From Oscillospiraceae bacterium (GTDB lineage: Bacteria > Bacillota > Clostridia > Oscillospirales > Oscillospiraceae): a stretch of 51,781 nt of DNA. The position numbers were made by a program, and so were the translations under genes. Within the stretch, counting starts at the first letter, position 1. Each line of letters begins with the position of its first letter. The notes below the pieces were generated by a model that saw nothing but the letters and a program-made list of their open reading frames with translations, was not told where the DNA came from and searched no databases. Below are positions 1 through 51,781 of the stretch, piece by piece. The stretch lies in contig JAFSJE010000025.1 in assembly GCA_017439425.1 (NCBI GenBank), positions 1 through 51,781 of the forward strand. The letters are read 5' to 3'.

Positions 1-1
1 A

Positions 2-295
2 AATGTCGCATATACACCGAAGGAGTATGCTGAACATATACGGAACATCATCGCACTGTCGGATGAAAGCCCAAAATACCGTTTCTGCGCTTTGCCGGAC
101 GCGCCCTTTGCCAATACGCAAATCGTCCTTTCCGACGACCTCGTAACGGTAAGTAGGCTGAACGCCCCGCAGGTCACGTTTTTGATTTCACATCCGGCTA
201 TGTACGAAGCCTTTGCCGCTTATGCCGACCGCATAACAGCCCGTTACAAACAGGATAAACTCACGACCAAAAGACTGCTGGAACGGTATTTGTAA
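2..295 (+). CDS. C-terminal part of an unrecognised protein, cut by the window edge
   Basis: The frame is open from base 2 to a TAA at 295, so this is the last 97 codons of a gene that starts outside the window. A TTG at 92 could be mistaken for a start, but the frame reads through it with coherent codon use. The visible part is mixed helix/strand and ends in a basic helix (ITARYKQDKLTTKRLLERYL). No catalytic motif is visible. It may be the ligand-binding or dimerisation end of a regulator, which is only a guess from its tone. A strong terminator follows directly at 310-351. Confidence 0.55.
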   Translation, partial: NVAYTPKEYAEHIRNIIALSDESPKYRFCALPDAPFANTQIVLSDDLVTVSRLNAPQVTFLISHPAMYEAFAAYADRITARYKQDKLTTKRLLERYL

Positions 296-309
296 AAACA
301 TAATCAGCG

Positions 310-351
310 AGCCGGGTTCTCCGTTCGGAGTTCCCGGCTAGCATTGTTTTT
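310..351 (+). terminator. Rho-independent terminator after the left-edge gene
   Basis: AGCCGGG (310-316) pairs with CCCGGCT (333-339) around an inner CTCC/GGAG stem, followed by TTTTT at 347-351. It lies between two convergent genes. Confidence 0.8.
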
Positions 352-360
352 ACATACAAT

Positions 361-927
361 TCAGGCTGCCTTGGCTTTCAAATAATCACTTGTGTGAGGA
401 TAATTGATATGAACTGTCGTGCTGACCTGGCTGTGTCCGAGGATACCGGCTACTGTTGCCACATCTGTGCCGTTTGCTATCAACAAGCTCGCTGCGGTGT
501 GGCGAAGCGAGTGGACTGTAAGGTTTTCCGGCAAGCCATGCTTTTTTAGTATCAGCTTGAAGCGCCAGGTGAACGTATTCGGCGTCATCGGCAGGTCGGT
601 GTCCTTGCGCCGGAACATATAATCGTTTTCCGTAATACGGCGGTTTTCGTATCGCTCCGCTTCGTCCTCGCAATACTGTCGGTAGTCATGCAGAAGCGCT
701 TCCATCTCGACAGAGAAGTAAACGTATCTGTCACTTGATACTGTTTTCGGCTCCTTCACGATGATGTCCTCGCCGCTTATTTTTATCACGTTACGCTGGA
801 TATGTATGCTGTGATCTGTCCAATCAACGTCGCTCCAGCGAAGTCCGCAAGCCTCTCCCCTTCTCATTCCGGTGCTGAGCAGAAGCTTATAGTATGTTTC
901 GTACTTGATGTTCTCTTCTTTCAGCAT
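361..927 (-). pseudogene. Tyrosine recombinase (phage/ICE integrase), N-terminally truncated copy A
   Basis: This is the catalytic half of a Tn916/phage-type tyrosine recombinase: Arg I in TGMRRGEACGLRWSD, the HSLRH box, the GH of ILGHSQVS and a tyrosine close to the end. The arm-type and core-binding domains are missing: DNA identity to copy B (23248-23893) stops at about 925, right where an ATG appears. The extreme C-terminus also differs: the family's DIYTHAF is replaced by HINYPHT with one extra codon, so the position of the nucleophilic tyrosine is shifted. It is therefore a remnant, unlikely to be active. Module 1 begins immediately upstream, which suggests that the module, or a recombination event, broke this gene. 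Confidence 0.85.
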
Positions 928-936
928 TCTTGCCGC

Positions 937-968
937 AAAAATGCCTCCGGCAAGAAACTGCCGGAGGC
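937..968 (-). terminator. Terminator of the GH3 gene
   Basis: Read on the minus strand, GCCTCCGGCA and TGCCGGAGGC form a perfect 10-bp stem with a 6-base loop, followed by ATTTTT. It lies 30 bp after the GH3 stop and almost touches the integrase remnant. Confidence 0.85.
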
Positions 969-999
969 GTGTTGTTTTACGTTATGCGAGGATGATTAA

Positions 1000-3999
1000 T
1001 CAGCCGTTTTTCTTCTTCTTTATAATCGTGTAGACTCCGAAAGCGGCGATCGCGGCAACGATCACGTCTGCCACAATAAGTACGATCTGCCAGCCCGCAA
1101 GCTTATAGCTGATGGCGGCGCCGGAAACAACGCCCTGCATTGCGGCGGAGTTTACGACCATATAGAGAACGTTGTGCGCCGCTTTGCGCATCGAAGCGAC
1201 CGCGGTGGCGGAGGTCGAATCGGTCAGAGAGCCGTCGGCAAAGGTGTTGAGCATCATGTCATTGCCTGCGCGGACGCCCTGATCCGGATCCATATAGGCG
1301 CTGCCTCCGTAATAGTCGGAGAGAACTGCGCCGTCAAAGCCCCATTCGTTGCGAAGAACCTCGGTCTGGAGGCTGTAACGGCCGCCGGTCCAGGTGCAGC
1401 CAATGCGGTTATAGGCGCTCATAATGCCGGTTGTAGCCTTTATTTCCTTCACCTGGAGCTGATCGTTTTCATCATAGTAGCGGATGTCAGCCTTGGCTTC
1501 CTTGACGCAGATCTCGAAGGGTCTAAGATAGATCTCGCGGATAGTCTGCTCGTTTGCCCAGGTTGCGATTCCGTTACGGCCGTTCTCCTTATCATTAAGC
1601 GCAAAGTGCTTGAGATAGACGTAAGTACCCTTGTCCATGGCTCCGGAGGTCTCTGCGGCGGCGATCTTGCCGGAGAGCAGGCCGTCCTCGGAGTAATACT
1701 CATAGTTTCTGCCGGCAAAGGCGCTTCTGTGGATGTTCATCGCGGGAGCGTACCAGCCGTTGAAGCCATTTACAAGACCCTGCTCGCCGACGATTCTGCC
1801 CATTTCCTCCGCAAGAGCGGTGTTGAAGGTGGAGGCGAGAACCTCCTCTGCGGGGAAGCCTAAAACGTTGGCGTCACTGCCGCCTGCACTGACCCATGTG
1901 GACCAGCCCATCGGGCCGTCATAATCGAGTGTTGCGGGCTTTCCGACGGAGAGCATCTCCGCGGTGTTGAAGCCGGCGTTGGAGAGCATCGGCGCGACCT
2001 CCGCCATATTGAGCTCGTCAAGCAGGAGATCCCACGCCGGATCATCGTAGTCAAGGCCGCGCATATCAATGAGCTGAAGGCCGTTCTGAGCCTTGGTGGT
2101 CGGCATCTGAGCGGTGTATACGAGGCTTCCCTCTTTGTTGCCTAGCTCAGGATCGTTCTGCTCGTCATAGGTCTTTTCATGAGCGGCTTTTATGTAGTCC
2201 TCAGCCGCCATATCGGCCTCGGTGGGAAAAGTCGGATATGTGCCTGCAAAGTCGGCGCGGCTCATATTAAGGGGCTTGCCGGAGGTGACGGTATCGACAA
2301 ATTCCTTGGAAACATCGTCAAAGCGGTTCACAGCTGTGACCTCGTCGCTCTGTCTCTTGTTCTCGCCGGAGAATACCTTCTGTGAAAGACTGTTGGAGAA
2401 GAATCTCGTGCTGTCTGCTTCGGAGATCTCAGCCCAGCTGTGGGCATTGTCGGAGAGATAGAATTTATACTCGCCGGCGTCGAGAACGTAGCATCTGTTC
2501 GTCTTGTAATCGTAGGAGGCAAGCTCATCAGCCTTTACGGTCAGGGTGACGGTCTCGGAAGCGCCGGGCGCGAGCTCAGAGGTCTTGGCGAACGCAGCAA
2601 GAACTACCTTTGCCTTCTCAATTCCGCCCTTTGTGTACGGAGTTTCGGCATAGAGCTCTACGACCTGCTTTCCGGCTGCGGAGCCGGTATTCGTAACCTT
2701 GACCTTGAAGGTGTACACACCGTCGGAATAGGCGGGCGTGCCGTCAAACGCCATATCGAACGAGGTATAACTCAGGCCGTATCCAAACGGATAGACAACC
2801 GCGCTGTCATAGTCGAAGCCGGAATAGTTGCCCTGAGAAGCTTCGTAAGCGGCGGTTTCATAGTAGCGATAGCCGACATAGATGCCCTCTTCGTATTCGT
2901 TGAAGCGGCCGGATTCGTAGCCGCCGATGGAACCGTCGACGTTTGAATAATGCGTATCCTCAAAGTTTACATAGCTCGGATCCCTGGTGAGATCATAAAC
3001 GTAGGTATCGACAGTTCTGCCGGAGGGGTTGATGGTTCCGTCAAGGACCTTGGCGACGGCGTTGGAGCCCTGATCTCCGATGCAGCCGACCCAGATTGCG
3101 GCGTCAATTCCGTAAGAAGCGTCATTGAGGAAGCCGAGCTCCATGGCGTTAGCGGTATTGAGAACAACGATGATTTTATTGAACACGCCGGCGTCCTTCT
3201 GCGCTTTGACGTAATTGAGCATAGCGATCTCGCGGCTGTCAAGCTCAAGATAGCTCTTATCCTTGTCCTCAGCGGCAACATCGTAGTCGGCCATGCTGAC
3301 CGGAAGGTCGCAGCCCTCGCCGCCGACGCGTCCGATAACTACGATCGCGGCGCCGTTATAGGAGGAGTAGGAGTCCTCGAGTGAATCGGGATAATCGGAT
3401 ACCGGAACCTCGGCAATAATATCGCCGGTGAACATTGCCGAGCCCATGGCGGAGATGAAGCCGCGGCCGGTGTAGCTGACCTGCTGAGGCCCCATTCCGG
3501 TCATAAAGGTCGTTTCGATAGCCTCAGTGCTGATGCGGTGATTTGCGTAGAAATCAAAAAGCGCGGGATTTATGCTGTACCCGGCTTTTTCAAATGCCTC
3601 GCGGTAGCTTACCGGAGTCGCCTCGGTCGCGGCGGAGCCTGCGCCGGTGTAGATCGGATCAACGCTGGTGCGTCCGAAGAGCGAGACGCTCTTTTCGCCG
3701 GCAGAAAGCGGAAGCGTGCCGTTTTCGTTTTTCAGAAGAACGATGCCCTCGCCCTCGATTCTGACGGCGAGCTCTTTTGCCGCAGAGAGAAGCTCTGCGC
3801 CGTTTGCGTAATCGGAAGTGTAATAGTTTGCGTCGAGCGAAGCGGCGTTCTTGTCCTGAGTGACCACTGCCTCACCCTTTCCGAAGTACATGTTCATTAC
3901 CGTGCTGAGAGGCCCGGTCAGAACGACGTTTACGACGATGCACAGGACAAGTAAAACTGCCAGAATGATCGTCAGTGCGGTTGTGCCTTTCTTTTTCAT
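1000..3999 (-). CDS. Membrane-anchored, circularly permuted GH3 beta-glycosidase
   Basis: This 999-residue protein has the GH3 domains in permuted order. A membrane anchor (about 6-28) comes first, then the (alpha/beta) GH3 C-domain (about 60-430, beginning GIVLLKNENGTLPLS), then a fibronectin-III-like domain (about 440-530), then the TIM-barrel N-domain (about 640-960), and last a second membrane helix (about 970-993) with a KKKK tail. The barrel carries KHFALND and the nucleophile motif VLSDYYG (Asp about 895; the family usually has SDW). Such enzymes release glucose or xylose from beta-linked oligosaccharides outside the cell; the substrate is not predictable here. The start is the ATG at 3999, behind GGAGG, not an in-frame codon further up. 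It is divergent from a two-component system, whose likely binding site overlaps its promoter. A paralogue of the same design is at 43070. Confidence 0.9.
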   Translation of the reverse strand: MKKKGTTALTIILAVLLVLCIVVNVVLTGPLSTVMNMYFGKGEAVVTQDKNAASLDANYYTSDYANGAELLSAAKELAVRIEGEGIVLLKNENGTLPLSAGEKSVSLFGRTSVDPIYTGAGSAATEATPVSYREAFEKAGYSINPALFDFYANHRISTEAIETTFMTGMGPQQVSYTGRGFISAMGSAMFTGDIIAEVPVSDYPDSLEDSYSSYNGAAIVVIGRVGGEGCDLPVSMADYDVAAEDKDKSYLELDSREIAMLNYVKAQKDAGVFNKIIVVLNTANAMELGFLNDASYGIDAAIWVGCIGDQGSNAVAKVLDGTINPSGRTVDTYVYDLTRDPSYVNFEDTHYSNVDGSIGGYESGRFNEYEEGIYVGYRYYETAAYEASQGNYSGFDYDSAVVYPFGYGLSYTSFDMAFDGTPAYSDGVYTFKVKVTNTGSAAGKQVVELYAETPYTKGGIEKAKVVLAAFAKTSELAPGASETVTLTVKADELASYDYKTNRCYVLDAGEYKFYLSDNAHSWAEISEADSTRFFSNSLSQKVFSGENKRQSDEVTAVNRFDDVSKEFVDTVTSGKPLNMSRADFAGTYPTFPTEADMAAEDYIKAAHEKTYDEQNDPELGNKEGSLVYTAQMPTTKAQNGLQLIDMRGLDYDDPAWDLLLDELNMAEVAPMLSNAGFNTAEMLSVGKPATLDYDGPMGWSTWVSAGGSDANVLGFPAEEVLASTFNTALAEEMGRIVGEQGLVNGFNGWYAPAMNIHRSAFAGRNYEYYSEDGLLSGKIAAAETSGAMDKGTYVYLKHFALNDKENGRNGIATWANEQTIREIYLRPFEICVKEAKADIRYYDENDQLQVKEIKATTGIMSAYNRIGCTWTGGRYSLQTEVLRNEWGFDGAVLSDYYGGSAYMDPDQGVRAGNDMMLNTFADGSLTDSTSATAVASMRKAAHNVLYMVVNSAAMQGVVSGAAISYKLAGWQIVLIVADVIVAAIAAFGVYTIIKKKKNG

Positions 4000-4042
4000 G
4001 CTTTTTCCTCCTCGTATTATCACCGATTTTTGGTGTATCCTC

Positions 4043-4071
4043 ATTATACAATCTGCTGAATTAAACCGGTA
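4043..4071 (-). promoter_or_regulatory. Promoter of the GH3 gene (weak -35)
   Basis: On the minus strand a perfect TATAAT (4043-4048) lies 17 bp from a poor -35, TACCGG (4066-4071). That -35 overlaps the proximal LytTR-type repeat, as expected for an activator-dependent promoter. Confidence 0.55.
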
Positions 4072-4096
4072 CGAATAGCGCTTTTACGGTACGAAT
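4067..4096. promoter_or_regulatory. Putative LytTR operator: two CGGTACGAAT direct repeats
   Basis: The 10-mer CGGTACGAAT occurs at 4067-4076 and again at 4087-4096, 20 bp apart and so on the same helix face. LytTR regulators bind pairs of about 9-bp direct repeats with near two-turn spacing. The repeats would sit near -35 and -55 of the GH3 promoter and abut the -35 of the regulator's own promoter. Assignment to the adjacent regulator is inference from position. Confidence 0.6.
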
Positions 4097-4124
4097 TGCA
4101 AAATAATTGCCCGTGTGCTATTAT
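4096..4124 (+). promoter_or_regulatory. Promoter of the LytTR regulator operon
   Basis: TTGCAA (4096-4101), a 17-bp spacer, then TATTAT (4119-4124). Transcription would start near 4131, giving a very short leader. Confidence 0.5.
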
Positions 4125-4145
4125 GGAGAAAAGGCGGTGATAATC

Positions 4146-4862
4146 TTGCTGAAATGCGCAATAGTTGAGGACGAGGCTGCGATACGCTCATATCTCGAAA
4201 GCGAGCTTGGAAAGCTCTTCAAACTCGAGGGCGAGATCGCGGAGTTTGAGCTTTTTGAGTCCGGCGACCGATTCAGCCGGGCTTTTGCAGAGCATTATCA
4301 CTATGACGTGATTTTCCTTGATATTGAAATGCCCGGAACCGACGGCATAAGCGTTGCGCGTATTATCCGCGCTTCATCGCCGGACGCGCTTCTGGTTTTT
4401 ATCTCGAGCCGCGACAGCCTTGTTTTTGACACCTTCGAGGTTCAGCCCTTCAGATTTGTAAGAAAGAGTCATTTTCAAAAGGAGGCTCCGGAGCTTGTCA
4501 GCGCAATCCTCAACAGGCTCCGCGAAAAGAACGATAAAGCCTTTTGCATTACGGAGCCCGGAACGGGTGACATCTACTCCTTTGATCTCGGCTCAGTCAT
4601 GTATGTCGAGGCTCAGCGCAAGGATTGCCGGGTCGTGACCGCGTCGGGCGAGACGCTTATCCGCTGTACTATGAAGTATATGGAGGATTCTCTCTCGCGC
4701 TGCGGATTTATCAAGTGTCACCGCAGCTATCTTGTAAATCCTGCCGCCATATTCCTTATCGGAAGGCAGACTATAACGCTGACGAGCCGCGAAGAGATAC
4801 CCGTCAGCCGCGAGAGGCTCGACTCTGTCAAGGCCGACTTTCTCAAGTATACAATGAGGTGA
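4146..4862 (+). CDS. LytTR-family response regulator (AgrA/VirR type)
   Basis: A 238-residue response regulator. The receiver domain has the acidic pocket IVEDE and phospho-acceptor Asp59 in IFLDIEMPG, then a C-terminal LytTR DNA-binding domain (about 135-238) beginning near VMYVEAQRKDCRV and including KCHRSYLVN. The start is a TTG at 4146: AAGGCGGTG (4131-4139), nearly the full anti-SD complement, lies 6 bases before it, and MLKCAIVEDE matches the usual family start. GTG at 4137 and TTG at 4107 are alternatives. It is transcribed with the AgrC-like kinase 5 bases downstream. It probably activates the divergent GH3 gene through the 4067-4096 repeats and may regulate itself. Confidence 0.9.
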   Translation: MLKCAIVEDEAAIRSYLESELGKLFKLEGEIAEFELFESGDRFSRAFAEHYHYDVIFLDIEMPGTDGISVARIIRASSPDALLVFISSRDSLVFDTFEVQPFRFVRKSHFQKEAPELVSAILNRLREKNDKAFCITEPGTGDIYSFDLGSVMYVEAQRKDCRVVTASGETLIRCTMKYMEDSLSRCGFIKCHRSYLVNPAAIFLIGRQTITLTSREEIPVSRERLDSVKADFLKYTMR

Positions 4863-4867
4863 CAGAG

Positions 4868-6199
4868 ATGATGACCCTATACCGGTTATACCGATATTTC
4901 GCCCTCGACGGCGTTATAACCTTCTTCTTTCTCTCGCTCACGCTCTATCTCATCTGCGAGCCGAAAAACAAGCGCCTCAGCGCGCTCGCTTATTCGCTTC
5001 TGAGCACGCTGAGCTATTTTGCGATCTATTCGCTTCTGCCGCTCATCTTTACCGGCGGAAAAGTCGGAATGCCATATTGGTACTATTTTCTCTGTTCTGT
5101 TGCGATCGCTCTTGCGTGGGGCTTGCCGAGCCTTAAAACGAGCGCTTTTACAAAGCTCGTGTACATACTTTTCTTTGTAGCGATGGTGCAGCTGTATAAA
5201 TATATATGCTCTCCGCTGTATATTGCGGAAGGCACGATGCCTCCACAGCTCTACGCGGTGCTTGACATCACAACCTCGGCACTCCTCTATGCGCTCCTCT
5301 TTTTCCTCGCGCTGTTTTTTTCCGGGCATAAGCTCTCGGCATCGGTGGAGATACTGCCGAAAAGATCGCTCTTGCTGCTCGTTTTCCCGGCAAGCCTGCT
5401 CGGGATGAGCATCGTAGGCTTCGTTCCGAGGCTCAGGGAGCTCGCGGTGCCTATTCTCTCGGCAATACTTCTCATTGATCTGCCGCTTGTGTATTATATG
5501 GTTTTCCGCGTGATAACAGCTTACGAGGAGCAGAGGAAAATGGACGCCGCGCTCAGTCAGTCGCAGGCGGAGCTTGCCGCGTATATCGAGGCAAAGGAGC
5601 TGCGCGAGGAGCTGCGCAGAGAGCGCCATGAGCTCAAAAACAGATATTTCTATATCCAAACGCTGCTTGCCGAGGAGAAGTTTGCCGAAGCAGATAATTA
5701 TCTCGAATCGGTCATCGGGCATATAAGCGATGACCTCGGAACTATCGAAACGGGCAACGCGCTTCTCGACTACCTTCTAAGCCGAAAGCTCGGAGAGGCA
5801 AAGCGGCTTAAAATTAAGGTAACAACTGAGATCGCTCTCCCTAAGGAGCTCAGTATAGATTCCGAAGCGCTCTGCACGGTGTTGTCAAATCTTCTTGATA
5901 ACGCGATCGAGGCGTCAAGGACGGTGCAAAGCCCCGAGATACGCGTTTCGATGAAGTGTACCGGCGGGTATCTCGCCGCAAAAATAGCAAATCGCGTGGA
6001 TAAGGATGTTCTGAGCCTCAATCCTAATCTGGAAACGACAAAAAAGGACTCTGCAAATCACGGCTTTGGCTTTCGGATCATTCGTAAAACAGTCGAAAAA
6101 CAGAACGGTCTGTTCTCCGTATCGGTGGAAAACGGATATTTTGTCGCTGACCTTATGCTTCCCGCAGAGCAGAATATAATCCGGTCTGAAAATGATTAA
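4868..6199 (+). CDS. AgrC-like sensor histidine kinase with polytopic sensor
   Basis: A 443-residue kinase of the HPK10 type. About seven hydrophobic helices fill residues 10-215, followed by a coiled linker and a dimerisation helix with the phospho-acceptor His254 in RRERHELKNRY. The HATPase_c_5 domain has the N box LLDNAIEAS and the G box GFGFRIIRK. Kinases of this class sense peptides or other small extracellular cues; no peptide precursor or AgrB-type gene is next to it, so the cue may be a sugar. Start ATG 4868 follows GAGGTGACAG, part of the preceding gene's stop region. A second ATG at 4871 is possible. The gene ends at two hairpins shared with the convergent ATPase gene. Confidence 0.88.
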   Translation: MMTLYRLYRYFALDGVITFFFLSLTLYLICEPKNKRLSALAYSLLSTLSYFAIYSLLPLIFTGGKVGMPYWYYFLCSVAIALAWGLPSLKTSAFTKLVYILFFVAMVQLYKYICSPLYIAEGTMPPQLYAVLDITTSALLYALLFFLALFFSGHKLSASVEILPKRSLLLLVFPASLLGMSIVGFVPRLRELAVPILSAILLIDLPLVYYMVFRVITAYEEQRKMDAALSQSQAELAAYIEAKELREELRRERHELKNRYFYIQTLLAEEKFAEADNYLESVIGHISDDLGTIETGNALLDYLLSRKLGEAKRLKIKVTTEIALPKELSIDSEALCTVLSNLLDNAIEASRTVQSPEIRVSMKCTGGYLAAKIANRVDKDVLSLNPNLETTKKDSANHGFGFRIIRKTVEKQNGLFSVSVENGYFVADLMLPAEQNIIRSEND

Positions 6200-6237
6200 T
6201 AGTTCACGAAATACAGCTGACCACTATTATAAAAATC

Positions 6238-6272
6238 CGCCGCGGAGCCAGCGTTTACAAGGCTTCGCGACG
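6238..6272 (+). terminator. Hairpin after the histidine kinase gene
   Basis: CGCCGCGGAGCC (6238-6249) pairs, with G-U pairs, with GGCTTCGCGACG (6261-6272), followed by ATTTATTA. A weak terminator, in a 220-bp gap that shows no gene. Confidence 0.5.
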
Positions 6273-6375
6273 ATTTATTATAGTCTTGGATACTGCTGAA
6301 AGCGCCGGAAGCGGTGCAAATCAAGCGATTGTTATTAGCGTCTGAAAACTCCGACGCCGGGCGTGCCAAAAAATA

Positions 6376-6410
6376 GGGCTGAGGCATATCAGAATGCTTC
6401 AGCCCTTTTT
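6376..6410. terminator. Bidirectional terminator between convergent genes
   Basis: GGGCTGAGGCAT (6376-6387) pairs with ATGCTTCAGCCC (6394-6405), followed by TTTTT on the plus strand; on the minus strand TATTTTTT follows. It serves the kinase gene and the ATPase gene. Confidence 0.85.
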
Positions 6411-6419
6411 CATTTGCTC

Positions 6420-7604
6420 TCAGAACTCAAGGTTTTTGTCATTCTCCTTGGAGAAAACGTGCGCCACGTTTCCGCCGAAGGTGAAGTGCATAGTATCGCC
6501 CATGCGATAGCCCTGCTTCATCTCGAGAGTCGGGACGATGATGATAACGTCGCGCCCCTCCGCGGTGACGTGAAGATGTACGCTCGAGCCCATCATTTCG
6601 GATACGTCCACCTTGGCGGCAACGCCATGGTCGGAAACGTCCGTATGCTCGGGTCTTACGCCGAGGGTCACTGACTGCGACTGCACGTTATTCTTAAGGA
6701 GCCTTGCCTCCTTCTCCTTATCGAGCTCGACCTTGTAGCCGCCTACCTCGACGAAGAACTTGTCTCCCTCGCGGGTGAGCTTGCCGTCAAAGAAGTTCAT
6801 TACGGGCATTCCGATAAAGCCTGCGACGAAGAGGTTTGCCGGGTGGTTGAACACCTCCTGCGGGGTGCCGATCTGCTGGATATAGCCGTCGCGCATAATG
6901 ACGATGCGGTCTCCAAGCGTCATAGCCTCGGTCTGGTCGTGGGTGACGTAGATGAACGTGGTGTCGATTCTCTCTCTGAGCTTTATAATCTCGGCGCGCA
7001 TCTCGTTGCGGAGCTTGGCGTCGAGGTTACTGAGAGGCTCATCCATCAGCATTACCTTCGGCGCGCGGACGATAGCTCTGCCGATAGCAACGCGCTGGCG
7101 CTGACCGCCGGAGAGAGCCTTCGGCTTTCTGTCGAGATACTGGGTGATGTCAAGAATTTCCGCCGCCTCGCGCACCTTCCTGTCGATCTCGTCCTTCGGC
7201 ACCTTGCGAAGCTTGAGGGAGAACGCCATATTCTCATAGACCGTCATGTGCGGATATAGCGCGTAGTTCTGGAATACCATCGCGATGTCGCGATCCTTTG
7301 GCGCGATGTCATTGACCACCTTGCCGTCGATAATAAGCTCGCCGCCGCTTATCTCCTCAAGACCCGCGACCATGCGGAGAGTGGTGGACTTGCCGCAGCC
7401 GGACGGGCCGACGAGAACGATAAATTCCTTATCCTTGATGTCGAGGTTGAACTCCTGGACGGCGACGACGCCCTCATCGGTGATCTGAAGATTTACCTTC
7501 TTCTTTTCGGGCTCGTCTGCCTTCTTTTTCGTGGTCTTTTTCTTGTCCTCGCCGGATATGAACGGATATAATTTCTTGATGTTTTTAAGCTGAACAGTTG
7601 CCAT
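6420..7604 (-). CDS. MsmK/UgpC-type sugar ABC transporter ATP-binding protein
   Basis: This 394-residue ATPase powers CUT1 sugar importers. Visible motifs are Walker A GPSGCGKST (about 66-74), the Q-loop in FQNYALYPH, signature LSGGQRQR, Walker B LMDEPLSNLD and the H-loop THDQTEAM, then a C-terminal TOBE/OB regulatory domain (about 265-394). Between the first strand and the core there is an unusual Lys/Glu-rich insertion of about 30 residues (15-46, with DKKKTTKKKADEPEKKK), presumably a surface loop. Start ATG 7604 gives the family N-terminus MATVQLKNIKKLY; its SD is weak. It lies at the end of the fructan-binding/GH32 operon, while its probable permeases are at 17263-19092. Such ATPases commonly serve several transporters. 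Confidence 0.92.
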   Translation of the reverse strand: MATVQLKNIKKLYPFISGEDKKKTTKKKADEPEKKKVNLQITDEGVVAVQEFNLDIKDKEFIVLVGPSGCGKSTTLRMVAGLEEISGGELIIDGKVVNDIAPKDRDIAMVFQNYALYPHMTVYENMAFSLKLRKVPKDEIDRKVREAAEILDITQYLDRKPKALSGGQRQRVAIGRAIVRAPKVMLMDEPLSNLDAKLRNEMRAEIIKLRERIDTTFIYVTHDQTEAMTLGDRIVIMRDGYIQQIGTPQEVFNHPANLFVAGFIGMPVMNFFDGKLTREGDKFFVEVGGYKVELDKEKEARLLKNNVQSQSVTLGVRPEHTDVSDHGVAAKVDVSEMMGSSVHLHVTAEGRDVIIIVPTLEMKQGYRMGDTMHFTFGGNVAHVFSKENDKNLEF

Positions 7605-7771
7605 TTTAACTATGCTCTGAGCGCCCTGCCTCCGCAAGAGGCGCCCTCGCCGATCAAATCGGCATTACGGCAGGTCTCCACACTGCCGCACCGCGAGCTA
7701 AGCGGTTTTTTCCTCCTTTTTATGGTACGGGCGGTCAGAGTAGTGGAGTGACCGCCCGCCCTTAAAATAGT
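7605..7771 (-). other. Structured 167-base leader/intergenic region before the ATPase gene
   Basis: No gene is seen. On the minus strand GGGCGGTCA/TGACCGCCC (7729-7737 with 7749-7757) forms a 9-bp hairpin just after the GH32 stop. A GCCTC/GGAGGC hairpin and a GCCGAT/ATCGGC hairpin precede the ATPase start. No U-run follows the first hairpin, so it looks more like an mRNA-stabilising or processing element than a terminator. Differential expression of the ATPase is plausible. Confidence 0.4.
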
Positions 7772-10132
7772 TTAGTCGAATATGGAACCCATTCTGGCAA
7801 CGTAGAGGCTTTTTAGTTCCACGGTGCCGTCGGAATATAGCTCGATAAGATGCGAATCCTTTGATTCCGGGTATGCGCGTATGCTGATCGCCTTGCTGTT
7901 TTCAAAGAAAGCCTCTAAAAGCGAGCGATCGGCATATATTTCAACGCTGAGTACGCCGTCGTCGTTGCTGAGAGCGCCGGAAACGCTCTTGACCTTCGCT
8001 CCCTCGCCCTTGTTCTCGGTCTTTCCGGTGATAAGCCCGTTTTCAACCTCATAGCCGAAGCTCGTCTCATCCCATTTGCCGCCCTTCAGGAGCGTAATGC
8101 CGAAGTCCTTTGCCTCGGAAACGTCCGCTTCCATACGAATATAAAGCATATCGTCCTTTACGTTCGCAAGAAGCGCGTTAGCGTCAGAGAGTGAGATATT
8201 CTTCTCGTCGATGAGAACCTCTTCCTCAAGACTGTGAAGAGCCTCTATCGGCGCTATGCAGAGGTCGGAGCCGTCGTCAGAAAGCCATATACGCCGCGCA
8301 AGTCCGACAGTGTGCGCCCAGCCGGAGGCTCCCTGCTCGGCGGCGCCGCGCTGATCCTGCATAATAGAGAACATATAGGTATTGCCGCTCACGGGATCTA
8401 CGATGCAGCTCGGGCCGGTAAAGACGTTCGCGCCGTAGTCGAGAAGGTGCGGCTCGCCCTCAAATTCTGGGTCGGGCGTGAACTTTCCGGTGTTTACGTC
8501 GAAGTCGCCGAGCCAGTAGTAGACCTTGTTGTCCGCTATCGATGCGGGCGCGGGGGATATTTCAAAGAAATACTTTGTGATCGTGCCGGCCTCGTTCGTG
8601 ACTGGCAGGATTATCGGAAGCTCCCAGCTCGTGCCGTAGAGCGCGGATTGGTTTTTCATCTCATAAACGGGGCCAATATACTGCCAGTCCATATCGACAG
8701 TGCCGTCTGATTTGAGCTCGAGCGTGTCCGTCGTGTAAAGCAGAGCCGTACCGCCCTTTGAGCTTGTGCTTCCCGAGCAGACGAGCATACACCACTTGTC
8801 GCCCTCGCGCCAGATATGCGGGTCGCGGAATTCCCCGGCTCTGCCCTGCCCCGCTTTCTGAATGACCGCAAGCTCATCGCAGATGACCCAGTCGGTAAGC
8901 TCAGGGTCTGCGAGGTCTGCGGGATAGGCGCAGCCTATGTTCTGATTTGATATAAGTCCGTCGTAGTCGCGGAAGCTGTCGTTTCCGGCGGTGAAGAAGA
9001 GGAGCGGCACGCCGTTGGCGTCGAGAGCCGCACCGCCCGACCACACGCCGTCAGGAACTACGCTGCCCTCGGTGGGTACGATAGCCTCCTTGACGGGCTT
9101 CCAGCTCACCATATCGGTGCTGACGAGGTGACCCCAGCAGATATTGCGCCAGTAAGCGCCGGTCATATTCTCCTGAAAGAAAAGGTGATATACGCCGTTA
9201 TAGTAGACCGGAGCGTGCGGCTCGTTCATCCAGAACTGATAGGGACCCCCGTGGAACTGCGGACGGGTGTAGTCGCCCGTGAGAATATTCTGGAGCCATA
9301 TCTCAGAAAATTCGATCTCCGGTATTTTGACGCTCTTGTAATAATCGGCTATCTCCTTATCGCTGAAAGCTGCCGACCAGAGCTTTACCTCGTCGATGTA
9401 GCCCGATGCTACGTTGAGGTATCCGGCTGTGAGGCGCTCCGCCTCGCCGTTTCTGCCGATGAGCAGAGGGCTTCTCTTGGCGGCAGCGATCTCCGCGCCG
9501 TTTTCGACGGAGCGCGAGGCGACCATCTCGCCGTTGAGATATAGCTTCATCTCGCCGCCCTCTGCGTCGAAAACTCCGGTCACGAGGTTCCACTCGTAGC
9601 GCCTGAGGTTATCGCCGTTTGTCCAGACGGTCAGCCAGTCGTCGCCGGTGCCGACCTGGAAGGTGAGTCGCCCGAAGCGCTCATAGCCGAGGAGCACTCC
9701 CTGCTTGTTCTGCTTGCTCGACTGGCTCACGATGCCAGTCGGCGCGTCGGTGCCGTTGTCCGCGCCGTTCGGATCGTCCCACTCGAACATTCTCGGCGCG
9801 ATCCACGCCTGAACCGTCAGCGCCTTGCCCTCCAGCATAACGTCGTTGCGGGTGTAGCTCAGATAGGTAGAGCTGCCGTCGAGCAGAAGGCAGCCGCCGG
9901 AGATTCCGGTCTTGCGCCACTGGGGATCCTGATTATCCATATAGGTCGCGTGGGCAAAATCGTAGTTCAGCTCCTTATCGGGCAGCTTTCCCGCGCTGTC
10001 CTTGACCGTAAGGCCGCTGCCCTCGTCAAAAGCGAGGTGCAAAATCAGGTCCTTCTGGTGGCTGTCCCCACCGCAAGCGGTGAGGACTATCGCCATCAAT
10101 AGGAAGAGGATAATGAAGAGATGCTTTTTCAT
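7772..10132 (-). CDS. Lipid-anchored GH32 fructanase with LamG-like module
   Basis: A 786-residue lipoprotein (lipobox LTAC, Cys20). Residues about 28-265 form a concanavalin/LamG-like sugar-binding module, about 290-600 a GH32 five-bladed propeller, then a C-terminal beta-sandwich. GH32 landmarks are present but divergent: the nucleophile motif WMNDPNG reads WMNEPHAP (Glu304 instead of Asp), RDP is intact (about 436-438), and the acid/base motif WECPD reads WELPI (Glu504 kept). It probably cuts levan, inulin or sucrose-like fructans at the cell surface, if the Glu variant is active. Its ATG overlaps the stop of the upstream binding lipoprotein (ATGA), so the two are translationally coupled. 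The pair is under the LacI-controlled promoter at 12379-12407. Confidence 0.85.
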   Translation of the reverse strand: MKKHLFIILFLLMAIVLTACGGDSHQKDLILHLAFDEGSGLTVKDSAGKLPDKELNYDFAHATYMDNQDPQWRKTGISGGCLLLDGSSTYLSYTRNDVMLEGKALTVQAWIAPRMFEWDDPNGADNGTDAPTGIVSQSSKQNKQGVLLGYERFGRLTFQVGTGDDWLTVWTNGDNLRRYEWNLVTGVFDAEGGEMKLYLNGEMVASRSVENGAEIAAAKRSPLLIGRNGEAERLTAGYLNVASGYIDEVKLWSAAFSDKEIADYYKSVKIPEIEFSEIWLQNILTGDYTRPQFHGGPYQFWMNEPHAPVYYNGVYHLFFQENMTGAYWRNICWGHLVSTDMVSWKPVKEAIVPTEGSVVPDGVWSGGAALDANGVPLLFFTAGNDSFRDYDGLISNQNIGCAYPADLADPELTDWVICDELAVIQKAGQGRAGEFRDPHIWREGDKWCMLVCSGSTSSKGGTALLYTTDTLELKSDGTVDMDWQYIGPVYEMKNQSALYGTSWELPIILPVTNEAGTITKYFFEISPAPASIADNKVYYWLGDFDVNTGKFTPDPEFEGEPHLLDYGANVFTGPSCIVDPVSGNTYMFSIMQDQRGAAEQGASGWAHTVGLARRIWLSDDGSDLCIAPIEALHSLEEEVLIDEKNISLSDANALLANVKDDMLYIRMEADVSEAKDFGITLLKGGKWDETSFGYEVENGLITGKTENKGEGAKVKSVSGALSNDDGVLSVEIYADRSLLEAFFENSKAISIRAYPESKDSHLIELYSDGTVELKSLYVARMGSIFD

Positions 10133-12306
10133 ATAAGATTTTCAGCGAGCTGCCAGGGGATCTCGATCATATCCGTCGTGCCGCCGTCCTTGACGGTATC
10201 GGAGAGATTTGCGTAATCCGGTGCAGTCTCGTAATAGGTAACGACCTCGTCGAAGAAGCCGTGAGCCCAGCCGCCGTCGATGACCTCATCGCAGAGCTGG
10301 ATATAGAGCTCCTCGCCGACGTAAGCGCTGAGGTCGATGACGTAGGTGCCCATGTCAGCCCATGAGCCGCCCGCTCCGACGGAGGGGAAGTTCGCGTCGT
10401 TGAAGCGGGTCTGCTTGTAGTAGCCGATCTGAGTTCCATCAGCCTTGAACACCTTAACTGCTGCCGCGGCGCCGCCCATGCGGACGGAGATGAAGCCGCT
10501 TCCCGCGAGGTTGAATGTGGTGGACTGAACAGTCCAGCCCTCGGGCTCGCCGATGCCGGTGTTCCAGCCGTCGAGATGCCAGTCGCCCGCCTGGTTGTAG
10601 GGAAGCTCCTCGCCCCAGTAGCTGACTGCGCTTATAACACCCGCGGGCTGACCCTCAACAACGCTCCATGCGTCGGAAAGAACTGTCCAGCCTGCGAGAT
10701 TACCCGCCTCGAAGCCGCCGTTTGCGACGGAGTTGTGGTCAGCGACGGCAACAACGGTGAAGCTCGTCTCGGCTGTCTTGCCCTCGTACTCCGCGCCGTA
10801 GGTGACCTTGTAATAGCCCGGCTCGGTCATATCGACAGCGTCAAAGCCGGAGGTGATCTCCTTATCGCCGACAGTGACCTTCGTTACCGCGACGGGAACG
10901 CTCTCGCTGCCGAACTTCGCGCCGGCGTCGGCGATGAACGCGGTGACGTCAACGGTGCCGCACTCAACGACCTGGTTTTCGGCATAGGCCGCGATTGCTA
11001 GGCTCTTGAGAGGTACGGGATAGGGATAGTTGTTGTAGTAGTTTCTGAGGGAGCTGAGATCGTCGTAGGAGGCGGAGGTGTAGGTCTCTGCCTGGATCTT
11101 CTCGATCTGCTCGACCTCGAGATCAGCTACCTCATCCGCTGTGAGGGATACGCGGAAATCATCCACGTTGATGAACGCGAAGCCGCCGTTCGAGCCGTCG
11201 TTTGCGTCAACTACCTTGAGGTAGACCACTCTGCCGATATATTCGGAGGCGTCCATGTACATTCTGAGGAGCGTGAGCGCCAGCGCGGGATCGGAGAAGT
11301 AGTCGTTCGTGACCTTTATAAGCTCCTCGTCGGTGCTGCCGTCGCAGAGAGCAACGTAGCTGCCGCCGTTGCCGGAGCCCATCATGAAGGTGATGTAGCC
11401 GTCGCCGGCGAGAGTGAACTTCTTCGTGCGGATAGCGCCGGTAAGGCTCTCCTGAATGGTTCCGTTGTTGGAGCCGTCGAGGTAATACTCACCGTCGCCG
11501 TAGACCGCGCGGTCAGTCCAGTAATACTGGCTCGTCGGAACGATGGCGGCGCGGCTCAGCGCCTGACCGTCGATGATCTTCCAGCCGGTGAGGTCGCCGG
11601 TCTCGAAGCCGCCGTTTTCGATAGTCGTGGCGGTCTCGTCCTCGACAAAGGGCTTCTCGCCGAACTCCTCGACCTGCCTTGCGTGCTCAGCCTTGGCCGC
11701 CTCGACCTCCGCGTCGGAGGTGAGAACCTTGAACGCGTCGAGGTTTATGTAGCTGAGGTCATTTCCGTCGTCGTTATCGGTGACGACGATGTATATATTC
11801 TTGCCGATGTAGGCGGAGAGGTCGACGACCTTAGTCATAAGGTGCTCGGTGATGAAGGTTCCGTCGCAGTCCTCGTTCGCAACTCTTGCGATAGCCGCGT
11901 CCTTGCCATCCTCGAAGAACTCGACGTAGACCTTGGAGTTGTCCTTGCCGCCGCCCATCTTAAAGGAGATAAAGCCGTTTCCGCCGAGCTTGAAAACGTC
12001 GCTCGTGAGAGTGCCGCGCATCGGGGGATTGCCGCCCGCGGTACCGGCGAAGTAGTATTCGCCGCTCTTCTCCATGGTAACGCCCTTGATTTTTTCGTTG
12101 TTGACTACACCGCGGAAGTTGAAAGCCGCGTCGTGGCGGGTCCAGCCGACCCACTGTCCCTCGCTGACCTCCTCAAAGTCGCCGTTGACTATATCGTCCG
12201 CAACCTTGGAGGCTGTATTTCCGCCGCCCTCTCCGCAGGCGGCAAGGCTCATCACGAGCGCAAAACAGAGTGCAAGAGACAGAATTCTGACTATTCTCTT
12301 CTTCAT
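10129..12306 (-). CDS. Surface lipoprotein with three carbohydrate-binding-like repeats
   Basis: A 725-residue lipoprotein (lipobox LAAC, Cys24) with no catalytic motif. It holds three repeats of about 150-165 residues, each opening NG(D/G)FE...GW and each with an ISF/ITF/ISV-MG core and a closing (Y/V)INLDAF-like strand: about 40-195, 228-385 and 535-695. A bacterial Ig-like domain (about 450-530) lies before the third. Such NGGFE modules are often found in front of clostridial GH32 enzymes; here they are a separate protein overlapped by 4 bases with the GH32 gene. It probably captures fructan at the cell surface and presents it to the enzyme and importer. Start: ATG after GGAG, 5 bases. A consensus promoter and operator lie upstream. 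Confidence 0.75.
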   Translation of the reverse strand: MKKRIVRILSLALCFALVMSLAACGEGGGNTASKVADDIVNGDFEEVSEGQWVGWTRHDAAFNFRGVVNNEKIKGVTMEKSGEYYFAGTAGGNPPMRGTLTSDVFKLGGNGFISFKMGGGKDNSKVYVEFFEDGKDAAIARVANEDCDGTFITEHLMTKVVDLSAYIGKNIYIVVTDNDDGNDLSYINLDAFKVLTSDAEVEAAKAEHARQVEEFGEKPFVEDETATTIENGGFETGDLTGWKIIDGQALSRAAIVPTSQYYWTDRAVYGDGEYYLDGSNNGTIQESLTGAIRTKKFTLAGDGYITFMMGSGNGGSYVALCDGSTDEELIKVTNDYFSDPALALTLLRMYMDASEYIGRVVYLKVVDANDGSNGGFAFINVDDFRVSLTADEVADLEVEQIEKIQAETYTSASYDDLSSLRNYYNNYPYPVPLKSLAIAAYAENQVVECGTVDVTAFIADAGAKFGSESVPVAVTKVTVGDKEITSGFDAVDMTEPGYYKVTYGAEYEGKTAETSFTVVAVADHNSVANGGFEAGNLAGWTVLSDAWSVVEGQPAGVISAVSYWGEELPYNQAGDWHLDGWNTGIGEPEGWTVQSTTFNLAGSGFISVRMGGAAAAVKVFKADGTQIGYYKQTRFNDANFPSVGAGGSWADMGTYVIDLSAYVGEELYIQLCDEVIDGGWAHGFFDEVVTYYETAPDYANLSDTVKDGGTTDMIEIPWQLAENLI

Positions 12307-12349
12307 TTTTACTCCTTCTTGTTATCAGATTTTTGGTTGTTGGTTTTTG

Positions 12350-12364
12350 AAAAATCGTTTCACG
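12350..12364. promoter_or_regulatory. LacI-type operator O1
   Basis: AAAAATCGTTTCACG. The minus strand reads CGTGAAACGATTTTT, nearly identical to three other sites (12490, 17017, 17170). It lies just downstream of the transcription start of the binding-lipoprotein/GH32 operon, a repressing position. Confidence 0.75.
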
Positions 12365-12378
12365 GGTTTGCTGTACTC

Positions 12379-12407
12379 AGTATAATTATCATCATATATA
12401 TTGTCAA
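12379..12407 (-). promoter_or_regulatory. Sigma-A promoter of the binding-lipoprotein/GH32 operon
   Basis: On the minus strand a perfect -35 TTGACA (12402-12407), a 17-bp spacer, then -10 TATACT (12379-12384). Operator O1 lies about 15-30 bases downstream of the -10. Confidence 0.85.
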
Positions 12408-12489
12408 GATTTATGTTTTATAGGCGCTTTAAATTCAGCATAACGCATAAATATCGACCTCTAAAATTGCACAATACAACGATAATATT

Positions 12490-12505
12490 CGTGAAACGAT
12501 ATTTT
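12490..12505. promoter_or_regulatory. LacI-type operator O2 (upstream partner of O1)
   Basis: CGTGAAACGATATTTT, 141 bp from O1 centre to centre and in opposite orientation. The distance and pairing suggest repression by DNA looping. Confidence 0.65.
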
Positions 12506-12514
12506 GATATATAG

Positions 12515-12544
12515 AAAAAGACCGCTTTCAGATTGAAAGCGGTC
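12515..12544 (-). terminator. Terminator of the lacI-to-fructokinase operon
   Basis: On the minus strand GACCGCTTTC and GAAAGCGGTC form a perfect 10-bp stem with a 5-base loop, followed by TTTTT. Confidence 0.92.
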
Positions 12545-12549
12545 TTGCC

Positions 12550-13482
12550 TTACTGTATTTCCTCAAGCTTCGGCATAGCGGGGATCGCACCGTGGCGGCT
12601 CGTTGTGATCGCGGCGGCCTTGTTAGCGAAGTCCGCTATGCGCCGGAGCTCCGCCTCGTCGAGATTTTTCAGTCCGCACTTTGCGATCTGCGAGAGCGCC
12701 GCGCCGAAGAACGTATCGCCCGCGCCGTTCGTGTCCGCGACCTTGACGGGCGGTGTGGGAGAAGTGCCGGTAACGTCCCCGAAGCGGTAGAATGCACCGT
12801 CGGGGCCGAGAGTTACAAATATGAGCGAAATGCCCATATCACTGAGGATCTTTGTGCCCTCAACGGGATCGTCAGTGCCGGTGAGAAGCGGAAGCTCGTT
12901 GTCAGATACCTTCAGAATATCGGCAATTTCAAGCGGCTCCTTCATCCATCTGACGGCGGTTTTCTCGTCCGGCCAGAGGTTTGCTCGGTAGTTCGGGTCG
13001 TAGCTGATTATCGCGCCGCTCTTTTTAGCAAGCTCCGCCGCCTTGAGCGTTGTCGAGCGCGATGGCTCTGTGGTGAGCGATACGGAGCCGAAGTGGAGGA
13101 TTTTTGTGTCCTTCAGAAGCGCCTCGTCAATGTCCTCGATGCAGAGGTTGACGTCCGCGCTCGGGTCGCGGTAGAAGGTGAAGGAGCGCTCGCCCTTTTC
13201 GTCGATGCTGACTACGGCAAGCGTCGTGTGCTCGCGCTCGTCTGCGCTCATACCCTCGACCGAAACGCCGTTCTCAACGAGCACCTTGCGAAGATAATCG
13301 CCGAAGCTGTCGCACCCGACTCTGCCGATGAACGCGGTCTTTGCGCCGAGGCGCGAAGCGGCGACGGCGAGATTCGCGGGCGCGCCGCCGGGATTTGCGT
13401 TGAACTTCGGAATTCCGGCTTCCGTAACGCCGTTCTGAGTAAGGTCAATGAGAATTTCGCCTATTGCAGTTATGTCAGTCAT
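12550..13482 (-). CDS. PfkB-family fructokinase
   Basis: A 310-residue sugar kinase of the PfkB/ribokinase family. The N-terminal signature GGAPANLAVAASRLG and the C-terminal catalytic motif DTNGAGDTFFG (with the base Asp) are intact. Next to two GH32 enzymes it most probably makes fructose-6-phosphate from released fructose and ATP in the cytoplasm. Start ATG 13482 has AAAGGAG 9 bases upstream and overlaps the 3' end of the YcxB-like gene. It is the last gene of the LacI operon, ended by the 12515-12544 hairpin. Confidence 0.92.
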   Translation of the reverse strand: MTDITAIGEILIDLTQNGVTEAGIPKFNANPGGAPANLAVAASRLGAKTAFIGRVGCDSFGDYLRKVLVENGVSVEGMSADEREHTTLAVVSIDEKGERSFTFYRDPSADVNLCIEDIDEALLKDTKILHFGSVSLTTEPSRSTTLKAAELAKKSGAIISYDPNYRANLWPDEKTAVRWMKEPLEIADILKVSDNELPLLTGTDDPVEGTKILSDMGISLIFVTLGPDGAFYRFGDVTGTSPTPPVKVADTNGAGDTFFGAALSQIAKCGLKNLDEAELRRIADFANKAAAITTSRHGAIPAMPKLEEIQ

Positions 13483-13978
13483 CGTTTTCCGCTCCTTTAA
13501 TAATTTCAAGTGCCCTCGTTTCAGATCCCTTTGTAAAGCCGCTTCGGGCAAGAATAATTCCGCTGTTTGAGTCAGTGATGAGAACGAGCGCGTTTTTGCC
13601 CTTAAGCGTTCTCACGATCTCTCCGTATTTCACCGTAAGAGAGCGTTCTCCGGTCTCGACCGTAAGGCTGTTATCATAAAACGAAACCGTGCGCTCCGGG
13701 TCTAAGACCTTTTCCCACGCGCGTTTTGCCTTGCCGTTCGGGATAACCACGTTCGCCCAGAGCCACGCGATCACAAGCACCGCAAGCTCCAGAAGTGCAA
13801 GCACGATCCCGTCACCGTTCCACAGTGCGACGCCGGTCAGAACTGCCCACAGAACACCGAGTCCCGCAAAGAGAAGGTTCAGCAGCTTTCCGTTTTTATC
13901 GCGGTACACAAGACCGTTTGCCTCGTAAAAGAGCTTTTTTGTGAGCGTGCAGGAATTCACGCAGACAGGGTCAGTCAT
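13475..13978 (-). CDS. YcxB-like membrane protein
   Basis: A 167-residue protein with two adjacent membrane helices (about 35-80) and a soluble C-terminal beta-rich domain (about 100-165) resembling the YcxB-like family (FYDNSLTVET, a KYGEI strand). The function of the family is unknown. Both ends overlap neighbouring genes (8 bases each), so it is translationally embedded in the sugar operon and expressed with the fructokinase. Confidence 0.7.
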   Translation of the reverse strand: MTDPVCVNSCTLTKKLFYEANGLVYRDKNGKLLNLLFAGLGVLWAVLTGVALWNGDGIVLALLELAVLVIAWLWANVVIPNGKAKRAWEKVLDPERTVSFYDNSLTVETGERSLTVKYGEIVRTLKGKNALVLITDSNSGIILARSGFTKGSETRALEIIKGAENDD

Positions 13979-14744
13979 TGTTCACCCTCCCCGGATACTT
14001 TTCCGCTATCTCGTCCTCGATTTTCAGCGCCTCGTCAAGGTCGGGATAGACGATGTGCAGCGAGAGAAACAGAATGTACCATATCCCGAGCACCGGTACA
14101 AGAAAAGCAGTCCACGGCAGCAGGAGAAACGCCAGCGCCCACCAAATAAGCTGTAAAAGCGCTGAAAGCATCGTTTTCCAGAAGTATTTGATTATAAAAA
14201 GCAGGCTGTTTTTGAGTCGGATCACGGTAGACTGCGTGAAAATGACGATCTGCGGCCACCATACCGTAAACAGCGCGATGACGATAAGCGTAGAGAGCGC
14301 AATAAGCACAAGCGTCATCGGCGTCACCTTCGCCGCTCCCCACAAAACGAGCGCGCCTCCGAAAACTATGACCGCAAGGTAAGTATTCTGCAAAGCGCCC
14401 GGCAAAAGCGCGTCGCGCCAGTTTTGCCTGAGCGCGCGCTTCCATACAGTCCACCAGTCGCCTTTATCGTCGCGCAGTCGGCGCATTATGAGGTCAACAA
14501 GGCAGCTGTACCCCACTCCCGCGACGGCTCCGCCGACAACGCCGGAGAGAATCGCCACCAAAAGCGAGCGCGACAGTACCGCGAACGCAACGCCCGCGGC
14601 AAGCGGAACGTAGAAAAGAAGCGTGATGAATCCGACCCTCAGAAAATCCTTCCAAGAGCCCTCGAGCACTTCTCTGTACCGCGGAAAGCCGCTCTTTCGC
14701 AGACCCGTGTATTGCTCCCGCTCATCCGGAAAAAATAAGCCCAT
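13971..14744 (-). CDS. DUF624 (YesL-like) membrane protein
   Basis: A 257-residue integral membrane protein with about five helices. The N-terminal MGLFFPDEREQY, conserved WK segments and overall layout fit the DUF624/YesL family, which recurs in Bacillota next to LplA/B/C-type sugar transporters. The role is unknown; a link to transport or cell-surface sugar handling is inference from context. Start ATG 14744 lies 2 bases after the preceding stop region with GGAGGG upstream, rather than an upstream in-frame start. Confidence 0.75.
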   Translation of the reverse strand: MGLFFPDEREQYTGLRKSGFPRYREVLEGSWKDFLRVGFITLLFYVPLAAGVAFAVLSRSLLVAILSGVVGGAVAGVGYSCLVDLIMRRLRDDKGDWWTVWKRALRQNWRDALLPGALQNTYLAVIVFGGALVLWGAAKVTPMTLVLIALSTLIVIALFTVWWPQIVIFTQSTVIRLKNSLLFIIKYFWKTMLSALLQLIWWALAFLLLPWTAFLVPVLGIWYILFLSLHIVYPDLDEALKIEDEIAEKYPGRVNND

Positions 14745-14745
14745 A

Positions 14746-15303
14746 TTAACCCTCCGCACTCTCCGCAAAGTGGATGCCGGAGATGAATTTTTTTAGTATT
14801 TCGTCGCTGTCCGCGCCGCCGTCTGTCATGACCTCGACGCTGATCGCGCCGCCCGGCGCCCTTCCGAAAGCTGCTGACCCTCCGGAATAAGCGCCGTCAG
14901 CCTCCTTTGACGTCATCGTGAGCGTATCAAAGCCCTCGATCTGCGGACCCTCGGCAGCTTCATAGTTCTCTTTTTCGATGCCGAGCCAATCGGCTATGGC
15001 GCTCTCCGGCTTATCTGTCTCCATATAGAGAAGAAGTACCTGCACGGGGTAAGCGACAGCCTCCTTGCCCTCGGAGTTCGTCACCGCTCTGCCCTCGCCC
15101 TTTGCCCAGGCGTAGTAGTAGATGCCGGAAATGCTGAGCACGTCGTTTTCCTCGACAAGCTCGAAGCCCTCCGGCGCCTCAACGCCGATGTGGTCGCCGA
15201 CTCTGACCCACGAATCAGGCCATTCGGGGTGCTTTATCTGCGCAGAACAGGAGGTGGCGAGCATTATAAGCGCAAAGATCAGTATACACAGCCGCTTTTT
15301 CAA
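14746..15303 (-). CDS. Small lipoprotein of unknown function
   Basis: A 185-residue lipoprotein (MLATSC, Cys19). The mature part is a single alpha/beta domain without recognised motifs; it contains VGVEAPEGFELVEE-like strands reminiscent of surface-associated PsbP/LpqN-like folds, but I cannot assign it. The start is TTG 15303, which overlaps the upstream stop (TTGA) and has AAGGAGG upstream. It is embedded between two membrane proteins of the LacI operon. Confidence 0.7.
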   Translation of the reverse strand: MKKRLCILIFALIMLATSCSAQIKHPEWPDSWVRVGDHIGVEAPEGFELVEENDVLSISGIYYYAWAKGEGRAVTNSEGKEAVAYPVQVLLLYMETDKPESAIADWLGIEKENYEAAEGPQIEGFDTLTMTSKEADGAYSGGSAAFGRAPGGAISVEVMTDGGADSDEILKKFISGIHFAESAEG

Positions 15304-15932
15304 CTTAGCGCCTCCTTGATTCTGTCCCACATGGCGATTTCGCTCTCGCGCCCCTCCGCCATCTCTCCGTAGTAGCATCTCCGACCGATAAAAAGCCCCG
15401 TATCTCCGACCGGCAAAACGTAAATATCTCCGCTCTCGGCGGGTTCGCCGTTTTCATCGGCATAGATTTCAAGCTCCCGCTGAAGCTTTTCGGGCTTGTC
15501 TGTAATGAAAAACGCACTCTCGCTTGCTGTGATGTCGGCGATCAGCACAGTATTCGCGGCGTAGTTGTAGTACATCGCCGTCTCCAGATCTCCGCCGTTA
15601 GCCAGCGCGTAGGCGCGGATTTCGACGTTTACGCTTCCGTCGCCGTTTCTGTCGTCTGCAAGGGCAGAAAATCGCTCGTCGAGGTTCTCGACAAGCGCGC
15701 CGTCCGCGGCAGAGTCGGTTACGAGCGCGAAGATATAGTCCGGCTTGACCTGCCCCACGCCAAGAGCGTTCAGCACTATGCTGACGATGATAGCCGCGAG
15801 CACCGCCCAGATGACAAGCCACCATTTATTATAATAGAACCAGTTTTTTATTTTTTCCTCTCGCGTCATAGGCGCTTCGGGAGCAGGCTTCTGCTGTTCC
15901 CGCGCTTTTTTCAGCAGGTATTCGCTCGCCAT
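15300..15932 (-). CDS. Single-pass membrane protein of unknown function
   Basis: A 210-residue protein with a charged cytoplasmic N-terminus (about 1-30), one membrane helix (about 36-58, WWLVIWAVLAAIIVSIV) and an extracytoplasmic domain of about 150 residues. No motif is recognised. It starts 2 bases after the lacI-type gene stop with only a weak SD, so translation is probably coupled. Together with 14746, 13971 and 13475 it forms a conserved-looking set of four envelope proteins between regulator and kinase. Confidence 0.7.
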   Translation of the reverse strand: MASEYLLKKAREQQKPAPEAPMTREEKIKNWFYYNKWWLVIWAVLAAIIVSIVLNALGVGQVKPDYIFALVTDSAADGALVENLDERFSALADDRNGDGSVNVEIRAYALANGGDLETAMYYNYAANTVLIADITASESAFFITDKPEKLQRELEIYADENGEPAESGDIYVLPVGDTGLFIGRRCYYGEMAEGRESEIAMWDRIKEALS

Positions 15933-15934
15933 TT

Positions 15935-16924
15935 TTACGCTTTCGTGGTGCCGCCGTAGGCATAGCTCACCGGCAGGCAGACGAGGCTCGGATTCTTCGC
16001 GCCGTCGGGATTCAGCACCATATCAACGCAGGTTTCAGCCATCGCCTGCACCGGCTGAACGATCGTGGAACAGGTGTAGTCGAGATCGCCGAACATCTGC
16101 ACTCCGTCGTAGCCGACGATCTGCACGTCCTCCGGTACTCTCAGCCCCATTTCGGTTATCATCTTCTTTATAAGGTACGCCATCGAATCGGTCACGCAGA
16201 AAATGCCGTCAAAATCAAGCTTTCCGTCGTGATAGTGCTCGCCGAGGAAGTCACCGAAGGCGGAAAAAGGTGCTCCGTCGTCGAGGATTTTCAGTGTGTA
16301 TTCAATTCCGGCAGCTTCGCAGGCGGCGATAAAGCCGTCCTTGCGCTTTATAGGTTCGTTAGTGAGCTTTGTGCCAATCCGCAGGAACGCAAGGTGACGG
16401 CAGCCGTTTTCTATGAGCTTCTCCGCTGCGAGCATACCTCCGCCGTAGTTATCGCTTGCAACGCAGGGTATGCGCGTTCCGAAATAGCGGTCGATGGATA
16501 TGAGGGTAACGCCGTCGGAAACCTTGAGATTCTGATTATAGCTCAGGCAGATAATACCGTCCACCTTCTGCTGCTCGGCGAGAATGACGTTTGCCTGCTC
16601 CATTCCGGGGTCAGAGTCCGTTTCATAGACGAGCATACGGCAGCCTTTTGCCGCAAGCGCGCGCCCGATGGCGCTGACAAGCGAGGTGAAGAAGGGGTTT
16701 ATAAGGTTCGGCATCAGCACCGCCACCGTGTTCGTGCGCGTTGCCTTCAGCCCCTTTGCGTAGCTGTTTATTCTATAATCAAGCTTTATTATTGCTTCAT
16801 TTACGCGAGTGCGGTACTCCTCGCCCACCGGCAGGCCGTTTACGACCTTTGAAACGGTGCCGAGCGCGACACCCGCCTCTCTCGCAACGTCCTTCATTGT
16901 CGGTACGGTTTTTCTCTCCGCCAT
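15935..16924 (-). CDS. LacI-family transcriptional regulator of the fructan locus
   Basis: A 329-residue LacI/GalR regulator: N-terminal HTH (about 7-30, TMKDVAREAGVALGTVSKVV), hinge helix, then a periplasmic-binding-like effector domain with an ISIDRYFGTRIPCVASDN core. The start is ATG 16924 with GAGG 8 bases upstream; an in-frame TTG at 16930 would sit too close to the SD. Four near-identical sites (12350, 12490, 17017, 17170) are its probable operators, controlling the surface GH32 operon, the transporter operon and itself. The effector is presumably a fructose-containing sugar or phosphate (inference). Confidence 0.9.
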   Translation of the reverse strand: MAERKTVPTMKDVAREAGVALGTVSKVVNGLPVGEEYRTRVNEAIIKLDYRINSYAKGLKATRTNTVAVLMPNLINPFFTSLVSAIGRALAAKGCRMLVYETDSDPGMEQANVILAEQQKVDGIICLSYNQNLKVSDGVTLISIDRYFGTRIPCVASDNYGGGMLAAEKLIENGCRHLAFLRIGTKLTNEPIKRKDGFIAACEAAGIEYTLKILDDGAPFSAFGDFLGEHYHDGKLDFDGIFCVTDSMAYLIKKMITEMGLRVPEDVQIVGYDGVQMFGDLDYTCSTIVQPVQAMAETCVDMVLNPDGAKNPSLVCLPVSYAYGGTTKA

Positions 16925-16969
16925 GGACAATACCTCTCTTTCGTGAAATTTGCGTGAACTTATAACGAA

Positions 16970-16998
16970 ATTATATCAGCGCGCTGTAATTTTGTAAA
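16970..16998 (-). promoter_or_regulatory. Promoter of the lacI-type operon
   Basis: On the minus strand TTTACA (16993-16998), 17-bp spacer, TATAAT (16970-16975). Operator O3 lies about 20 bp upstream of the -35. The rest of the 338-bp divergent region (16925-17262) is AT-rich control DNA. Confidence 0.75.
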
Positions 16999-17016
16999 GT
17001 GCCATTTCAAAATTTT

Positions 17017-17032
17017 TGTGAAACGATATTTA
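17017..17032. promoter_or_regulatory. LacI-type operator O3
   Basis: TGTGAAACGATATTTA, between the divergent promoters and 151 bp from O4, in opposite orientation. It could serve both genes through a loop with O4. Confidence 0.7.
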
Positions 17033-17126
17033 AAAGGTTGTTCGTCATAACGCCTAAATATCACTTTTATGATTTGTTTAAATCCGACAAAGTGTATTTT
17101 GCAACGCGTTTTTTGTTAAAAAATTA

Positions 17127-17156
17127 TTGACCTATCGCAATTTGATGTGCTACAAT
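17127..17156 (+). promoter_or_regulatory. Promoter of the transporter/GH32 operon
   Basis: TTGACC (17127-17132), 18-bp spacer, TACAAT (17151-17156). Operator O4 begins about 14 bp after the -10. Confidence 0.75.
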
Positions 17157-17169
17157 CAGCGTGTATCGA

Positions 17170-17184
17170 AAAATCGTTTCACGG
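17170..17184. promoter_or_regulatory. LacI-type operator O4
   Basis: AAAATCGTTTCACGG; the minus strand reads CCGTGAAACGATTTT. It lies just downstream of the predicted start of transcription of the permease operon, as O1 does for the GH32 operon. Confidence 0.75.
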
Positions 17185-17262
17185 CGACCGCAGCCCTTTG
17201 CTCACAGGTTGGTGACCCGGTTCAGAGGACAGGTCAAAATTAAATTAGGAGGGATCCTCTGC

Positions 17263-18189
17263 GTGAGCACTTTGCAAAAGACCGCAAGGCCAAAGGGAAA
17301 GACTCTGGGGCGCCGCATAATCGAGAACTGGCAGCTCTATGTCATGCTTATTATCCCCGTGGTCATTACGATCGTGTACAAGTACATTCCGATGTACGGA
17401 ATCCAGATCGCGTTCAGAGACTACAAGCCCGCTCGCGGCTTCTTCGGCAGCGAATTTGTCGGGCTAAAGTGGTTTGAGCGCTTCTTTACCGCACCTACCT
17501 TCCAGCGAATGATTGTAAACACCGTGAAGCTGAGCGTTTTCAATCTCCTTTGGAGCTTCCCGGTGCCGATCATACTCTCTCTTGCTATAAATCAGCTCAG
17601 ATTCAAGCGCTATAAGAGAGTAGTCCAGACCGTTCTCTATGCTCCGCACTTCATTTCCATCATGGTCGTATGCGGTATGATCCGCATCTTTCTCAGCCCC
17701 TACGGAGGTCTTATAAACCTCATCACAGGTCAGCAGATAGACTTTATGACCGTTCCCGAAGCGTTCCGCACGATCTACATAGCCTCCGGCATCTGGCAGG
17801 ACGCCGGCTGGGGTACGATAATCTATCTCGCCACCCTCTCCGCCGTCGATCCCGGACTCTACGAGGCGGCTAAGATTGACGGTGCGAGTATGTTCCAGCG
17901 CATTCTCGTTATCGACATTCCCGAGCTTATACCGATGATCGTCCTCCAGCTCATCATGGCGGCGAGCGGCATCATGAGCGTCGGCTTCGAGAAGGTGTTC
18001 CTGCTCCAGACCCAGCTCAACAAGGCGACGAGCGACGTTATCGCCGTTTACGTCTACGAGCAGGGTATCGTAGACCACGCTTACAGCTATTCAACCGCCA
18101 TCGGCCTTTTCAATACGGTGATCAACATCATCCTTCTTGTTATCGTCAACAAGATCGCCAAGAAGGCCGCCGACGTCAGCTTTGTATAA
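17263..18189 (+). CDS. LplB-type sugar ABC transporter permease
   Basis: A 308-residue permease of the CUT1/LplB class: six membrane helices and the EAA loop YEAAKIDGASMFQRI that docks on the ATPase. The true start is a GTG at 17263, 9 bases after AGGAGGG; the frame is open further upstream but that part contains the operator and leader. The first gene of the plus-strand operon (permease, permease, binding protein, GH32), it imports oligosaccharides, probably short fructans or sucrose-family sugars, with the ATPase at 6420. Confidence 0.92.
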   Translation: MSTLQKTARPKGKTLGRRIIENWQLYVMLIIPVVITIVYKYIPMYGIQIAFRDYKPARGFFGSEFVGLKWFERFFTAPTFQRMIVNTVKLSVFNLLWSFPVPIILSLAINQLRFKRYKRVVQTVLYAPHFISIMVVCGMIRIFLSPYGGLINLITGQQIDFMTVPEAFRTIYIASGIWQDAGWGTIIYLATLSAVDPGLYEAAKIDGASMFQRILVIDIPELIPMIVLQLIMAASGIMSVGFEKVFLLQTQLNKATSDVIAVYVYEQGIVDHAYSYSTAIGLFNTVINIILLVIVNKIAKKAADVSFV

Positions 18190-18201
18190 GGAGGATGCGG
18201 T

Positions 18202-19092
18202 ATGAATACTAAACAGAAAAGCGTCGGACTCTCCGACAAGACAAGCGATATTATCCTCGTGGTCGCCACCGCGGTCATAATGGTGCTTATCGCCTACCCG
18301 CTCTATTACGTTATAGTGGCGTCCGTATCCGACCCCTACGACGTCTACGCGGGCAAGACCTTCCTGCTGCCGAGCCAGTTTACTCTTGAGGGCTACGCGG
18401 CAGTTTTCGCAAACTCCAATCTATTGAACGGCTTTATAAACTCCGTCAAATATACCGTCATCGGAACGATTTACTCCGTAGTGACCGTGTATCTGACCGC
18501 CTATCCCCTCTCCCGCCGCAATCTCCCCGGCAGAAAGTGGATCAGCATCTTCTTCGTCATCACGATGTACTTCGGCGGCGGACTTATCCCCACCTACCTC
18601 GTTGTCCGCGACACCGGACTTCTCAACAATATGTGGGCGCTGTTCCTGCCCGGCGGCGTCGGAATGGGCAACGTCATCATCGTCCGCAACTTCTTTGAGA
18701 ACAACATCCCGAAGGATCTCTTCGAGGCGGCAGAGATAGACGGCGCCGACAACTGGACTATCTTTTACAGGGTCGTCGTGCCGCTGAGCCGCTCAATTAT
18801 GGCGGTCATCGTCGTGTTCTCAATGGTCGCGTTCTGGAACGACTGGTTTACGGCTCTCATCTACCTCCAGAAGGATCAGGCTCCGTTCCCGCTCGTGCTC
18901 CGCGGCATACTCATCACCACCGAGGCGATGAGCAGCATGACAGGCGGCATGAGCTATGCGGAGAGTAACCGCATTTCCGAGCTTGTCAAGTTCGCCTCCA
19001 TGATCGTCGCCGCCGCGCCGATGCTCATAATCTACCCCTTCGTTCAGAAATACTTTGAGCAGGGCTTCATGAGCGGCGCCGTAAAAGGATAA
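18202..19092 (+). CDS. LplC/YtcP-type sugar ABC transporter permease
   Basis: A 296-residue partner permease with six helices and the EAA motif FEAAEIDGADNWTIFYRV, ending in the family's typical QGFMSGAVKG-like tail. AAGGAGG lies 8 bases before the ATG. It follows the first permease by 12 bases and forms the heterodimeric channel with it. Confidence 0.93.
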   Translation: MNTKQKSVGLSDKTSDIILVVATAVIMVLIAYPLYYVIVASVSDPYDVYAGKTFLLPSQFTLEGYAAVFANSNLLNGFINSVKYTVIGTIYSVVTVYLTAYPLSRRNLPGRKWISIFFVITMYFGGGLIPTYLVVRDTGLLNNMWALFLPGGVGMGNVIIVRNFFENNIPKDLFEAAEIDGADNWTIFYRVVVPLSRSIMAVIVVFSMVAFWNDWFTALIYLQKDQAPFPLVLRGILITTEAMSSMTGGMSYAESNRISELVKFASMIVAAAPMLIIYPFVQKYFEQGFMSGAVKG

Positions 19093-19108
19093 AAAAGGAG
19101 AAATGAAA

Positions 19109-20734
19109 ATGAAAAGAATTACAGCAATCGTACTCGCGCTTGTAATGGTATTCGCTCTCGCCTCCTGCGGCAGCGGTACGCAGACCCGCGGCGACGAGAA
19201 TCAGAATGAGTTTCTTATCGTCGGCGGCATGAGCGCTCTTTCGAGCGGCAACGACTCCAACCCCGTTCTCGTAGAGCTCGCTGAGAAGGCGGGCGTTGAG
19301 ATCGAATGGGATCTTATGTCCGACTCCCTCGGTGAGAAGGTCGGCGTTCTCATCGGCGGCAACCAGCTGCCCGACGCCTTCATCGCCTGCAATTTCAACC
19401 AGAACGACCTCAATGAGTACGGCTCTGACGGCACCTTCATTGACATCACGGAGTACATCACCCCGGAGATAATGCCGAATCTCTCCGCCATTCTTGAGAA
19501 GCACCCCGAGATCAAGAGCGGCATAACTCAGGCTGACGGCTGCATCTACGGTCTGCCCTCCGGCGAGCTTATGGGCACCGCCGCCATCGGCGCTGACGAC
19601 GATCTCTCGATCTACGCTATCCCCGAGTTCTCCATGATCAACAAGACCTGGCTCGACGAGCTCGGACTTGCCGTTCCGACCAACCTCACCGAGCTGCACG
19701 ACGTCCTCGTCGCCTTCCGCGACGCTGAAAAGGGCGGTGCCGGCAGCACCATCCCGATGTCCACCGGCTACGACCAGTGGTGCTGGGGTCAGGAGATCTT
19801 CTACGCCGGCTTCGGCTTCACAAACTTCACCTCTGATATTTGCTTCGACCTTATCGCCAACCCCGACGGCACCGTCAAGTTCGTCTCCGCGACAGACGAG
19901 TACCGCGACGCTGTGACCTATTTCCACGATTGGTATGCCGAGGGTCTCATGGATCTCGAGATGTTCTCTCAGTCCACCTCTCAGCTCATCTCCAAGGTCT
20001 CCGGCGGTAGAGTCGGCGTCACCACCTGGTGGGAGATAAAGGAGATCGCCGGCGACCACACCGATGACTTCGTATTCCTTCCCCCGATGTACGGCCCCCA
20101 GGGCACAAAGTATGCCCAGACCCGCAACGTCAACATCCGCTCCGGCCCGGGCGTCACCAGCGGCAATCTCAACGTAACGAGCGCCTGCGGCAATCCCGAG
20201 CTTCTTCTCAAGTACTTCGACCAGTGGTATGATCCCGAGGTCACGATGCAGCTCCAGTACGGTCCCATCGGCATCTACTTCACAGAGAAGGACGCAAACG
20301 GCGTATGGCAGACCATCACCGACGACGCCGCGAAGGCCCAGTTCGGCAAGTCCTCCGGCGAGCTCAAGGGTCAGTACGAGGTTCTCGGCCCCCGTCTTAT
20401 CCTCGCCGAGTACTACAACAAGATCTTCTACATGGAGGATCGCGCCACCGAGCGTCTGCACCAGATCGAGGAGTATTGGATGCCCTACGTCCAGTCCCCC
20501 GCCGTCTATCCCAACGACGTAACCTTCACTAACGACGAGCTTGAGGTCATCAGCCGCTATAAGGCTGACTTTGTAAGTCAGGTTGCGGAGTACGAGGGCA
20601 CATGGCTCAAGAACGGCGGCCCCACCGACGACGAGTGGAACGCATATCTCAAGATGCTTGAGGACAACTGCGGCATGAGCCGTCTGCTCGACGTCTACCA
20701 GAGCGCCTATACGCGCTATATGAGCAATAAGTAA
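19109..20734 (+). CDS. LplA-type sugar-binding lipoprotein of the ABC importer
   Basis: A 541-residue extracellular solute-binding lipoprotein (lipobox LASC, Cys20), of the long (about 500-550 residue) type paired with LplB/LplC permeases. It delivers oligosaccharide to the permeases. The ATG at 19109 is preferred: AAAGGAG is 7-8 bases upstream, while the ATG at 19103 is only 2 bases from it. A hairpin after the gene may reduce transcription into the GH32 gene. Confidence 0.92.
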   Translation: MKRITAIVLALVMVFALASCGSGTQTRGDENQNEFLIVGGMSALSSGNDSNPVLVELAEKAGVEIEWDLMSDSLGEKVGVLIGGNQLPDAFIACNFNQNDLNEYGSDGTFIDITEYITPEIMPNLSAILEKHPEIKSGITQADGCIYGLPSGELMGTAAIGADDDLSIYAIPEFSMINKTWLDELGLAVPTNLTELHDVLVAFRDAEKGGAGSTIPMSTGYDQWCWGQEIFYAGFGFTNFTSDICFDLIANPDGTVKFVSATDEYRDAVTYFHDWYAEGLMDLEMFSQSTSQLISKVSGGRVGVTTWWEIKEIAGDHTDDFVFLPPMYGPQGTKYAQTRNVNIRSGPGVTSGNLNVTSACGNPELLLKYFDQWYDPEVTMQLQYGPIGIYFTEKDANGVWQTITDDAAKAQFGKSSGELKGQYEVLGPRLILAEYYNKIFYMEDRATERLHQIEEYWMPYVQSPAVYPNDVTFTNDELEVISRYKADFVSQVAEYEGTWLKNGGPTDDEWNAYLKMLEDNCGMSRLLDVYQSAYTRYMSNK

Positions 20735-20747
20735 CCATTTCCCCGAT

Positions 20748-20781
20748 AAGGCAGCCGTTTTCTGCGGGATCCGGCTGCCTT
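20748..20781 (+). other. Intercistronic hairpin between binding-protein and GH32 genes
   Basis: AAGGCAGCCG (20748-20757) pairs with CGGCTGCCTT (20772-20781). No U-run follows, so it probably stabilises the abundant binding-protein mRNA rather than stopping transcription. Confidence 0.55.
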
Positions 20782-20804
20782 AAATGTATGAACAGGAGTT
20801 TCTT

Positions 20805-22286
20805 ATGACGAGTGATATTTTACAGAAGGCCCGCGACTACGAGGAAAGGTTCGGAGCATTTATAGGCGAGTCGGAGCGCCCGGTATTTCACTATTCAACG
20901 CGCATCGGCTGGCTGAACGACCCGAACGGCTTCTCGGTCTATAACGGGAGGTACCATCTCTTCCACCAGTATCACCCATATTCAAATCAGTGGGGTCCTA
21001 TGCACTGGGGTCACGCCGCTTCAGCCGATATGCTGCACTGGGAGTATCTCCCGGCTTCGCTCGCGCCAGACACTGAATATGACGGCGCAGGCTGCTTTTC
21101 CGGCTCGGCGGTCACTCTTGACGACGGCAGGCAGCTTCTTCTGTACACCGGCGTGCGCGAGGAGCAGCAGCCTGACGGCTCAAAAAAAGCGTATCAGACC
21201 CAGTGCGTTGCCGTCGGCGACGGTGTGAATTACGAAAAATACGCTTTCAATCCCGTGCTCAGCGGCAGGGACGTGCCGGAAGGGTTCTCGGAAAACGACT
21301 TCCGCGACCCCAAAATATTCCGCGAGAGGGACGGCTCATTCGGCTGCGTCGTCGGCTGCCGGACGGATGACGAGAGCGGCGCAATACTCTATTTCCGCTC
21401 TGAGGACGGCTTCAGATGGGATTTTGTCTCGGTCGTTGACAGGAGCTGGAATGAGTACGGCAAGATGTGGGAATGCCCCGACCTCTTTGAGCTTGACGGC
21501 AAAGCCGTGCTTCTGACAAGCCCGCAGGATATGAGCCCGATAGGTCTTGAATTTCACAACGGAAACGAAACGCTCTGCGTTATCGGCTCGATGGACGAGA
21601 AAAACGAGCTTCAGCGCGAGAGCGTGCAGGCGATAGACTACGGTATTGACTTTTACGCTCCGCAGACTCTTCTCACTCCCGACGGCAGGCGCGTAATGAT
21701 AGCGTGGATGCAGAACTGGGACACCTGTACGAGCCACCCCAGCGACGCAAAGTGGTTCGGTCAGATGACCCTTCCGCGCGAGCTTATCATCAGAGGCGGA
21801 AGGCTCTGTCAGAATCCAATACGCGAGTTAGACGCGATGCGCGGCAGAAGGGTCAGCTACGAGAACATTCCCGTCAGTGCGGAGACTACGCTTCGCGGGG
21901 TTTACGGCAGAGTTCTCGATATGACCGTCACCGTTCGCCCGCGCTCAAATGGCTCATACGACCTCTTCCGGCTGAAATTCGCAAAGGGCAGCCAGCACTA
22001 CTCCTCGGTATCCTACCGGCCGGCCGAACAGCTTCTGCACCTCAGCCGCAAGATGAGCGGCTTTAACCGCGACTTTGTACACGACAGACGCATAATCGTC
22101 GCCGACCGAGCCGGCGAGATAAAGCTGCGCATAATCCTTGACCGCTTCAGCGCGGAGATTTTCGTGAACGATGGAGAGCAGACGCTTACGATGACCTACT
22201 ATACGCCGCTCAGCGCCGACGGCATAAGCTTCGAGGCTCACGGCGACGCCGTAATAGACGTTGAAAAGTACGACGTCAGGGCGTAA
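20805..22286 (+). CDS. Cytoplasmic GH32 beta-fructofuranosidase (sucrase/fructo-oligosaccharidase)
   Basis: A 493-residue GH32 without signal peptide. All three catalytic motifs are canonical: WLNDPNG (nucleophile Asp39), FRDPK (about 166-170) and WECPD (acid/base Glu223), followed by the C-terminal beta-sandwich. It hydrolyses imported sucrose, kestose or short fructans, or their phosphates, to fructose for the PfkB kinase. The start is ATG 20805 with GGAG 7 bases before it; an ATG at 20784 in the same frame has no SD. Last gene of the importer operon. Unlike the surface GH32 at 7772 it has a standard active site. Confidence 0.92.
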   Translation: MTSDILQKARDYEERFGAFIGESERPVFHYSTRIGWLNDPNGFSVYNGRYHLFHQYHPYSNQWGPMHWGHAASADMLHWEYLPASLAPDTEYDGAGCFSGSAVTLDDGRQLLLYTGVREEQQPDGSKKAYQTQCVAVGDGVNYEKYAFNPVLSGRDVPEGFSENDFRDPKIFRERDGSFGCVVGCRTDDESGAILYFRSEDGFRWDFVSVVDRSWNEYGKMWECPDLFELDGKAVLLTSPQDMSPIGLEFHNGNETLCVIGSMDEKNELQRESVQAIDYGIDFYAPQTLLTPDGRRVMIAWMQNWDTCTSHPSDAKWFGQMTLPRELIIRGGRLCQNPIRELDAMRGRRVSYENIPVSAETTLRGVYGRVLDMTVTVRPRSNGSYDLFRLKFAKGSQHYSSVSYRPAEQLLHLSRKMSGFNRDFVHDRRIIVADRAGEIKLRIILDRFSAEIFVNDGEQTLTMTYYTPLSADGISFEAHGDAVIDVEKYDVRA

Positions 22287-22302
22287 AAGTAAAAAATCCA
22301 CG

Positions 22303-22337
22303 AGCCCCGGTTTTTCCTTGAAAAGCCGGGGCTGTTT
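22303..22337 (+). terminator. Terminator of the importer/GH32 operon
   Basis: AGCCCCGG (22303-22310) pairs with CCGGGGCT (22326-22333), with T/A pairs inside, then GTTTT. Its right arm overlaps the promoter of the next gene. Confidence 0.8.
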
Positions 22338-22346
22338 TCGTATAAT
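22318..22346 (+). promoter_or_regulatory. Promoter of the nnrE-like gene, overlapping the terminator
   Basis: TTGAAA (22318-22323), 17-bp spacer, TATAAT (22341-22346). The -35 lies in the terminator loop and descending arm. Confidence 0.7.
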
Positions 22347-22392
22347 AACTAATAATAACTAATGACGAAAAAAGCAAAGCGAGGTCATTACT

Positions 22393-23121
22393 ATGCTTGA
22401 CTGTATTTCCGTTGAAAATATGCGTCTCAGCGACCGGAAAACCATCGAAAGCTTCACTCCGAGCCTCACGCTGATGTACCGCGCGGCTATGGGTGTATTC
22501 CTCGCCGCTGTGTGGCGCGGCGATATTGCTATCGCGGTCGGCTCCGGCAATAACGGCGGCGACGGCTTCGCGCTTGCCTGCATTCTGAAAGAACGAGGTT
22601 TTGATTGCCGGGTCGTCACACTCTCCGGCAAGCTATCCCCCGACAGCGCTTTTTACGCGGAAAAGGCAAAGCAGATCGGGGTAAGAATCAGGCCCTTCGC
22701 TTCCGGCTGTTTTGAGGGTGCGGACGTGATCGTTGACTGCCTTCTCGGCACCGGCTTTTCAGGCAGTATCCGTGAGTCCTACGCCGCCGCTATCAATGAG
22801 ATGAACGCATCCGGCGCCTATGTTGTCAGCGTAGACATTCCCAGCGGCATGAACGGCGATACCGGTGAAGCCGACCTCGCCGTTCTATCCGATCTCACTG
22901 TGACGATCGGCTTTGTAAAAATCGGTATGCTTGCGCCAAGTGCCGGTGAGTATATGAAGCGCCTTGTCTGCGCCGATATCGGCATAGTCCTTGACCGCGA
23001 GGAATATAAAATTTGTTCCGATGACGAGTGGAACGAGAATTACGCAAGGCTTGATATATTCCGCCGCTGCCCGCCATACTTGAATATGCGGACCATAAAT
23101 GTTCGAGGTGTAAAATACTGA
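22393..23121 (+). CDS. nnrE: NAD(P)H-hydrate epimerase (YjeF N-domain protein)
   Basis: A 242-residue YjeF_N protein. Visible motifs are GSGNNGGDGFALA (nucleotide-binding loop), DCLLGTGFSG and SVDIPSGMNGDTGE. The family epimerises the damaged R/S hydrates of NAD(P)H so that a dehydratase can repair them. In many bacteria it is fused to the ADP-dependent dehydratase (NnrD); here only the epimerase is present. It has its own promoter and terminator, so its place in a fructan locus may be chance. The last about 20 residues (after CPPYLNMRTI) are not family-like and may be read-through sequence. Confidence 0.85.
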   Translation: MLDCISVENMRLSDRKTIESFTPSLTLMYRAAMGVFLAAVWRGDIAIAVGSGNNGGDGFALACILKERGFDCRVVTLSGKLSPDSAFYAEKAKQIGVRIRPFASGCFEGADVIVDCLLGTGFSGSIRESYAAAINEMNASGAYVVSVDIPSGMNGDTGEADLAVLSDLTVTIGFVKIGMLAPSAGEYMKRLVCADIGIVLDREEYKICSDDEWNENYARLDIFRRCPPYLNMRTINVRGVKY

Positions 23122-23123
23122 TT

Positions 23124-23157
23124 CCGTGGAGATTTGCTTTTCTCCACGGCCTCCTTT
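23124..23157 (+). terminator. Terminator after the nnrE-like gene
   Basis: CCGTGGAGA (23124-23132) and TCTCCACGG (23141-23149) form a perfect 9-bp stem, then CCTCCTTTT. Confidence 0.8.
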
Positions 23158-23247
23158 TGCGTCGCAGTAATCAGAGCCTTGCGTAACACGGACAATACCA
23201 CTATAGCTCACACAAGTCGAGAACAATCTTCTCGTCAAATCGGAGAA

Positions 23248-23893
23248 TTATATTTCCAAAACCTCCTGAAGTGCCTCGCCGGCGGTGCGCTTGTTCTTAT
23301 CGAATGCGTGGGTGTAGATGTCGAGTGTCGTGCTGACCTGGCTGTATCCGAGAATACCGGCTACTGTTGCCACGTCTGTGCCGTTTGCTATCATCAAGCT
23401 CGCTGCGGTGTGGCGAAGCGAGTGGACTGTAAGATTTTCCGGCAAGCCATGCTTTTCGAGTATCAGACCTGTGCTGAGCAGGAGCTTATAGTAGGTTTCG
23501 TACTTGATGTTCTCCTCCTTCAGCGCCGCTATCAACGTTTGCGCCGTTTTCTCGTCACTGTGCGGCAACCGAAAATCATGTCACGCCGCCCTCCACCTCG
23601 TTTTACAGTCTTTGCCTACTAAGCGCAGGGAGTATGCGGTCGATGTCCTGCTTATCCCGCACCAGAGCAGACCTTGCGAGCTTCAATGGCGCAATCTCTC
23701 GGAGCCAGTATTCGGTGTACTCGGCAAAGGTCATATCCGGCTTTTCCTGCGGCTTATCCTCTTTGCATTCCATTACAAACAATGTTGCCTGCTCGCTGAG
23801 CCAGTTTTCTGTCTGCTTTTTCGTCAGGTCCTTCGGCGGGTGTACCGTCTTTTGCTGTGCCGGTCTGCGCTTGCCCTCGTGGTCATAGCCCAT
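23248..23893 (-). pseudogene. Tyrosine recombinase copy B, decayed by two deletions
   Basis: Two pieces in the same orientation. The N-terminal piece (23603-23893) holds the arm-type and core-binding start (MGYDHEGKRR, LTKKQTENWLSEQA, TFAEYTEYWLREIAPLKL) and stops after DRILPALSRQRL. The C-terminal piece (23248-23568) starts inside the catalytic domain, then loses exactly 104 codons in frame relative to copy A: STG joins LILEKHGLP, so catalytic Arg I is gone. HSLRH, the SQVSTTLDIYTHAF tyrosine region and the normal C-terminus remain. It cannot be active. DNA at 23326-23466 is about 96% identical to 415-555 of copy A. Confidence 0.9.
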
Positions 23894-23942
23894 TGAGACT
23901 ACTATGAGGTAAGCGTTTCCGCGCTGTCGTATGCTTGCCGCG

Positions 23943-24188
23943 TCAGAAGAAACCCGCTCCGCTGGGCTTCGTGATGATTTGTCTGTGACAGTAGGTGCGC
24001 TCCAAAAATGGGGTATCGCCGTGTCCCGCCAGCTCCGCTACCGTCTGCTTGTCCACGCCGTTGTGGAGGAGCGTTGAGACGAACAGGTGTCGGAGCGTGT
24101 GGAGGTGAAACTCTTTTGGGAAGCCGAGGTCTTCATATATCTTACGCAGGTGTTTTGTAAATGAAAACGTATGTCTGTTTTTGCACAA
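23943..24188 (-). pseudogene. C-terminal fragment of a third tyrosine recombinase (copy C)
   Basis: An 81-residue frame holds only the end of the catalytic domain: HLHTLRHLFVST (box II His-Arg), AELAGHGDTPFLERTYCH (His and probable Tyr nucleophile). It differs in sequence from copies A and B, so it comes from another element. No N-terminal part is seen upstream. With copy B it marks the right border of module 1. Confidence 0.75.
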
Positions 24189-24248
24189 CTTTTGTATTTA
24201 TCCTGACTATATTTCCATGCTCCATAGATGCAAACAGTAAGGGGCTGT

Positions 24249-24303
24249 AAAAAAAGCCCCAACGCAAAGAGAGAAGTCACGACTTCTCACTTTGTATTGG
24301 GAC
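24249..24303 (-). terminator. Terminator of the six-gene module 2 operon
   Basis: On the minus strand a long imperfect stem (24303-24281 with 24279-24257, including GAGAAGTC/GACTTCTC) ends in TTTTTTT. The gap to copy C (24189-24248) shows nothing else. Confidence 0.8.
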
Positions 24304-24309
24304 TATTTT

Positions 24310-25116
24310 TTACGGTGCCTTTTTGTCAGAAATATATATATTCTCTGCAAACCCTATCCGTTTATCTATCGTTTCTTGTGTAAAGGATAACGGCGCTTCA
24401 GCGTCGAACATATGCTTCGCGCCGCGGATCATATTTGCCTCTGTTCCAAGCCTATGCGCGCACTGTAACGCTTCAGTGCAGAGTATGTCAAGCTCGGCCG
24501 CCTCGACATAGGTCACCGGCAAGCCGGAGAAGTCCTCGTGCCGCATCGGGGCAAGATACTTTACCATCTCCGGTGGCGCGTTTCTGAGATAAGCGGTCCA
24601 CATAAGCCGGTTTGCCCTCGCTGTCCACGCAGCCTCCGGCATTTCAGCATCCGTCCTGTCGTCAAGTGCAGGATAGATCAGCATCACACCGTCAGGCTGC
24701 GGTATGCCGTTATCTCTTGCGTATAAGCAAATTCCAAGGGCCAGTGCGCCTCCGGCGCTTTCGCCGTAGACGATGAGCTTCGGATATTTTACTCGCATTC
24801 TTTTATATTCTTCAATACAGAAATTGAAAATCCCATCTGCGCCAGCGTCCGGTATAAGCGGGTACTCCGGCATGAATACGGTGCAGTCAAGCTCCTTTGC
24901 GTATTTCTCTGCAAGCCTCAGAGAATAAGCCTGCGCAGGCAGGTAAAACCCGCCGCCGTGGAGATAAAGCATCGCCCTCTCTTCGCTCTCGCCGAAAATA
25001 TAGTCCGGCTCCTTTACTCTCTGCGCCTCAAGCTGTATCGCGCGCCTGAGCATTTTAAGCGCAATTTTCATTCCCGGCGCTGTCGGATCTATTTCAGGCA
25101 GCTTATCTGTATTCAT
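24310..25116 (-). CDS. Alpha/beta hydrolase of the HSL (hormone-sensitive lipase) family
   Basis: A 268-residue carboxylesterase-like enzyme with the HSL oxyanion motif HGGG (about 53-56), nucleophile elbow GESAGG (Ser120), Asp210 in AAELDILC and His235 in GAKHMFD. No signal peptide is seen, so it acts in the cytoplasm, perhaps removing an acyl group from the imported glycoside. Its ATG lies 14 bases inside the acetokinase-like gene, behind GGAG. Last gene of the six-gene coupled operon from the promoter at 31208. Confidence 0.88.
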   Translation of the reverse strand: MNTDKLPEIDPTAPGMKIALKMLRRAIQLEAQRVKEPDYIFGESEERAMLYLHGGGFYLPAQAYSLRLAEKYAKELDCTVFMPEYPLIPDAGADGIFNFCIEEYKRMRVKYPKLIVYGESAGGALALGICLYARDNGIPQPDGVMLIYPALDDRTDAEMPEAAWTARANRLMWTAYLRNAPPEMVKYLAPMRHEDFSGLPVTYVEAAELDILCTEALQCAHRLGTEANMIRGAKHMFDAEAPLSFTQETIDKRIGFAENIYISDKKAP

Positions 25117-26278
25117 AGGTTCTCCGGGCAATGCCCAACTCCTCGTTTGTCGGTATCACAAGCACACGCACCTTTGAATCCGGCGCAGAAACGTCCTCTT
25201 CGTTTTTGCCGTTTTTCTCTTTATCTATCTTAACGCCGAGGAGCCCCAGCTTTTCGCAAACTCTCTGACGGATATAGGCCGAATGCTCGCCTATTCCGGC
25301 TGTGAACACGAGACAGTCAAGCCGCCCCAGATCCATGGTGAAAGCGCCGATATAGTGGACTATGCCGGTTACAAACACGTCTATGGCAAGCTTCGCTCTC
25401 TCGTTTCCGTCCTCCGCAGCCTCAATAACGTAGCGCAGGTCGTTTGAAACTCCGGAGATGCCGTAAAGCCCGCCGGTTTTCTGCATACCCTTCAAAATTT
25501 CATTGTCAGAAGCTCCCTCACTTCTGAGAAAATACGGCATGCTTGCGTCCATATCTCCCACTCTGTTTGCGTGGATAAGTCCGCTCTCAAGGCTCATGCC
25601 GAAGCTTGTGTCAACGCTCCTGCCGTTCTCAATCGCGCAGACGGAGCAGCTTCCGCCCAAGTGGCAGGAAACGGCTGCATACTCGCCGTATCTCGCGTTC
25701 AGAACGTCCGCGATATACCCGTGACTTGCGCCGTGGTATCCCAGGCGCTGAACCCCGTATTTTTCATACCATTCGTAGGGTACACCGTAGATTTTGCGCT
25801 CGAGCGGTATCGTGCGGTGGAAAGCCGTTTCAAAGCAGCCTACGAATCTGGCCTCAGGTAAAAAGCTTCGCATTACCTTAATTGCCGCAAGGTATGCTCT
25901 GTTGTGCAGGGGTGCGAGGCTTATCCAGTCCTCCATTCCACGTAAAACCTCATCGTCAAGCTCGTGTACGCCGAGGTGGCCTTTGGAGAGCGTCGCCTTG
26001 TAGCCGACCCGCTCTATCTCGGAAACCGATCCGAGCACGCCGTATTCTTTATCGGTGAGATAATCAAGAAAAAGGCGTATACCGCTCTCATAATCCGGAA
26101 TGTCCGCCTTTTCAGCGGCGTTTTTCTTCTCTGTAAGGCAGTTTTCGTATTTGAATACAGCGTCCTTATCGCTGCCGACGCGCTCTACGCCGCACTGCGC
26201 GAGCACCCTTGCCTCCGGCATTTCGTAGAGCTTGAATTTAAGGCTTGTCGAGCCGACGTTGCAGACTAAAACCTTCAT
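25103..26278 (-). CDS. Divergent acetokinase-family (ASKHA) acyl-phosphate kinase
   Basis: A 391-residue protein of the acetate/propionate/butyrate kinase family, recognised by NVGSTSLKF (phosphate 1), LAPLHN, YHGASHGYI, SVDTSFGMSLESGL, TAGIGEHSAYIR and IPTNEELGIARRT. Several active-site signatures differ from acetate kinase: the GHRVVHGG box with its essential Arg reads VGYKATLSKG, FDTAFH reads FETAFH (Glu150), HLGNGSS reads HLGGSCS, and GTRSGDID reads ANRVGDMD. It therefore probably acts on an acyl phosphate other than acetyl phosphate. In place of the carbamate kinase of FdrA/YlbE operons, it may make ATP from the product of those proteins (inference). ATG 26278 has GGAGG 8 bases upstream. 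Confidence 0.85.
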   Translation of the reverse strand: MKVLVCNVGSTSLKFKLYEMPEARVLAQCGVERVGSDKDAVFKYENCLTEKKNAAEKADIPDYESGIRLFLDYLTDKEYGVLGSVSEIERVGYKATLSKGHLGVHELDDEVLRGMEDWISLAPLHNRAYLAAIKVMRSFLPEARFVGCFETAFHRTIPLERKIYGVPYEWYEKYGVQRLGYHGASHGYIADVLNARYGEYAAVSCHLGGSCSVCAIENGRSVDTSFGMSLESGLIHANRVGDMDASMPYFLRSEGASDNEILKGMQKTGGLYGISGVSNDLRYVIEAAEDGNERAKLAIDVFVTGIVHYIGAFTMDLGRLDCLVFTAGIGEHSAYIRQRVCEKLGLLGVKIDKEKNGKNEEDVSAPDSKVRVLVIPTNEELGIARRTYEYR

Positions 26279-26279
26279 T

Positions 26280-26465
26280 TCAATAACCTCCGAGGTAATC
26301 GAGGAGCTCCTGCATTCTCTTATCTCCACCGGCCGCGGGTTTCCAATCGACCTGGAGCGATTTGTAGCCCTGCTTTTCAAGAACGTCGGCAAAAGATTTT
26401 GGCCCAACGTTGACCACAACAAGCTCCGAACGGAACAGGCTCAGTATCTTGCTTGTATCTGTCAT
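26280..26465 (-). CDS. 61-residue stand-alone VDWKPAAGG protein
   Basis: This tiny gene overlaps the FdrA-like stop (ATGA) and ends inside the SD of the kinase gene, so it is real and coupled. It reads as one compact domain: ELVVVNVGPKSFADVLEKQG, then SLQVDWKPAAGG, then a helix. From memory, very similar NxG..F...L...G...V.VDWxPPAGG segments are part of larger FdrA or DUF1116 proteins; here the segment is separate. Likely a third subunit of the FdrA/DUF1116 complex, possibly in place of AllH (DUF2877), which I do not find. Confidence 0.75.
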   Translation of the reverse strand: MTDTSKILSLFRSELVVVNVGPKSFADVLEKQGYKSLQVDWKPAAGGDKRMQELLDYLGGY

Positions 26466-28000
26466 TGCGCGTCCCTCCTGAGTTTTACTATCTCGCTTGC
26501 AAGAAGCGCGGCGCGGTAATTTGTGCGGCATACGATGACGCCGGCGTCGCGAAGCTCCTGCTCCTGCTTTCTTATGTCCTGCCAGTCGGCGGTCGTGCCG
26601 AGAACGGAGGCTATAAACACTATCTTTCCGCCTCTTTCAGCAGCCATCTTCTGCGCCTTTATAATATCCGGCACCATATAGCCGCAGGGGTCGGGATGGC
26701 CAGGAGGCGTAAGAATAACATCGAGAACGATGACCGCAACAGTGGGATCCGACGCCTCTTTCAGTATTGCCGGCTTTCTTATGGACGCGTCTATCGCGGG
26801 GTGCGGTCTGCCGAGGGTGTACTCCTCCTCACCGTAATCGATGCAGGTGTGCTCCCGGCTATCGCCCTCTATCTTCCACTCCTTTGAAAGCGGCGCGTTC
26901 GACCATATTCCGCCCGCGGCGTCCCACATAGTGCGCATAGCCTCGTCGAGATACGTGCCGCCTGTATATGCTCCGCGCAGATACTTCTGCTCCGGCGCCA
27001 TTCCCTTTACCGCTTCCTTCGCCGTCTCCTTAAGCTCGTCAATACTGCCGAGGGAATAATCGCTATGTATAAGCTCCAGCGCTCTCAGTGCGCAGTCGTC
27101 GAGATTTTCCGCCCAGACAGAGCCGGTCGCCTCTATCGCCTCTCTGTCGCAGCCCATAAAGAACACGACTCTCGGCTTCTTCATCCCGCTTATTCTCGCA
27201 AGCAGCTTTTTTAGAACGCTGTCGGCGGGCTTTCTCGAAATGAGGATTATATACTTTGTCTCCGGGTCGGCCTCCAGCGCGTCGATGCCCATGAGCATCG
27301 TTATGCCGCCCACCGCCTCCTTGAGATCGTTGCCGCCGGTGCCGATGGTCTGGCTTACGCCGCTGCCCGCCTCGGGCAGAATCGCGGCAACGTGCTGTAT
27401 GCCCGTTCCTGAAGCTCCGACGATGCCGAACGGGCCTCGGTTGTTTATGCTGGAGAGAACCAGAGCCGCGCCGTTTATATTTGCAACGCCGCAGTCGGGA
27501 CCCATACATAAAAGTCCCTTTTCCCTCGCAAGCTCCTTCATCTCACGTTCGTCCGAAAGCGGAACGTTATTTGAGAATACGCATATATGCATCCCCGCGT
27601 TCAGCGCCTTTTTCGCTTCCTCCAGCGCATATTCGCCCGGCACGCTTATCTGGCAGAGGTTTGCCCTCGGCTCATGTTCCTTTGCCTGAACGCTTGTTCT
27701 GAAGGAAACAGGCTTTTCTTCATCGTCCACCGGCGCGCTCTCTGTGCGGAGCTTCTCTACGGCATTGTTGAACGCCTCCTCGCTCTCCGCTTCGGCGACT
27801 ATCACATAGTCCGAGTCGGCTGCGGCAAGTATTTCGGGTGCTGAAAGTCCTATCTCCTTCGTGACCTCCTTGAACACCTCAGTCGCCATACCTACGTATC
27901 CAGTACCGATACCGGGCTGATCGTTCAGCATAGCCGTTTCCGAGAGGGTCTCGAGGGAATCTATATATCTGTCCTTTTGGATAACAAAAAATACACTCAT
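26462..28000 (-). CDS. FdrA/AllF-like protein (succinyl-CoA synthetase fold)
   Basis: A 512-residue FdrA-family protein with a CoA-ligase-like Rossmann region: MGPDCGVANINGAAL, FGIVGASGTGIQHVAA, TIGTGGNDLKEAVGG, and late HPDPCGYM. In E. coli, FdrA (AllF) with YlbE (AllG) and YlbF (AllH) forms the oxamate carbamoyltransferase that phosphorolyses oxalurate to oxamate and carbamoyl phosphate. Here it lies between a DUF1116 (YlbE-like) gene (TAATG overlap) and the small VDWKPAAGG gene. The chemistry is probably phosphorolytic release of an acyl or carbamoyl phosphate; the true substrate is unknown. Confidence 0.88.
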   Translation of the reverse strand: MSVFFVIQKDRYIDSLETLSETAMLNDQPGIGTGYVGMATEVFKEVTKEIGLSAPEILAAADSDYVIVAEAESEEAFNNAVEKLRTESAPVDDEEKPVSFRTSVQAKEHEPRANLCQISVPGEYALEEAKKALNAGMHICVFSNNVPLSDEREMKELAREKGLLCMGPDCGVANINGAALVLSSINNRGPFGIVGASGTGIQHVAAILPEAGSGVSQTIGTGGNDLKEAVGGITMLMGIDALEADPETKYIILISRKPADSVLKKLLARISGMKKPRVVFFMGCDREAIEATGSVWAENLDDCALRALELIHSDYSLGSIDELKETAKEAVKGMAPEQKYLRGAYTGGTYLDEAMRTMWDAAGGIWSNAPLSKEWKIEGDSREHTCIDYGEEEYTLGRPHPAIDASIRKPAILKEASDPTVAVIVLDVILTPPGHPDPCGYMVPDIIKAQKMAAERGGKIVFIASVLGTTADWQDIRKQEQELRDAGVIVCRTNYRAALLASEIVKLRRDAQ

Positions 28001-29262
28001 TACTCCTCGCCCTCCATTCTCTTTACCTCATTCGCTACACCCTCAACGGCTTTTTTGAAAACCTCCATAGGAAGCTCGGCTGCTCCTGCGCCAGCCTGGC
28101 CTCCGGTCTTGAGTGCGCTGCCTCCGTGGGATATGGGCAGAATGTTAAGCCCCACGACCTTTCGGATATCCACTCCGACCGGGAAGCCTCTGTAATCGTC
28201 CCACGGGACGGGCGCGAAGTTATGCTCCCCGAGAGAAACCTGCCTTGCCTTTTCCGTGCGCTCTTTTGCGTCGCGGAAGGTGCCGCCGGTCATTCTGAGA
28301 TATGCAGGACCTGCAATAGCGCTCATGCCGCCGAGGCCCCAGACCTCTGTTACGCAGCTGTCGCCGAGGTATCCGAGAAGGTCGGCTTCCGTGGTGGTCG
28401 GCTTCAGGAAGATTCCGGAAATCTTCGGCGCAGGTGTTGTGTACCACTTATTTCCCGTTGCGGCGACCTGTATGCCGAACTCGACTCCGTTGCCTCCCAT
28501 GCCCACCATAATGGTGGAGTACGGCTCCTCCTTCGCCTTCTGCATAACAGCCTCCACTCCCGCCATCATAACGTGCAGGAAGAAGCGGTCGTTCGCGCAG
28601 ATCTCCTTTATTACTCTGTCCCTCGCGGGATGCTGAACGTCGAGAAGATACGGAACAAGCTCAAGCGCGAGAGCCATTGAAGCCGCAGGCTGGCGGTTAT
28701 GGTTCTCATCGCCCATTCCGGCAGTTTTGGAGAGGATTCTTACGAGGTCTATTCCTCCGCTTTTTCTGACTGCCTCACCCAGAACCTCTGCATAGTCGCC
28801 TCGAATAAAGCGCAGATTCTCCTCAACATCTTCGCCGTAAATGCCCCAGCGGAGCACTCTCGGATTTGAGCCGGGGTGCGGCACGCAGTAGCCTGCCCCG
28901 CCGGAGGTCTTATCCTCCACCACGAACACCGGCATACTTGCGCTCATAACGCTTGACGCCGCGTTGCCGCAATTATAATCCTGACTGGGCGCGATCTTGA
29001 TCTCGCCGCGCAAAACCATCTCCCACGCCTCGTCCACGTTCTTTGCAAGGCCGTCGTGGCAGGCGGCGCCGCAGACCGCCGTTCTGAGCGGAATGGGAAG
29101 CTCCTTCGCCTCTATGGGCGGGCCGGGAACAAGTATGAGATTCCTTTCCATACCCGGAACTGCGTCTATTGCCGGACGAACGTCCGTCCAGACCGGGCGC
29201 GCCTTCGTCATTATATCTATTACCCTCTTATTTGCTTCTGCTACCTTTTCAGGAACCGTCAT
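28000..29262 (-). CDS. DUF1116 (YlbE/AllG-like) protein
   Basis: A 420-residue DUF1116 protein: N-terminal RARPVWTDVRPA-like helix, GPPIEAKELPIPLRTAV, HDGLAKNVDEAWEM, SASMPVFVVED and GIDLVRILSKTAGMGDENHNR. Family members pair with FdrA in purine-ureide breakdown. The length is usual. It starts with ATGA overlap on the GHL6 gene and ends with TAATG on the FdrA gene, so all are translated together. Glycosidase context is not typical of this family, which usually sits with allantoin genes. Confidence 0.88.
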   Translation of the reverse strand: MTVPEKVAEANKRVIDIMTKARPVWTDVRPAIDAVPGMERNLILVPGPPIEAKELPIPLRTAVCGAACHDGLAKNVDEAWEMVLRGEIKIAPSQDYNCGNAASSVMSASMPVFVVEDKTSGGAGYCVPHPGSNPRVLRWGIYGEDVEENLRFIRGDYAEVLGEAVRKSGGIDLVRILSKTAGMGDENHNRQPAASMALALELVPYLLDVQHPARDRVIKEICANDRFFLHVMMAGVEAVMQKAKEEPYSTIMVGMGGNGVEFGIQVAATGNKWYTTPAPKISGIFLKPTTTEADLLGYLGDSCVTEVWGLGGMSAIAGPAYLRMTGGTFRDAKERTEKARQVSLGEHNFAPVPWDDYRGFPVGVDIRKVVGLNILPISHGGSALKTGGQAGAGAAELPMEVFKKAVEGVANEVKRMEGEE

Positions 29263-31181
29263 CTGTTTTCCTCCTTGACTGCAATGCAGGCGTGAAAGTT
29301 CAGCCTTGGTAAATAAATTGTCAGCTCTCCGTCGGAAAGCTCATATTCTACATTATCCGGGTCGTCAATGTTCTCGCAAATCGCGGTCTTCCGTTCCCAT
29401 GGTATCGTTATACTCTGGTCTCTCAGCTCCGCCGGATCAAAAAAGCTGTTGCCAAAACGGCCTGTTCCGTTTACAAAATGAATGATCTCCGCGCCGTCCT
29501 TGACTCCGCGGGTAACCTCGACCATAGGGCTGATTTTTTTCCCGATGCTCTTTATTTTGCACTTAGCTTCAATAAGCTCCCGCGCATAGTCGAGATACGA
29601 CGTGTGTCCATCTGTGCAGTAGCACTCGCCGATAAACCACGGAAGTGTAATGCACTTACCTCCGCCGAAGGTGTTCACAACCGCACAGGGATAATCCTTC
29701 GGCGGCTCTGTTGCATAACACAGCTCCGGCGGACCGAACCGCTCAGGCGCAAGATATGCTCCAAGCTTTTTTGCGCCGGGCTTTACTGTGCTTTTAATAT
29801 ACTTCTTTCCCGGAATGAGGCGTTTGCCGCCGTCCAAAAGCACCGCGCCCTCGTTTTCATCTGTATTCTGTACTCCTGTAACGCCGACAGCTTCAAGCTC
29901 CAGTACGGCGCCGCTTGTGATAACTGCGCCGCCTCTTCTTACATACTCATCAATTATTGCGTTCAAAGGCTTTCGGATCCTCGACTTATCGGGAAGAATC
30001 ACAAGCTTGTACTCCGAGAGATCCTTCTTAGCAAGCCCGCTCAGCAGAGTTTCATCAAAAATAAAGTGGTTTTCGGTGAGCAGTCTTACCCAGCCGCGTT
30101 CCTCGGCGTTCGGCATAATATACGAGTCCTTTACAAGCAGGATGTCCGCCTTGCTCTTTACTCCGTACACAATGTTCTCGTGCTCTGCGGCGTACCCGAA
30201 CACGTGCTTTACCCGCTCAAAGGCGCTCTTGTCGGCTTTATCGTAGAGCCTGCCCATAACATAATAGTCAAGGCCGCCGAAATTTGCGAGCGTCTGCCAG
30301 GCCCTCAGTTCCTGAAGTGCAGGTGGGCAGGAAACGTGACGGTAAGAAAAACCCATAAAATCCACGTTTGCAACCGTTGCCTCCACGTCCATACCGCGCA
30401 TCATACGGGCATTTGACGATGCCGCGTACTGCCACGTTTCAGCGCCGTAGCTTGCCTGCGCCTCCTGCCTCGAGTAATCTACCGAGCAGTAGGCTATTTC
30501 CGGATTTACGGAGTGAACAAGCTCTGTTATTCTCTTTTTCTGCTCCGCGGCGATATTTTGCTGAAAACCGAAATACATCATGCTTGCTCTGTCACCCGGA
30601 CGAAGCTCTTCCGGTATCTCAAGTCCTGCAGCCGCTTTGAACGCAGCCCTGCATCTCTCACACTGGCAGGGTCCGTGCCGGTTCATACTGTAATCAACGA
30701 TATATCCCGTTGCCGAACCCATATTAATATAGATCCCGTCAAAGGGTATTTTCGAGAGCATTTCCCGAATGATATCGTCCATGTACCCCGCCTGATAGCC
30801 GCCGAGAACGCAGGTCTGAACATAGCCGTTATAAATAAGCGGAGAACCGTCTGCATGACGGTAAGCCCATTCCGGATGACGCATGAACACGCTTTCTGAA
30901 ATCTTTGAAAAATCCGTTCTCGCGATAACCTTGATCTTTTCCCTGTGAAGCCTTTCCACAAGGTATCCGAGATCAAAGTCATCAAGATATTCGCTCTGAG
31001 GCTCATCGAAAAGAGCGCTCGGATAGCTCGCCATAAGTCCTGCCGCATTCAGCATAACGACGTTTGCTTTGAACTCCTTAAGCTCAGCAATAAATCTTTC
31101 GGTATCAAAGTTAACGGTGTCGATTTCCCTGAAATTCGGCTGTATTACCCTCCAGGGGTAGTTTATCCACCATTTTGACAT
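29259..31181 (-). CDS. GHL6-type putative glycosyl hydrolase
   Basis: A 640-residue protein resembling the hypothetical glycosyl hydrolase 6 family (TIM barrel plus GATase-like domain). The barrel (about 1-330) opens WWINYPWRVIQPNFREIDTV, with FKANVVMLNAAGL, KVIARTDFSKI and HPEWAYRHADG; the second part (about 340-560) resembles a beta-galactosidase trimerisation/GATase fold (VILPDKSRIRKPL, YVRRGGAVITSG), then a beta-sandwich. No signal peptide: cytoplasmic. The substrate is unknown. First gene of the six-gene operon, behind an AraC-type promoter. Confidence 0.75.
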   Translation of the reverse strand: MSKWWINYPWRVIQPNFREIDTVNFDTERFIAELKEFKANVVMLNAAGLMASYPSALFDEPQSEYLDDFDLGYLVERLHREKIKVIARTDFSKISESVFMRHPEWAYRHADGSPLIYNGYVQTCVLGGYQAGYMDDIIREMLSKIPFDGIYINMGSATGYIVDYSMNRHGPCQCERCRAAFKAAAGLEIPEELRPGDRASMMYFGFQQNIAAEQKKRITELVHSVNPEIAYCSVDYSRQEAQASYGAETWQYAASSNARMMRGMDVEATVANVDFMGFSYRHVSCPPALQELRAWQTLANFGGLDYYVMGRLYDKADKSAFERVKHVFGYAAEHENIVYGVKSKADILLVKDSYIMPNAEERGWVRLLTENHFIFDETLLSGLAKKDLSEYKLVILPDKSRIRKPLNAIIDEYVRRGGAVITSGAVLELEAVGVTGVQNTDENEGAVLLDGGKRLIPGKKYIKSTVKPGAKKLGAYLAPERFGPPELCYATEPPKDYPCAVVNTFGGGKCITLPWFIGECYCTDGHTSYLDYARELIEAKCKIKSIGKKISPMVEVTRGVKDGAEIIHFVNGTGRFGNSFFDPAELRDQSITIPWERKTAICENIDDPDNVEYELSDGELTIYLPRLNFHACIAVKEENR

Positions 31182-31207
31182 ACTCTGCGCCCCCTTTTTC
31201 TGTATTT

Positions 31208-31270
31208 ATTCTATTGCAAAAGCTCTTCTTAGTAAATTTTCGTATTCGCTTTTGTGTCGCTATTTTCGCT
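31208..31270 (-). promoter_or_regulatory. AraC-type site and promoter for the GHL6-FdrA operon
   Basis: On the minus strand AGCGAAAAT (31262-31270) and AGCGAATAC (31242-31250) lie 20 bp apart. TAGAAT (31208-31213) begins 33 bases after the first A of the second box's AAT. A fair -35, TTTACT, lies 17 bp before the -10. The arrangement is identical to three other promoters of module 2. Confidence 0.72.
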
Positions 31271-31280
31271 ATTTATAAAA

Positions 31281-31343
31281 AGCTAATTTACGAATTTGAA
31301 AGCTAATTTAAGTATGGTCATTGTTTCAATACTGTGGCATAAT
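31281..31343 (+). promoter_or_regulatory. AraC-type site and promoter for the hydroxyacid dehydrogenase
   Basis: Identical 10-mers AGCTAATTTA at 31281-31290 and 31301-31310, 20 bp apart, then CATAAT at 31338-31343, 33 bases after the A at 31305. The -35 is poor. Back to back with the minus-strand site 11 bp away. Confidence 0.78.
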
Positions 31344-31365
31344 TAGAAAAAAGGAGGCGCTGCGT

Positions 31366-32469
31366 ATGCCGAAAATTAACAAGGTAGTGACCACAGTCTG
31401 GTACAACAAAAAGAATATGTACTCTCTCCGTCGTGTGTTCCCAAAAGCTCAGTTTGTCTATGTGGATTTTTATGACAAAGAAAAGCTTTCCGAAGAGGTT
31501 AAGGACGCCGATGTCTGCATACTGCTCGGCGACGTGGATAACTGCATCCTCGGAGAAAACACGCTGAAATGGATACACTGCGATCACGCAGGTCTGAACG
31601 GTTCCGCAAGACCCGAGGTCTTTGCGCGCGGCATACCTGTAACCGGCGCAGCAGGCAGAAGCGCGCCGGTGCTCGCAGAACACGCCATTTATTTCATGCT
31701 CCAGAGCTGTTATCACACCCGCGACCTTCTCCGCGCTCAGGATGAGTGCCGCTGGGGCGTTGAGGGCAGTGAAAAATGGCGCGGTCTATACGGGCGCACA
31801 GCAGGTATCGTCGGCTTGGGTCACACCGGAAAGATGCTTTGCGAGAGACTTCGCGCTCTAGGCATGGAGATAATCACATATAACCGCTCCGAGGTCGCGG
31901 GCTTTGACTATGCTAAAAAGCTGACAGCCCAGAAAGGCGACAGCCTTGACGAGCTTCTTGAATGCTCTGATTTCGTTATTCTAACCGTTGCACTGACAGA
32001 TGCGACTTTCCATCTTATAGGCAAGGAAGCCTTTGAAATAATTAAAAAGGGTGCCTTCCTTGTGAACATTTCACGAGGAGGAGTTGTTGATACCGATGCT
32101 CTTATTGAAGCTCTGTCGGACGGCACTCTCTCCGGCGCCGGACTCGACGTATTTGAGGAGCAGCCGCTCAGCGCGGATTCCCCGCTCTGGAAAATGTCAA
32201 ATGTCTATATAACGCCGCACATCACCCCGCAGGTTCCGGACAGGCAGGCAGCCAGCATTGAGATAATTCGCGAAAACGCAAGGCGCTTTGAAGCTGACGA
32301 GCCGCTTATGAATCTTATGCGTGAGTCAGATGCCGTTTCCGGCGGAAAGGCTGAGGGAGGCTGGGCAAGGCTGATGAACTCCAACCTGCCGAAATCGGAG
32401 ATTGAGAAGCTTCCGCTTGATAAATTCCTCGGTGCAAGAGGCTGGAAGGATCCAAGTGAATGGATGTAA
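31366..32469 (+). CDS. D-isomer-specific 2-hydroxyacid dehydrogenase
   Basis: A 367-residue NAD-dependent dehydrogenase: Rossmann GIVGLGHTGKM (about 147-157), catalytic Arg237 in NISRGGVVD, Glu264 in GLDVFEEQPL and His285 in PHITPQ. It reduces a 2-oxoacid or oxidises a D-2-hydroxyacid (glyoxylate/hydroxypyruvate reductase-like); the exact acid is open. AAAAAGGAGG lies 9 bases before the ATG. It has its own AraC-type promoter and a terminator, so it is a single-gene unit of the module 2 regulon. Confidence 0.9.
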   Translation: MPKINKVVTTVWYNKKNMYSLRRVFPKAQFVYVDFYDKEKLSEEVKDADVCILLGDVDNCILGENTLKWIHCDHAGLNGSARPEVFARGIPVTGAAGRSAPVLAEHAIYFMLQSCYHTRDLLRAQDECRWGVEGSEKWRGLYGRTAGIVGLGHTGKMLCERLRALGMEIITYNRSEVAGFDYAKKLTAQKGDSLDELLECSDFVILTVALTDATFHLIGKEAFEIIKKGAFLVNISRGGVVDTDALIEALSDGTLSGAGLDVFEEQPLSADSPLWKMSNVYITPHITPQVPDRQAASIEIIRENARRFEADEPLMNLMRESDAVSGGKAEGGWARLMNSNLPKSEIEKLPLDKFLGARGWKDPSEWM

Positions 32470-32474
32470 GAAAA

Positions 32475-32507
32475 GGCCTGAGCGGTTCAGTTCCGCTCAG
32501 GTCTTTT
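32475..32507. terminator. Bidirectional terminator between convergent genes
   Basis: GGCCTGAGCGG (32475-32485) pairs with CCGCTCAGGTC (32493-32503), followed by TTTT on plus and TTTTC on minus. Confidence 0.85.
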
Positions 32508-33198
32508 AATATAGGTCAGTAATTATATTCGCGCCGGCTACGGTTATGATCCCCGAAAGCACAAGGGCAAGTGAGCTCATAGCCCCCTCAGTTTCGCCGA
32601 TCTCCATCGCCTTTGACGTGCCGATAGCGTGGGACGCAGTTCCGATAGCAAGCCCTTTTGCAGCCGGCTCGGTAATTCTGAATACTCTGCAAGCACCCTC
32701 GGCGCAGACGTTTCCCAGTATTCCCGTGATCACGATTGCCGCCGCAGTTACCGATGGATATCCGCCAAGCTCCTCAGAAACGGCTATTCCGATAGCAGTT
32801 GTGACGGATTTCGGCAGCAGGGTTACAAATTCGGCTTTCTCCAGACCGAACAGCTTTGAAAGCAGGAATATGGTCAGAATACCGGAAAAAGTTCCTGCTC
32901 CGACTCCTATTAGAACAGCAGCAATATTTCTTTTCAGATGCTCCAGTTTCTCATAAAGCGGCACGGCCAGCGCAACCGTTGCCGGAGTCAGAAACCAGCT
33001 TATATATCTCGCGCTTGTCATATAGCTCTCATAGTCGATCTTAAAAAACATCATAAACGCAACAACAAGGATTACAGCAATAAGCAGTGGATTTGCAAAC
33101 GCTGTTTTGAACCGGGCCTTTACTTTTGCGCCGATATAATAGCAAAGAAGGCTCAGAACTGTTCCGAGAAGCGCCGATGATGCAAAAGCCTCATTCAT
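32506..33198 (-). CDS. LrgB-family transporter subunit
   Basis: A 230-residue LrgB/CidB protein with about six helices and the family segments SVTTAIGIAVSEELGG and GTASHAIGTSKAMEIGE. LrgA/LrgB pairs were named for murein hydrolase control, but related proteins are organic-acid carriers: B. subtilis PftAB carries pyruvate, and plant PLGG1, an LrgA-LrgB fusion, carries glycolate and glycerate. Next to glycerate 2-kinase this pair is best read as a glycerate or glycolate carrier (inference). Start overlaps the LrgA stop by 8 bases. Confidence 0.88.
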   Translation of the reverse strand: MNEAFASSALLGTVLSLLCYYIGAKVKARFKTAFANPLLIAVILVVAFMMFFKIDYESYMTSARYISWFLTPATVALAVPLYEKLEHLKRNIAAVLIGVGAGTFSGILTIFLLSKLFGLEKAEFVTLLPKSVTTAIGIAVSEELGGYPSVTAAAIVITGILGNVCAEGACRVFRITEPAAKGLAIGTASHAIGTSKAMEIGETEGAMSSLALVLSGIITVAGANIITDLY

Positions 33199-33544
33199 CC
33201 CTCTTCCCCCTTATAACTGCCTGCGATGAAAGCCCACTCACTCCGAGAACGATGAACGTTGATACAGCAACTATCACCAAAAGCGGCAAAATAAAAGCTC
33301 TCAGCTCCTCAGCTCTGTCCATAAGACCGACGGATGCCGGTATAAACATGACAGGCATTATCTCAATAAGAAAACCCGCCGGAGCCTTTACTTCATCAAG
33401 CTTAACGAGCTTCAGACACAAAAGAACAAACAGAAGCGCCAACCCATATATGCTGCCCGGAACCGGCAAAGGGATAAAGCGCCGCAGTATTTCTCCTGCG
33501 GCGCTTACAAATAGTATTATTCCAAAGCCCCTGAGATGTTTCAT
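33191..33544 (-). CDS. LrgA-family transporter subunit
   Basis: A 117-residue LrgA/CidA protein with four helices and the typical PLPVPGSIYGLALLF and IMPVMFIPASVGLMD segments. It overlaps the glycerate kinase stop by 4 bases (ATGA) and the LrgB start by 8, making a tight three-gene unit. Partner of LrgB. Confidence 0.88.
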   Translation of the reverse strand: MKHLRGFGIILFVSAAGEILRRFIPLPVPGSIYGLALLFVLLCLKLVKLDEVKAPAGFLIEIMPVMFIPASVGLMDRAEELRAFILPLLVIVAVSTFIVLGVSGLSSQAVIRGKRDE

Positions 33545-34779
33545 CTCTCCGTTCCTCCGATAAGCATTACCGCAACATCGTTGACATTAGTGCCAGTCGG
33601 ACCGGTAATCACAAGCCCGTCAACCGTCTTGAGCGCGTTATATGCGTCGTTGTTTTTGAGTGTCTCAGACAGGCTTATGCCGGCGTTTCTCAGCCTTGTA
33701 AGCGTAGTGCCGTCTGCATAGCCTCCTGCCGCGTCCGTCGGACCGTCAGTTCCGTCGGAGCCAACGCTGATAACGCAGGCGTTAAGTCCGCTCAGTCCCT
33801 CCGCCGCAGCGAGCGCAAGCTCCTGATTTCTTCCGCCCATTCCGTCTCCGGTAAGGTGAACTACCGTCTCGCCGCCGAGAATATACGCCGCTTTTCTTCC
33901 GTCCCCTGCATGGCTTTGCGCTATCGACGCAAGCATTCTGCCCGCTTCCTTTGCCTCGCAGGAGAGCATATCCGTAAGGAAAAATGTTTGATACCCGAGG
34001 CTCGCTGCCTCTCTTTCCGCCGCCCTGCACAGCTCCCTCACTGAGCCGACGACCTGAACGAAAACATTTTCAAGCGACTTCGGTGTTTCCCTATTCAGCA
34101 GTTCAAGCGCTCTTTCGCTCATATTGATCCCGTACTTCCGGACAACCTCCAGCGCATCGGCGCAGCTTGATGAATCTGGACTGACAGGCCCCGAGGCAAT
34201 CATATCGACACGGTCGCCGAGAATATCCGAGAGTATTACAGCCTCAACCTTCGCCGGAGCGCATGCGAGCGCAAATCTTCCGCCCTTAACGGCTGAGAGT
34301 CGTTTTCTGATTGAGTTTATCTCAGTTATTTCTGCGCCGGAGGCGAGAAGCGCGTTGGTTATATTCCGCAGCTCATCCAGAGAGACAAGCGGCTTTTCAA
34401 ACAGAGCGCTGCCGCCTCCGGACAGGAGAAACAGCACGGTATCATCGGCAGAAAGGCCGCGAATAAGCTCCAAAGCCCGCTCCGTTGCCAAAACTCCCGC
34501 CTCATCGGGAACGGGATGAGCCGCCTCAAAGCACCGAACTCCCGGAATTTCGCCCATAACGTGACCGTATTTCGTTATAACGATGCCTCCGTCGATCTCA
34601 GTGCATTGAACGGCTGCTTTAGCCATCTGCCACGCCGCCTTTCCTGCGGCAACAAGTACGACCTTACCTGAAAAGCTTTTGCCTGAAAGTGCTCTTTTTA
34701 CCGCCTCATCCGGCAGACATGAGCCTATTGCTCTGCAGGCTATTCTCTCAGCGTCATCACGCATTTTATTATAGTTCAT
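33541..34779 (-). CDS. Glycerate 2-kinase (MOFRL family)
   Basis: A 412-residue MOFRL/GckA-type kinase that turns D-glycerate and ATP into 2-phosphoglycerate. Visible segments are AGKAAWQMAKA, FLLSGGGSALFEKP, NSIRKRLSAVKGG, LSDILGDRVDMIASGPVSPD and, in the MOFRL domain, GGRNQELALAAAEGL, SVGSDGTDGPTDAAGG and TGTNVNDVAVML. It drains tartronate semialdehyde made and reduced by the GarR-like enzyme into glycolysis. ATG 34779 is chosen by position; the SD is poor, and the gene begins right after the terminator at 34797-34831, so its promoter is unclear: read-through from the GPH operon is possible. Confidence 0.92.
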   Translation of the reverse strand: MNYNKMRDDAERIACRAIGSCLPDEAVKRALSGKSFSGKVVLVAAGKAAWQMAKAAVQCTEIDGGIVITKYGHVMGEIPGVRCFEAAHPVPDEAGVLATERALELIRGLSADDTVLFLLSGGGSALFEKPLVSLDELRNITNALLASGAEITEINSIRKRLSAVKGGRFALACAPAKVEAVILSDILGDRVDMIASGPVSPDSSSCADALEVVRKYGINMSERALELLNRETPKSLENVFVQVVGSVRELCRAAEREAASLGYQTFFLTDMLSCEAKEAGRMLASIAQSHAGDGRKAAYILGGETVVHLTGDGMGGRNQELALAAAEGLSGLNACVISVGSDGTDGPTDAAGGYADGTTLTRLRNAGISLSETLKNNDAYNALKTVDGLVITGPTGTNVNDVAVMLIGGTER

Positions 34780-34796
34780 ATTCAAGCCGGCTTTCT

Positions 34797-34831
34797 AAAA
34801 AGCAGGCTTTTCAAACAGAAGAGCCTGCTTT
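34797..34831 (-). terminator. Terminator or attenuator between lipoprotein and glycerate kinase
   Basis: On the minus strand AGCAGGCT and AGCCTGCT (34822-34829 with 34801-34808) form a stem followed by TTTTAG. Only 18 bp remain before the kinase start. Confidence 0.75.
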
Positions 34832-34837
34832 CTCTTT

Positions 34838-35605
34838 TTACTCAGATACAGTTGTGCTCATCTCGCGTCCGGACTCGGTGGTGATGGTGATAACCCCACC
34901 CTCATATTTCCACGTGCCGCGCTCGGTAATCTCCATCATGGTGAAGCGGTACTCGTAGGTGCCGTTTTTGAAGAAATCCATAAAATTCTTATTCCCGGCA
35001 TTCAGCCACGAAAACAGAACGTCCTCGCTGTCATCGGGAGTATAGCCCTCAAGCGATTCGCTTACGATCTCCGGAGTGATCCAGAACGTCGTTGCAAGCT
35101 GAGAATTGATATCGGCGGTAAATTCAAGCACGAGGTCACCGGTCTTCGGCGCCGGCTTAACCTCCTCAACAGGAGCCGCAGGCTGTTCTGTGGGAGCTTC
35201 TGCAGGCGCTTCGGAAGGAGTCTCGGAAGCAGCTTCAGCTCCGGGCTTTGCTCCTGTAATGCTGAAGTCGGGAACAGGGTGATAAACGCAGGTGTACTGG
35301 CTGCCGTCGTCATAAACCTCAAAATCCAAAAGGTCTTCCTTTACATACGCGTGGAAAACAATGGCAACGTCTCCCGTACCCTTTTCCCATGTGCCCTCGG
35401 TAACAGTTCCGTTAGCGTCGGAGGTCAATGTTCCGTCGGGGTGAAGCGTTATAGTGACGGCTACCTTGCCGTTCCACTTTGAACCTGATAGAATTATATC
35501 TCCGGTATCCTCTTCAACAGGCTCAATCCAGCCTTCTCCGCAGGCGGAAAGCGCTCCGACGCAGAGAATAAGTGCCATGATAATTGCAATAGCTTTTCTG
35601 TTCAT
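34838..35605 (-). CDS. Lipoprotein with a Pro/Ala/Glu-rich linker, function unknown
   Basis: A 255-residue lipoprotein (lipobox LSAC, Cys22). Two lipocalin-like beta domains (about 40-115 and 165-255; each ends in a 'TWEKG' or 'TWKYEG' strand) are joined by a low-complexity segment (about 125-160) rich in Ala, Pro and Glu. Such paired domains with GTW(K/E) motifs are common in clostridial surface lipoproteins of unknown role. It follows the GPH transporter by 14 bases and shares its AraC-type promoter. Confidence 0.72.
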   Translation of the reverse strand: MNRKAIAIIMALILCVGALSACGEGWIEPVEEDTGDIILSGSKWNGKVAVTITLHPDGTLTSDANGTVTEGTWEKGTGDVAIVFHAYVKEDLLDFEVYDDGSQYTCVYHPVPDFSITGAKPGAEAASETPSEAPAEAPTEQPAAPVEEVKPAPKTGDLVLEFTADINSQLATTFWITPEIVSESLEGYTPDDSEDVLFSWLNAGNKNFMDFFKNGTYEYRFTMMEITERGTWKYEGGVITITTESGREMSTTVSE

Positions 35606-35619
35606 CATTTGCCTTCCTT

Positions 35620-37125
35620 TCACTTTTTCGCGCTGAGCGCTTTTTTCTTCTCTGCAATATTCGTCTGGATCTCTACCATGCGCTCCTTGTCTAGCTCATA
35701 GAACTTCATCGCAACAAGGTTGCAGATCCAGCCGAGAATGGGCATTCCATAAACCATACCCATAGTGAGGAAGAACAGCGGAATCGAAGGCTTATCGCCC
35801 ATCTGCGGCATTACGGTTGTGTAGCCGATAAGGGCGACCGCAAAGGTAACGAAGGTTGAGCCGAGAGAGGCGATGAGCTTCTCGGTAAAGGTATAGCATG
35901 CTCCGACCATGCCTGGCATAAAGTTGCCGCTGCGGTCAAGCTCATAGTCGGCAATATCCGCGCGCATCATTCCTTCAGCGGTGTTAAGCACCATCTGGGC
36001 AGCGTTCTTGCCCATCATAAGACCGACGTAGATGATCATAGGCCAGCCGCCGATGCCGATCTGCTTCATGCCCCACGGGCCCATGACCATACAGAGTGCA
36101 AAGAGTCCGAGTGATACAGCAATATTAATATACGACCAGACTACCATCGAAGTCTTCACGCCGTACTTGGCAATAAATACGCCGCCGAGGAATGCAAATA
36201 TCAGTCCGACGATCATAGCGGAGTTATTTATCATCGTGGTCGCCTAATAGTTTGCAATAAGGATACCCGTGAGCATAACGGTAACGACGGAGTCGGTGCT
36301 CATCTTGGTGGCAAGCTTATCGGAGGCGCCGGCTACGATGTAGCAGCGAAGGGGCTTGTTGACCTTGAGCATATTCCACATTTCCTTGATGCCGACCTTC
36401 TGCTTCTTTCCGCTGAGGCTCATGAGCTCTCCGAGCACCTTGTCGTTATCAACAGGGGCGATTCCGATAAAGGTAAGGATCATAAATACGAGGGCGACTC
36501 CGCAGAAGAGATAGCACGCCTCGCCGAGGCACGCTGCGTCATACTGGTTATTGTGGCGCGGAAGAATTGTGAACGCCATAAGGTTATTGACTATAAGCGG
36601 AGCAAGATACTGATAGAGCGTCGCCGTGAAGTTCATGAAAGGGCGCTGCTTCGGGTCGTTTGTGAGAATGGTGGGGATCGTAGTGCCGCCGATACTGAGA
36701 ACGGTATATCCTATAACGAAAAACGCATAGACAAGGCAGAACACCACGATGCCCATAACTCCGTCAAACTTATTAACAAGAATGCTGAACATCAGAATTG
36801 CCGCAATGATCGTACTTCCGTACCCTATTGCGAGGAATTTGCGCATTTTACCATGTTTTCCTGCCGGCATACGGTCAAAGATCGCGGCAACGAACGGATC
36901 ACACACTCCGTCGAAGATGGTCTTAACGGTCATGATAATGCCCGTTACCGCAACGAGGACCCCGAAGCCCGCGTTGGCTATGTAGCTTGAGTACATCATC
37001 AGCATCATAAAGATGTTTTTGCCGCCGCTGGTGGCGCAGGCGAGAATCATTGACCTCATGCTCGCAGTGCGGTATACACCGTTATTTGAGCCCTTTGCTC
37101 CAGCAATGATTTTTTTCAGGTTCAT
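35620..37125 (-). pseudogene. GPH-family sugar:cation symporter interrupted by one in-frame TAG
   Basis: A full-length (about 500-codon) MFS transporter of the glycoside-pentoside-hexuronide family. The first part (36247-37125) has about six to eight helices including FDGVCDPFVAAIFDRMPAGKHGKMRKFLAIG; then codon 36244-36246 is TAG; then the frame continues without shift (ATTMINNSAM, GVFIAKYGVKTSMVVWSY) to a TGA at 35620. Nothing else is decayed. Either a recent nonsense mutation (one C-to-T change from CAG would do), a sequence error, or read-through. It would import the glycoside for the module 2 glycosidases. ATG 37125 has GGAG 9 bases upstream, behind an AraC-type promoter. Confidence 0.85.
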
Positions 37126-37167
37126 TCTATCGCTCTCCTTCATCTATTTCTAAACGAGCCTGAAAAC

Positions 37168-37230
37168 AGTATACATTGCGGATTACGGCAAAAAAATCTT
37201 TGAATTAGCTACCATGTCCTCATATTTGCT
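37168..37230 (-). promoter_or_regulatory. AraC-type site and promoter for the GPH transporter operon
   Basis: On the minus strand AGCAAATAT (37222-37230) and AGCTAATTC (37202-37210), 20 bp apart, then TATACT (37168-37173) starting 33 bases after the A at 37206. The -35 position reads TTTTTT. Confidence 0.78.
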
Positions 37231-37234
37231 AAAA

Positions 37235-38452
37235 TTACATTCTTCTGTTCTGCTCCCTGAACCGCGCCGGCGGAAGTCCGGCGATTTTCTTGAATGTCTC
37301 TGCAAAAAAGCTCCGCGAGCCGAAGCTGAGCTTATCGCATATCTCCTGAATGCCCATATCCGAGGAAATCAGCAGCGTTTTTGCGTGCTCAACCTTTACT
37401 ATTTTAATATAATCGTTTATGCTGAAGCCTGTCTCCTCTTTAAATTTTCGTGAAAGATAGTATTCAACGTAGCCGACGTGACGCGCAAGATCCTTTAGCG
37501 TTATCTTTTTTTCGGCATTCAGCTCTATGTATTCGCAGCAGCTCTGTATCTGCTTTGAATATTTGGGGTTTGACCGGCTTTTGTGAACGAGGCGGACAAA
37601 ATCATCGTACATAGTGTGTCCGATCTGAGCAGCATCAGTCACGCTTTTGCAATCAAGAACATCCTGAATATAAGCGTCGCCTCGGGAATATGCCACCTCC
37701 GGAGATATACCGCCCTCGATCGCCGCACGGGTGCATAGTGAAATGAACACAATCTGCGATACTCTGACCTGCCGTAAAGACATGCTGCTATCAACTCTAA
37801 CTCCCCTGCTTATACCGGCGGCATTATCAAGTATGCTTTTATAATTGAGGTCGCCCTCGCTGACCATTCTCATAAGAGCCTGCTCTGTCATATAGGTTTT
37901 CATTCTGTCCCGCTTAGTTGTTTCTCCGGAGGCGGGTTTTTCAATTCCTTGAGAAATAAAAACGATATCGGAATTAGTCAGCTTCTCACCTGTAACGCAA
38001 TAGTGAAGCATAAGAATGTATCTGAAAAAGTCTACTGTGGAAACTGTCGGAATGTTCATCAGTATCTGCTCAAGCTTCTTGCGCCGGCCTGGACTCATTT
38101 CAGCTCTTCGCAGCGCATCGTCCACGTCCCATATGCTGAGTTCCGTCGATGCCGCAGGTCCGAAAACGTGGATCTTTGACAGAGTGTCTCCTTCGCGCTC
38201 AAACGCCGCGCCCCAAACAAGTCCCATAGGAACGCTGAAGACTATCGGCTCCGAATGCTCTCTCGCATGCTCGAGCATTCGTTCGAGGTACCCCGATTTT
38301 TTAAATACCTTGTGCAGAATAAGGTCGGGACAGTTCGTTTCCTGCACCTCGCCCTCGAGATTATAAACCCATGTGTACATCCTTCCGCCGAAGGATAAAA
38401 GCTCCCTCAGATTTTCGATTCGCTCCTGTACGCTAAGATTTGACGCGGACAT
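37235..38452 (-). CDS. AraC-family transcriptional regulator of module 2
   Basis: A 405-residue regulator. The N-terminal part (about 1-290) is a long effector/dimer region resembling PocR-like or response-type sensory domains (LSFGGRMYTWVYNLEGEVQETNCPDL), and the C-terminal AraC HTH pair (about 305-400) shows KITLKDLARHVGYVEYYLSRKFKEETG and GIQEICDKLSFGSRSFFAETFKK. Start ATG 38452 behind GAGGTG, not the upstream in-frame codon. It divides the garR-GH2 and GPH operons and is flanked by two of the four repeat sites, so it is the obvious candidate to bind them as an activator. Confidence 0.9.
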   Translation of the reverse strand: MSASNLSVQERIENLRELLSFGGRMYTWVYNLEGEVQETNCPDLILHKVFKKSGYLERMLEHAREHSEPIVFSVPMGLVWGAAFEREGDTLSKIHVFGPAASTELSIWDVDDALRRAEMSPGRRKKLEQILMNIPTVSTVDFFRYILMLHYCVTGEKLTNSDIVFISQGIEKPASGETTKRDRMKTYMTEQALMRMVSEGDLNYKSILDNAAGISRGVRVDSSMSLRQVRVSQIVFISLCTRAAIEGGISPEVAYSRGDAYIQDVLDCKSVTDAAQIGHTMYDDFVRLVHKSRSNPKYSKQIQSCCEYIELNAEKKITLKDLARHVGYVEYYLSRKFKEETGFSINDYIKIVKVEHAKTLLISSDMGIQEICDKLSFGSRSFFAETFKKIAGLPPARFREQNRRM

Positions 38453-38470
38453 AGTTTTCACCTCAAAAAG

Positions 38471-38532
38471 ACGAATTTGGAGATACAATCTCGAATTCAA
38501 TTATATACCTGGACCCTTTTTTTGTATATACT
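38471..38532 (+). promoter_or_regulatory. AraC-type site and promoter for garR-GH2
   Basis: GACGAATTT (38470-38478) and CTCGAATTC (38490-38498) are 20 bp apart; TATACT (38527-38532) starts 33 bases after the A at 38494. The -35 (TATACC) is poor. Confidence 0.75.
38500..38528 (-). promoter_or_regulatory. Probable promoter of the AraC-type gene
   Basis: On the minus strand TATACA (38523-38528), 17-bp spacer, TATAAT (38500-38505). Its start point would lie within the second box of the garR site, so the regulator could repress itself while activating garR. Confidence 0.55.
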
Positions 38533-38561
38533 CATCTCAAAAAATAAAAGGAGATTTTTAA

Positions 38562-39440
38562 ATGAAAATAGGCTTTATAGGCATGGGTATTATGGGAAAG
38601 CCCATGGCAATCAATCTTGTAAAGGCCGGACTTGACGTTACCGTAGCAAACCGCACCGAGAGTAAATGCTCTGACGCCATTGCGGCCGGCGCAAAAAAGG
38701 GCACCTATCTATCAATAGCCGAGAATTGCGACGTCATCATTACAATGCTCTCCAATTCTCCTCAGGTTCGTGAAGTCGTTCTCGCAGATGATTTCTACAA
38801 TGCCTTGCACGCAGGGCAGATTCTTGTTGACACAAGCTCCATTAACCCCATCGACTCCAAGGAGATCGCCGCAAAGCTTTCTGAAAAGGGCGTTGAAATG
38901 CTCGACGCTCCCGTTTCCGGCGGCGAGCCTATGGCAATAAGCGGCAAGCTCAGCTTTATGGTGGGCGGCAAGCAGGAAATCTTCGATAAGATGAAGCCCG
39001 TTCTGTCCCATATGGGCGCGTCCGTAGTGCGATGCGGCGAAATCGGTGCCGGCAACACGACAAAGCTCGCAAATCAGATAATCGTCGCCGCAAACATTCA
39101 GGCGCTCAGCGAGGCGCTTACCCTTGCGCAGAAGGCGGGAGTCGATCCCGAGCTCGTCTTTGAGGCGATAAAGGGCGGTCTTGCCGGCTCCAACGTAATG
39201 AACGCCAAGGCGCCTATGATGCTCTCCGGAAACGACAAGCCGGGCTTTAAAATCGATCTTCACATCAAGGACCTTAACAATGCCCTCTCCTGCGCCCACT
39301 CCGTCGGCGCTCCGGCGCCCGTTACAGCTGGAGTTATGGAGGTCATGCAGTGGATGCACGCAAACGGCGGCGGTCAGAAGGATCACAGCGCCATCGCGCA
39401 GTATTACGAGCACCTTACCGGTATAAAGCTCGGAAAATAA
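38562..39440 (+). CDS. garR: 2-hydroxy-3-oxopropionate (tartronate semialdehyde) reductase, GarR/GlxR type
   Basis: A 292-residue beta-hydroxyacid dehydrogenase: Rossmann GFIGMGIMGKPMA (about 4-16), substrate box DAPVSGGEPMA (about 115-125), catalytic Lys168 in GNTTKLANQ. The closest group by motif is GarR/GlxR, which makes D-glycerate from tartronate semialdehyde; other beta-hydroxyacids are possible. The glycerate 2-kinase in the same region supports the GarR reading. Strong SD AAAAGGAG. It is followed by the GH2 gene after 18 bases and is under the AraC-type promoter. Confidence 0.88.
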   Translation: MKIGFIGMGIMGKPMAINLVKAGLDVTVANRTESKCSDAIAAGAKKGTYLSIAENCDVIITMLSNSPQVREVVLADDFYNALHAGQILVDTSSINPIDSKEIAAKLSEKGVEMLDAPVSGGEPMAISGKLSFMVGGKQEIFDKMKPVLSHMGASVVRCGEIGAGNTTKLANQIIVAANIQALSEALTLAQKAGVDPELVFEAIKGGLAGSNVMNAKAPMMLSGNDKPGFKIDLHIKDLNNALSCAHSVGAPAPVTAGVMEVMQWMHANGGGQKDHSAIAQYYEHLTGIKLGK

Positions 39441-39458
39441 CACACTGAGGAGGAGCTT

Positions 39459-41603
39459 ATGAGGACTGTCATAAACTTCAATGATAACTGGCTGTTTTCC
39501 TTTCCCGGCGGGGAACCGGCAGCCGTTACTCTTCCCCACACCTGGAACGCTTTGGACGGGCAGGACGGCGGAAACGATTACAGGCGCGGGACCGCGACAT
39601 ACGAAAAATATTTTCCGATGCCCGATATGCTCTCCGGTGAGCGCTGCTTTATTGAACTGAACGGCGCGGCAATGAGCGCCGATCTGTCGCTTAACGGAGT
39701 ACCGCTTGTCCACCACGACGGGGGCTATTCGACCTTCCGTGCGGATATAACGGAGTATCTGAAAAAAGAGAATCTTCTGCATATTGAAGTGGACAACTCA
39801 AAAAATGAGCGTGTCTACCCTCAGATGGCCGATTTCACCTTCTACGGCGGCCTTTATCGCGACGTCAATCTTATAATAGTCCCTGCCGAGCATTTTGAAC
39901 TTGTCGCAGACGGCTCGCGCGGCATTAAGATCACTCCTTCGGTCGACCTTGCGGCAAAGCGCGCAACCGTTACCGTTGAAACGTGGCACAATGCGGAATG
40001 TGTATATATAACCGTAAACGGAGAAACACAATGCGTTAAAAACACCGCAGTGTTTACTATCGAAAACGTTCGTCTTTGGGACGGACTTGACGATCCGTAT
40101 CTCTATACTGCCTATGCAAGTCTCTCAAGCGGCGACGAGGTATGCGCGCGTTTTGGCTGCCGTGAATTCCACATCGACCCTGAAAAGGGTTTTTTCCTCA
40201 ACGGAAGAAGCTATCCTCTGCGCGGTGTGAGCCGCCATCAGGACAGAAAGGGTCTTGGAAATGCTCTTACGATGAAGGAGCACCGCGAGGATATGGAGAT
40301 AATCCGCGAAATAGGCGCCAACACGCTCCGCCTTGCACACTATCAGCACGCCGAAGAGTTCTACGATCTTTGCGATGAGAACGGCCTCATCGTATGGGCT
40401 GAGATTCCGTATATCACAAAGCATACGTCCTGCGGAAGAGAAAACGCAATCAGCCAGATGCGCGAGCTCATTACGCAATGCTATAACCATCCGTCAATAG
40501 TCTGCTGGGGGCTGTCAAACGAAATCACAGCCTCCGGGACGGTTACGGATGAGCTTATTTCAGACCACAAGGCTCTGAACGAGCTGTGCCACAGGATGGA
40601 TTTGACCCGCCCGACTGTGATGGCGCACGCGTTTATGCTCGAGAAGGATTCTCCGCTCATTCCGGTTGCTGATATCGCAAGCTATAATCTTTATTTCGGA
40701 TGGTATCTCGGCGACCTCGAACAGAACGATGAGTTTTTCGACGAATATCACGCCATCTATCCCGACAGGATAATAGGCTTTTCCGAGTACGGCGCTGACG
40801 CCAACATCCGCTTTCACTCATCGGCGCCCGAAAAGGGCGACTACACCGAGGAATATCAGTGTCTTTATCACGAGCATATTCTGAAACTGATCGACGAGCG
40901 TCCTTATCTCTGGGCAACGCACGTCTGGAATCTTTTTGACTTTGCCGCCGACGGGCGAGACGAGGGGGGCAAAAAGGGCGAAAACCAAAAGGGATTAGTG
41001 GAGTTTGACCGCAAAACGAAAAAGGACGCCTTTTATCTCTATAAGGCGGCATGGTCAAAGGCGCCTTTCGTACATATCTGCGGCTCCCGCTACGCTGACC
41101 GCTGTGAGGATATTACGGAAATAAAGGTTTACTCAAATCTTCCGGAGATCACGCTTTTCGTCGACGGCAGGAAGTTTGAAACAAAGCGTGCAGAGAGAGT
41201 TTTCACCTTCAACGTGCCCATCTCCGCCGAGCACCGCATCAGCGCCGGTGAGGATGAGATAGTGATCCGGCGCGTGTACGAGCCGAACAGGGATTATATA
41301 TTCCGCAAGCAGGCGGTAATTAACTGGTTTGACGCGGCGGATTATGATCCCTCGTGCTATTCGATCAAGGATACAATGGGCGCCCTAAAATCAAATCCGC
41401 AAACCGCCGCAATCCTTGAGAGGCTGATGGAGCGCATGACAGTCTCCCGCGGCGACGTTGCGAAGGCCGCTCACGGAAATGCCAATCTCGAAAAAATGAT
41501 GGCCGGCCTGAGCCTCGAGAGCCTTATAAAGCAAGCGGGCGACAGCGTTCCTGGCGATATGATCCGTTCACTGAACGCATCGCTGCAAAGGATAAAAAAA
41601 TAA
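39459..41603 (+). CDS. Cytoplasmic GH2 beta-glycosidase
   Basis: A 714-residue GH2 enzyme (beta-galactosidase/glucuronidase clan): N-terminal sugar-binding sandwich (about 1-145), Ig-like domain (about 150-240), TIM barrel (about 245-545) with acid/base Glu355 in WGLSNEI and nucleophile Glu443 in GFSEYGA, then a short Ig-like domain and a helical tail (about 640-714) seen in clostridial relatives. No signal peptide. It hydrolyses an imported beta-glycoside; galactoside or glucuronide cannot be told apart here. AGGAGG is 7 bases before the ATG. Co-transcribed with the GarR-like reductase, an unusual pairing. Confidence 0.92.
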   Translation: MRTVINFNDNWLFSFPGGEPAAVTLPHTWNALDGQDGGNDYRRGTATYEKYFPMPDMLSGERCFIELNGAAMSADLSLNGVPLVHHDGGYSTFRADITEYLKKENLLHIEVDNSKNERVYPQMADFTFYGGLYRDVNLIIVPAEHFELVADGSRGIKITPSVDLAAKRATVTVETWHNAECVYITVNGETQCVKNTAVFTIENVRLWDGLDDPYLYTAYASLSSGDEVCARFGCREFHIDPEKGFFLNGRSYPLRGVSRHQDRKGLGNALTMKEHREDMEIIREIGANTLRLAHYQHAEEFYDLCDENGLIVWAEIPYITKHTSCGRENAISQMRELITQCYNHPSIVCWGLSNEITASGTVTDELISDHKALNELCHRMDLTRPTVMAHAFMLEKDSPLIPVADIASYNLYFGWYLGDLEQNDEFFDEYHAIYPDRIIGFSEYGADANIRFHSSAPEKGDYTEEYQCLYHEHILKLIDERPYLWATHVWNLFDFAADGRDEGGKKGENQKGLVEFDRKTKKDAFYLYKAAWSKAPFVHICGSRYADRCEDITEIKVYSNLPEITLFVDGRKFETKRAERVFTFNVPISAEHRISAGEDEIVIRRVYEPNRDYIFRKQAVINWFDAADYDPSCYSIKDTMGALKSNPQTAAILERLMERMTVSRGDVAKAAHGNANLEKMMAGLSLESLIKQAGDSVPGDMIRSLNASLQRIKK

Positions 41604-41616
41604 TACGCTAAAAAAG

Positions 41617-41660
41617 AAAACCGTCGCGAGCCTCGTTCATCAAGGCTTCGCGGCGGTTTT
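41617..41660. terminator. Bidirectional terminator after the GH2 gene
   Basis: CCGTCGCGAGCC (41621-41632) pairs with GGCTTCGCGGCGG (41644-41656), then TTTTATT on plus; on minus TTTTCTTTTTT follows. Confidence 0.88.
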
Positions 41661-41949
41661 ATTCACCTATTTCACATTTTTTCTCGATGAATCGCCAGCT
41701 TTTCTTATTCTCATAGCGCAGCACCTCAACGAGGCTCACAAGGTTCGCTGCAATCGTAAAAACTCCTACCGCAGCTCTGACGTATGGCTCAATTACTCCA
41801 GGAAGCACAAGGCAAAAGACCGCAAAGGCGCATATAGCAGCGTTCAGCACCGCGAGGACGTAAGCCCCGGCCGTTCTGTCCTTGTGCATGAGATGGAGAA
41901 GGACGTTGATCACCGTCGCCGTTATAACTATTACCGCGGCGTTCGTCAT
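41659..41949 (-). CDS. Small membrane protein of unknown function
   Basis: A 96-residue protein with three hydrophobic helices (about 3-20, 28-50, 58-75) and a basic tail (ENKKSWRFIEKK). Not recognised. AAAGGAA precedes the ATG, and the DUF308 stump ends 4 bases before it, so both once formed an operon whose front part has been lost at the 42090 junction. Confidence 0.6.
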   Translation of the reverse strand: MTNAAVIVITATVINVLLHLMHKDRTAGAYVLAVLNAAICAFAVFCLVLPGVIEPYVRAAVGVFTIAANLVSLVEVLRYENKKSWRFIEKKCEIGE

Positions 41950-41953
41950 CCGG

Positions 41954-42090
41954 TTATTCCTTTCTCATCTGGAAAAAGCTGATCAGTCCGCTTGCGCCGT
42001 TTATAAGCATGGCGATACCCGCGAAGATTCCGAAGGTCTGACTGACAAAGCCCGGAAAAAGCAGAAACACAAGCCCGAAAACGAGCAGTA
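41954..42090 (-). pseudogene. C-terminal stump of a DUF308 (HdeD-like) membrane protein
   Basis: About 45 codons (VLLVFGLVFLLFPGF, FGIFAGIAMLINGASGL, then a stop) look like the last repeat of a DUF308 membrane protein. Upstream of about 42090 the frame stays open by chance into a different gene's antisense strand, so the front is missing. Confidence 0.6.
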
Positions 42091-42337
42091 CAGGCGCTCG
42101 GGGCTCTCCGATACGCTCCGCTGGCTCCTCGAGAAGGACGGCGAGTGGGAGGGCACGGCAAAGGCTCTCTTTGACTCTGTGCGGGCGTGGACTGGCCGCG
42201 ACCCGGCGAAGAACACGAAGCAGCTCGCCGCTGACCTCAAGCTCTATTCGCCCTTGATGAAGGAGCTTGACGGCGTGACATATTACTTCGTAAGAAGAAA
42301 CGCAAACAACAAGGGTATACACCACTTTAATAAATAG
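42091..42337 (+). pseudogene. C-terminal stump of a mobile-element protein
   Basis: In the plus frame a coherent soluble sequence runs to a TAG at 42337: YRRSGLSDTLRWLL, AKALFDSVRAWTG, then KLYSPLMKELDGVTYYFVRR. It reads like the end of a phage or plasmid primase/ATPase. The front part is not in the window; the open frame before about 42090 is antisense to the DUF308 stump. The junction marks a deletion or insertion. Confidence 0.5.
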
Positions 42338-42413
42338 TAATATTAGTAAGAATAGTTACTATTTATAATAATAATACTATTATTTTTTACTTATTTACAG
42401 AAAGACAATATAA
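42338..42413. other. AT-rich palindromic stretch
   Basis: About 80% A+T, with the inverted pair AATAGTAA/TTACTATT (42334-42341 and 42354-42361) and runs of TAATAATAA. It probably holds the promoter of the next small gene; no clear consensus was found. Confidence 0.35.
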
Positions 42414-42755
42414 ATGAACACTGAACTTATGAATGACGCCATCAACGGCTCCGAGCTCATGGCTATGAGCTTTCCGAAAAAGTCCGAAAAGGAGATAAGC
42501 CAGCTCTGCCGCTCCATCCGCACTCTGAGACGCAAGCGCGACGAGATAAACCGTGAGCTCAAGAAGCTCAACGGCATTCTTATGGAGGAGGTCGAGGGCT
42601 CGGCTGACGACGAGCTCAGCGGCAAGGACTACAGCGTAAAGCTCGTCAGAAACGACAAGGTGCTGCTCGATACGGAGCAGATAAAGAGGCTCTATCCGCA
42701 GATAGCGCGCGACTGCTCAGCCGTTAGCCGCGCGAAGTATCTTATTGTAAAGTAA
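42414..42755 (+). CDS. Small helical protein, probably from a mobile element
   Basis: A 113-residue protein: a basic coiled-coil segment (about 25-60, LCRSIRTLRRKRDEINRELKKLNG) followed by a short domain (SGKDYSVKLVRNDKVLLDTEQIKRLYPQI). The second part resembles the tail of phage Gp157-like proteins, which is a weak impression. The SD is poor. It sits between the mobile-element stump and the repeats, so it is likely part of the same lost element. Confidence 0.5.
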   Translation: MNTELMNDAINGSELMAMSFPKKSEKEISQLCRSIRTLRRKRDEINRELKKLNGILMEEVEGSADDELSGKDYSVKLVRNDKVLLDTEQIKRLYPQIARDCSAVSRAKYLIVK

Positions 42756-42761
42756 TATCCC

Positions 42762-42957
42762 GTAGGGGCGGTGAGCGCGCCCGCCCTTTTAAAGCCTCCC
42801 TTTTGTAAAGGGAGGTGGCGCGCCAGCGCCGGAGGGTTAGAGGGTCGGTTTACCTCCGAACCCTCAGTCGCCCTCGAGGGCGACAGCTCCCTTTGTGAAA
42901 GGGAGCCTTTAAAGCGCCCAAATGTACGACAACCGCCGCGCCCTTGTAGGGGCGGTG
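42762..42957. repeat. Direct repeat GTAGGGGCGGTG flanking a small repeat element
   Basis: GTAGGGGCGGTG occurs at 42762-42773 and 42946-42957, bracketing the 126-bp inverted-repeat element. The rest of 42756-43069 shows no gene. Confidence 0.6.
42788..42913. repeat. 126-bp MITE-like inverted-repeat element
   Basis: The ends are inverted: TTTAAAGCCTCCCTTT at the left and AAAGGGAGCCTTTAAA at the right. Each end folds on itself (CCTCCCTTTTGTAAAGGGAGG; CTCCCTTTGTGAAAGGGAG), and the centre has GTCGCCCTCGAGGGCGAC. No coding capacity. I recall very similar repeats in many gut Oscillospiraceae genomes. Confidence 0.7.
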
Positions 42958-43011
42958 GTCGCGGAGTTCCTTTTTATCCGCGAAAAAAAATCTTAGACGG
43001 CGAAAAACAAA

Positions 43012-43040
43012 TTGTTTTTATGTGCGTCAAGCCTTACGAT
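43012..43040 (+). promoter_or_regulatory. Possible promoter of the module 3 GH3 operon
   Basis: TTGTTT (43012-43017), 17-bp spacer, TACGAT (43035-43040), ending 29 bp before the ATG. Moderate match only. Confidence 0.4.
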
Positions 43041-43069
43041 GGTTTTACATATAAAAAAGGAGGCTTATC

Positions 43070-46000
43070 ATGAAAAAGACCGGTACAAATCGACTCCGCA
43101 AAATCCTCATTCCTATAATGGCAGTGGTGCTTGTTATAGCCGTTGCGGCAAACGTAGGAATGCTTGCCTTCGCGTCCGTTATGGACGATTATCTCGGCAA
43201 GGGCGAGCGCCATATCGTAAAGAGCGCTTCTCTCCCCGACAGCGCTGTGGAATACTATGCCGATCTCTATGCGGATAACGTCGAAGCCCGCGAGGCTTCA
43301 TACGCTCTCGCGCTTCAGGTGCAGGCAGAAGGCAGCGTTCTGCTTAAGAACAACGGCGTTCTCCCCCTCGCCGCCGAGAGTGCGGTCACGCCCTTCGGCT
43401 ACCGCTATCTCAGCCCGATTTACGGTCAGGTTTCCTCAGCAGGCAGCGCAAAGTGGACTATTGAGCCGGTTAGCCCCTACAAGGCGGTTCACGACGCCTT
43501 TACGGTAAACGAGGCTGCCTTCAACAAAATGAAGGCGATTATGAAGCCTGAGGCTCTCCTTGAGGCAGAGGGCGCCACAAGCGCTGGAGCCATCAACGAT
43601 CTCATGGGCGGCGACAGCAAAATCTATGAGTTCGGTGCCGACATCTACGCCGGAATTGAGGGTGAGGTCAAGAACACCACCGCTCTCGTCTTTATCTCCC
43701 GCGCAGGTCAGGAGGGCTCGGACAAGAAGTATGACGGCTACTCCGACGGCACCCCCCACTATCTCGCTCTTACAAAAAACGAGCGCGATACCATCAGATT
43801 CGCCCGCGAAAGCTGCGGAAGGGTCGTAGTCATTCTCGCCGCCTCCGCACCGATGGAGGTTGGCTGCCTTATGGAGGGTGAATACGAGGCTGACGCTATT
43901 CTCTATGTAGGTCACGTCGGCGAGCGCGGCTTTGCGATGCTCGGAGATCTTCTGACAGGCAGCGTCAACCCCTCCGGAAGAACGGTGGATATATGGCCCG
44001 CTGATTTTACAAAGGATCCCACCTACGCAAACTTCGGCGTTTTCAACTACTCAAACGCGACCTTTAAATCCAAGCCCTACGGCACCCCCTCCTCTGCCAC
44101 CGGCAACGGCGACTATTACCGCTACTTCATCGAATACGAAGAGGGCGTGTATATGGGCTATCGCTATTACGAAACAGCCTACGCAGTCGATCCCGACTTT
44201 GATTACGCCAAGTCCGTTGTCTTCCCCTTCGGCTACGGTCTGAGCTACACGAGCTTCAATAAGTCTGTCACCGCCTTTGACGACAGCGGCGACGAGATAA
44301 AGCTGACAGTCACCGTTGAGAACACCGGCTCGAGCGCCGGAAAGGACGTAGTCGAGATTTATTACACTGCGCCCTACACTGATTTTGATATTCAGAATAA
44401 GATCGAAAAGAGCGAGGTAAATCTCGTCGCCTTTGAAAAGACGAAGCTCCTCGCTCCCGGTGAAAAGCAGGAGCTCACTCTGAGCTTTATGAAGGAGGAT
44501 ATGGCTTCCTACTGCTATACCCGCGATAACGGCGACGGCACAAGAGGCGCCTACGTTCTTGAGAGCGGCGAATACACCGTTTCGCTCAGGCTTAACAGCC
44601 ATGATGTCGTGGAGGCAAAAACGGTCGCCGTTCCCGAAATCATCTGGTACGATTCCTCCAATCCGCGCAGGAGCGAGATAGCCGCACAGTCCGCCCTTGA
44701 CGAGAACGGAGCAGTTCTCAACGTCCGCGCCGACGGCACAGATTCTCCCTATACCGCGGCTCACAACCGCTTTGAGGACGTTACCGCCTATATGGAGCGC
44801 GAGACCGTGATGCTCAGCCGCGCAGACTGGAAAAACACATTCCCCCAGGTTAAGAGCCGTGTGAAGGAGGCGACAAGTGAGACAGTCGCGCTCTTCGGAA
44901 TTGAAGAGTCCTTCAGCCCTGAGTCTGACCCGCTTCTCGGTAACGTTCCGGGCTCTGCGGTTTACACTGAGGCGGACAGAGCCATATCCGACAGCGGACT
45001 TATTCTCTCGGATATGCGCGCCGTTCCCTATTACGATGAAAAGTGGGATTCCTTCCTTGATCAGATCGACTACTCCAACGCGGATACTCTCGCTCAAATC
45101 ATTAGCCTTATGGCCGGCGCAAACTATACAACGACAAAGGTCGACGCTCTCGGGCTTCCCGATGTGCTCCACGCCGACGGCGCAAACGGCATAAAGGCTG
45201 TCAAGACCGACGAGGGCATGAATCTCTCCGCTACCTACGGCTACGCGCCCCTTATGGCGTCCACCTGGAACAAGGAGCTTATGTACGAGGTCGGCAAAAT
45301 GTTCGGTCAGGAGGCTATGGAAAACGGCATCTCCGGCTGGTATTCACCCGCTATCAACCTTCACAGAAGTCCCTTCTCTGGAAGAGTGTTCGAGTATTAC
45401 TCCGAGGATCCCGTACTCACCGGTAAAATTGCCGCCGCTGTCGTAAGCGGAGCCGGAGACGCCGGAATGTACTGCTATATCAAGCACTTCGCCCTCAACG
45501 ATCAGGAGACTAACCGCGAATTTCTCCTTCACACCTGGGCAACAGAGCAGACAATGCGCGAGATCTATCTCAAAGCCTTTGAGATTCCCTTCAAGGAAGC
45601 CCGTATGACTGTAAAATACGTTGCTGACAGCGAGGGCAGCACCGCAGAGCGCGTTATGCGCGGCGCTACGGCTGTTATGGCATCTCAGAACGACATAGGC
45701 GCCGTAATTGCCCACGGCAACTACTCGCTTCTCACCGGAGTTCTCCGCGATGAATGGGGCTTTAACGGCACCGTTCACAGCGATATGTACATCTGGATGG
45801 AGGGCAAGAATATGTACGATCTCGCCTTCCGCTCCGGCTGCGATACCTTCCTCACATTTGATACAATAGGCGGAATTGAGGATTCCCAGAGTCCCACCTC
45901 TCACGCCGTTATGCGCCGCGCTCTGCACGACGTGTGCTATACGGTGGCAAACTCCGCCGCAATGCAGGGCGTCGCTCCCGGCACCACAATACGCTATGAT

Positions 46001-46114
46001 ATGTCGCCGTGGAAAATAGCGCTTATCGCCGCAGACGTAGTGATCGGTCTTGCGCTTGCAGGCGGAATCGTTCTTATTGTGAAAAAGCCGAAAGAGAAAA
46101 CAGGAGAAATTTAA
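43070..46114 (+). CDS. Second membrane-anchored, circularly permuted GH3 beta-glycosidase
   Basis: A 1014-residue paralogue of the enzyme at 1000-3999 with the same permuted plan: N-terminal membrane helix (about 10-32), GH3 C-domain (about 70-420, GSVLLKNNGVLPLA), fibronectin-III-like domain (about 430-530), TIM-barrel domain (about 650-980) and a C-terminal helix (about 980-1002) with a basic tail. KHFALND is present and the nucleophile motif reads TVHSDMYIW (Asp about 905). Bottom-end anchoring at both termini would hold the catalytic part against the outer face of the membrane. AAAAGGAGG lies 8 bases before the ATG. It is followed after 2 bases by the GH20/67-like lipoprotein gene. No LytTR-type repeats are seen here. 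Confidence 0.9.
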   Translation: MKKTGTNRLRKILIPIMAVVLVIAVAANVGMLAFASVMDDYLGKGERHIVKSASLPDSAVEYYADLYADNVEAREASYALALQVQAEGSVLLKNNGVLPLAAESAVTPFGYRYLSPIYGQVSSAGSAKWTIEPVSPYKAVHDAFTVNEAAFNKMKAIMKPEALLEAEGATSAGAINDLMGGDSKIYEFGADIYAGIEGEVKNTTALVFISRAGQEGSDKKYDGYSDGTPHYLALTKNERDTIRFARESCGRVVVILAASAPMEVGCLMEGEYEADAILYVGHVGERGFAMLGDLLTGSVNPSGRTVDIWPADFTKDPTYANFGVFNYSNATFKSKPYGTPSSATGNGDYYRYFIEYEEGVYMGYRYYETAYAVDPDFDYAKSVVFPFGYGLSYTSFNKSVTAFDDSGDEIKLTVTVENTGSSAGKDVVEIYYTAPYTDFDIQNKIEKSEVNLVAFEKTKLLAPGEKQELTLSFMKEDMASYCYTRDNGDGTRGAYVLESGEYTVSLRLNSHDVVEAKTVAVPEIIWYDSSNPRRSEIAAQSALDENGAVLNVRADGTDSPYTAAHNRFEDVTAYMERETVMLSRADWKNTFPQVKSRVKEATSETVALFGIEESFSPESDPLLGNVPGSAVYTEADRAISDSGLILSDMRAVPYYDEKWDSFLDQIDYSNADTLAQIISLMAGANYTTTKVDALGLPDVLHADGANGIKAVKTDEGMNLSATYGYAPLMASTWNKELMYEVGKMFGQEAMENGISGWYSPAINLHRSPFSGRVFEYYSEDPVLTGKIAAAVVSGAGDAGMYCYIKHFALNDQETNREFLLHTWATEQTMREIYLKAFEIPFKEARMTVKYVADSEGSTAERVMRGATAVMASQNDIGAVIAHGNYSLLTGVLRDEWGFNGTVHSDMYIWMEGKNMYDLAFRSGCDTFLTFDTIGGIEDSQSPTSHAVMRRALHDVCYTVANSAAMQGVAPGTTIRYDMSPWKIALIAADVVIGLALAGGIVLIVKKPKEKTGEI

Positions 46115-46116
46115 CA

Positions 46117-48384
46117 GTGAAACGATATACCTCAATTATTCTCGCTCTTATTCTAACTATTGGAGCTGTCTCATCCTGCTCTGCACCTTCATCTCCGGCA
46201 CAAAAAACGGTTGAAATGCCATCCTTACAGCCTGCTCTTCCCACCGAAACCGCACCGGAACCGGATCCTCAGACTGAACCGGAACCGTCTTACGCAGTCA
46301 CAGTCAAAGCGTCTTCTCTTCCGCAGGCGCAGTTTGCCGCATCGCAGATTGAGGGTGTTAACGCCGCTATAACGACAGATTTAATTGTAAACCTCGAGAC
46401 TATCGATGAGAGCCTCGGATATGAGGCATACAAAATTGAAGTGTCCGATAATTCCGTCACTGTAACCGGCGGTGACGAGACAGGGCTTATGTATGGCGGA
46501 TTTCAGGTTGCGGAAGAGCTTGCGCTGTACGGATTTGTCAGCTCATCCGAAGCAAAGCCGAGCATAGCTAACCGCGGCATTAAGTTCAATGCGCCGCTCG
46601 ATATGCGCACTCCCAGTTATTCCGATGCCGGCGACGTTGCCCAGGCGAACATAGAAAATGTATGGGATATTGATTTCTGGCGAGAGTATTTCGACTTTCT
46701 CGCCCTTAACCGCTATAATGCCTTTTCCCTGTGGAATCTGAATCCGTTTCCAAGCATGGTAAAGGTAGCTGAATACCCGGATGTCGCGCTTGACGACGTT
46801 TGGCGCACGACGATACCCTTTGACGACAGCTACAACACTACGGCCTCCAACCTCGTTCGTCCGGAGCACTGGGAAAACTACGAAGTGGTCAAGGACATCA
46901 CCATCGACGAGAAGATAGACTTCTGGCGCGAGGTGATGTCCTATGCAAAGAGCCGGGGTATAAAGTTCTATATTTATACATGGAACGTCTATACCTACGG
47001 AGAGCACAACAAGTACGGAATAACGCCATACGTGGACAACGATGTGACTCGTGATTACTATCGCAAGAGCGTGAAGGCGCTTGTAGATACCTATCCGGAC
47101 CTTGCCGGCATCGGAATAACAGCCGGCGAGTTTATGGACTGGGCGCCGGGTATGGAGATTGAGAACGAAAAATGGCTCTGGGAAACCTACGGTTTGGGTG
47201 TTAACGATGCGCTTGAAGCTAATCCGGACCGCGACATTACAATTCTTCACCGACTGCACCTTACGGATTTTGACGCAGTAGCTAAGATTTGGGCTGACTT
47301 CAACGGAAAGTTTGATTACAGCGACAAGTACTCCGTCGGACATATCCACTCATCTACCACCCCGAATTTTGTCGAGGAGAACTTTTCCAAGATGCCGGAC
47401 GGCATAAAAAGCTGGCTTGAGCTCAGAAACGATGATTTTTTCAATCTCCGATGGGGCGACGCGGATTATATACGCGACTATCTCGGAGGTATGCCTGACG
47501 AGAGTCAGCTCAGAGGCTTCTTCATGGGCTCGGACGCATACATCTTCGCCCGAGAGTACAAAATGAAGGACGCCGCTTTTAAGGGTCAGCTCTACGCAAA
47601 GCGCCACTGGTATGAGTTCATGCTCTGGGGACGCTTAGGCTACGATCTCAGCCTTCCTACGTCCTATTTTGCCGAGCTGATGGCTGAGCACTTTGAAGGC
47701 GCCGCTCCCCACGACGACGCCGTTAAGCTGGCTGCGGCGATGGAGAACGCTGGAAAGATTATTCCTCTGGTGACGACATATTTCTGGATCTCCAGCGACC
47801 TCTATTACCCCGAAGCGTCAGCTACACATATAACGAGCTTCGGCTTTATCGGTCTTAAAACCTGGGCAAACAGCGTCAACACCCAGCCCGGAGCAGGAGT
47901 GCTTTCTACGCCGGAATTCGTTGACGCCGACGTAAAGGGTGAAGCGATACCGGAGGGACGCACGCCTGTCGAGACCGCTGACAGTCTCAGGACTTACTCC
48001 GGGGAGGCTCTCAGTATAGCTGAGGAGCTCCTGAAAAAGGAGCCGTCAAACTACTCAAGCGACAGTGAACGCGAGTTCTGGCAGATGGTACACGACCAAA
48101 GGATGTGGGCAAATCTCGGACTCTACTACGCTGAGAAAACCTGCGCCGCCATAGATATCCGCTATTTCAACGATACCGGCGACGAAAAATACCGCGAAAG
48201 CGCTATGAGCCACGTCGAAGGTGAAATTGAAAGCTGGAATAAATACGCCGCGGAGTTTTCAGAGTATTATGAGCCTCAGCTTTACGGCAGACTTCAGTGG
48301 GTTGTTTATCCCGAATATCTCAAGCCTGACGTCGAAAAGGAACGCGACATAGTCAAAAAATGGCGGGCAAGACCTGTTGTGTAA
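46117..48384 (+). CDS. Secreted GH20/GH67-like glycosidase lipoprotein
   Basis: A 755-residue lipoprotein (SSC, Cys21) with an N-terminal alpha/beta domain like the non-catalytic domain of hexosaminidases and alpha-glucuronidases (about 75-160, ETGLMYGGFQVAEEL), then a TIM barrel (about 165-520: FWREYFDFLALNRYNAFSLWN, KFYIYTWNVYTYG, GIGITAGEFMDW) and a helical C-terminal domain. Candidate acid residues include the Glu in TAGEFMD. The family is not certain; hexosaminidase/alpha-glucuronidase superfamily is as far as I can go. The start is a GTG at 46117, 10 bases after AGGAG and 2 bases after the GH3 stop, so the two are co-translated. Confidence 0.72.
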   Translation: MKRYTSIILALILTIGAVSSCSAPSSPAQKTVEMPSLQPALPTETAPEPDPQTEPEPSYAVTVKASSLPQAQFAASQIEGVNAAITTDLIVNLETIDESLGYEAYKIEVSDNSVTVTGGDETGLMYGGFQVAEELALYGFVSSSEAKPSIANRGIKFNAPLDMRTPSYSDAGDVAQANIENVWDIDFWREYFDFLALNRYNAFSLWNLNPFPSMVKVAEYPDVALDDVWRTTIPFDDSYNTTASNLVRPEHWENYEVVKDITIDEKIDFWREVMSYAKSRGIKFYIYTWNVYTYGEHNKYGITPYVDNDVTRDYYRKSVKALVDTYPDLAGIGITAGEFMDWAPGMEIENEKWLWETYGLGVNDALEANPDRDITILHRLHLTDFDAVAKIWADFNGKFDYSDKYSVGHIHSSTTPNFVEENFSKMPDGIKSWLELRNDDFFNLRWGDADYIRDYLGGMPDESQLRGFFMGSDAYIFAREYKMKDAAFKGQLYAKRHWYEFMLWGRLGYDLSLPTSYFAELMAEHFEGAAPHDDAVKLAAAMENAGKIIPLVTTYFWISSDLYYPEASATHITSFGFIGLKTWANSVNTQPGAGVLSTPEFVDADVKGEAIPEGRTPVETADSLRTYSGEALSIAEELLKKEPSNYSSDSEREFWQMVHDQRMWANLGLYYAEKTCAAIDIRYFNDTGDEKYRESAMSHVEGEIESWNKYAAEFSEYYEPQLYGRLQWVVYPEYLKPDVEKERDIVKKWRARPVV

Positions 48385-48390
48385 TTATTT

Positions 48391-48417
48391 CCGGGGCGAC
48401 TTATTATGTCGTCCCGG
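48391..48417 (+). terminator. Weak terminator after the GH3/GH20-like pair
   Basis: CCGGGGCGAC (48391-48400) pairs with GTCGTCCCGG (48408-48417); only ATATTTAAC follows, so termination may be partial. Confidence 0.5.
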
Positions 48418-48503
48418 CATATTTAACATTTCTCAAACATCTCTCAAACAATTTGCTAATAAGCAGATGTTATTCTTCTTAAAAAAGCAAAGAAGGCGCA
48501 TAA

Positions 48504-50195
48504 ATGACAAAAGCAAAAAAGAGCCGCAAAGGGCTGAAAATCTTTCTTATCGTTTTAGCTTCAATTATCTTGTTCTGCGTTGTTGCAGGTGTAGTCGGCT
48601 ACACCGCTTCCCGTGCGCGAAGAACCGGCGGCTACGAAGCCGATCCCGACGAGCGCATAGCTCTTGACGAAAGCGGAAGCATCGGAAGAGTGAAAATCAC
48701 AACTCTGCCGCTTGCTGAAAGCACCACTCTCTCACGATGCAGTTATTCCTTCTCCGGAAGAGTGATCGTCGTTACGCGCGAGGGTGCGGACACCGTTATC
48801 ACCACCATGAACGACGACGGCACCGACCCCCTTGAGGTTTATCGCGGCTCCGGCGCCGGTACCTCGCGCATACTTCCCTTCAAGGACAATACCCGCGTAC
48901 TCATGGGCGATAACATTCTTGAGGCGCCGGAGGGTTATACGCTCGATAACTGCCCCGCTGACAGCGGCAGACTGGTGCCGATCGAGTTTCCGCGCGAGTT
49001 CAGCAGCGACAGCGCTGTCGTTCAGAAATGGACTGAGGTCATTATTGCGCCGGACTGTGAACACTTTGCCTGGACTATACGCCGCAGCGACTGCGGAGCT
49101 GTTAACGCCATGGGCTCACTTAAAAAGAGCGGTGATAAATACGTCATTGAAAATGCGCAGTACATAAGCAATATGGACGGCTTTATTCCCGACCCAGACG
49201 TTCGCGGAAGGCTTATAGCGAGGCCGGTCATCGGCGGAGAGGTAAAGCAGTTCATTGATGGCGGCAGAGCGATAAGTCTCGTCGGCTCTGCGCAGAACGG
49301 TATGGCGGACTCTGTAAAGCAGGATATAGCGACCGGCGAGGTCACGCTTCTCTCCTGCGCCCCGGGCTATGACGAAACAACCCTTCTCTCGCCTGACGAG
49401 CGCCTCGGCGCAGTTATGACAAGCCGTTTTTCGGATAAGACCGATATGGGCGCGCTTGGGCTTGTCGAAAGACCGCTCGGTCAGCCGCTTCACAACATTC
49501 TCGCGCAGGTCTATATGTACTGCGTTACCGGAGTGAGAAGCGGCAGAGAGGGCAACGTCGGTCCCGCTCTCGTTGAAATGGATCGCGCGGTGAGCGATAT
49601 GGAATATAAGGGCGTGTATCTCGGTGACCCCGGCGAGGAATTTATCTTCCGCTCTCCCCTCTCCTGGAACGACACCGGCACTAAGCTTATGTGGATCGAG
49701 GGCAAAAAGAGCGGCGGCGGTGTCAGAGTGCGGATTGCCGAGCTTCTTGACTATACTCCCGGCAATATTGCAGAAGCCATCCTGACGCCCGACGTCGGCG
49801 ACTACGCCACCGCTCCGGCTAAAAGCATGGATTTTGCAGGAAAGCTCTACGGCAAGGCCTCCGGCTACGCTGAGCTTACGCGCAGGACAGGTTTTCTCAG
49901 CAATATTTCAATCAGGATAGTATATCATGATTACAGCGACGACGGAATAAGCTTCTATAACGGCACAGAGGAATCCTCCGGTGCCATTCTGACGGACGCT
50001 GACTACAAAGCGGACATAACCGTCACCGGCGCCGATGGTTCGCAGAAAGGCAGACTTGAAGCCGACGTTCGTTTCACGGCGGCGTACTCCATCGCCCGTC
50101 TCTTCGGCGCTAACGCCCCGGAGCTGAAGTCCGGCAGCTATGCGAGAGCTGAATATCTCGGCAAAACGAGAGATTTTTCGCATCTTGTAAAATAA
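48504..50195 (+). CDS. Membrane-anchored protein of unknown function, possibly beta-propeller
   Basis: A 563-residue protein: a basic N-terminus, one membrane helix (about 12-33) and a large extracytoplasmic part rich in short strands, with recurrent motifs such as SRCSYSFSGRVIVV, EDHFAWTI-like and PLSWNDTGTKLMWIEG that resemble TolB/WD40-like (PD40) blades. No catalytic motif. It may act as a scaffold or sensor for the neighbouring secreted glycosidases. The SD is AAGAAGG, about 9 bases before the ATG. Confidence 0.6.
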   Translation: MTKAKKSRKGLKIFLIVLASIILFCVVAGVVGYTASRARRTGGYEADPDERIALDESGSIGRVKITTLPLAESTTLSRCSYSFSGRVIVVTREGADTVITTMNDDGTDPLEVYRGSGAGTSRILPFKDNTRVLMGDNILEAPEGYTLDNCPADSGRLVPIEFPREFSSDSAVVQKWTEVIIAPDCEHFAWTIRRSDCGAVNAMGSLKKSGDKYVIENAQYISNMDGFIPDPDVRGRLIARPVIGGEVKQFIDGGRAISLVGSAQNGMADSVKQDIATGEVTLLSCAPGYDETTLLSPDERLGAVMTSRFSDKTDMGALGLVERPLGQPLHNILAQVYMYCVTGVRSGREGNVGPALVEMDRAVSDMEYKGVYLGDPGEEFIFRSPLSWNDTGTKLMWIEGKKSGGGVRVRIAELLDYTPGNIAEAILTPDVGDYATAPAKSMDFAGKLYGKASGYAELTRRTGFLSNISIRIVYHDYSDDGISFYNGTEESSGAILTDADYKADITVTGADGSQKGRLEADVRFTAAYSIARLFGANAPELKSGSYARAEYLGKTRDFSHLVK

Positions 50196-50235
50196 AAAAC
50201 ACCGCGGTGCTCTCAAAATGAGCTATTAGTCAACT

Positions 50236-50264
50236 TTTACTACCATTACGCAGCCGAATATGCT
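50236..50264 (+). promoter_or_regulatory. Possible promoter of the DUF1593 gene
   Basis: TTTACT (50236-50241), 17-bp spacer, TATGCT (50259-50264). Confidence 0.45.
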
Positions 50265-50291
50265 ATGCTAAGTAAAAGGAGCGGATATAAA

Positions 50292-51623
50292 ATGAAAACG
50301 CCGCGGTACGTAGTTCTGACTGATATACTGGACGGTTTTGAGGTTGACGACATCCAGTCCATGATAAGGCTCATGCTTTACTCCAATGAAATAGATATCG
50401 AGGCTCTTATCTCATGCACCTCCTGCTTTGTAAAGGGTAACGTCAGCGGTCGCGTCGGGCTGATTCACAGCATTATCGACGCATACGGCGAGACTCTGCC
50501 GAATCTCCGCGCGCACGCCTCCGGATGGCGGAGCGCCGATTATTATCACTCCATAACCTATGCGGGGATCGACGAATACGGTCTTATGCCCAGCTTCGGC
50601 TTTGCCTCGATGAAATACAAGGAAAATACCGGAGTCAAGGCTCTTATCGAGTGCATTCTGCGGGAAGATTCGCGCCCTCTGTATATCGGTCTTTGGGGCG
50701 GAGCAAACACCCTCGCGCAGGCTGTCTGGCAGATTGAAAAGCTGATGCCGGACAAGCTCAGCACAGCGCTCGGCAAGCTTCGTATTTACGGAATTTCCGA
50801 TCAGGATCATGCATCACGATGGCTTCGGAAGAAATACGGCGACAGACTGTTTTGGATAGTCTCGCCCTCTCGCGGCTCATGGTTCGGAAACTACACCTAC
50901 TGGAAGGCCGCCTGGCCGGGCATCAGCTCCGACCTTGTTAAGCACGGAAGTGAGGATGGTGTACATAAAACTCTCGGCTTCTCCGGCGGAAGACGCGACC
51001 TCGTTTCAAATGATTGGATCGATACGAATATCCGCTCAAAAGGCGCACTCGGCGCGCTCTATCCTCATCCGAAATATATAGTTGAGGGCGATACGCCGTC
51101 ATTTTTATGGATCATTCCAAACGGGCTGAACGTGCCGGAGCGCCCAGATTACGGCGGCTGGGGCGGCAGATATGAGTATTACAGGCCGGAAAAGGCTCAG
51201 TTCGGCGTCACAGAGCGGCACAGCATCTGGACAAACGCATCCGATACGGTTTTAGGCTCGGACGGCAGAATGCACACAAGTCCTCAGGCGACGATATGGC
51301 GCTGGCGAGAGGCTTTTCAGAATGATTTTGCCGCGAGGATGCTCTGGACGTCCTCTCCGGACCCGGCTATTGCTTCGTGCCGTCCTGAAATAAAGGGCGA
51401 GATCAGGGACTGGCGGCTGAATGTCTGCGCTGACGGTTGTGAGCTTTTCTTCTACCCTTACCCGGAAGCCGGCTCATTCACCGGGAAATGTCAGATATCC
51501 CACGATAAAAAAATAATTATATCCGGCGGTCGATCCGGTGAGACTCTTCACATCATCGCAGAGGCGAGAACAAAATCAGCTCCATTTCTGACAAGCTACA
51601 GGCGATTTATCATCACTCTTTAA
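50292..51623 (+). CDS. DUF1593 / Sde182-type nucleoside-hydrolase-like protein
   Basis: A 443-residue protein. The N-terminal about 300 residues match the cellulose-binding Sde182/DUF1593 type, a nucleoside-hydrolase-like fold: VVLTDILDGFEVDDIQSMIR (the Asp cluster like DxDxGxDD of nucleoside hydrolases), LYIGLWGGANTLAQA, FWIVSPSRGSWFGNYTYW and FLWIIPNGLNVPERPDYGGWGGRYE. A C-terminal beta-sandwich follows. No signal peptide is seen with the ATG at 50292 (GGAG upstream), so it may be cytoplasmic, although the family is often secreted. The role in polysaccharide use is inferred from family context. Confidence 0.82.
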   Translation: MKTPRYVVLTDILDGFEVDDIQSMIRLMLYSNEIDIEALISCTSCFVKGNVSGRVGLIHSIIDAYGETLPNLRAHASGWRSADYYHSITYAGIDEYGLMPSFGFASMKYKENTGVKALIECILREDSRPLYIGLWGGANTLAQAVWQIEKLMPDKLSTALGKLRIYGISDQDHASRWLRKKYGDRLFWIVSPSRGSWFGNYTYWKAAWPGISSDLVKHGSEDGVHKTLGFSGGRRDLVSNDWIDTNIRSKGALGALYPHPKYIVEGDTPSFLWIIPNGLNVPERPDYGGWGGRYEYYRPEKAQFGVTERHSIWTNASDTVLGSDGRMHTSPQATIWRWREAFQNDFAARMLWTSSPDPAIASCRPEIKGEIRDWRLNVCADGCELFFYPYPEAGSFTGKCQISHDKKIIISGGRSGETLHIIAEARTKSAPFLTSYRRFIITL

Positions 51624-51645
51624 AAAGTGATCGCCCTTCCCAAAA

Positions 51646-51781
51646 TGAACTGCACCCCGTCAAGTAGACAGTGAAATAATTAAAAGAAAGTTCACAGAGC
51701 CGAGGCTCTGTGGCACCGCAGATTTTGGCAAGCCGCTTAGCGGCAGGCCAAAGTCTGCGGTTTTGTTTTACGCAGCTTTGT
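51646..51781 (+). mobile_element. Left end of a probable IS3-family insertion sequence
   Basis: TGAACTGCACCCC at 51646 followed by an AGTAGACA segment resembles the terminal inverted repeat of IS3 (IS150-group) elements of Bacillota. The element runs off the window; no transposase frame is visible yet. It carries a strong hairpin near its end. Confidence 0.5.
51715..51769 (+). terminator. Strong hairpin inside the IS end
   Basis: ACCGCAGATTTTGGC (51715-51729) pairs with GCCAAAGTCTGCGGT (51747-51761) around an inner GCCGC/GCGGC hairpin, then TTTTGTTTT. Such structures protect insertion sequences from outside transcription. Confidence 0.7.

Follow-up and report, generated by a model that had tools for sequence, protein, structure and literature searches.

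Bacterial FdrA and AllG (DUF1116) proteins are known from E. coli, where the AllFGH enzyme, oxamic transcarbamylase, makes carbamoyl phosphate from oxalurate and phosphate and was connected to a reaction only in 2024 (PMC11326118). The portion of the literature considered here treats AllFGH homologues as ureide genes. What, then, is the role of FdrA and AllG in an operon that encodes an acetokinase-family kinase and lies among sugar and glycerate genes? We analyzed a stretch of 51,781 nucleotides (the window) from an Oscillospiraceae bacterium, and genome-wide searches covered its 95.5% complete assembly. The operon, and similar sets that other gut bacteria carry beside sugar-to-glycerate genes, suggest an undescribed way of making ATP in sugar breakdown. 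We consider it somewhat probable that the operon supplies the ATP-yielding step of a glycoside-to-glycerate pathway, by means of a phosphorolytic acyltransferase and an acyl-phosphate kinase.

Six genes follow one another head to tail along the minus strand and encode a GHL6 protein, AllG, FdrA, a 61-residue protein, the kinase and an Abhydrolase_3 esterase. All six were found where an earlier note had described a coupled operon. Adjacent genes overlap by 4 bp (GHL6/AllG), 1 bp (AllG/FdrA), 4 bp (FdrA/mini-protein) and 14 bp (kinase/esterase), and a 1-bp gap (TGA A ATG) separates the mini-protein from the kinase. The set was retained in two relatives of the same genus, with 58-69% identity for FdrA, AllG and the kinase and a partly changed gene order, and it was also present in many of 53 further loci; therefore, the operon is more than a chance arrangement. 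Integrase-like remnants were noted by eye at 23603-24188.

The kinase gene (25103..26278, minus strand) was read as 391 codons, the listed 439-aa ORF beginning at an upstream TTG. Its product matched PF00871 (E 2e-100) and exceeded the TIGR00016 cut-off (340.3 versus 293.4 bits). The active-site residues Arg91, Asp148 and Asn211 of AckA (M. thermophila numbering) are replaced by Lys, Glu and Gly, which we refer to as the KEG type. K/E/G was present in 53/53 rows of linked or related kinases and R/D/N in 28/28 ordinary rows; E. coli TdcD likewise has the ordinary motifs. The KEG rows share the PF00871 fold family with AckA and TdcD, with His123, His180 and Arg241 kept in all 53 and Glu384 in 51 (exceptions L027 and L084), but all 53 also differ in having Tyr or Phe for His90. 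A single split in the tree (support 1.0) parted 50 KEG kinases from 27 ordinary ones, and the genome holds a second, ordinary AckA. Judged by sequence only, the window kinase is a member of a distinct acetokinase subfamily. This agrees with the divergent acetokinase-fold kinase of the earlier note and contradicts the ordinary acetate or propionate kinase that it had named as a refutation. The altered active site suggests that the acid released is other than acetate.

AllG (28000..29262, minus strand, 420 aa) matched PF06545 with 218 bits (cut-off 27, E 1e-64) and is a homologue of PDB 3clq. In the AllG tree it fell outside the ureide-side clade, from which it differs at positions 117, 191, 257, 315, 379, 380 and 395. 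AllH (PF11392), which the E. coli enzyme needs for activity, had no match in the genome, whereas the E. coli control was matched. Carbamate kinase, allantoinase and glyoxylate carboligase (Gcl) were not found over cut-off in the genome, with best matches of 19 versus 358, 26 versus 358 and 294 versus 711 bits, respectively. The absence of AllH and carbamate kinase from the operon, as first noticed, thus holds for the assembly at these cut-offs, and a search of the genome for both alongside purine-ureide genes, which had been named as the other refutation, did not find them. The operon resembles E. coli allFGHK (fdrA-ylbE-ylbF-ybcF; oxamic transcarbamylase AllF-AllG-AllH with carbamate kinase AllK) in that AllG and FdrA homologues share an operon with an acyl-phosphate kinase and the C-terminal domain of FdrA is present. 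It differs in the genes just listed as not found, or not found over cut-off, in its genome, in the acetokinase-fold kinase encoded instead, in the placement of its AllG, in its sugar and glycerate neighbors, and in the separation of the FdrA C-terminal domain.

The FdrA/AllF body (26462..28000, minus strand, 512 aa), a homologue of PDB 3dmy, aligned with positions 4-496 of PRK06091 (E 7e-110). It scored 368 bits, below the curated cut-off of 433, and its C-terminal domain is encoded by a separate ORF that contributed a further 40 bits alone. This ORF is the 61-aa mini-protein (26280..26465, minus strand), which matched PRK06091 positions 499-554/555 (E 1.7e-10), is 36% identical to residues 511-554 of E. 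coli FdrA, and changes more, per site, at synonymous than at nonsynonymous positions. The domain was free-standing in 44/52 loci of the window type and also in 27/61 ureide-side loci. By homology, the mini-protein is not new but is FdrA's own C-terminal domain, and the proposal that it substitutes for AllH or carbamate kinase was not sustained. FdrA also aligned with SucD-type proteins (succinyl-CoA synthetase alpha) over residues ~100-290. Unlike SucD, 5/5 FdrA proteins checked lack the GHAG motif, the phosphohistidine loop, so the acyl phosphate is probably set free rather than used in situ.

At the two ends of the operon are a candidate glycosidase and a candidate esterase. The GHL6-family protein (29259..31181, minus strand, 640 aa) matched PF14871 with 78 bits (cut-off 35, E 9e-22) and matched PDB 6tvk partially (E 0.004). 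Its cysteines C124, C172, C174 and C177 form a cluster in invariant columns of an alignment of 21 sequences that includes the window protein. We take proteins with a GHL6 domain such as the alpha-L-fucosidase Mfuc3 to be GH151. Mfuc3 resembles the window protein in combining GHL6 with an A4 beta-galactosidase middle domain; it cut pNP-fucose and not 2'-FL or 3-FL, as described in PMC4723247, whereas the window protein is a candidate enzyme by similarity. The Abhydrolase_3 protein (24310..25116, minus strand, with an ATG taken as the start codon; a TTG at 25131 opens the listed ORF) is esterase/lactonase-like, with HGGG and GESAG motifs and a PF07859 match of 108 bits (E 6e-31).

The pathway likely reaches past the interval 24310..31181 to which it had been assigned. 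Divergent to the operon is a gene of the D-2-hydroxyacid dehydrogenase family (HADH; 31321..32469, plus strand, PF02826), present in 19/28 well-flanked loci. It is followed by an LrgB-type membrane protein (32506..33198, minus strand, PF04172, 266 bits; 5/28 loci), a candidate monocarboxylate carrier. Upstream of lrgB is a 117-aa ORF (33191..33544, minus strand) that, by position only, is probably lrgA; an ORF of the same length occupies this position in L016 and L017. A MOFRL-type glycerate kinase (33541..34785, minus strand) matched PF13660 and PF05161 over cut-off and the NCBIfam glycerate 2-kinase models below cut-off. A transporter gene (35620..37143, minus strand), sugar-type MFS by eye, is interrupted by an in-frame stop and forms two ORFs in the window, where each of the two closest relatives has a single ORF of 507 aa. 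A regulator with an AraC-like C-terminus (37235..38500, minus strand, family by eye) has homologues in 27/55 loci clustered. Finally, 2-hydroxy-3-oxopropionate (tartronate semialdehyde) reductase is encoded at 38562..39440 (plus strand; PRK11559, 414.8 bits, cut-off 397; TIGR01505, 375.3 bits, cut-off 340.75).

A genome-neighborhood survey, as the earlier note had proposed, showed that FdrA-AllG with an acetokinase-type kinase recurs in sugar-linked loci. Such a kinase was near AllG in 49/61 loci on the non-ureide side versus 0/61 on the ureide side, counts that are phylogenetically non-independent and include several near duplicates. Of the 12 non-ureide-side loci without one, 11 are close to contig ends. 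The 49 comprise 43/53 loci of type D, the window's type (of the remaining 10, 9 are close to contig ends), L067, and 5/7 of the sister type C (2 near contig ends). Carbamate kinase was present in 27/61 ureide-side loci. The AllG tree, from sequence alone, placed 57/61 non-ureide and 60/61 ureide loci on their sides. Among the 28 well-flanked type-D loci, tartronate-semialdehyde reductase was found in 22, the esterase in 21 and glycerate kinase in 15 (MOFRL in 13, the unrelated GarK family in 2). When genomes were surveyed by a DNA pattern for KEG kinases, without regard to AllG, 6/7 genomes with a confirmed KEG kinase had AllG versus 24/391 overall (P = 2e-7, a value that ignores relatedness). 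Reduced arrangements also occur and count against the glycoside-to-glycerate reading: the minimal loci L058-L061 are without the 2-hydroxyacid dehydrogenase, L058, L059 and L061 also without the esterase, and L048 has AllG without FdrA or the kinase.

In the pathway that we favor, GHL6 and the esterase would free or unblock a sugar substrate. AllG, FdrA and the free-standing C-terminal domain may together form a phosphorolytic acyltransferase like the E. coli enzyme, converting acyl-X and Pi to acyl phosphate and HX. The KEG kinase would then convert acyl phosphate and ADP to an acid, probably a 2-hydroxy or oxo acid, and ATP. Tartronate-semialdehyde reductase and the 2-hydroxyacid dehydrogenase would take the C3 products to D-glycerate, from which glycerate kinase would form a phosphoglycerate. 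The earlier suggestion of a phosphorolytic acyltransferase feeding ATP formation thus fits, since AllH and the ureide genes searched for are absent, the kinase is not an ordinary one and the sugar-linked arrangement recurs. The ureido substrate that it also allowed is unsupported, because AllG lies outside the ureide-side clade and nearby genes point to sugar-acid and glycerate metabolism. If correct, the pathway would include a new substrate-level phosphorylation reaction, GHL6 function would become approachable, and many FdrA, DUF1116 and acetate kinase gene annotations would be wrong. The data reveal a further part of the AllFGH family, tied to a subfamily of acetokinases whose active-site residues are altered, in rumen and gut bacteria that degrade sugars.

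The same evidence bears on ureide use, in which carbamoyl phosphate from an oxalurate-like compound would pass to the KEG kinase in place of carbamate kinase, the reductase and glycerate kinase being remnants of an allantoin-glyoxylate branch. The shared protein families and the glycerate kinase gene (glxK) beside the E. coli allantoin genes speak for it, but the genome results for AllH, carbamate kinase, allantoinase and Gcl, the seven differing AllG positions and the sugar-gene neighbors make it unlikely. We regard as similarly improbable an acetate or propionate kinase in essence, with the complex releasing acetyl or propionyl phosphate from an acetylated or propionylated substrate while the esterase takes off further acyl groups. 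The TIGR00016 score and the frequent linkage of the esterase are consistent with this, but an ordinary AckA is already in the genome and all three active-site residues are altered; Arg91 is essential in AckA, R91A retaining 0.3-0.6% activity (PMC6461089), and is Lys in every KEG row.

Acetokinases are reversible, and the kinase could spend ATP on an acyl phosphate whose acyl group AllG-FdrA passes to an acceptor, for acylation or detoxification. The E. coli enzyme was indeed assayed in reverse, with oxamate and carbamoyl phosphate (PMC11326118). The neighbors are catabolic, however (sugar transporters, glycosidases, glycerate kinase), and we hold this direction to be quite unlikely. Very unlikely, in our judgment, is a mobile carbohydrate island in which AllG-FdrA-kinase and GHL6-esterase are chance neighbors with separate functions. 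Occurrence is patchy (4/33 same-genus relatives), the integrase-like remnants would suit such an island, and the parts also occur apart: GHL6 was without AllG in 3/5 genomes having GHL6, KEG kinases were away from AllG in L148-L150, and G081, with a KEG kinase, had no AllG match. Nevertheless, the reading frames overlap, and linkage is kept in MAGs titled Clostridia (gut), Erysipelotrichaceae and Sphaerochaeta despite changed gene order.

Within the favored pathway, a more specific reaction is possible but doubtful: FdrA-AllG and the KEG kinase might be the energy-conserving, phosphorolytic counterpart of FAH-type diketo-acid hydrolases, with phosphate cleaving a C-C bond of a beta-dicarbonyl sugar acid to yield a hydroxy- or oxo-acyl phosphate and a C3 keto acid. 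The non-phosphorylative fucose/rhamnose pathway, with its FAH-family 2,4-diketo-3-deoxy-aldonate hydrolase (EC 3.7.1.26), offers a likeness. Around FdrA-AllG-kinase, the type-C loci L112-L115, L152 and L153 carry IlvD/EDD dehydratase and SDR (6/6), KDPG-type aldolase (4/6) and Amidohydro_2 (2/6), and FAH had no match among 10 scanned proteins of L113-L115. In the known route, the diketone is split by hydrolysis and no ATP is made (PMC13406643), whereas in type-C loci the AllFG-kinase set would stand in the hydrolase's place. The 28 well-flanked type-D loci, window included, contained no homologue of the type-C IlvD/EDD, SDR or SdhA-like proteins, and thus the expected makers of a diketo intermediate were not seen there; likewise, a Pfam scan of 12 window proteins showed no sugar-acid dehydratase or keto-acid dehydrogenase. 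If C-C cleavage were true, anaerobes would gain one ATP where known non-phosphorylative sugar pathways gain none, and the AllFGH family would amount to a general superfamily of phosphorolytic acyltransferases, with the partner kinase marking the ureide (C-N) and the sugar-acid (C-C) branch. A FAD_oxidored protein was linked in 6/55 loci only.

An earlier note had proposed a six-gene operon on the minus strand at 24310..31181, and all six open reading frames were found there, encoding GHL6, AllG, FdrA, a 61-residue mini-protein, an acetokinase-family kinase and an esterase. Reading of the DNA gave overlaps of 4 bp (GHL6/AllG), 1 bp (AllG/FdrA), 4 bp (FdrA/mini-protein) and 14 bp (kinase/esterase), and a 1-bp gap between the mini-protein and kinase genes. 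Pfam and NCBIfam models identified GHL6 (PF14871), AllG (PF06545), the kinase (PF00871, and TIGR00016 over cut-off) and the esterase (Abhydrolase_3); FdrA matched PRK06091 with a score under that model's cut-off. The source genome (2.30 Mb in 89 contigs, 95.5% complete) carries near the operon genes for a D-2-hydroxyacid dehydrogenase, LrgB, a MOFRL glycerate kinase and a GH2 protein, and a nearby tartronate-semialdehyde reductase scored above two curated cut-offs. A transporter-like gene on the minus strand is divided by an in-frame TAG into two open reading frames (36244-37143 and 35620-36234), which form a single frame of 507 residues in the two closest relatives. By eye, the region is flanked by open reading frames resembling tyrosine-recombinase fragments (23603-24188 and 361-927).

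The operon kinase scored 337 bits against PF00871, versus 493 bits for the second acetokinase of the genome (contig C84), whose residues are ordinary. When numbered by alignment to Methanosarcina thermophila AckA (PDB 1tuu), 53/53 linked or related kinases, a few genes being duplicated among these rows, have Tyr/Phe90, Lys91, Glu148 and Gly211, compared with His, Arg, Asp and Asn in 28/28 ordinary AckA rows (E. coli AckA twice and 26 others). The ordinary motifs are also those of TdcD, the E. coli propionate kinase. In a FastTree phylogeny of 77 kinases, one branch (support 1.0) parted 27 ordinary sequences from 50 of the Lys-Glu-Gly type, hereafter KEG kinases. AckA R91A is reported to keep 0.3-0.6% activity over the M. 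thermophila and Porphyromonas gingivalis enzymes, the latter keeping 0.6% (PMC6461089), and the Salmonella counterparts of Asp148 and Asn211 are given as metal and nucleotide ligands (PMC3475010). On sequence, the operon kinase is not an ordinary acetate kinase, and the previously claimed divergence of this acetokinase-fold protein was borne out by Lys, Glu and Gly at 91, 148 and 211.

The distribution of KEG kinases was surveyed with the pattern FE[T][A/S]FH in 391 genomes of the class. There were 21 matches in 19 genomes, comprising 7 KEG kinases in 7 genomes and 14 proteins that are not acetokinases; the reversed pattern, run as a control, had matches in several genomes too. Six of the seven KEG-kinase genomes belong to the 24 with AllG (P = 2e-7, ignoring relatedness), in a census that is incomplete, as it did not catch the KEG kinases of three genomes (G115, G142 and G233). 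Away from AllG, KEG kinases in G081, G115 and G142 lie, by eye, in operons with UxaA-family dehydratase, LarA-like and HMGL-like proteins, and G081 had no AllG match at all. KEG kinases of this sort weaken a strict tie to AllG and keep a tie to sugar- or hydroxy-acid metabolism. Three loci hold a KEG kinase without adjacent AllG (L148, 9166-16240; L149, 8965-15928; L150, 3051-9987), in an operon that by eye includes a UxaA-family dehydratase (90 + 386 residues), LarA-like, hydroxyacid dehydrogenase and HMGL-like proteins and a branched-chain amino-acid-type ABC transporter.

A search of 60 genomes found AllG in six, namely the one that holds the window, four among 33 further members of its genus and one from the same order. 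Two same-genus genomes keep the operon in place, with proteins 85-99% identical. Two others have the order GHL6-esterase-AllG-FdrA-mini-protein-(NUDIX)-kinase in a different genomic setting, with identities of 37% for GHL6, 35-40% for the esterase, 63-64% for AllG, 58% for FdrA and 69% for the kinase. The NUDIX gene (PF00293) lies between the mini-protein and kinase genes in rabbit-gut relatives (L012, 12330-12827; L046; L049). A scan of genome contigs with an AllG alignment returned 53 loci, 4 of them contigs of same-genus relatives and several others near duplicates; the records behind them include Oscillospiraceae, Clostridia, Erysipelotrichaceae, Solobacterium, Lachnospiraceae, Sphaerochaeta, Anaerolineaceae, Herbinix, Gemmiger and Accumulibacter.

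AllG neighbourhoods were compared among loci of the window's kind (type D), sister loci with sugar-acid dehydratases (type C) and loci resembling E. coli allFGH (the ureide side), a genome-neighbourhood survey that the earlier note had called for. Counts were made by tblastn, with labels assigned by similarity to proteins that were mostly profile-scanned; genes were called by a codon-based caller, except in L261, which was read by open reading frame length. An acetokinase-family kinase lay near AllG in 43/53 type-D loci (the window and 52 others), the KEG-like motif being read in 40 and unresolved in 3, in 5/7 type-C loci from genomes of the class, and in 0/61 on the ureide side. Nine of the ten type-D loci and both type-C loci that lack the kinase are near contig ends. 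Ureide-side loci had carbamate kinase in 27 cases and AllH in 39; 34 were without any kinase, 12 of them near contig ends. L067, counted apart from these groups, has both kinase and AllH. The tenth kinase-less type-D locus, the Anaerolineaceae contig L048, carries an AllG of 65% identity with no FdrA or kinase nearby, adjoining FAD oxidoreductase-like and GH2-like genes.

Among 28 well-flanked type-D loci (at least 8 kb on each side), we counted the kinase in 27, GHL6 in 23, tartronate-semialdehyde reductase in 22, the esterase in 21, hydroxyacid dehydrogenase in 19, glycerate kinase in 15 (13 MOFRL and 2 of the unrelated GarK family) and AllH in 1. A hybrid locus, L058, has GHL6, tartronate-semialdehyde reductase and a glycerate kinase (GarK family) as in loci of the window's kind, together with AllH, and its kinase groups with type-C kinases.

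Among the closest known systems is E. coli AllFGH, the oxamic transcarbamylase, with carbamate kinase, and the papers on AllFGH listed from openly licensed literature treat allantoin or other nitrogen compounds (PMC11326118, PMC12625717, PMC12535856, PMC9843812, PMC3364942). As the earlier note had claimed, neither AllH nor a carbamate kinase over cut-off was found: AllH had no match in the genome assembly (the E. coli control was positive), and the best carbamate kinase score was 19 bits against a cut-off of 358. Allantoinase reached 26 bits (cut-off 358), and no glyoxylate carboligase was over cut-off (294 versus 711 bits), the 294-bit match probably being a different enzyme of the same superfamily. 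Together with the position of AllG in the trees described below, these results rule out ureide use as the main reading. Among the matches listed from openly licensed literature, none tied FdrA or AllG to acetokinase or sugar acids. Many ureide-side loci (among L096-L108, L154-L156 and L209-L242) often have nearby, by eye, genes for a CaiB-type CoA-transferase, a cyclase-like hydrolase, a PucR-type regulator and Mo-hydroxylase accessory proteins, and at times carbamate kinase; they represent a further AllFGH context.

In a first AllG tree of 77 sequences, the 20 from the ureide side formed one clade (support 1.0). Neighbouring genes had initially decided the ureide-side placement of 40 phylum loci, a circular criterion. 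A second tree, of 120 sequences, gave three clades: one (support 0.88) with all 63 sequences from 60/61 ureide-side loci, one (0.995) with six type-C sequences, and one (1.0) with L067 and 50 type-D sequences. AllG of L036, L065, L068, L151 and L154, the last being the missing ureide-side locus, was too short for placement. AllG positions 117, 191, 257, 315, 379, 380 and 395 are alike in types C and D and different on the ureide side. Because midpoint rooting makes type C sister to the ureide side, the kinase-linked AllG are the remainder around one split and not necessarily a clade. The acyl-phosphate idea of the earlier note is well supported to this extent: the kinase-linked sequences belong to a non-ureide portion of the AllFG family that is conserved and has a kinase of its own. 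The role that the note gave the mini-protein does not stand.

That role was to take the place of AllH or carbamate kinase. The mini-protein instead matched residues 499-554 of the 555 in PRK06091 (E 1.7e-10), immediately after the part covered by FdrA itself (4-496), and was 36% identical to E. coli FdrA 511-554; it is thus the C-terminal domain of FdrA, which rules out a new subunit or AllH substitute. This domain is included in the solved structure 3dmy (chain, FdrA 82-555). It was free-standing in 44/52 type-D loci, not detected in 7 and without an open reading frame in 1. Among eight type-C cases it was free-standing in 1, at the AllG N-terminus in 3, at the FdrA C-terminus in 2, within an FdrA-AllG fusion in 1 and not detected in 1; the corresponding ureide-side numbers (n = 61) were 27, 24, 3, 2 and 3, with 2 unclassified. 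Since free-standing and fused placements recur across loci, a frameshift or assembly error behind the separate gene in this metagenome-assembled genome is unlikely. Comparison of the mini-protein gene between the window and L018 showed 0.60 synonymous and 0.064 nonsynonymous differences per site (25 and 9 in all), with the same figures against L024 or L034. Given the FdrA matches, the varied placement and the synonymous excess, the mini-protein is, on sequence evidence, a conserved movable domain of the enzyme. In L009, L109 and L151, FdrA, this domain and AllG are fused in one protein of ~1000 residues, which suggests that the three form one complex.

FdrA aligned with SucD-type proteins, and the GHAG motif of SucD, which we take to be its phosphohistidine loop, was missing from 5/5 FdrA sequences checked. 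FdrA may therefore carry out one half of what succinyl-CoA synthetase does, and a partner kinase would form the ATP: carbamate kinase on the ureide side and the KEG kinase in the window operon.

Type-C loci offer a possible substrate class. Six of them (L112-L115, L152 and L153, of which L114 and L153 end near AllG genes; L151, on a contig of 4.2 kb, makes the seventh type-C locus) have IlvD/EDD dehydratase, SDR and AllG genes in 6/6, SdhA-like flavoprotein, FdrA and KEG kinase in 5/6 each, KDPG-type aldolase and AllH in 4/6 each, a metallo-beta-lactamase-fold protein in 3/6 and an Amidohydro_2 protein in 2/6. The non-phosphorylative fucose/rhamnose route has steps like those of this gene set; it ends with an FAH-family hydrolase yielding pyruvate and lactate (PMC13406643). 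No FAH protein was present among ten type-C proteins scanned. From this likeness and the lack of FAH among those proteins, we tentatively propose that a diketo acid might be cleaved phosphorolytically, with the KEG kinase then making ATP, a scheme we regard as possible rather than probable. Nothing relevant to retro-Claisen phosphorolysis appeared among the matches listed from openly licensed literature. In type D, C3 products appear to meet at glycerate, whose place as a genuine intermediate is supported by the presence of two glycerate kinases that are unrelated to each other. The chief weakness of the scheme lies in type D, where the dehydratases and dehydrogenases of type C, as a source of a diketo or similar substrate, were not seen: homologues of IlvD/EDD, the type-C SDR, SdhA-like protein and KDPG aldolase numbered 0 each in the 28 well-flanked loci. 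Unsaturated uronide, ascorbate, inositol, glucosylglycerate and fucose were weighed on paper as candidates, and none was favoured.

Cysteines 124, 172, 174 and 177 were common to 21/21 aligned GHL6 sequences, with a spacing that is presumably that of the GH42 zinc site. Close GHL6 homologues (E up to 1e-40) occurred in 5/371 genomes of the class, 2 of them with AllG. GHL6 as a marker of this module only was ruled out by G143 (two copies), G375 and G358, all without an AllG match. Mfuc3, a GHL6-containing enzyme, is reported to cleave pNP-fucose and not 2'-FL or 3-FL (PMC4723247). In G143, one of the copies is found where a contig ends, preceded by genes for a 2-hydroxyacid dehydrogenase and a sugar ABC transporter, and that of G358 adjoins, by eye, a GH29 fucosidase-like gene. 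L260, a locus without AllG, carries GHL6 and a second, distant GHL6, and its adjoining aminotransferase is related (43% identity) to one from a purine-type cluster.
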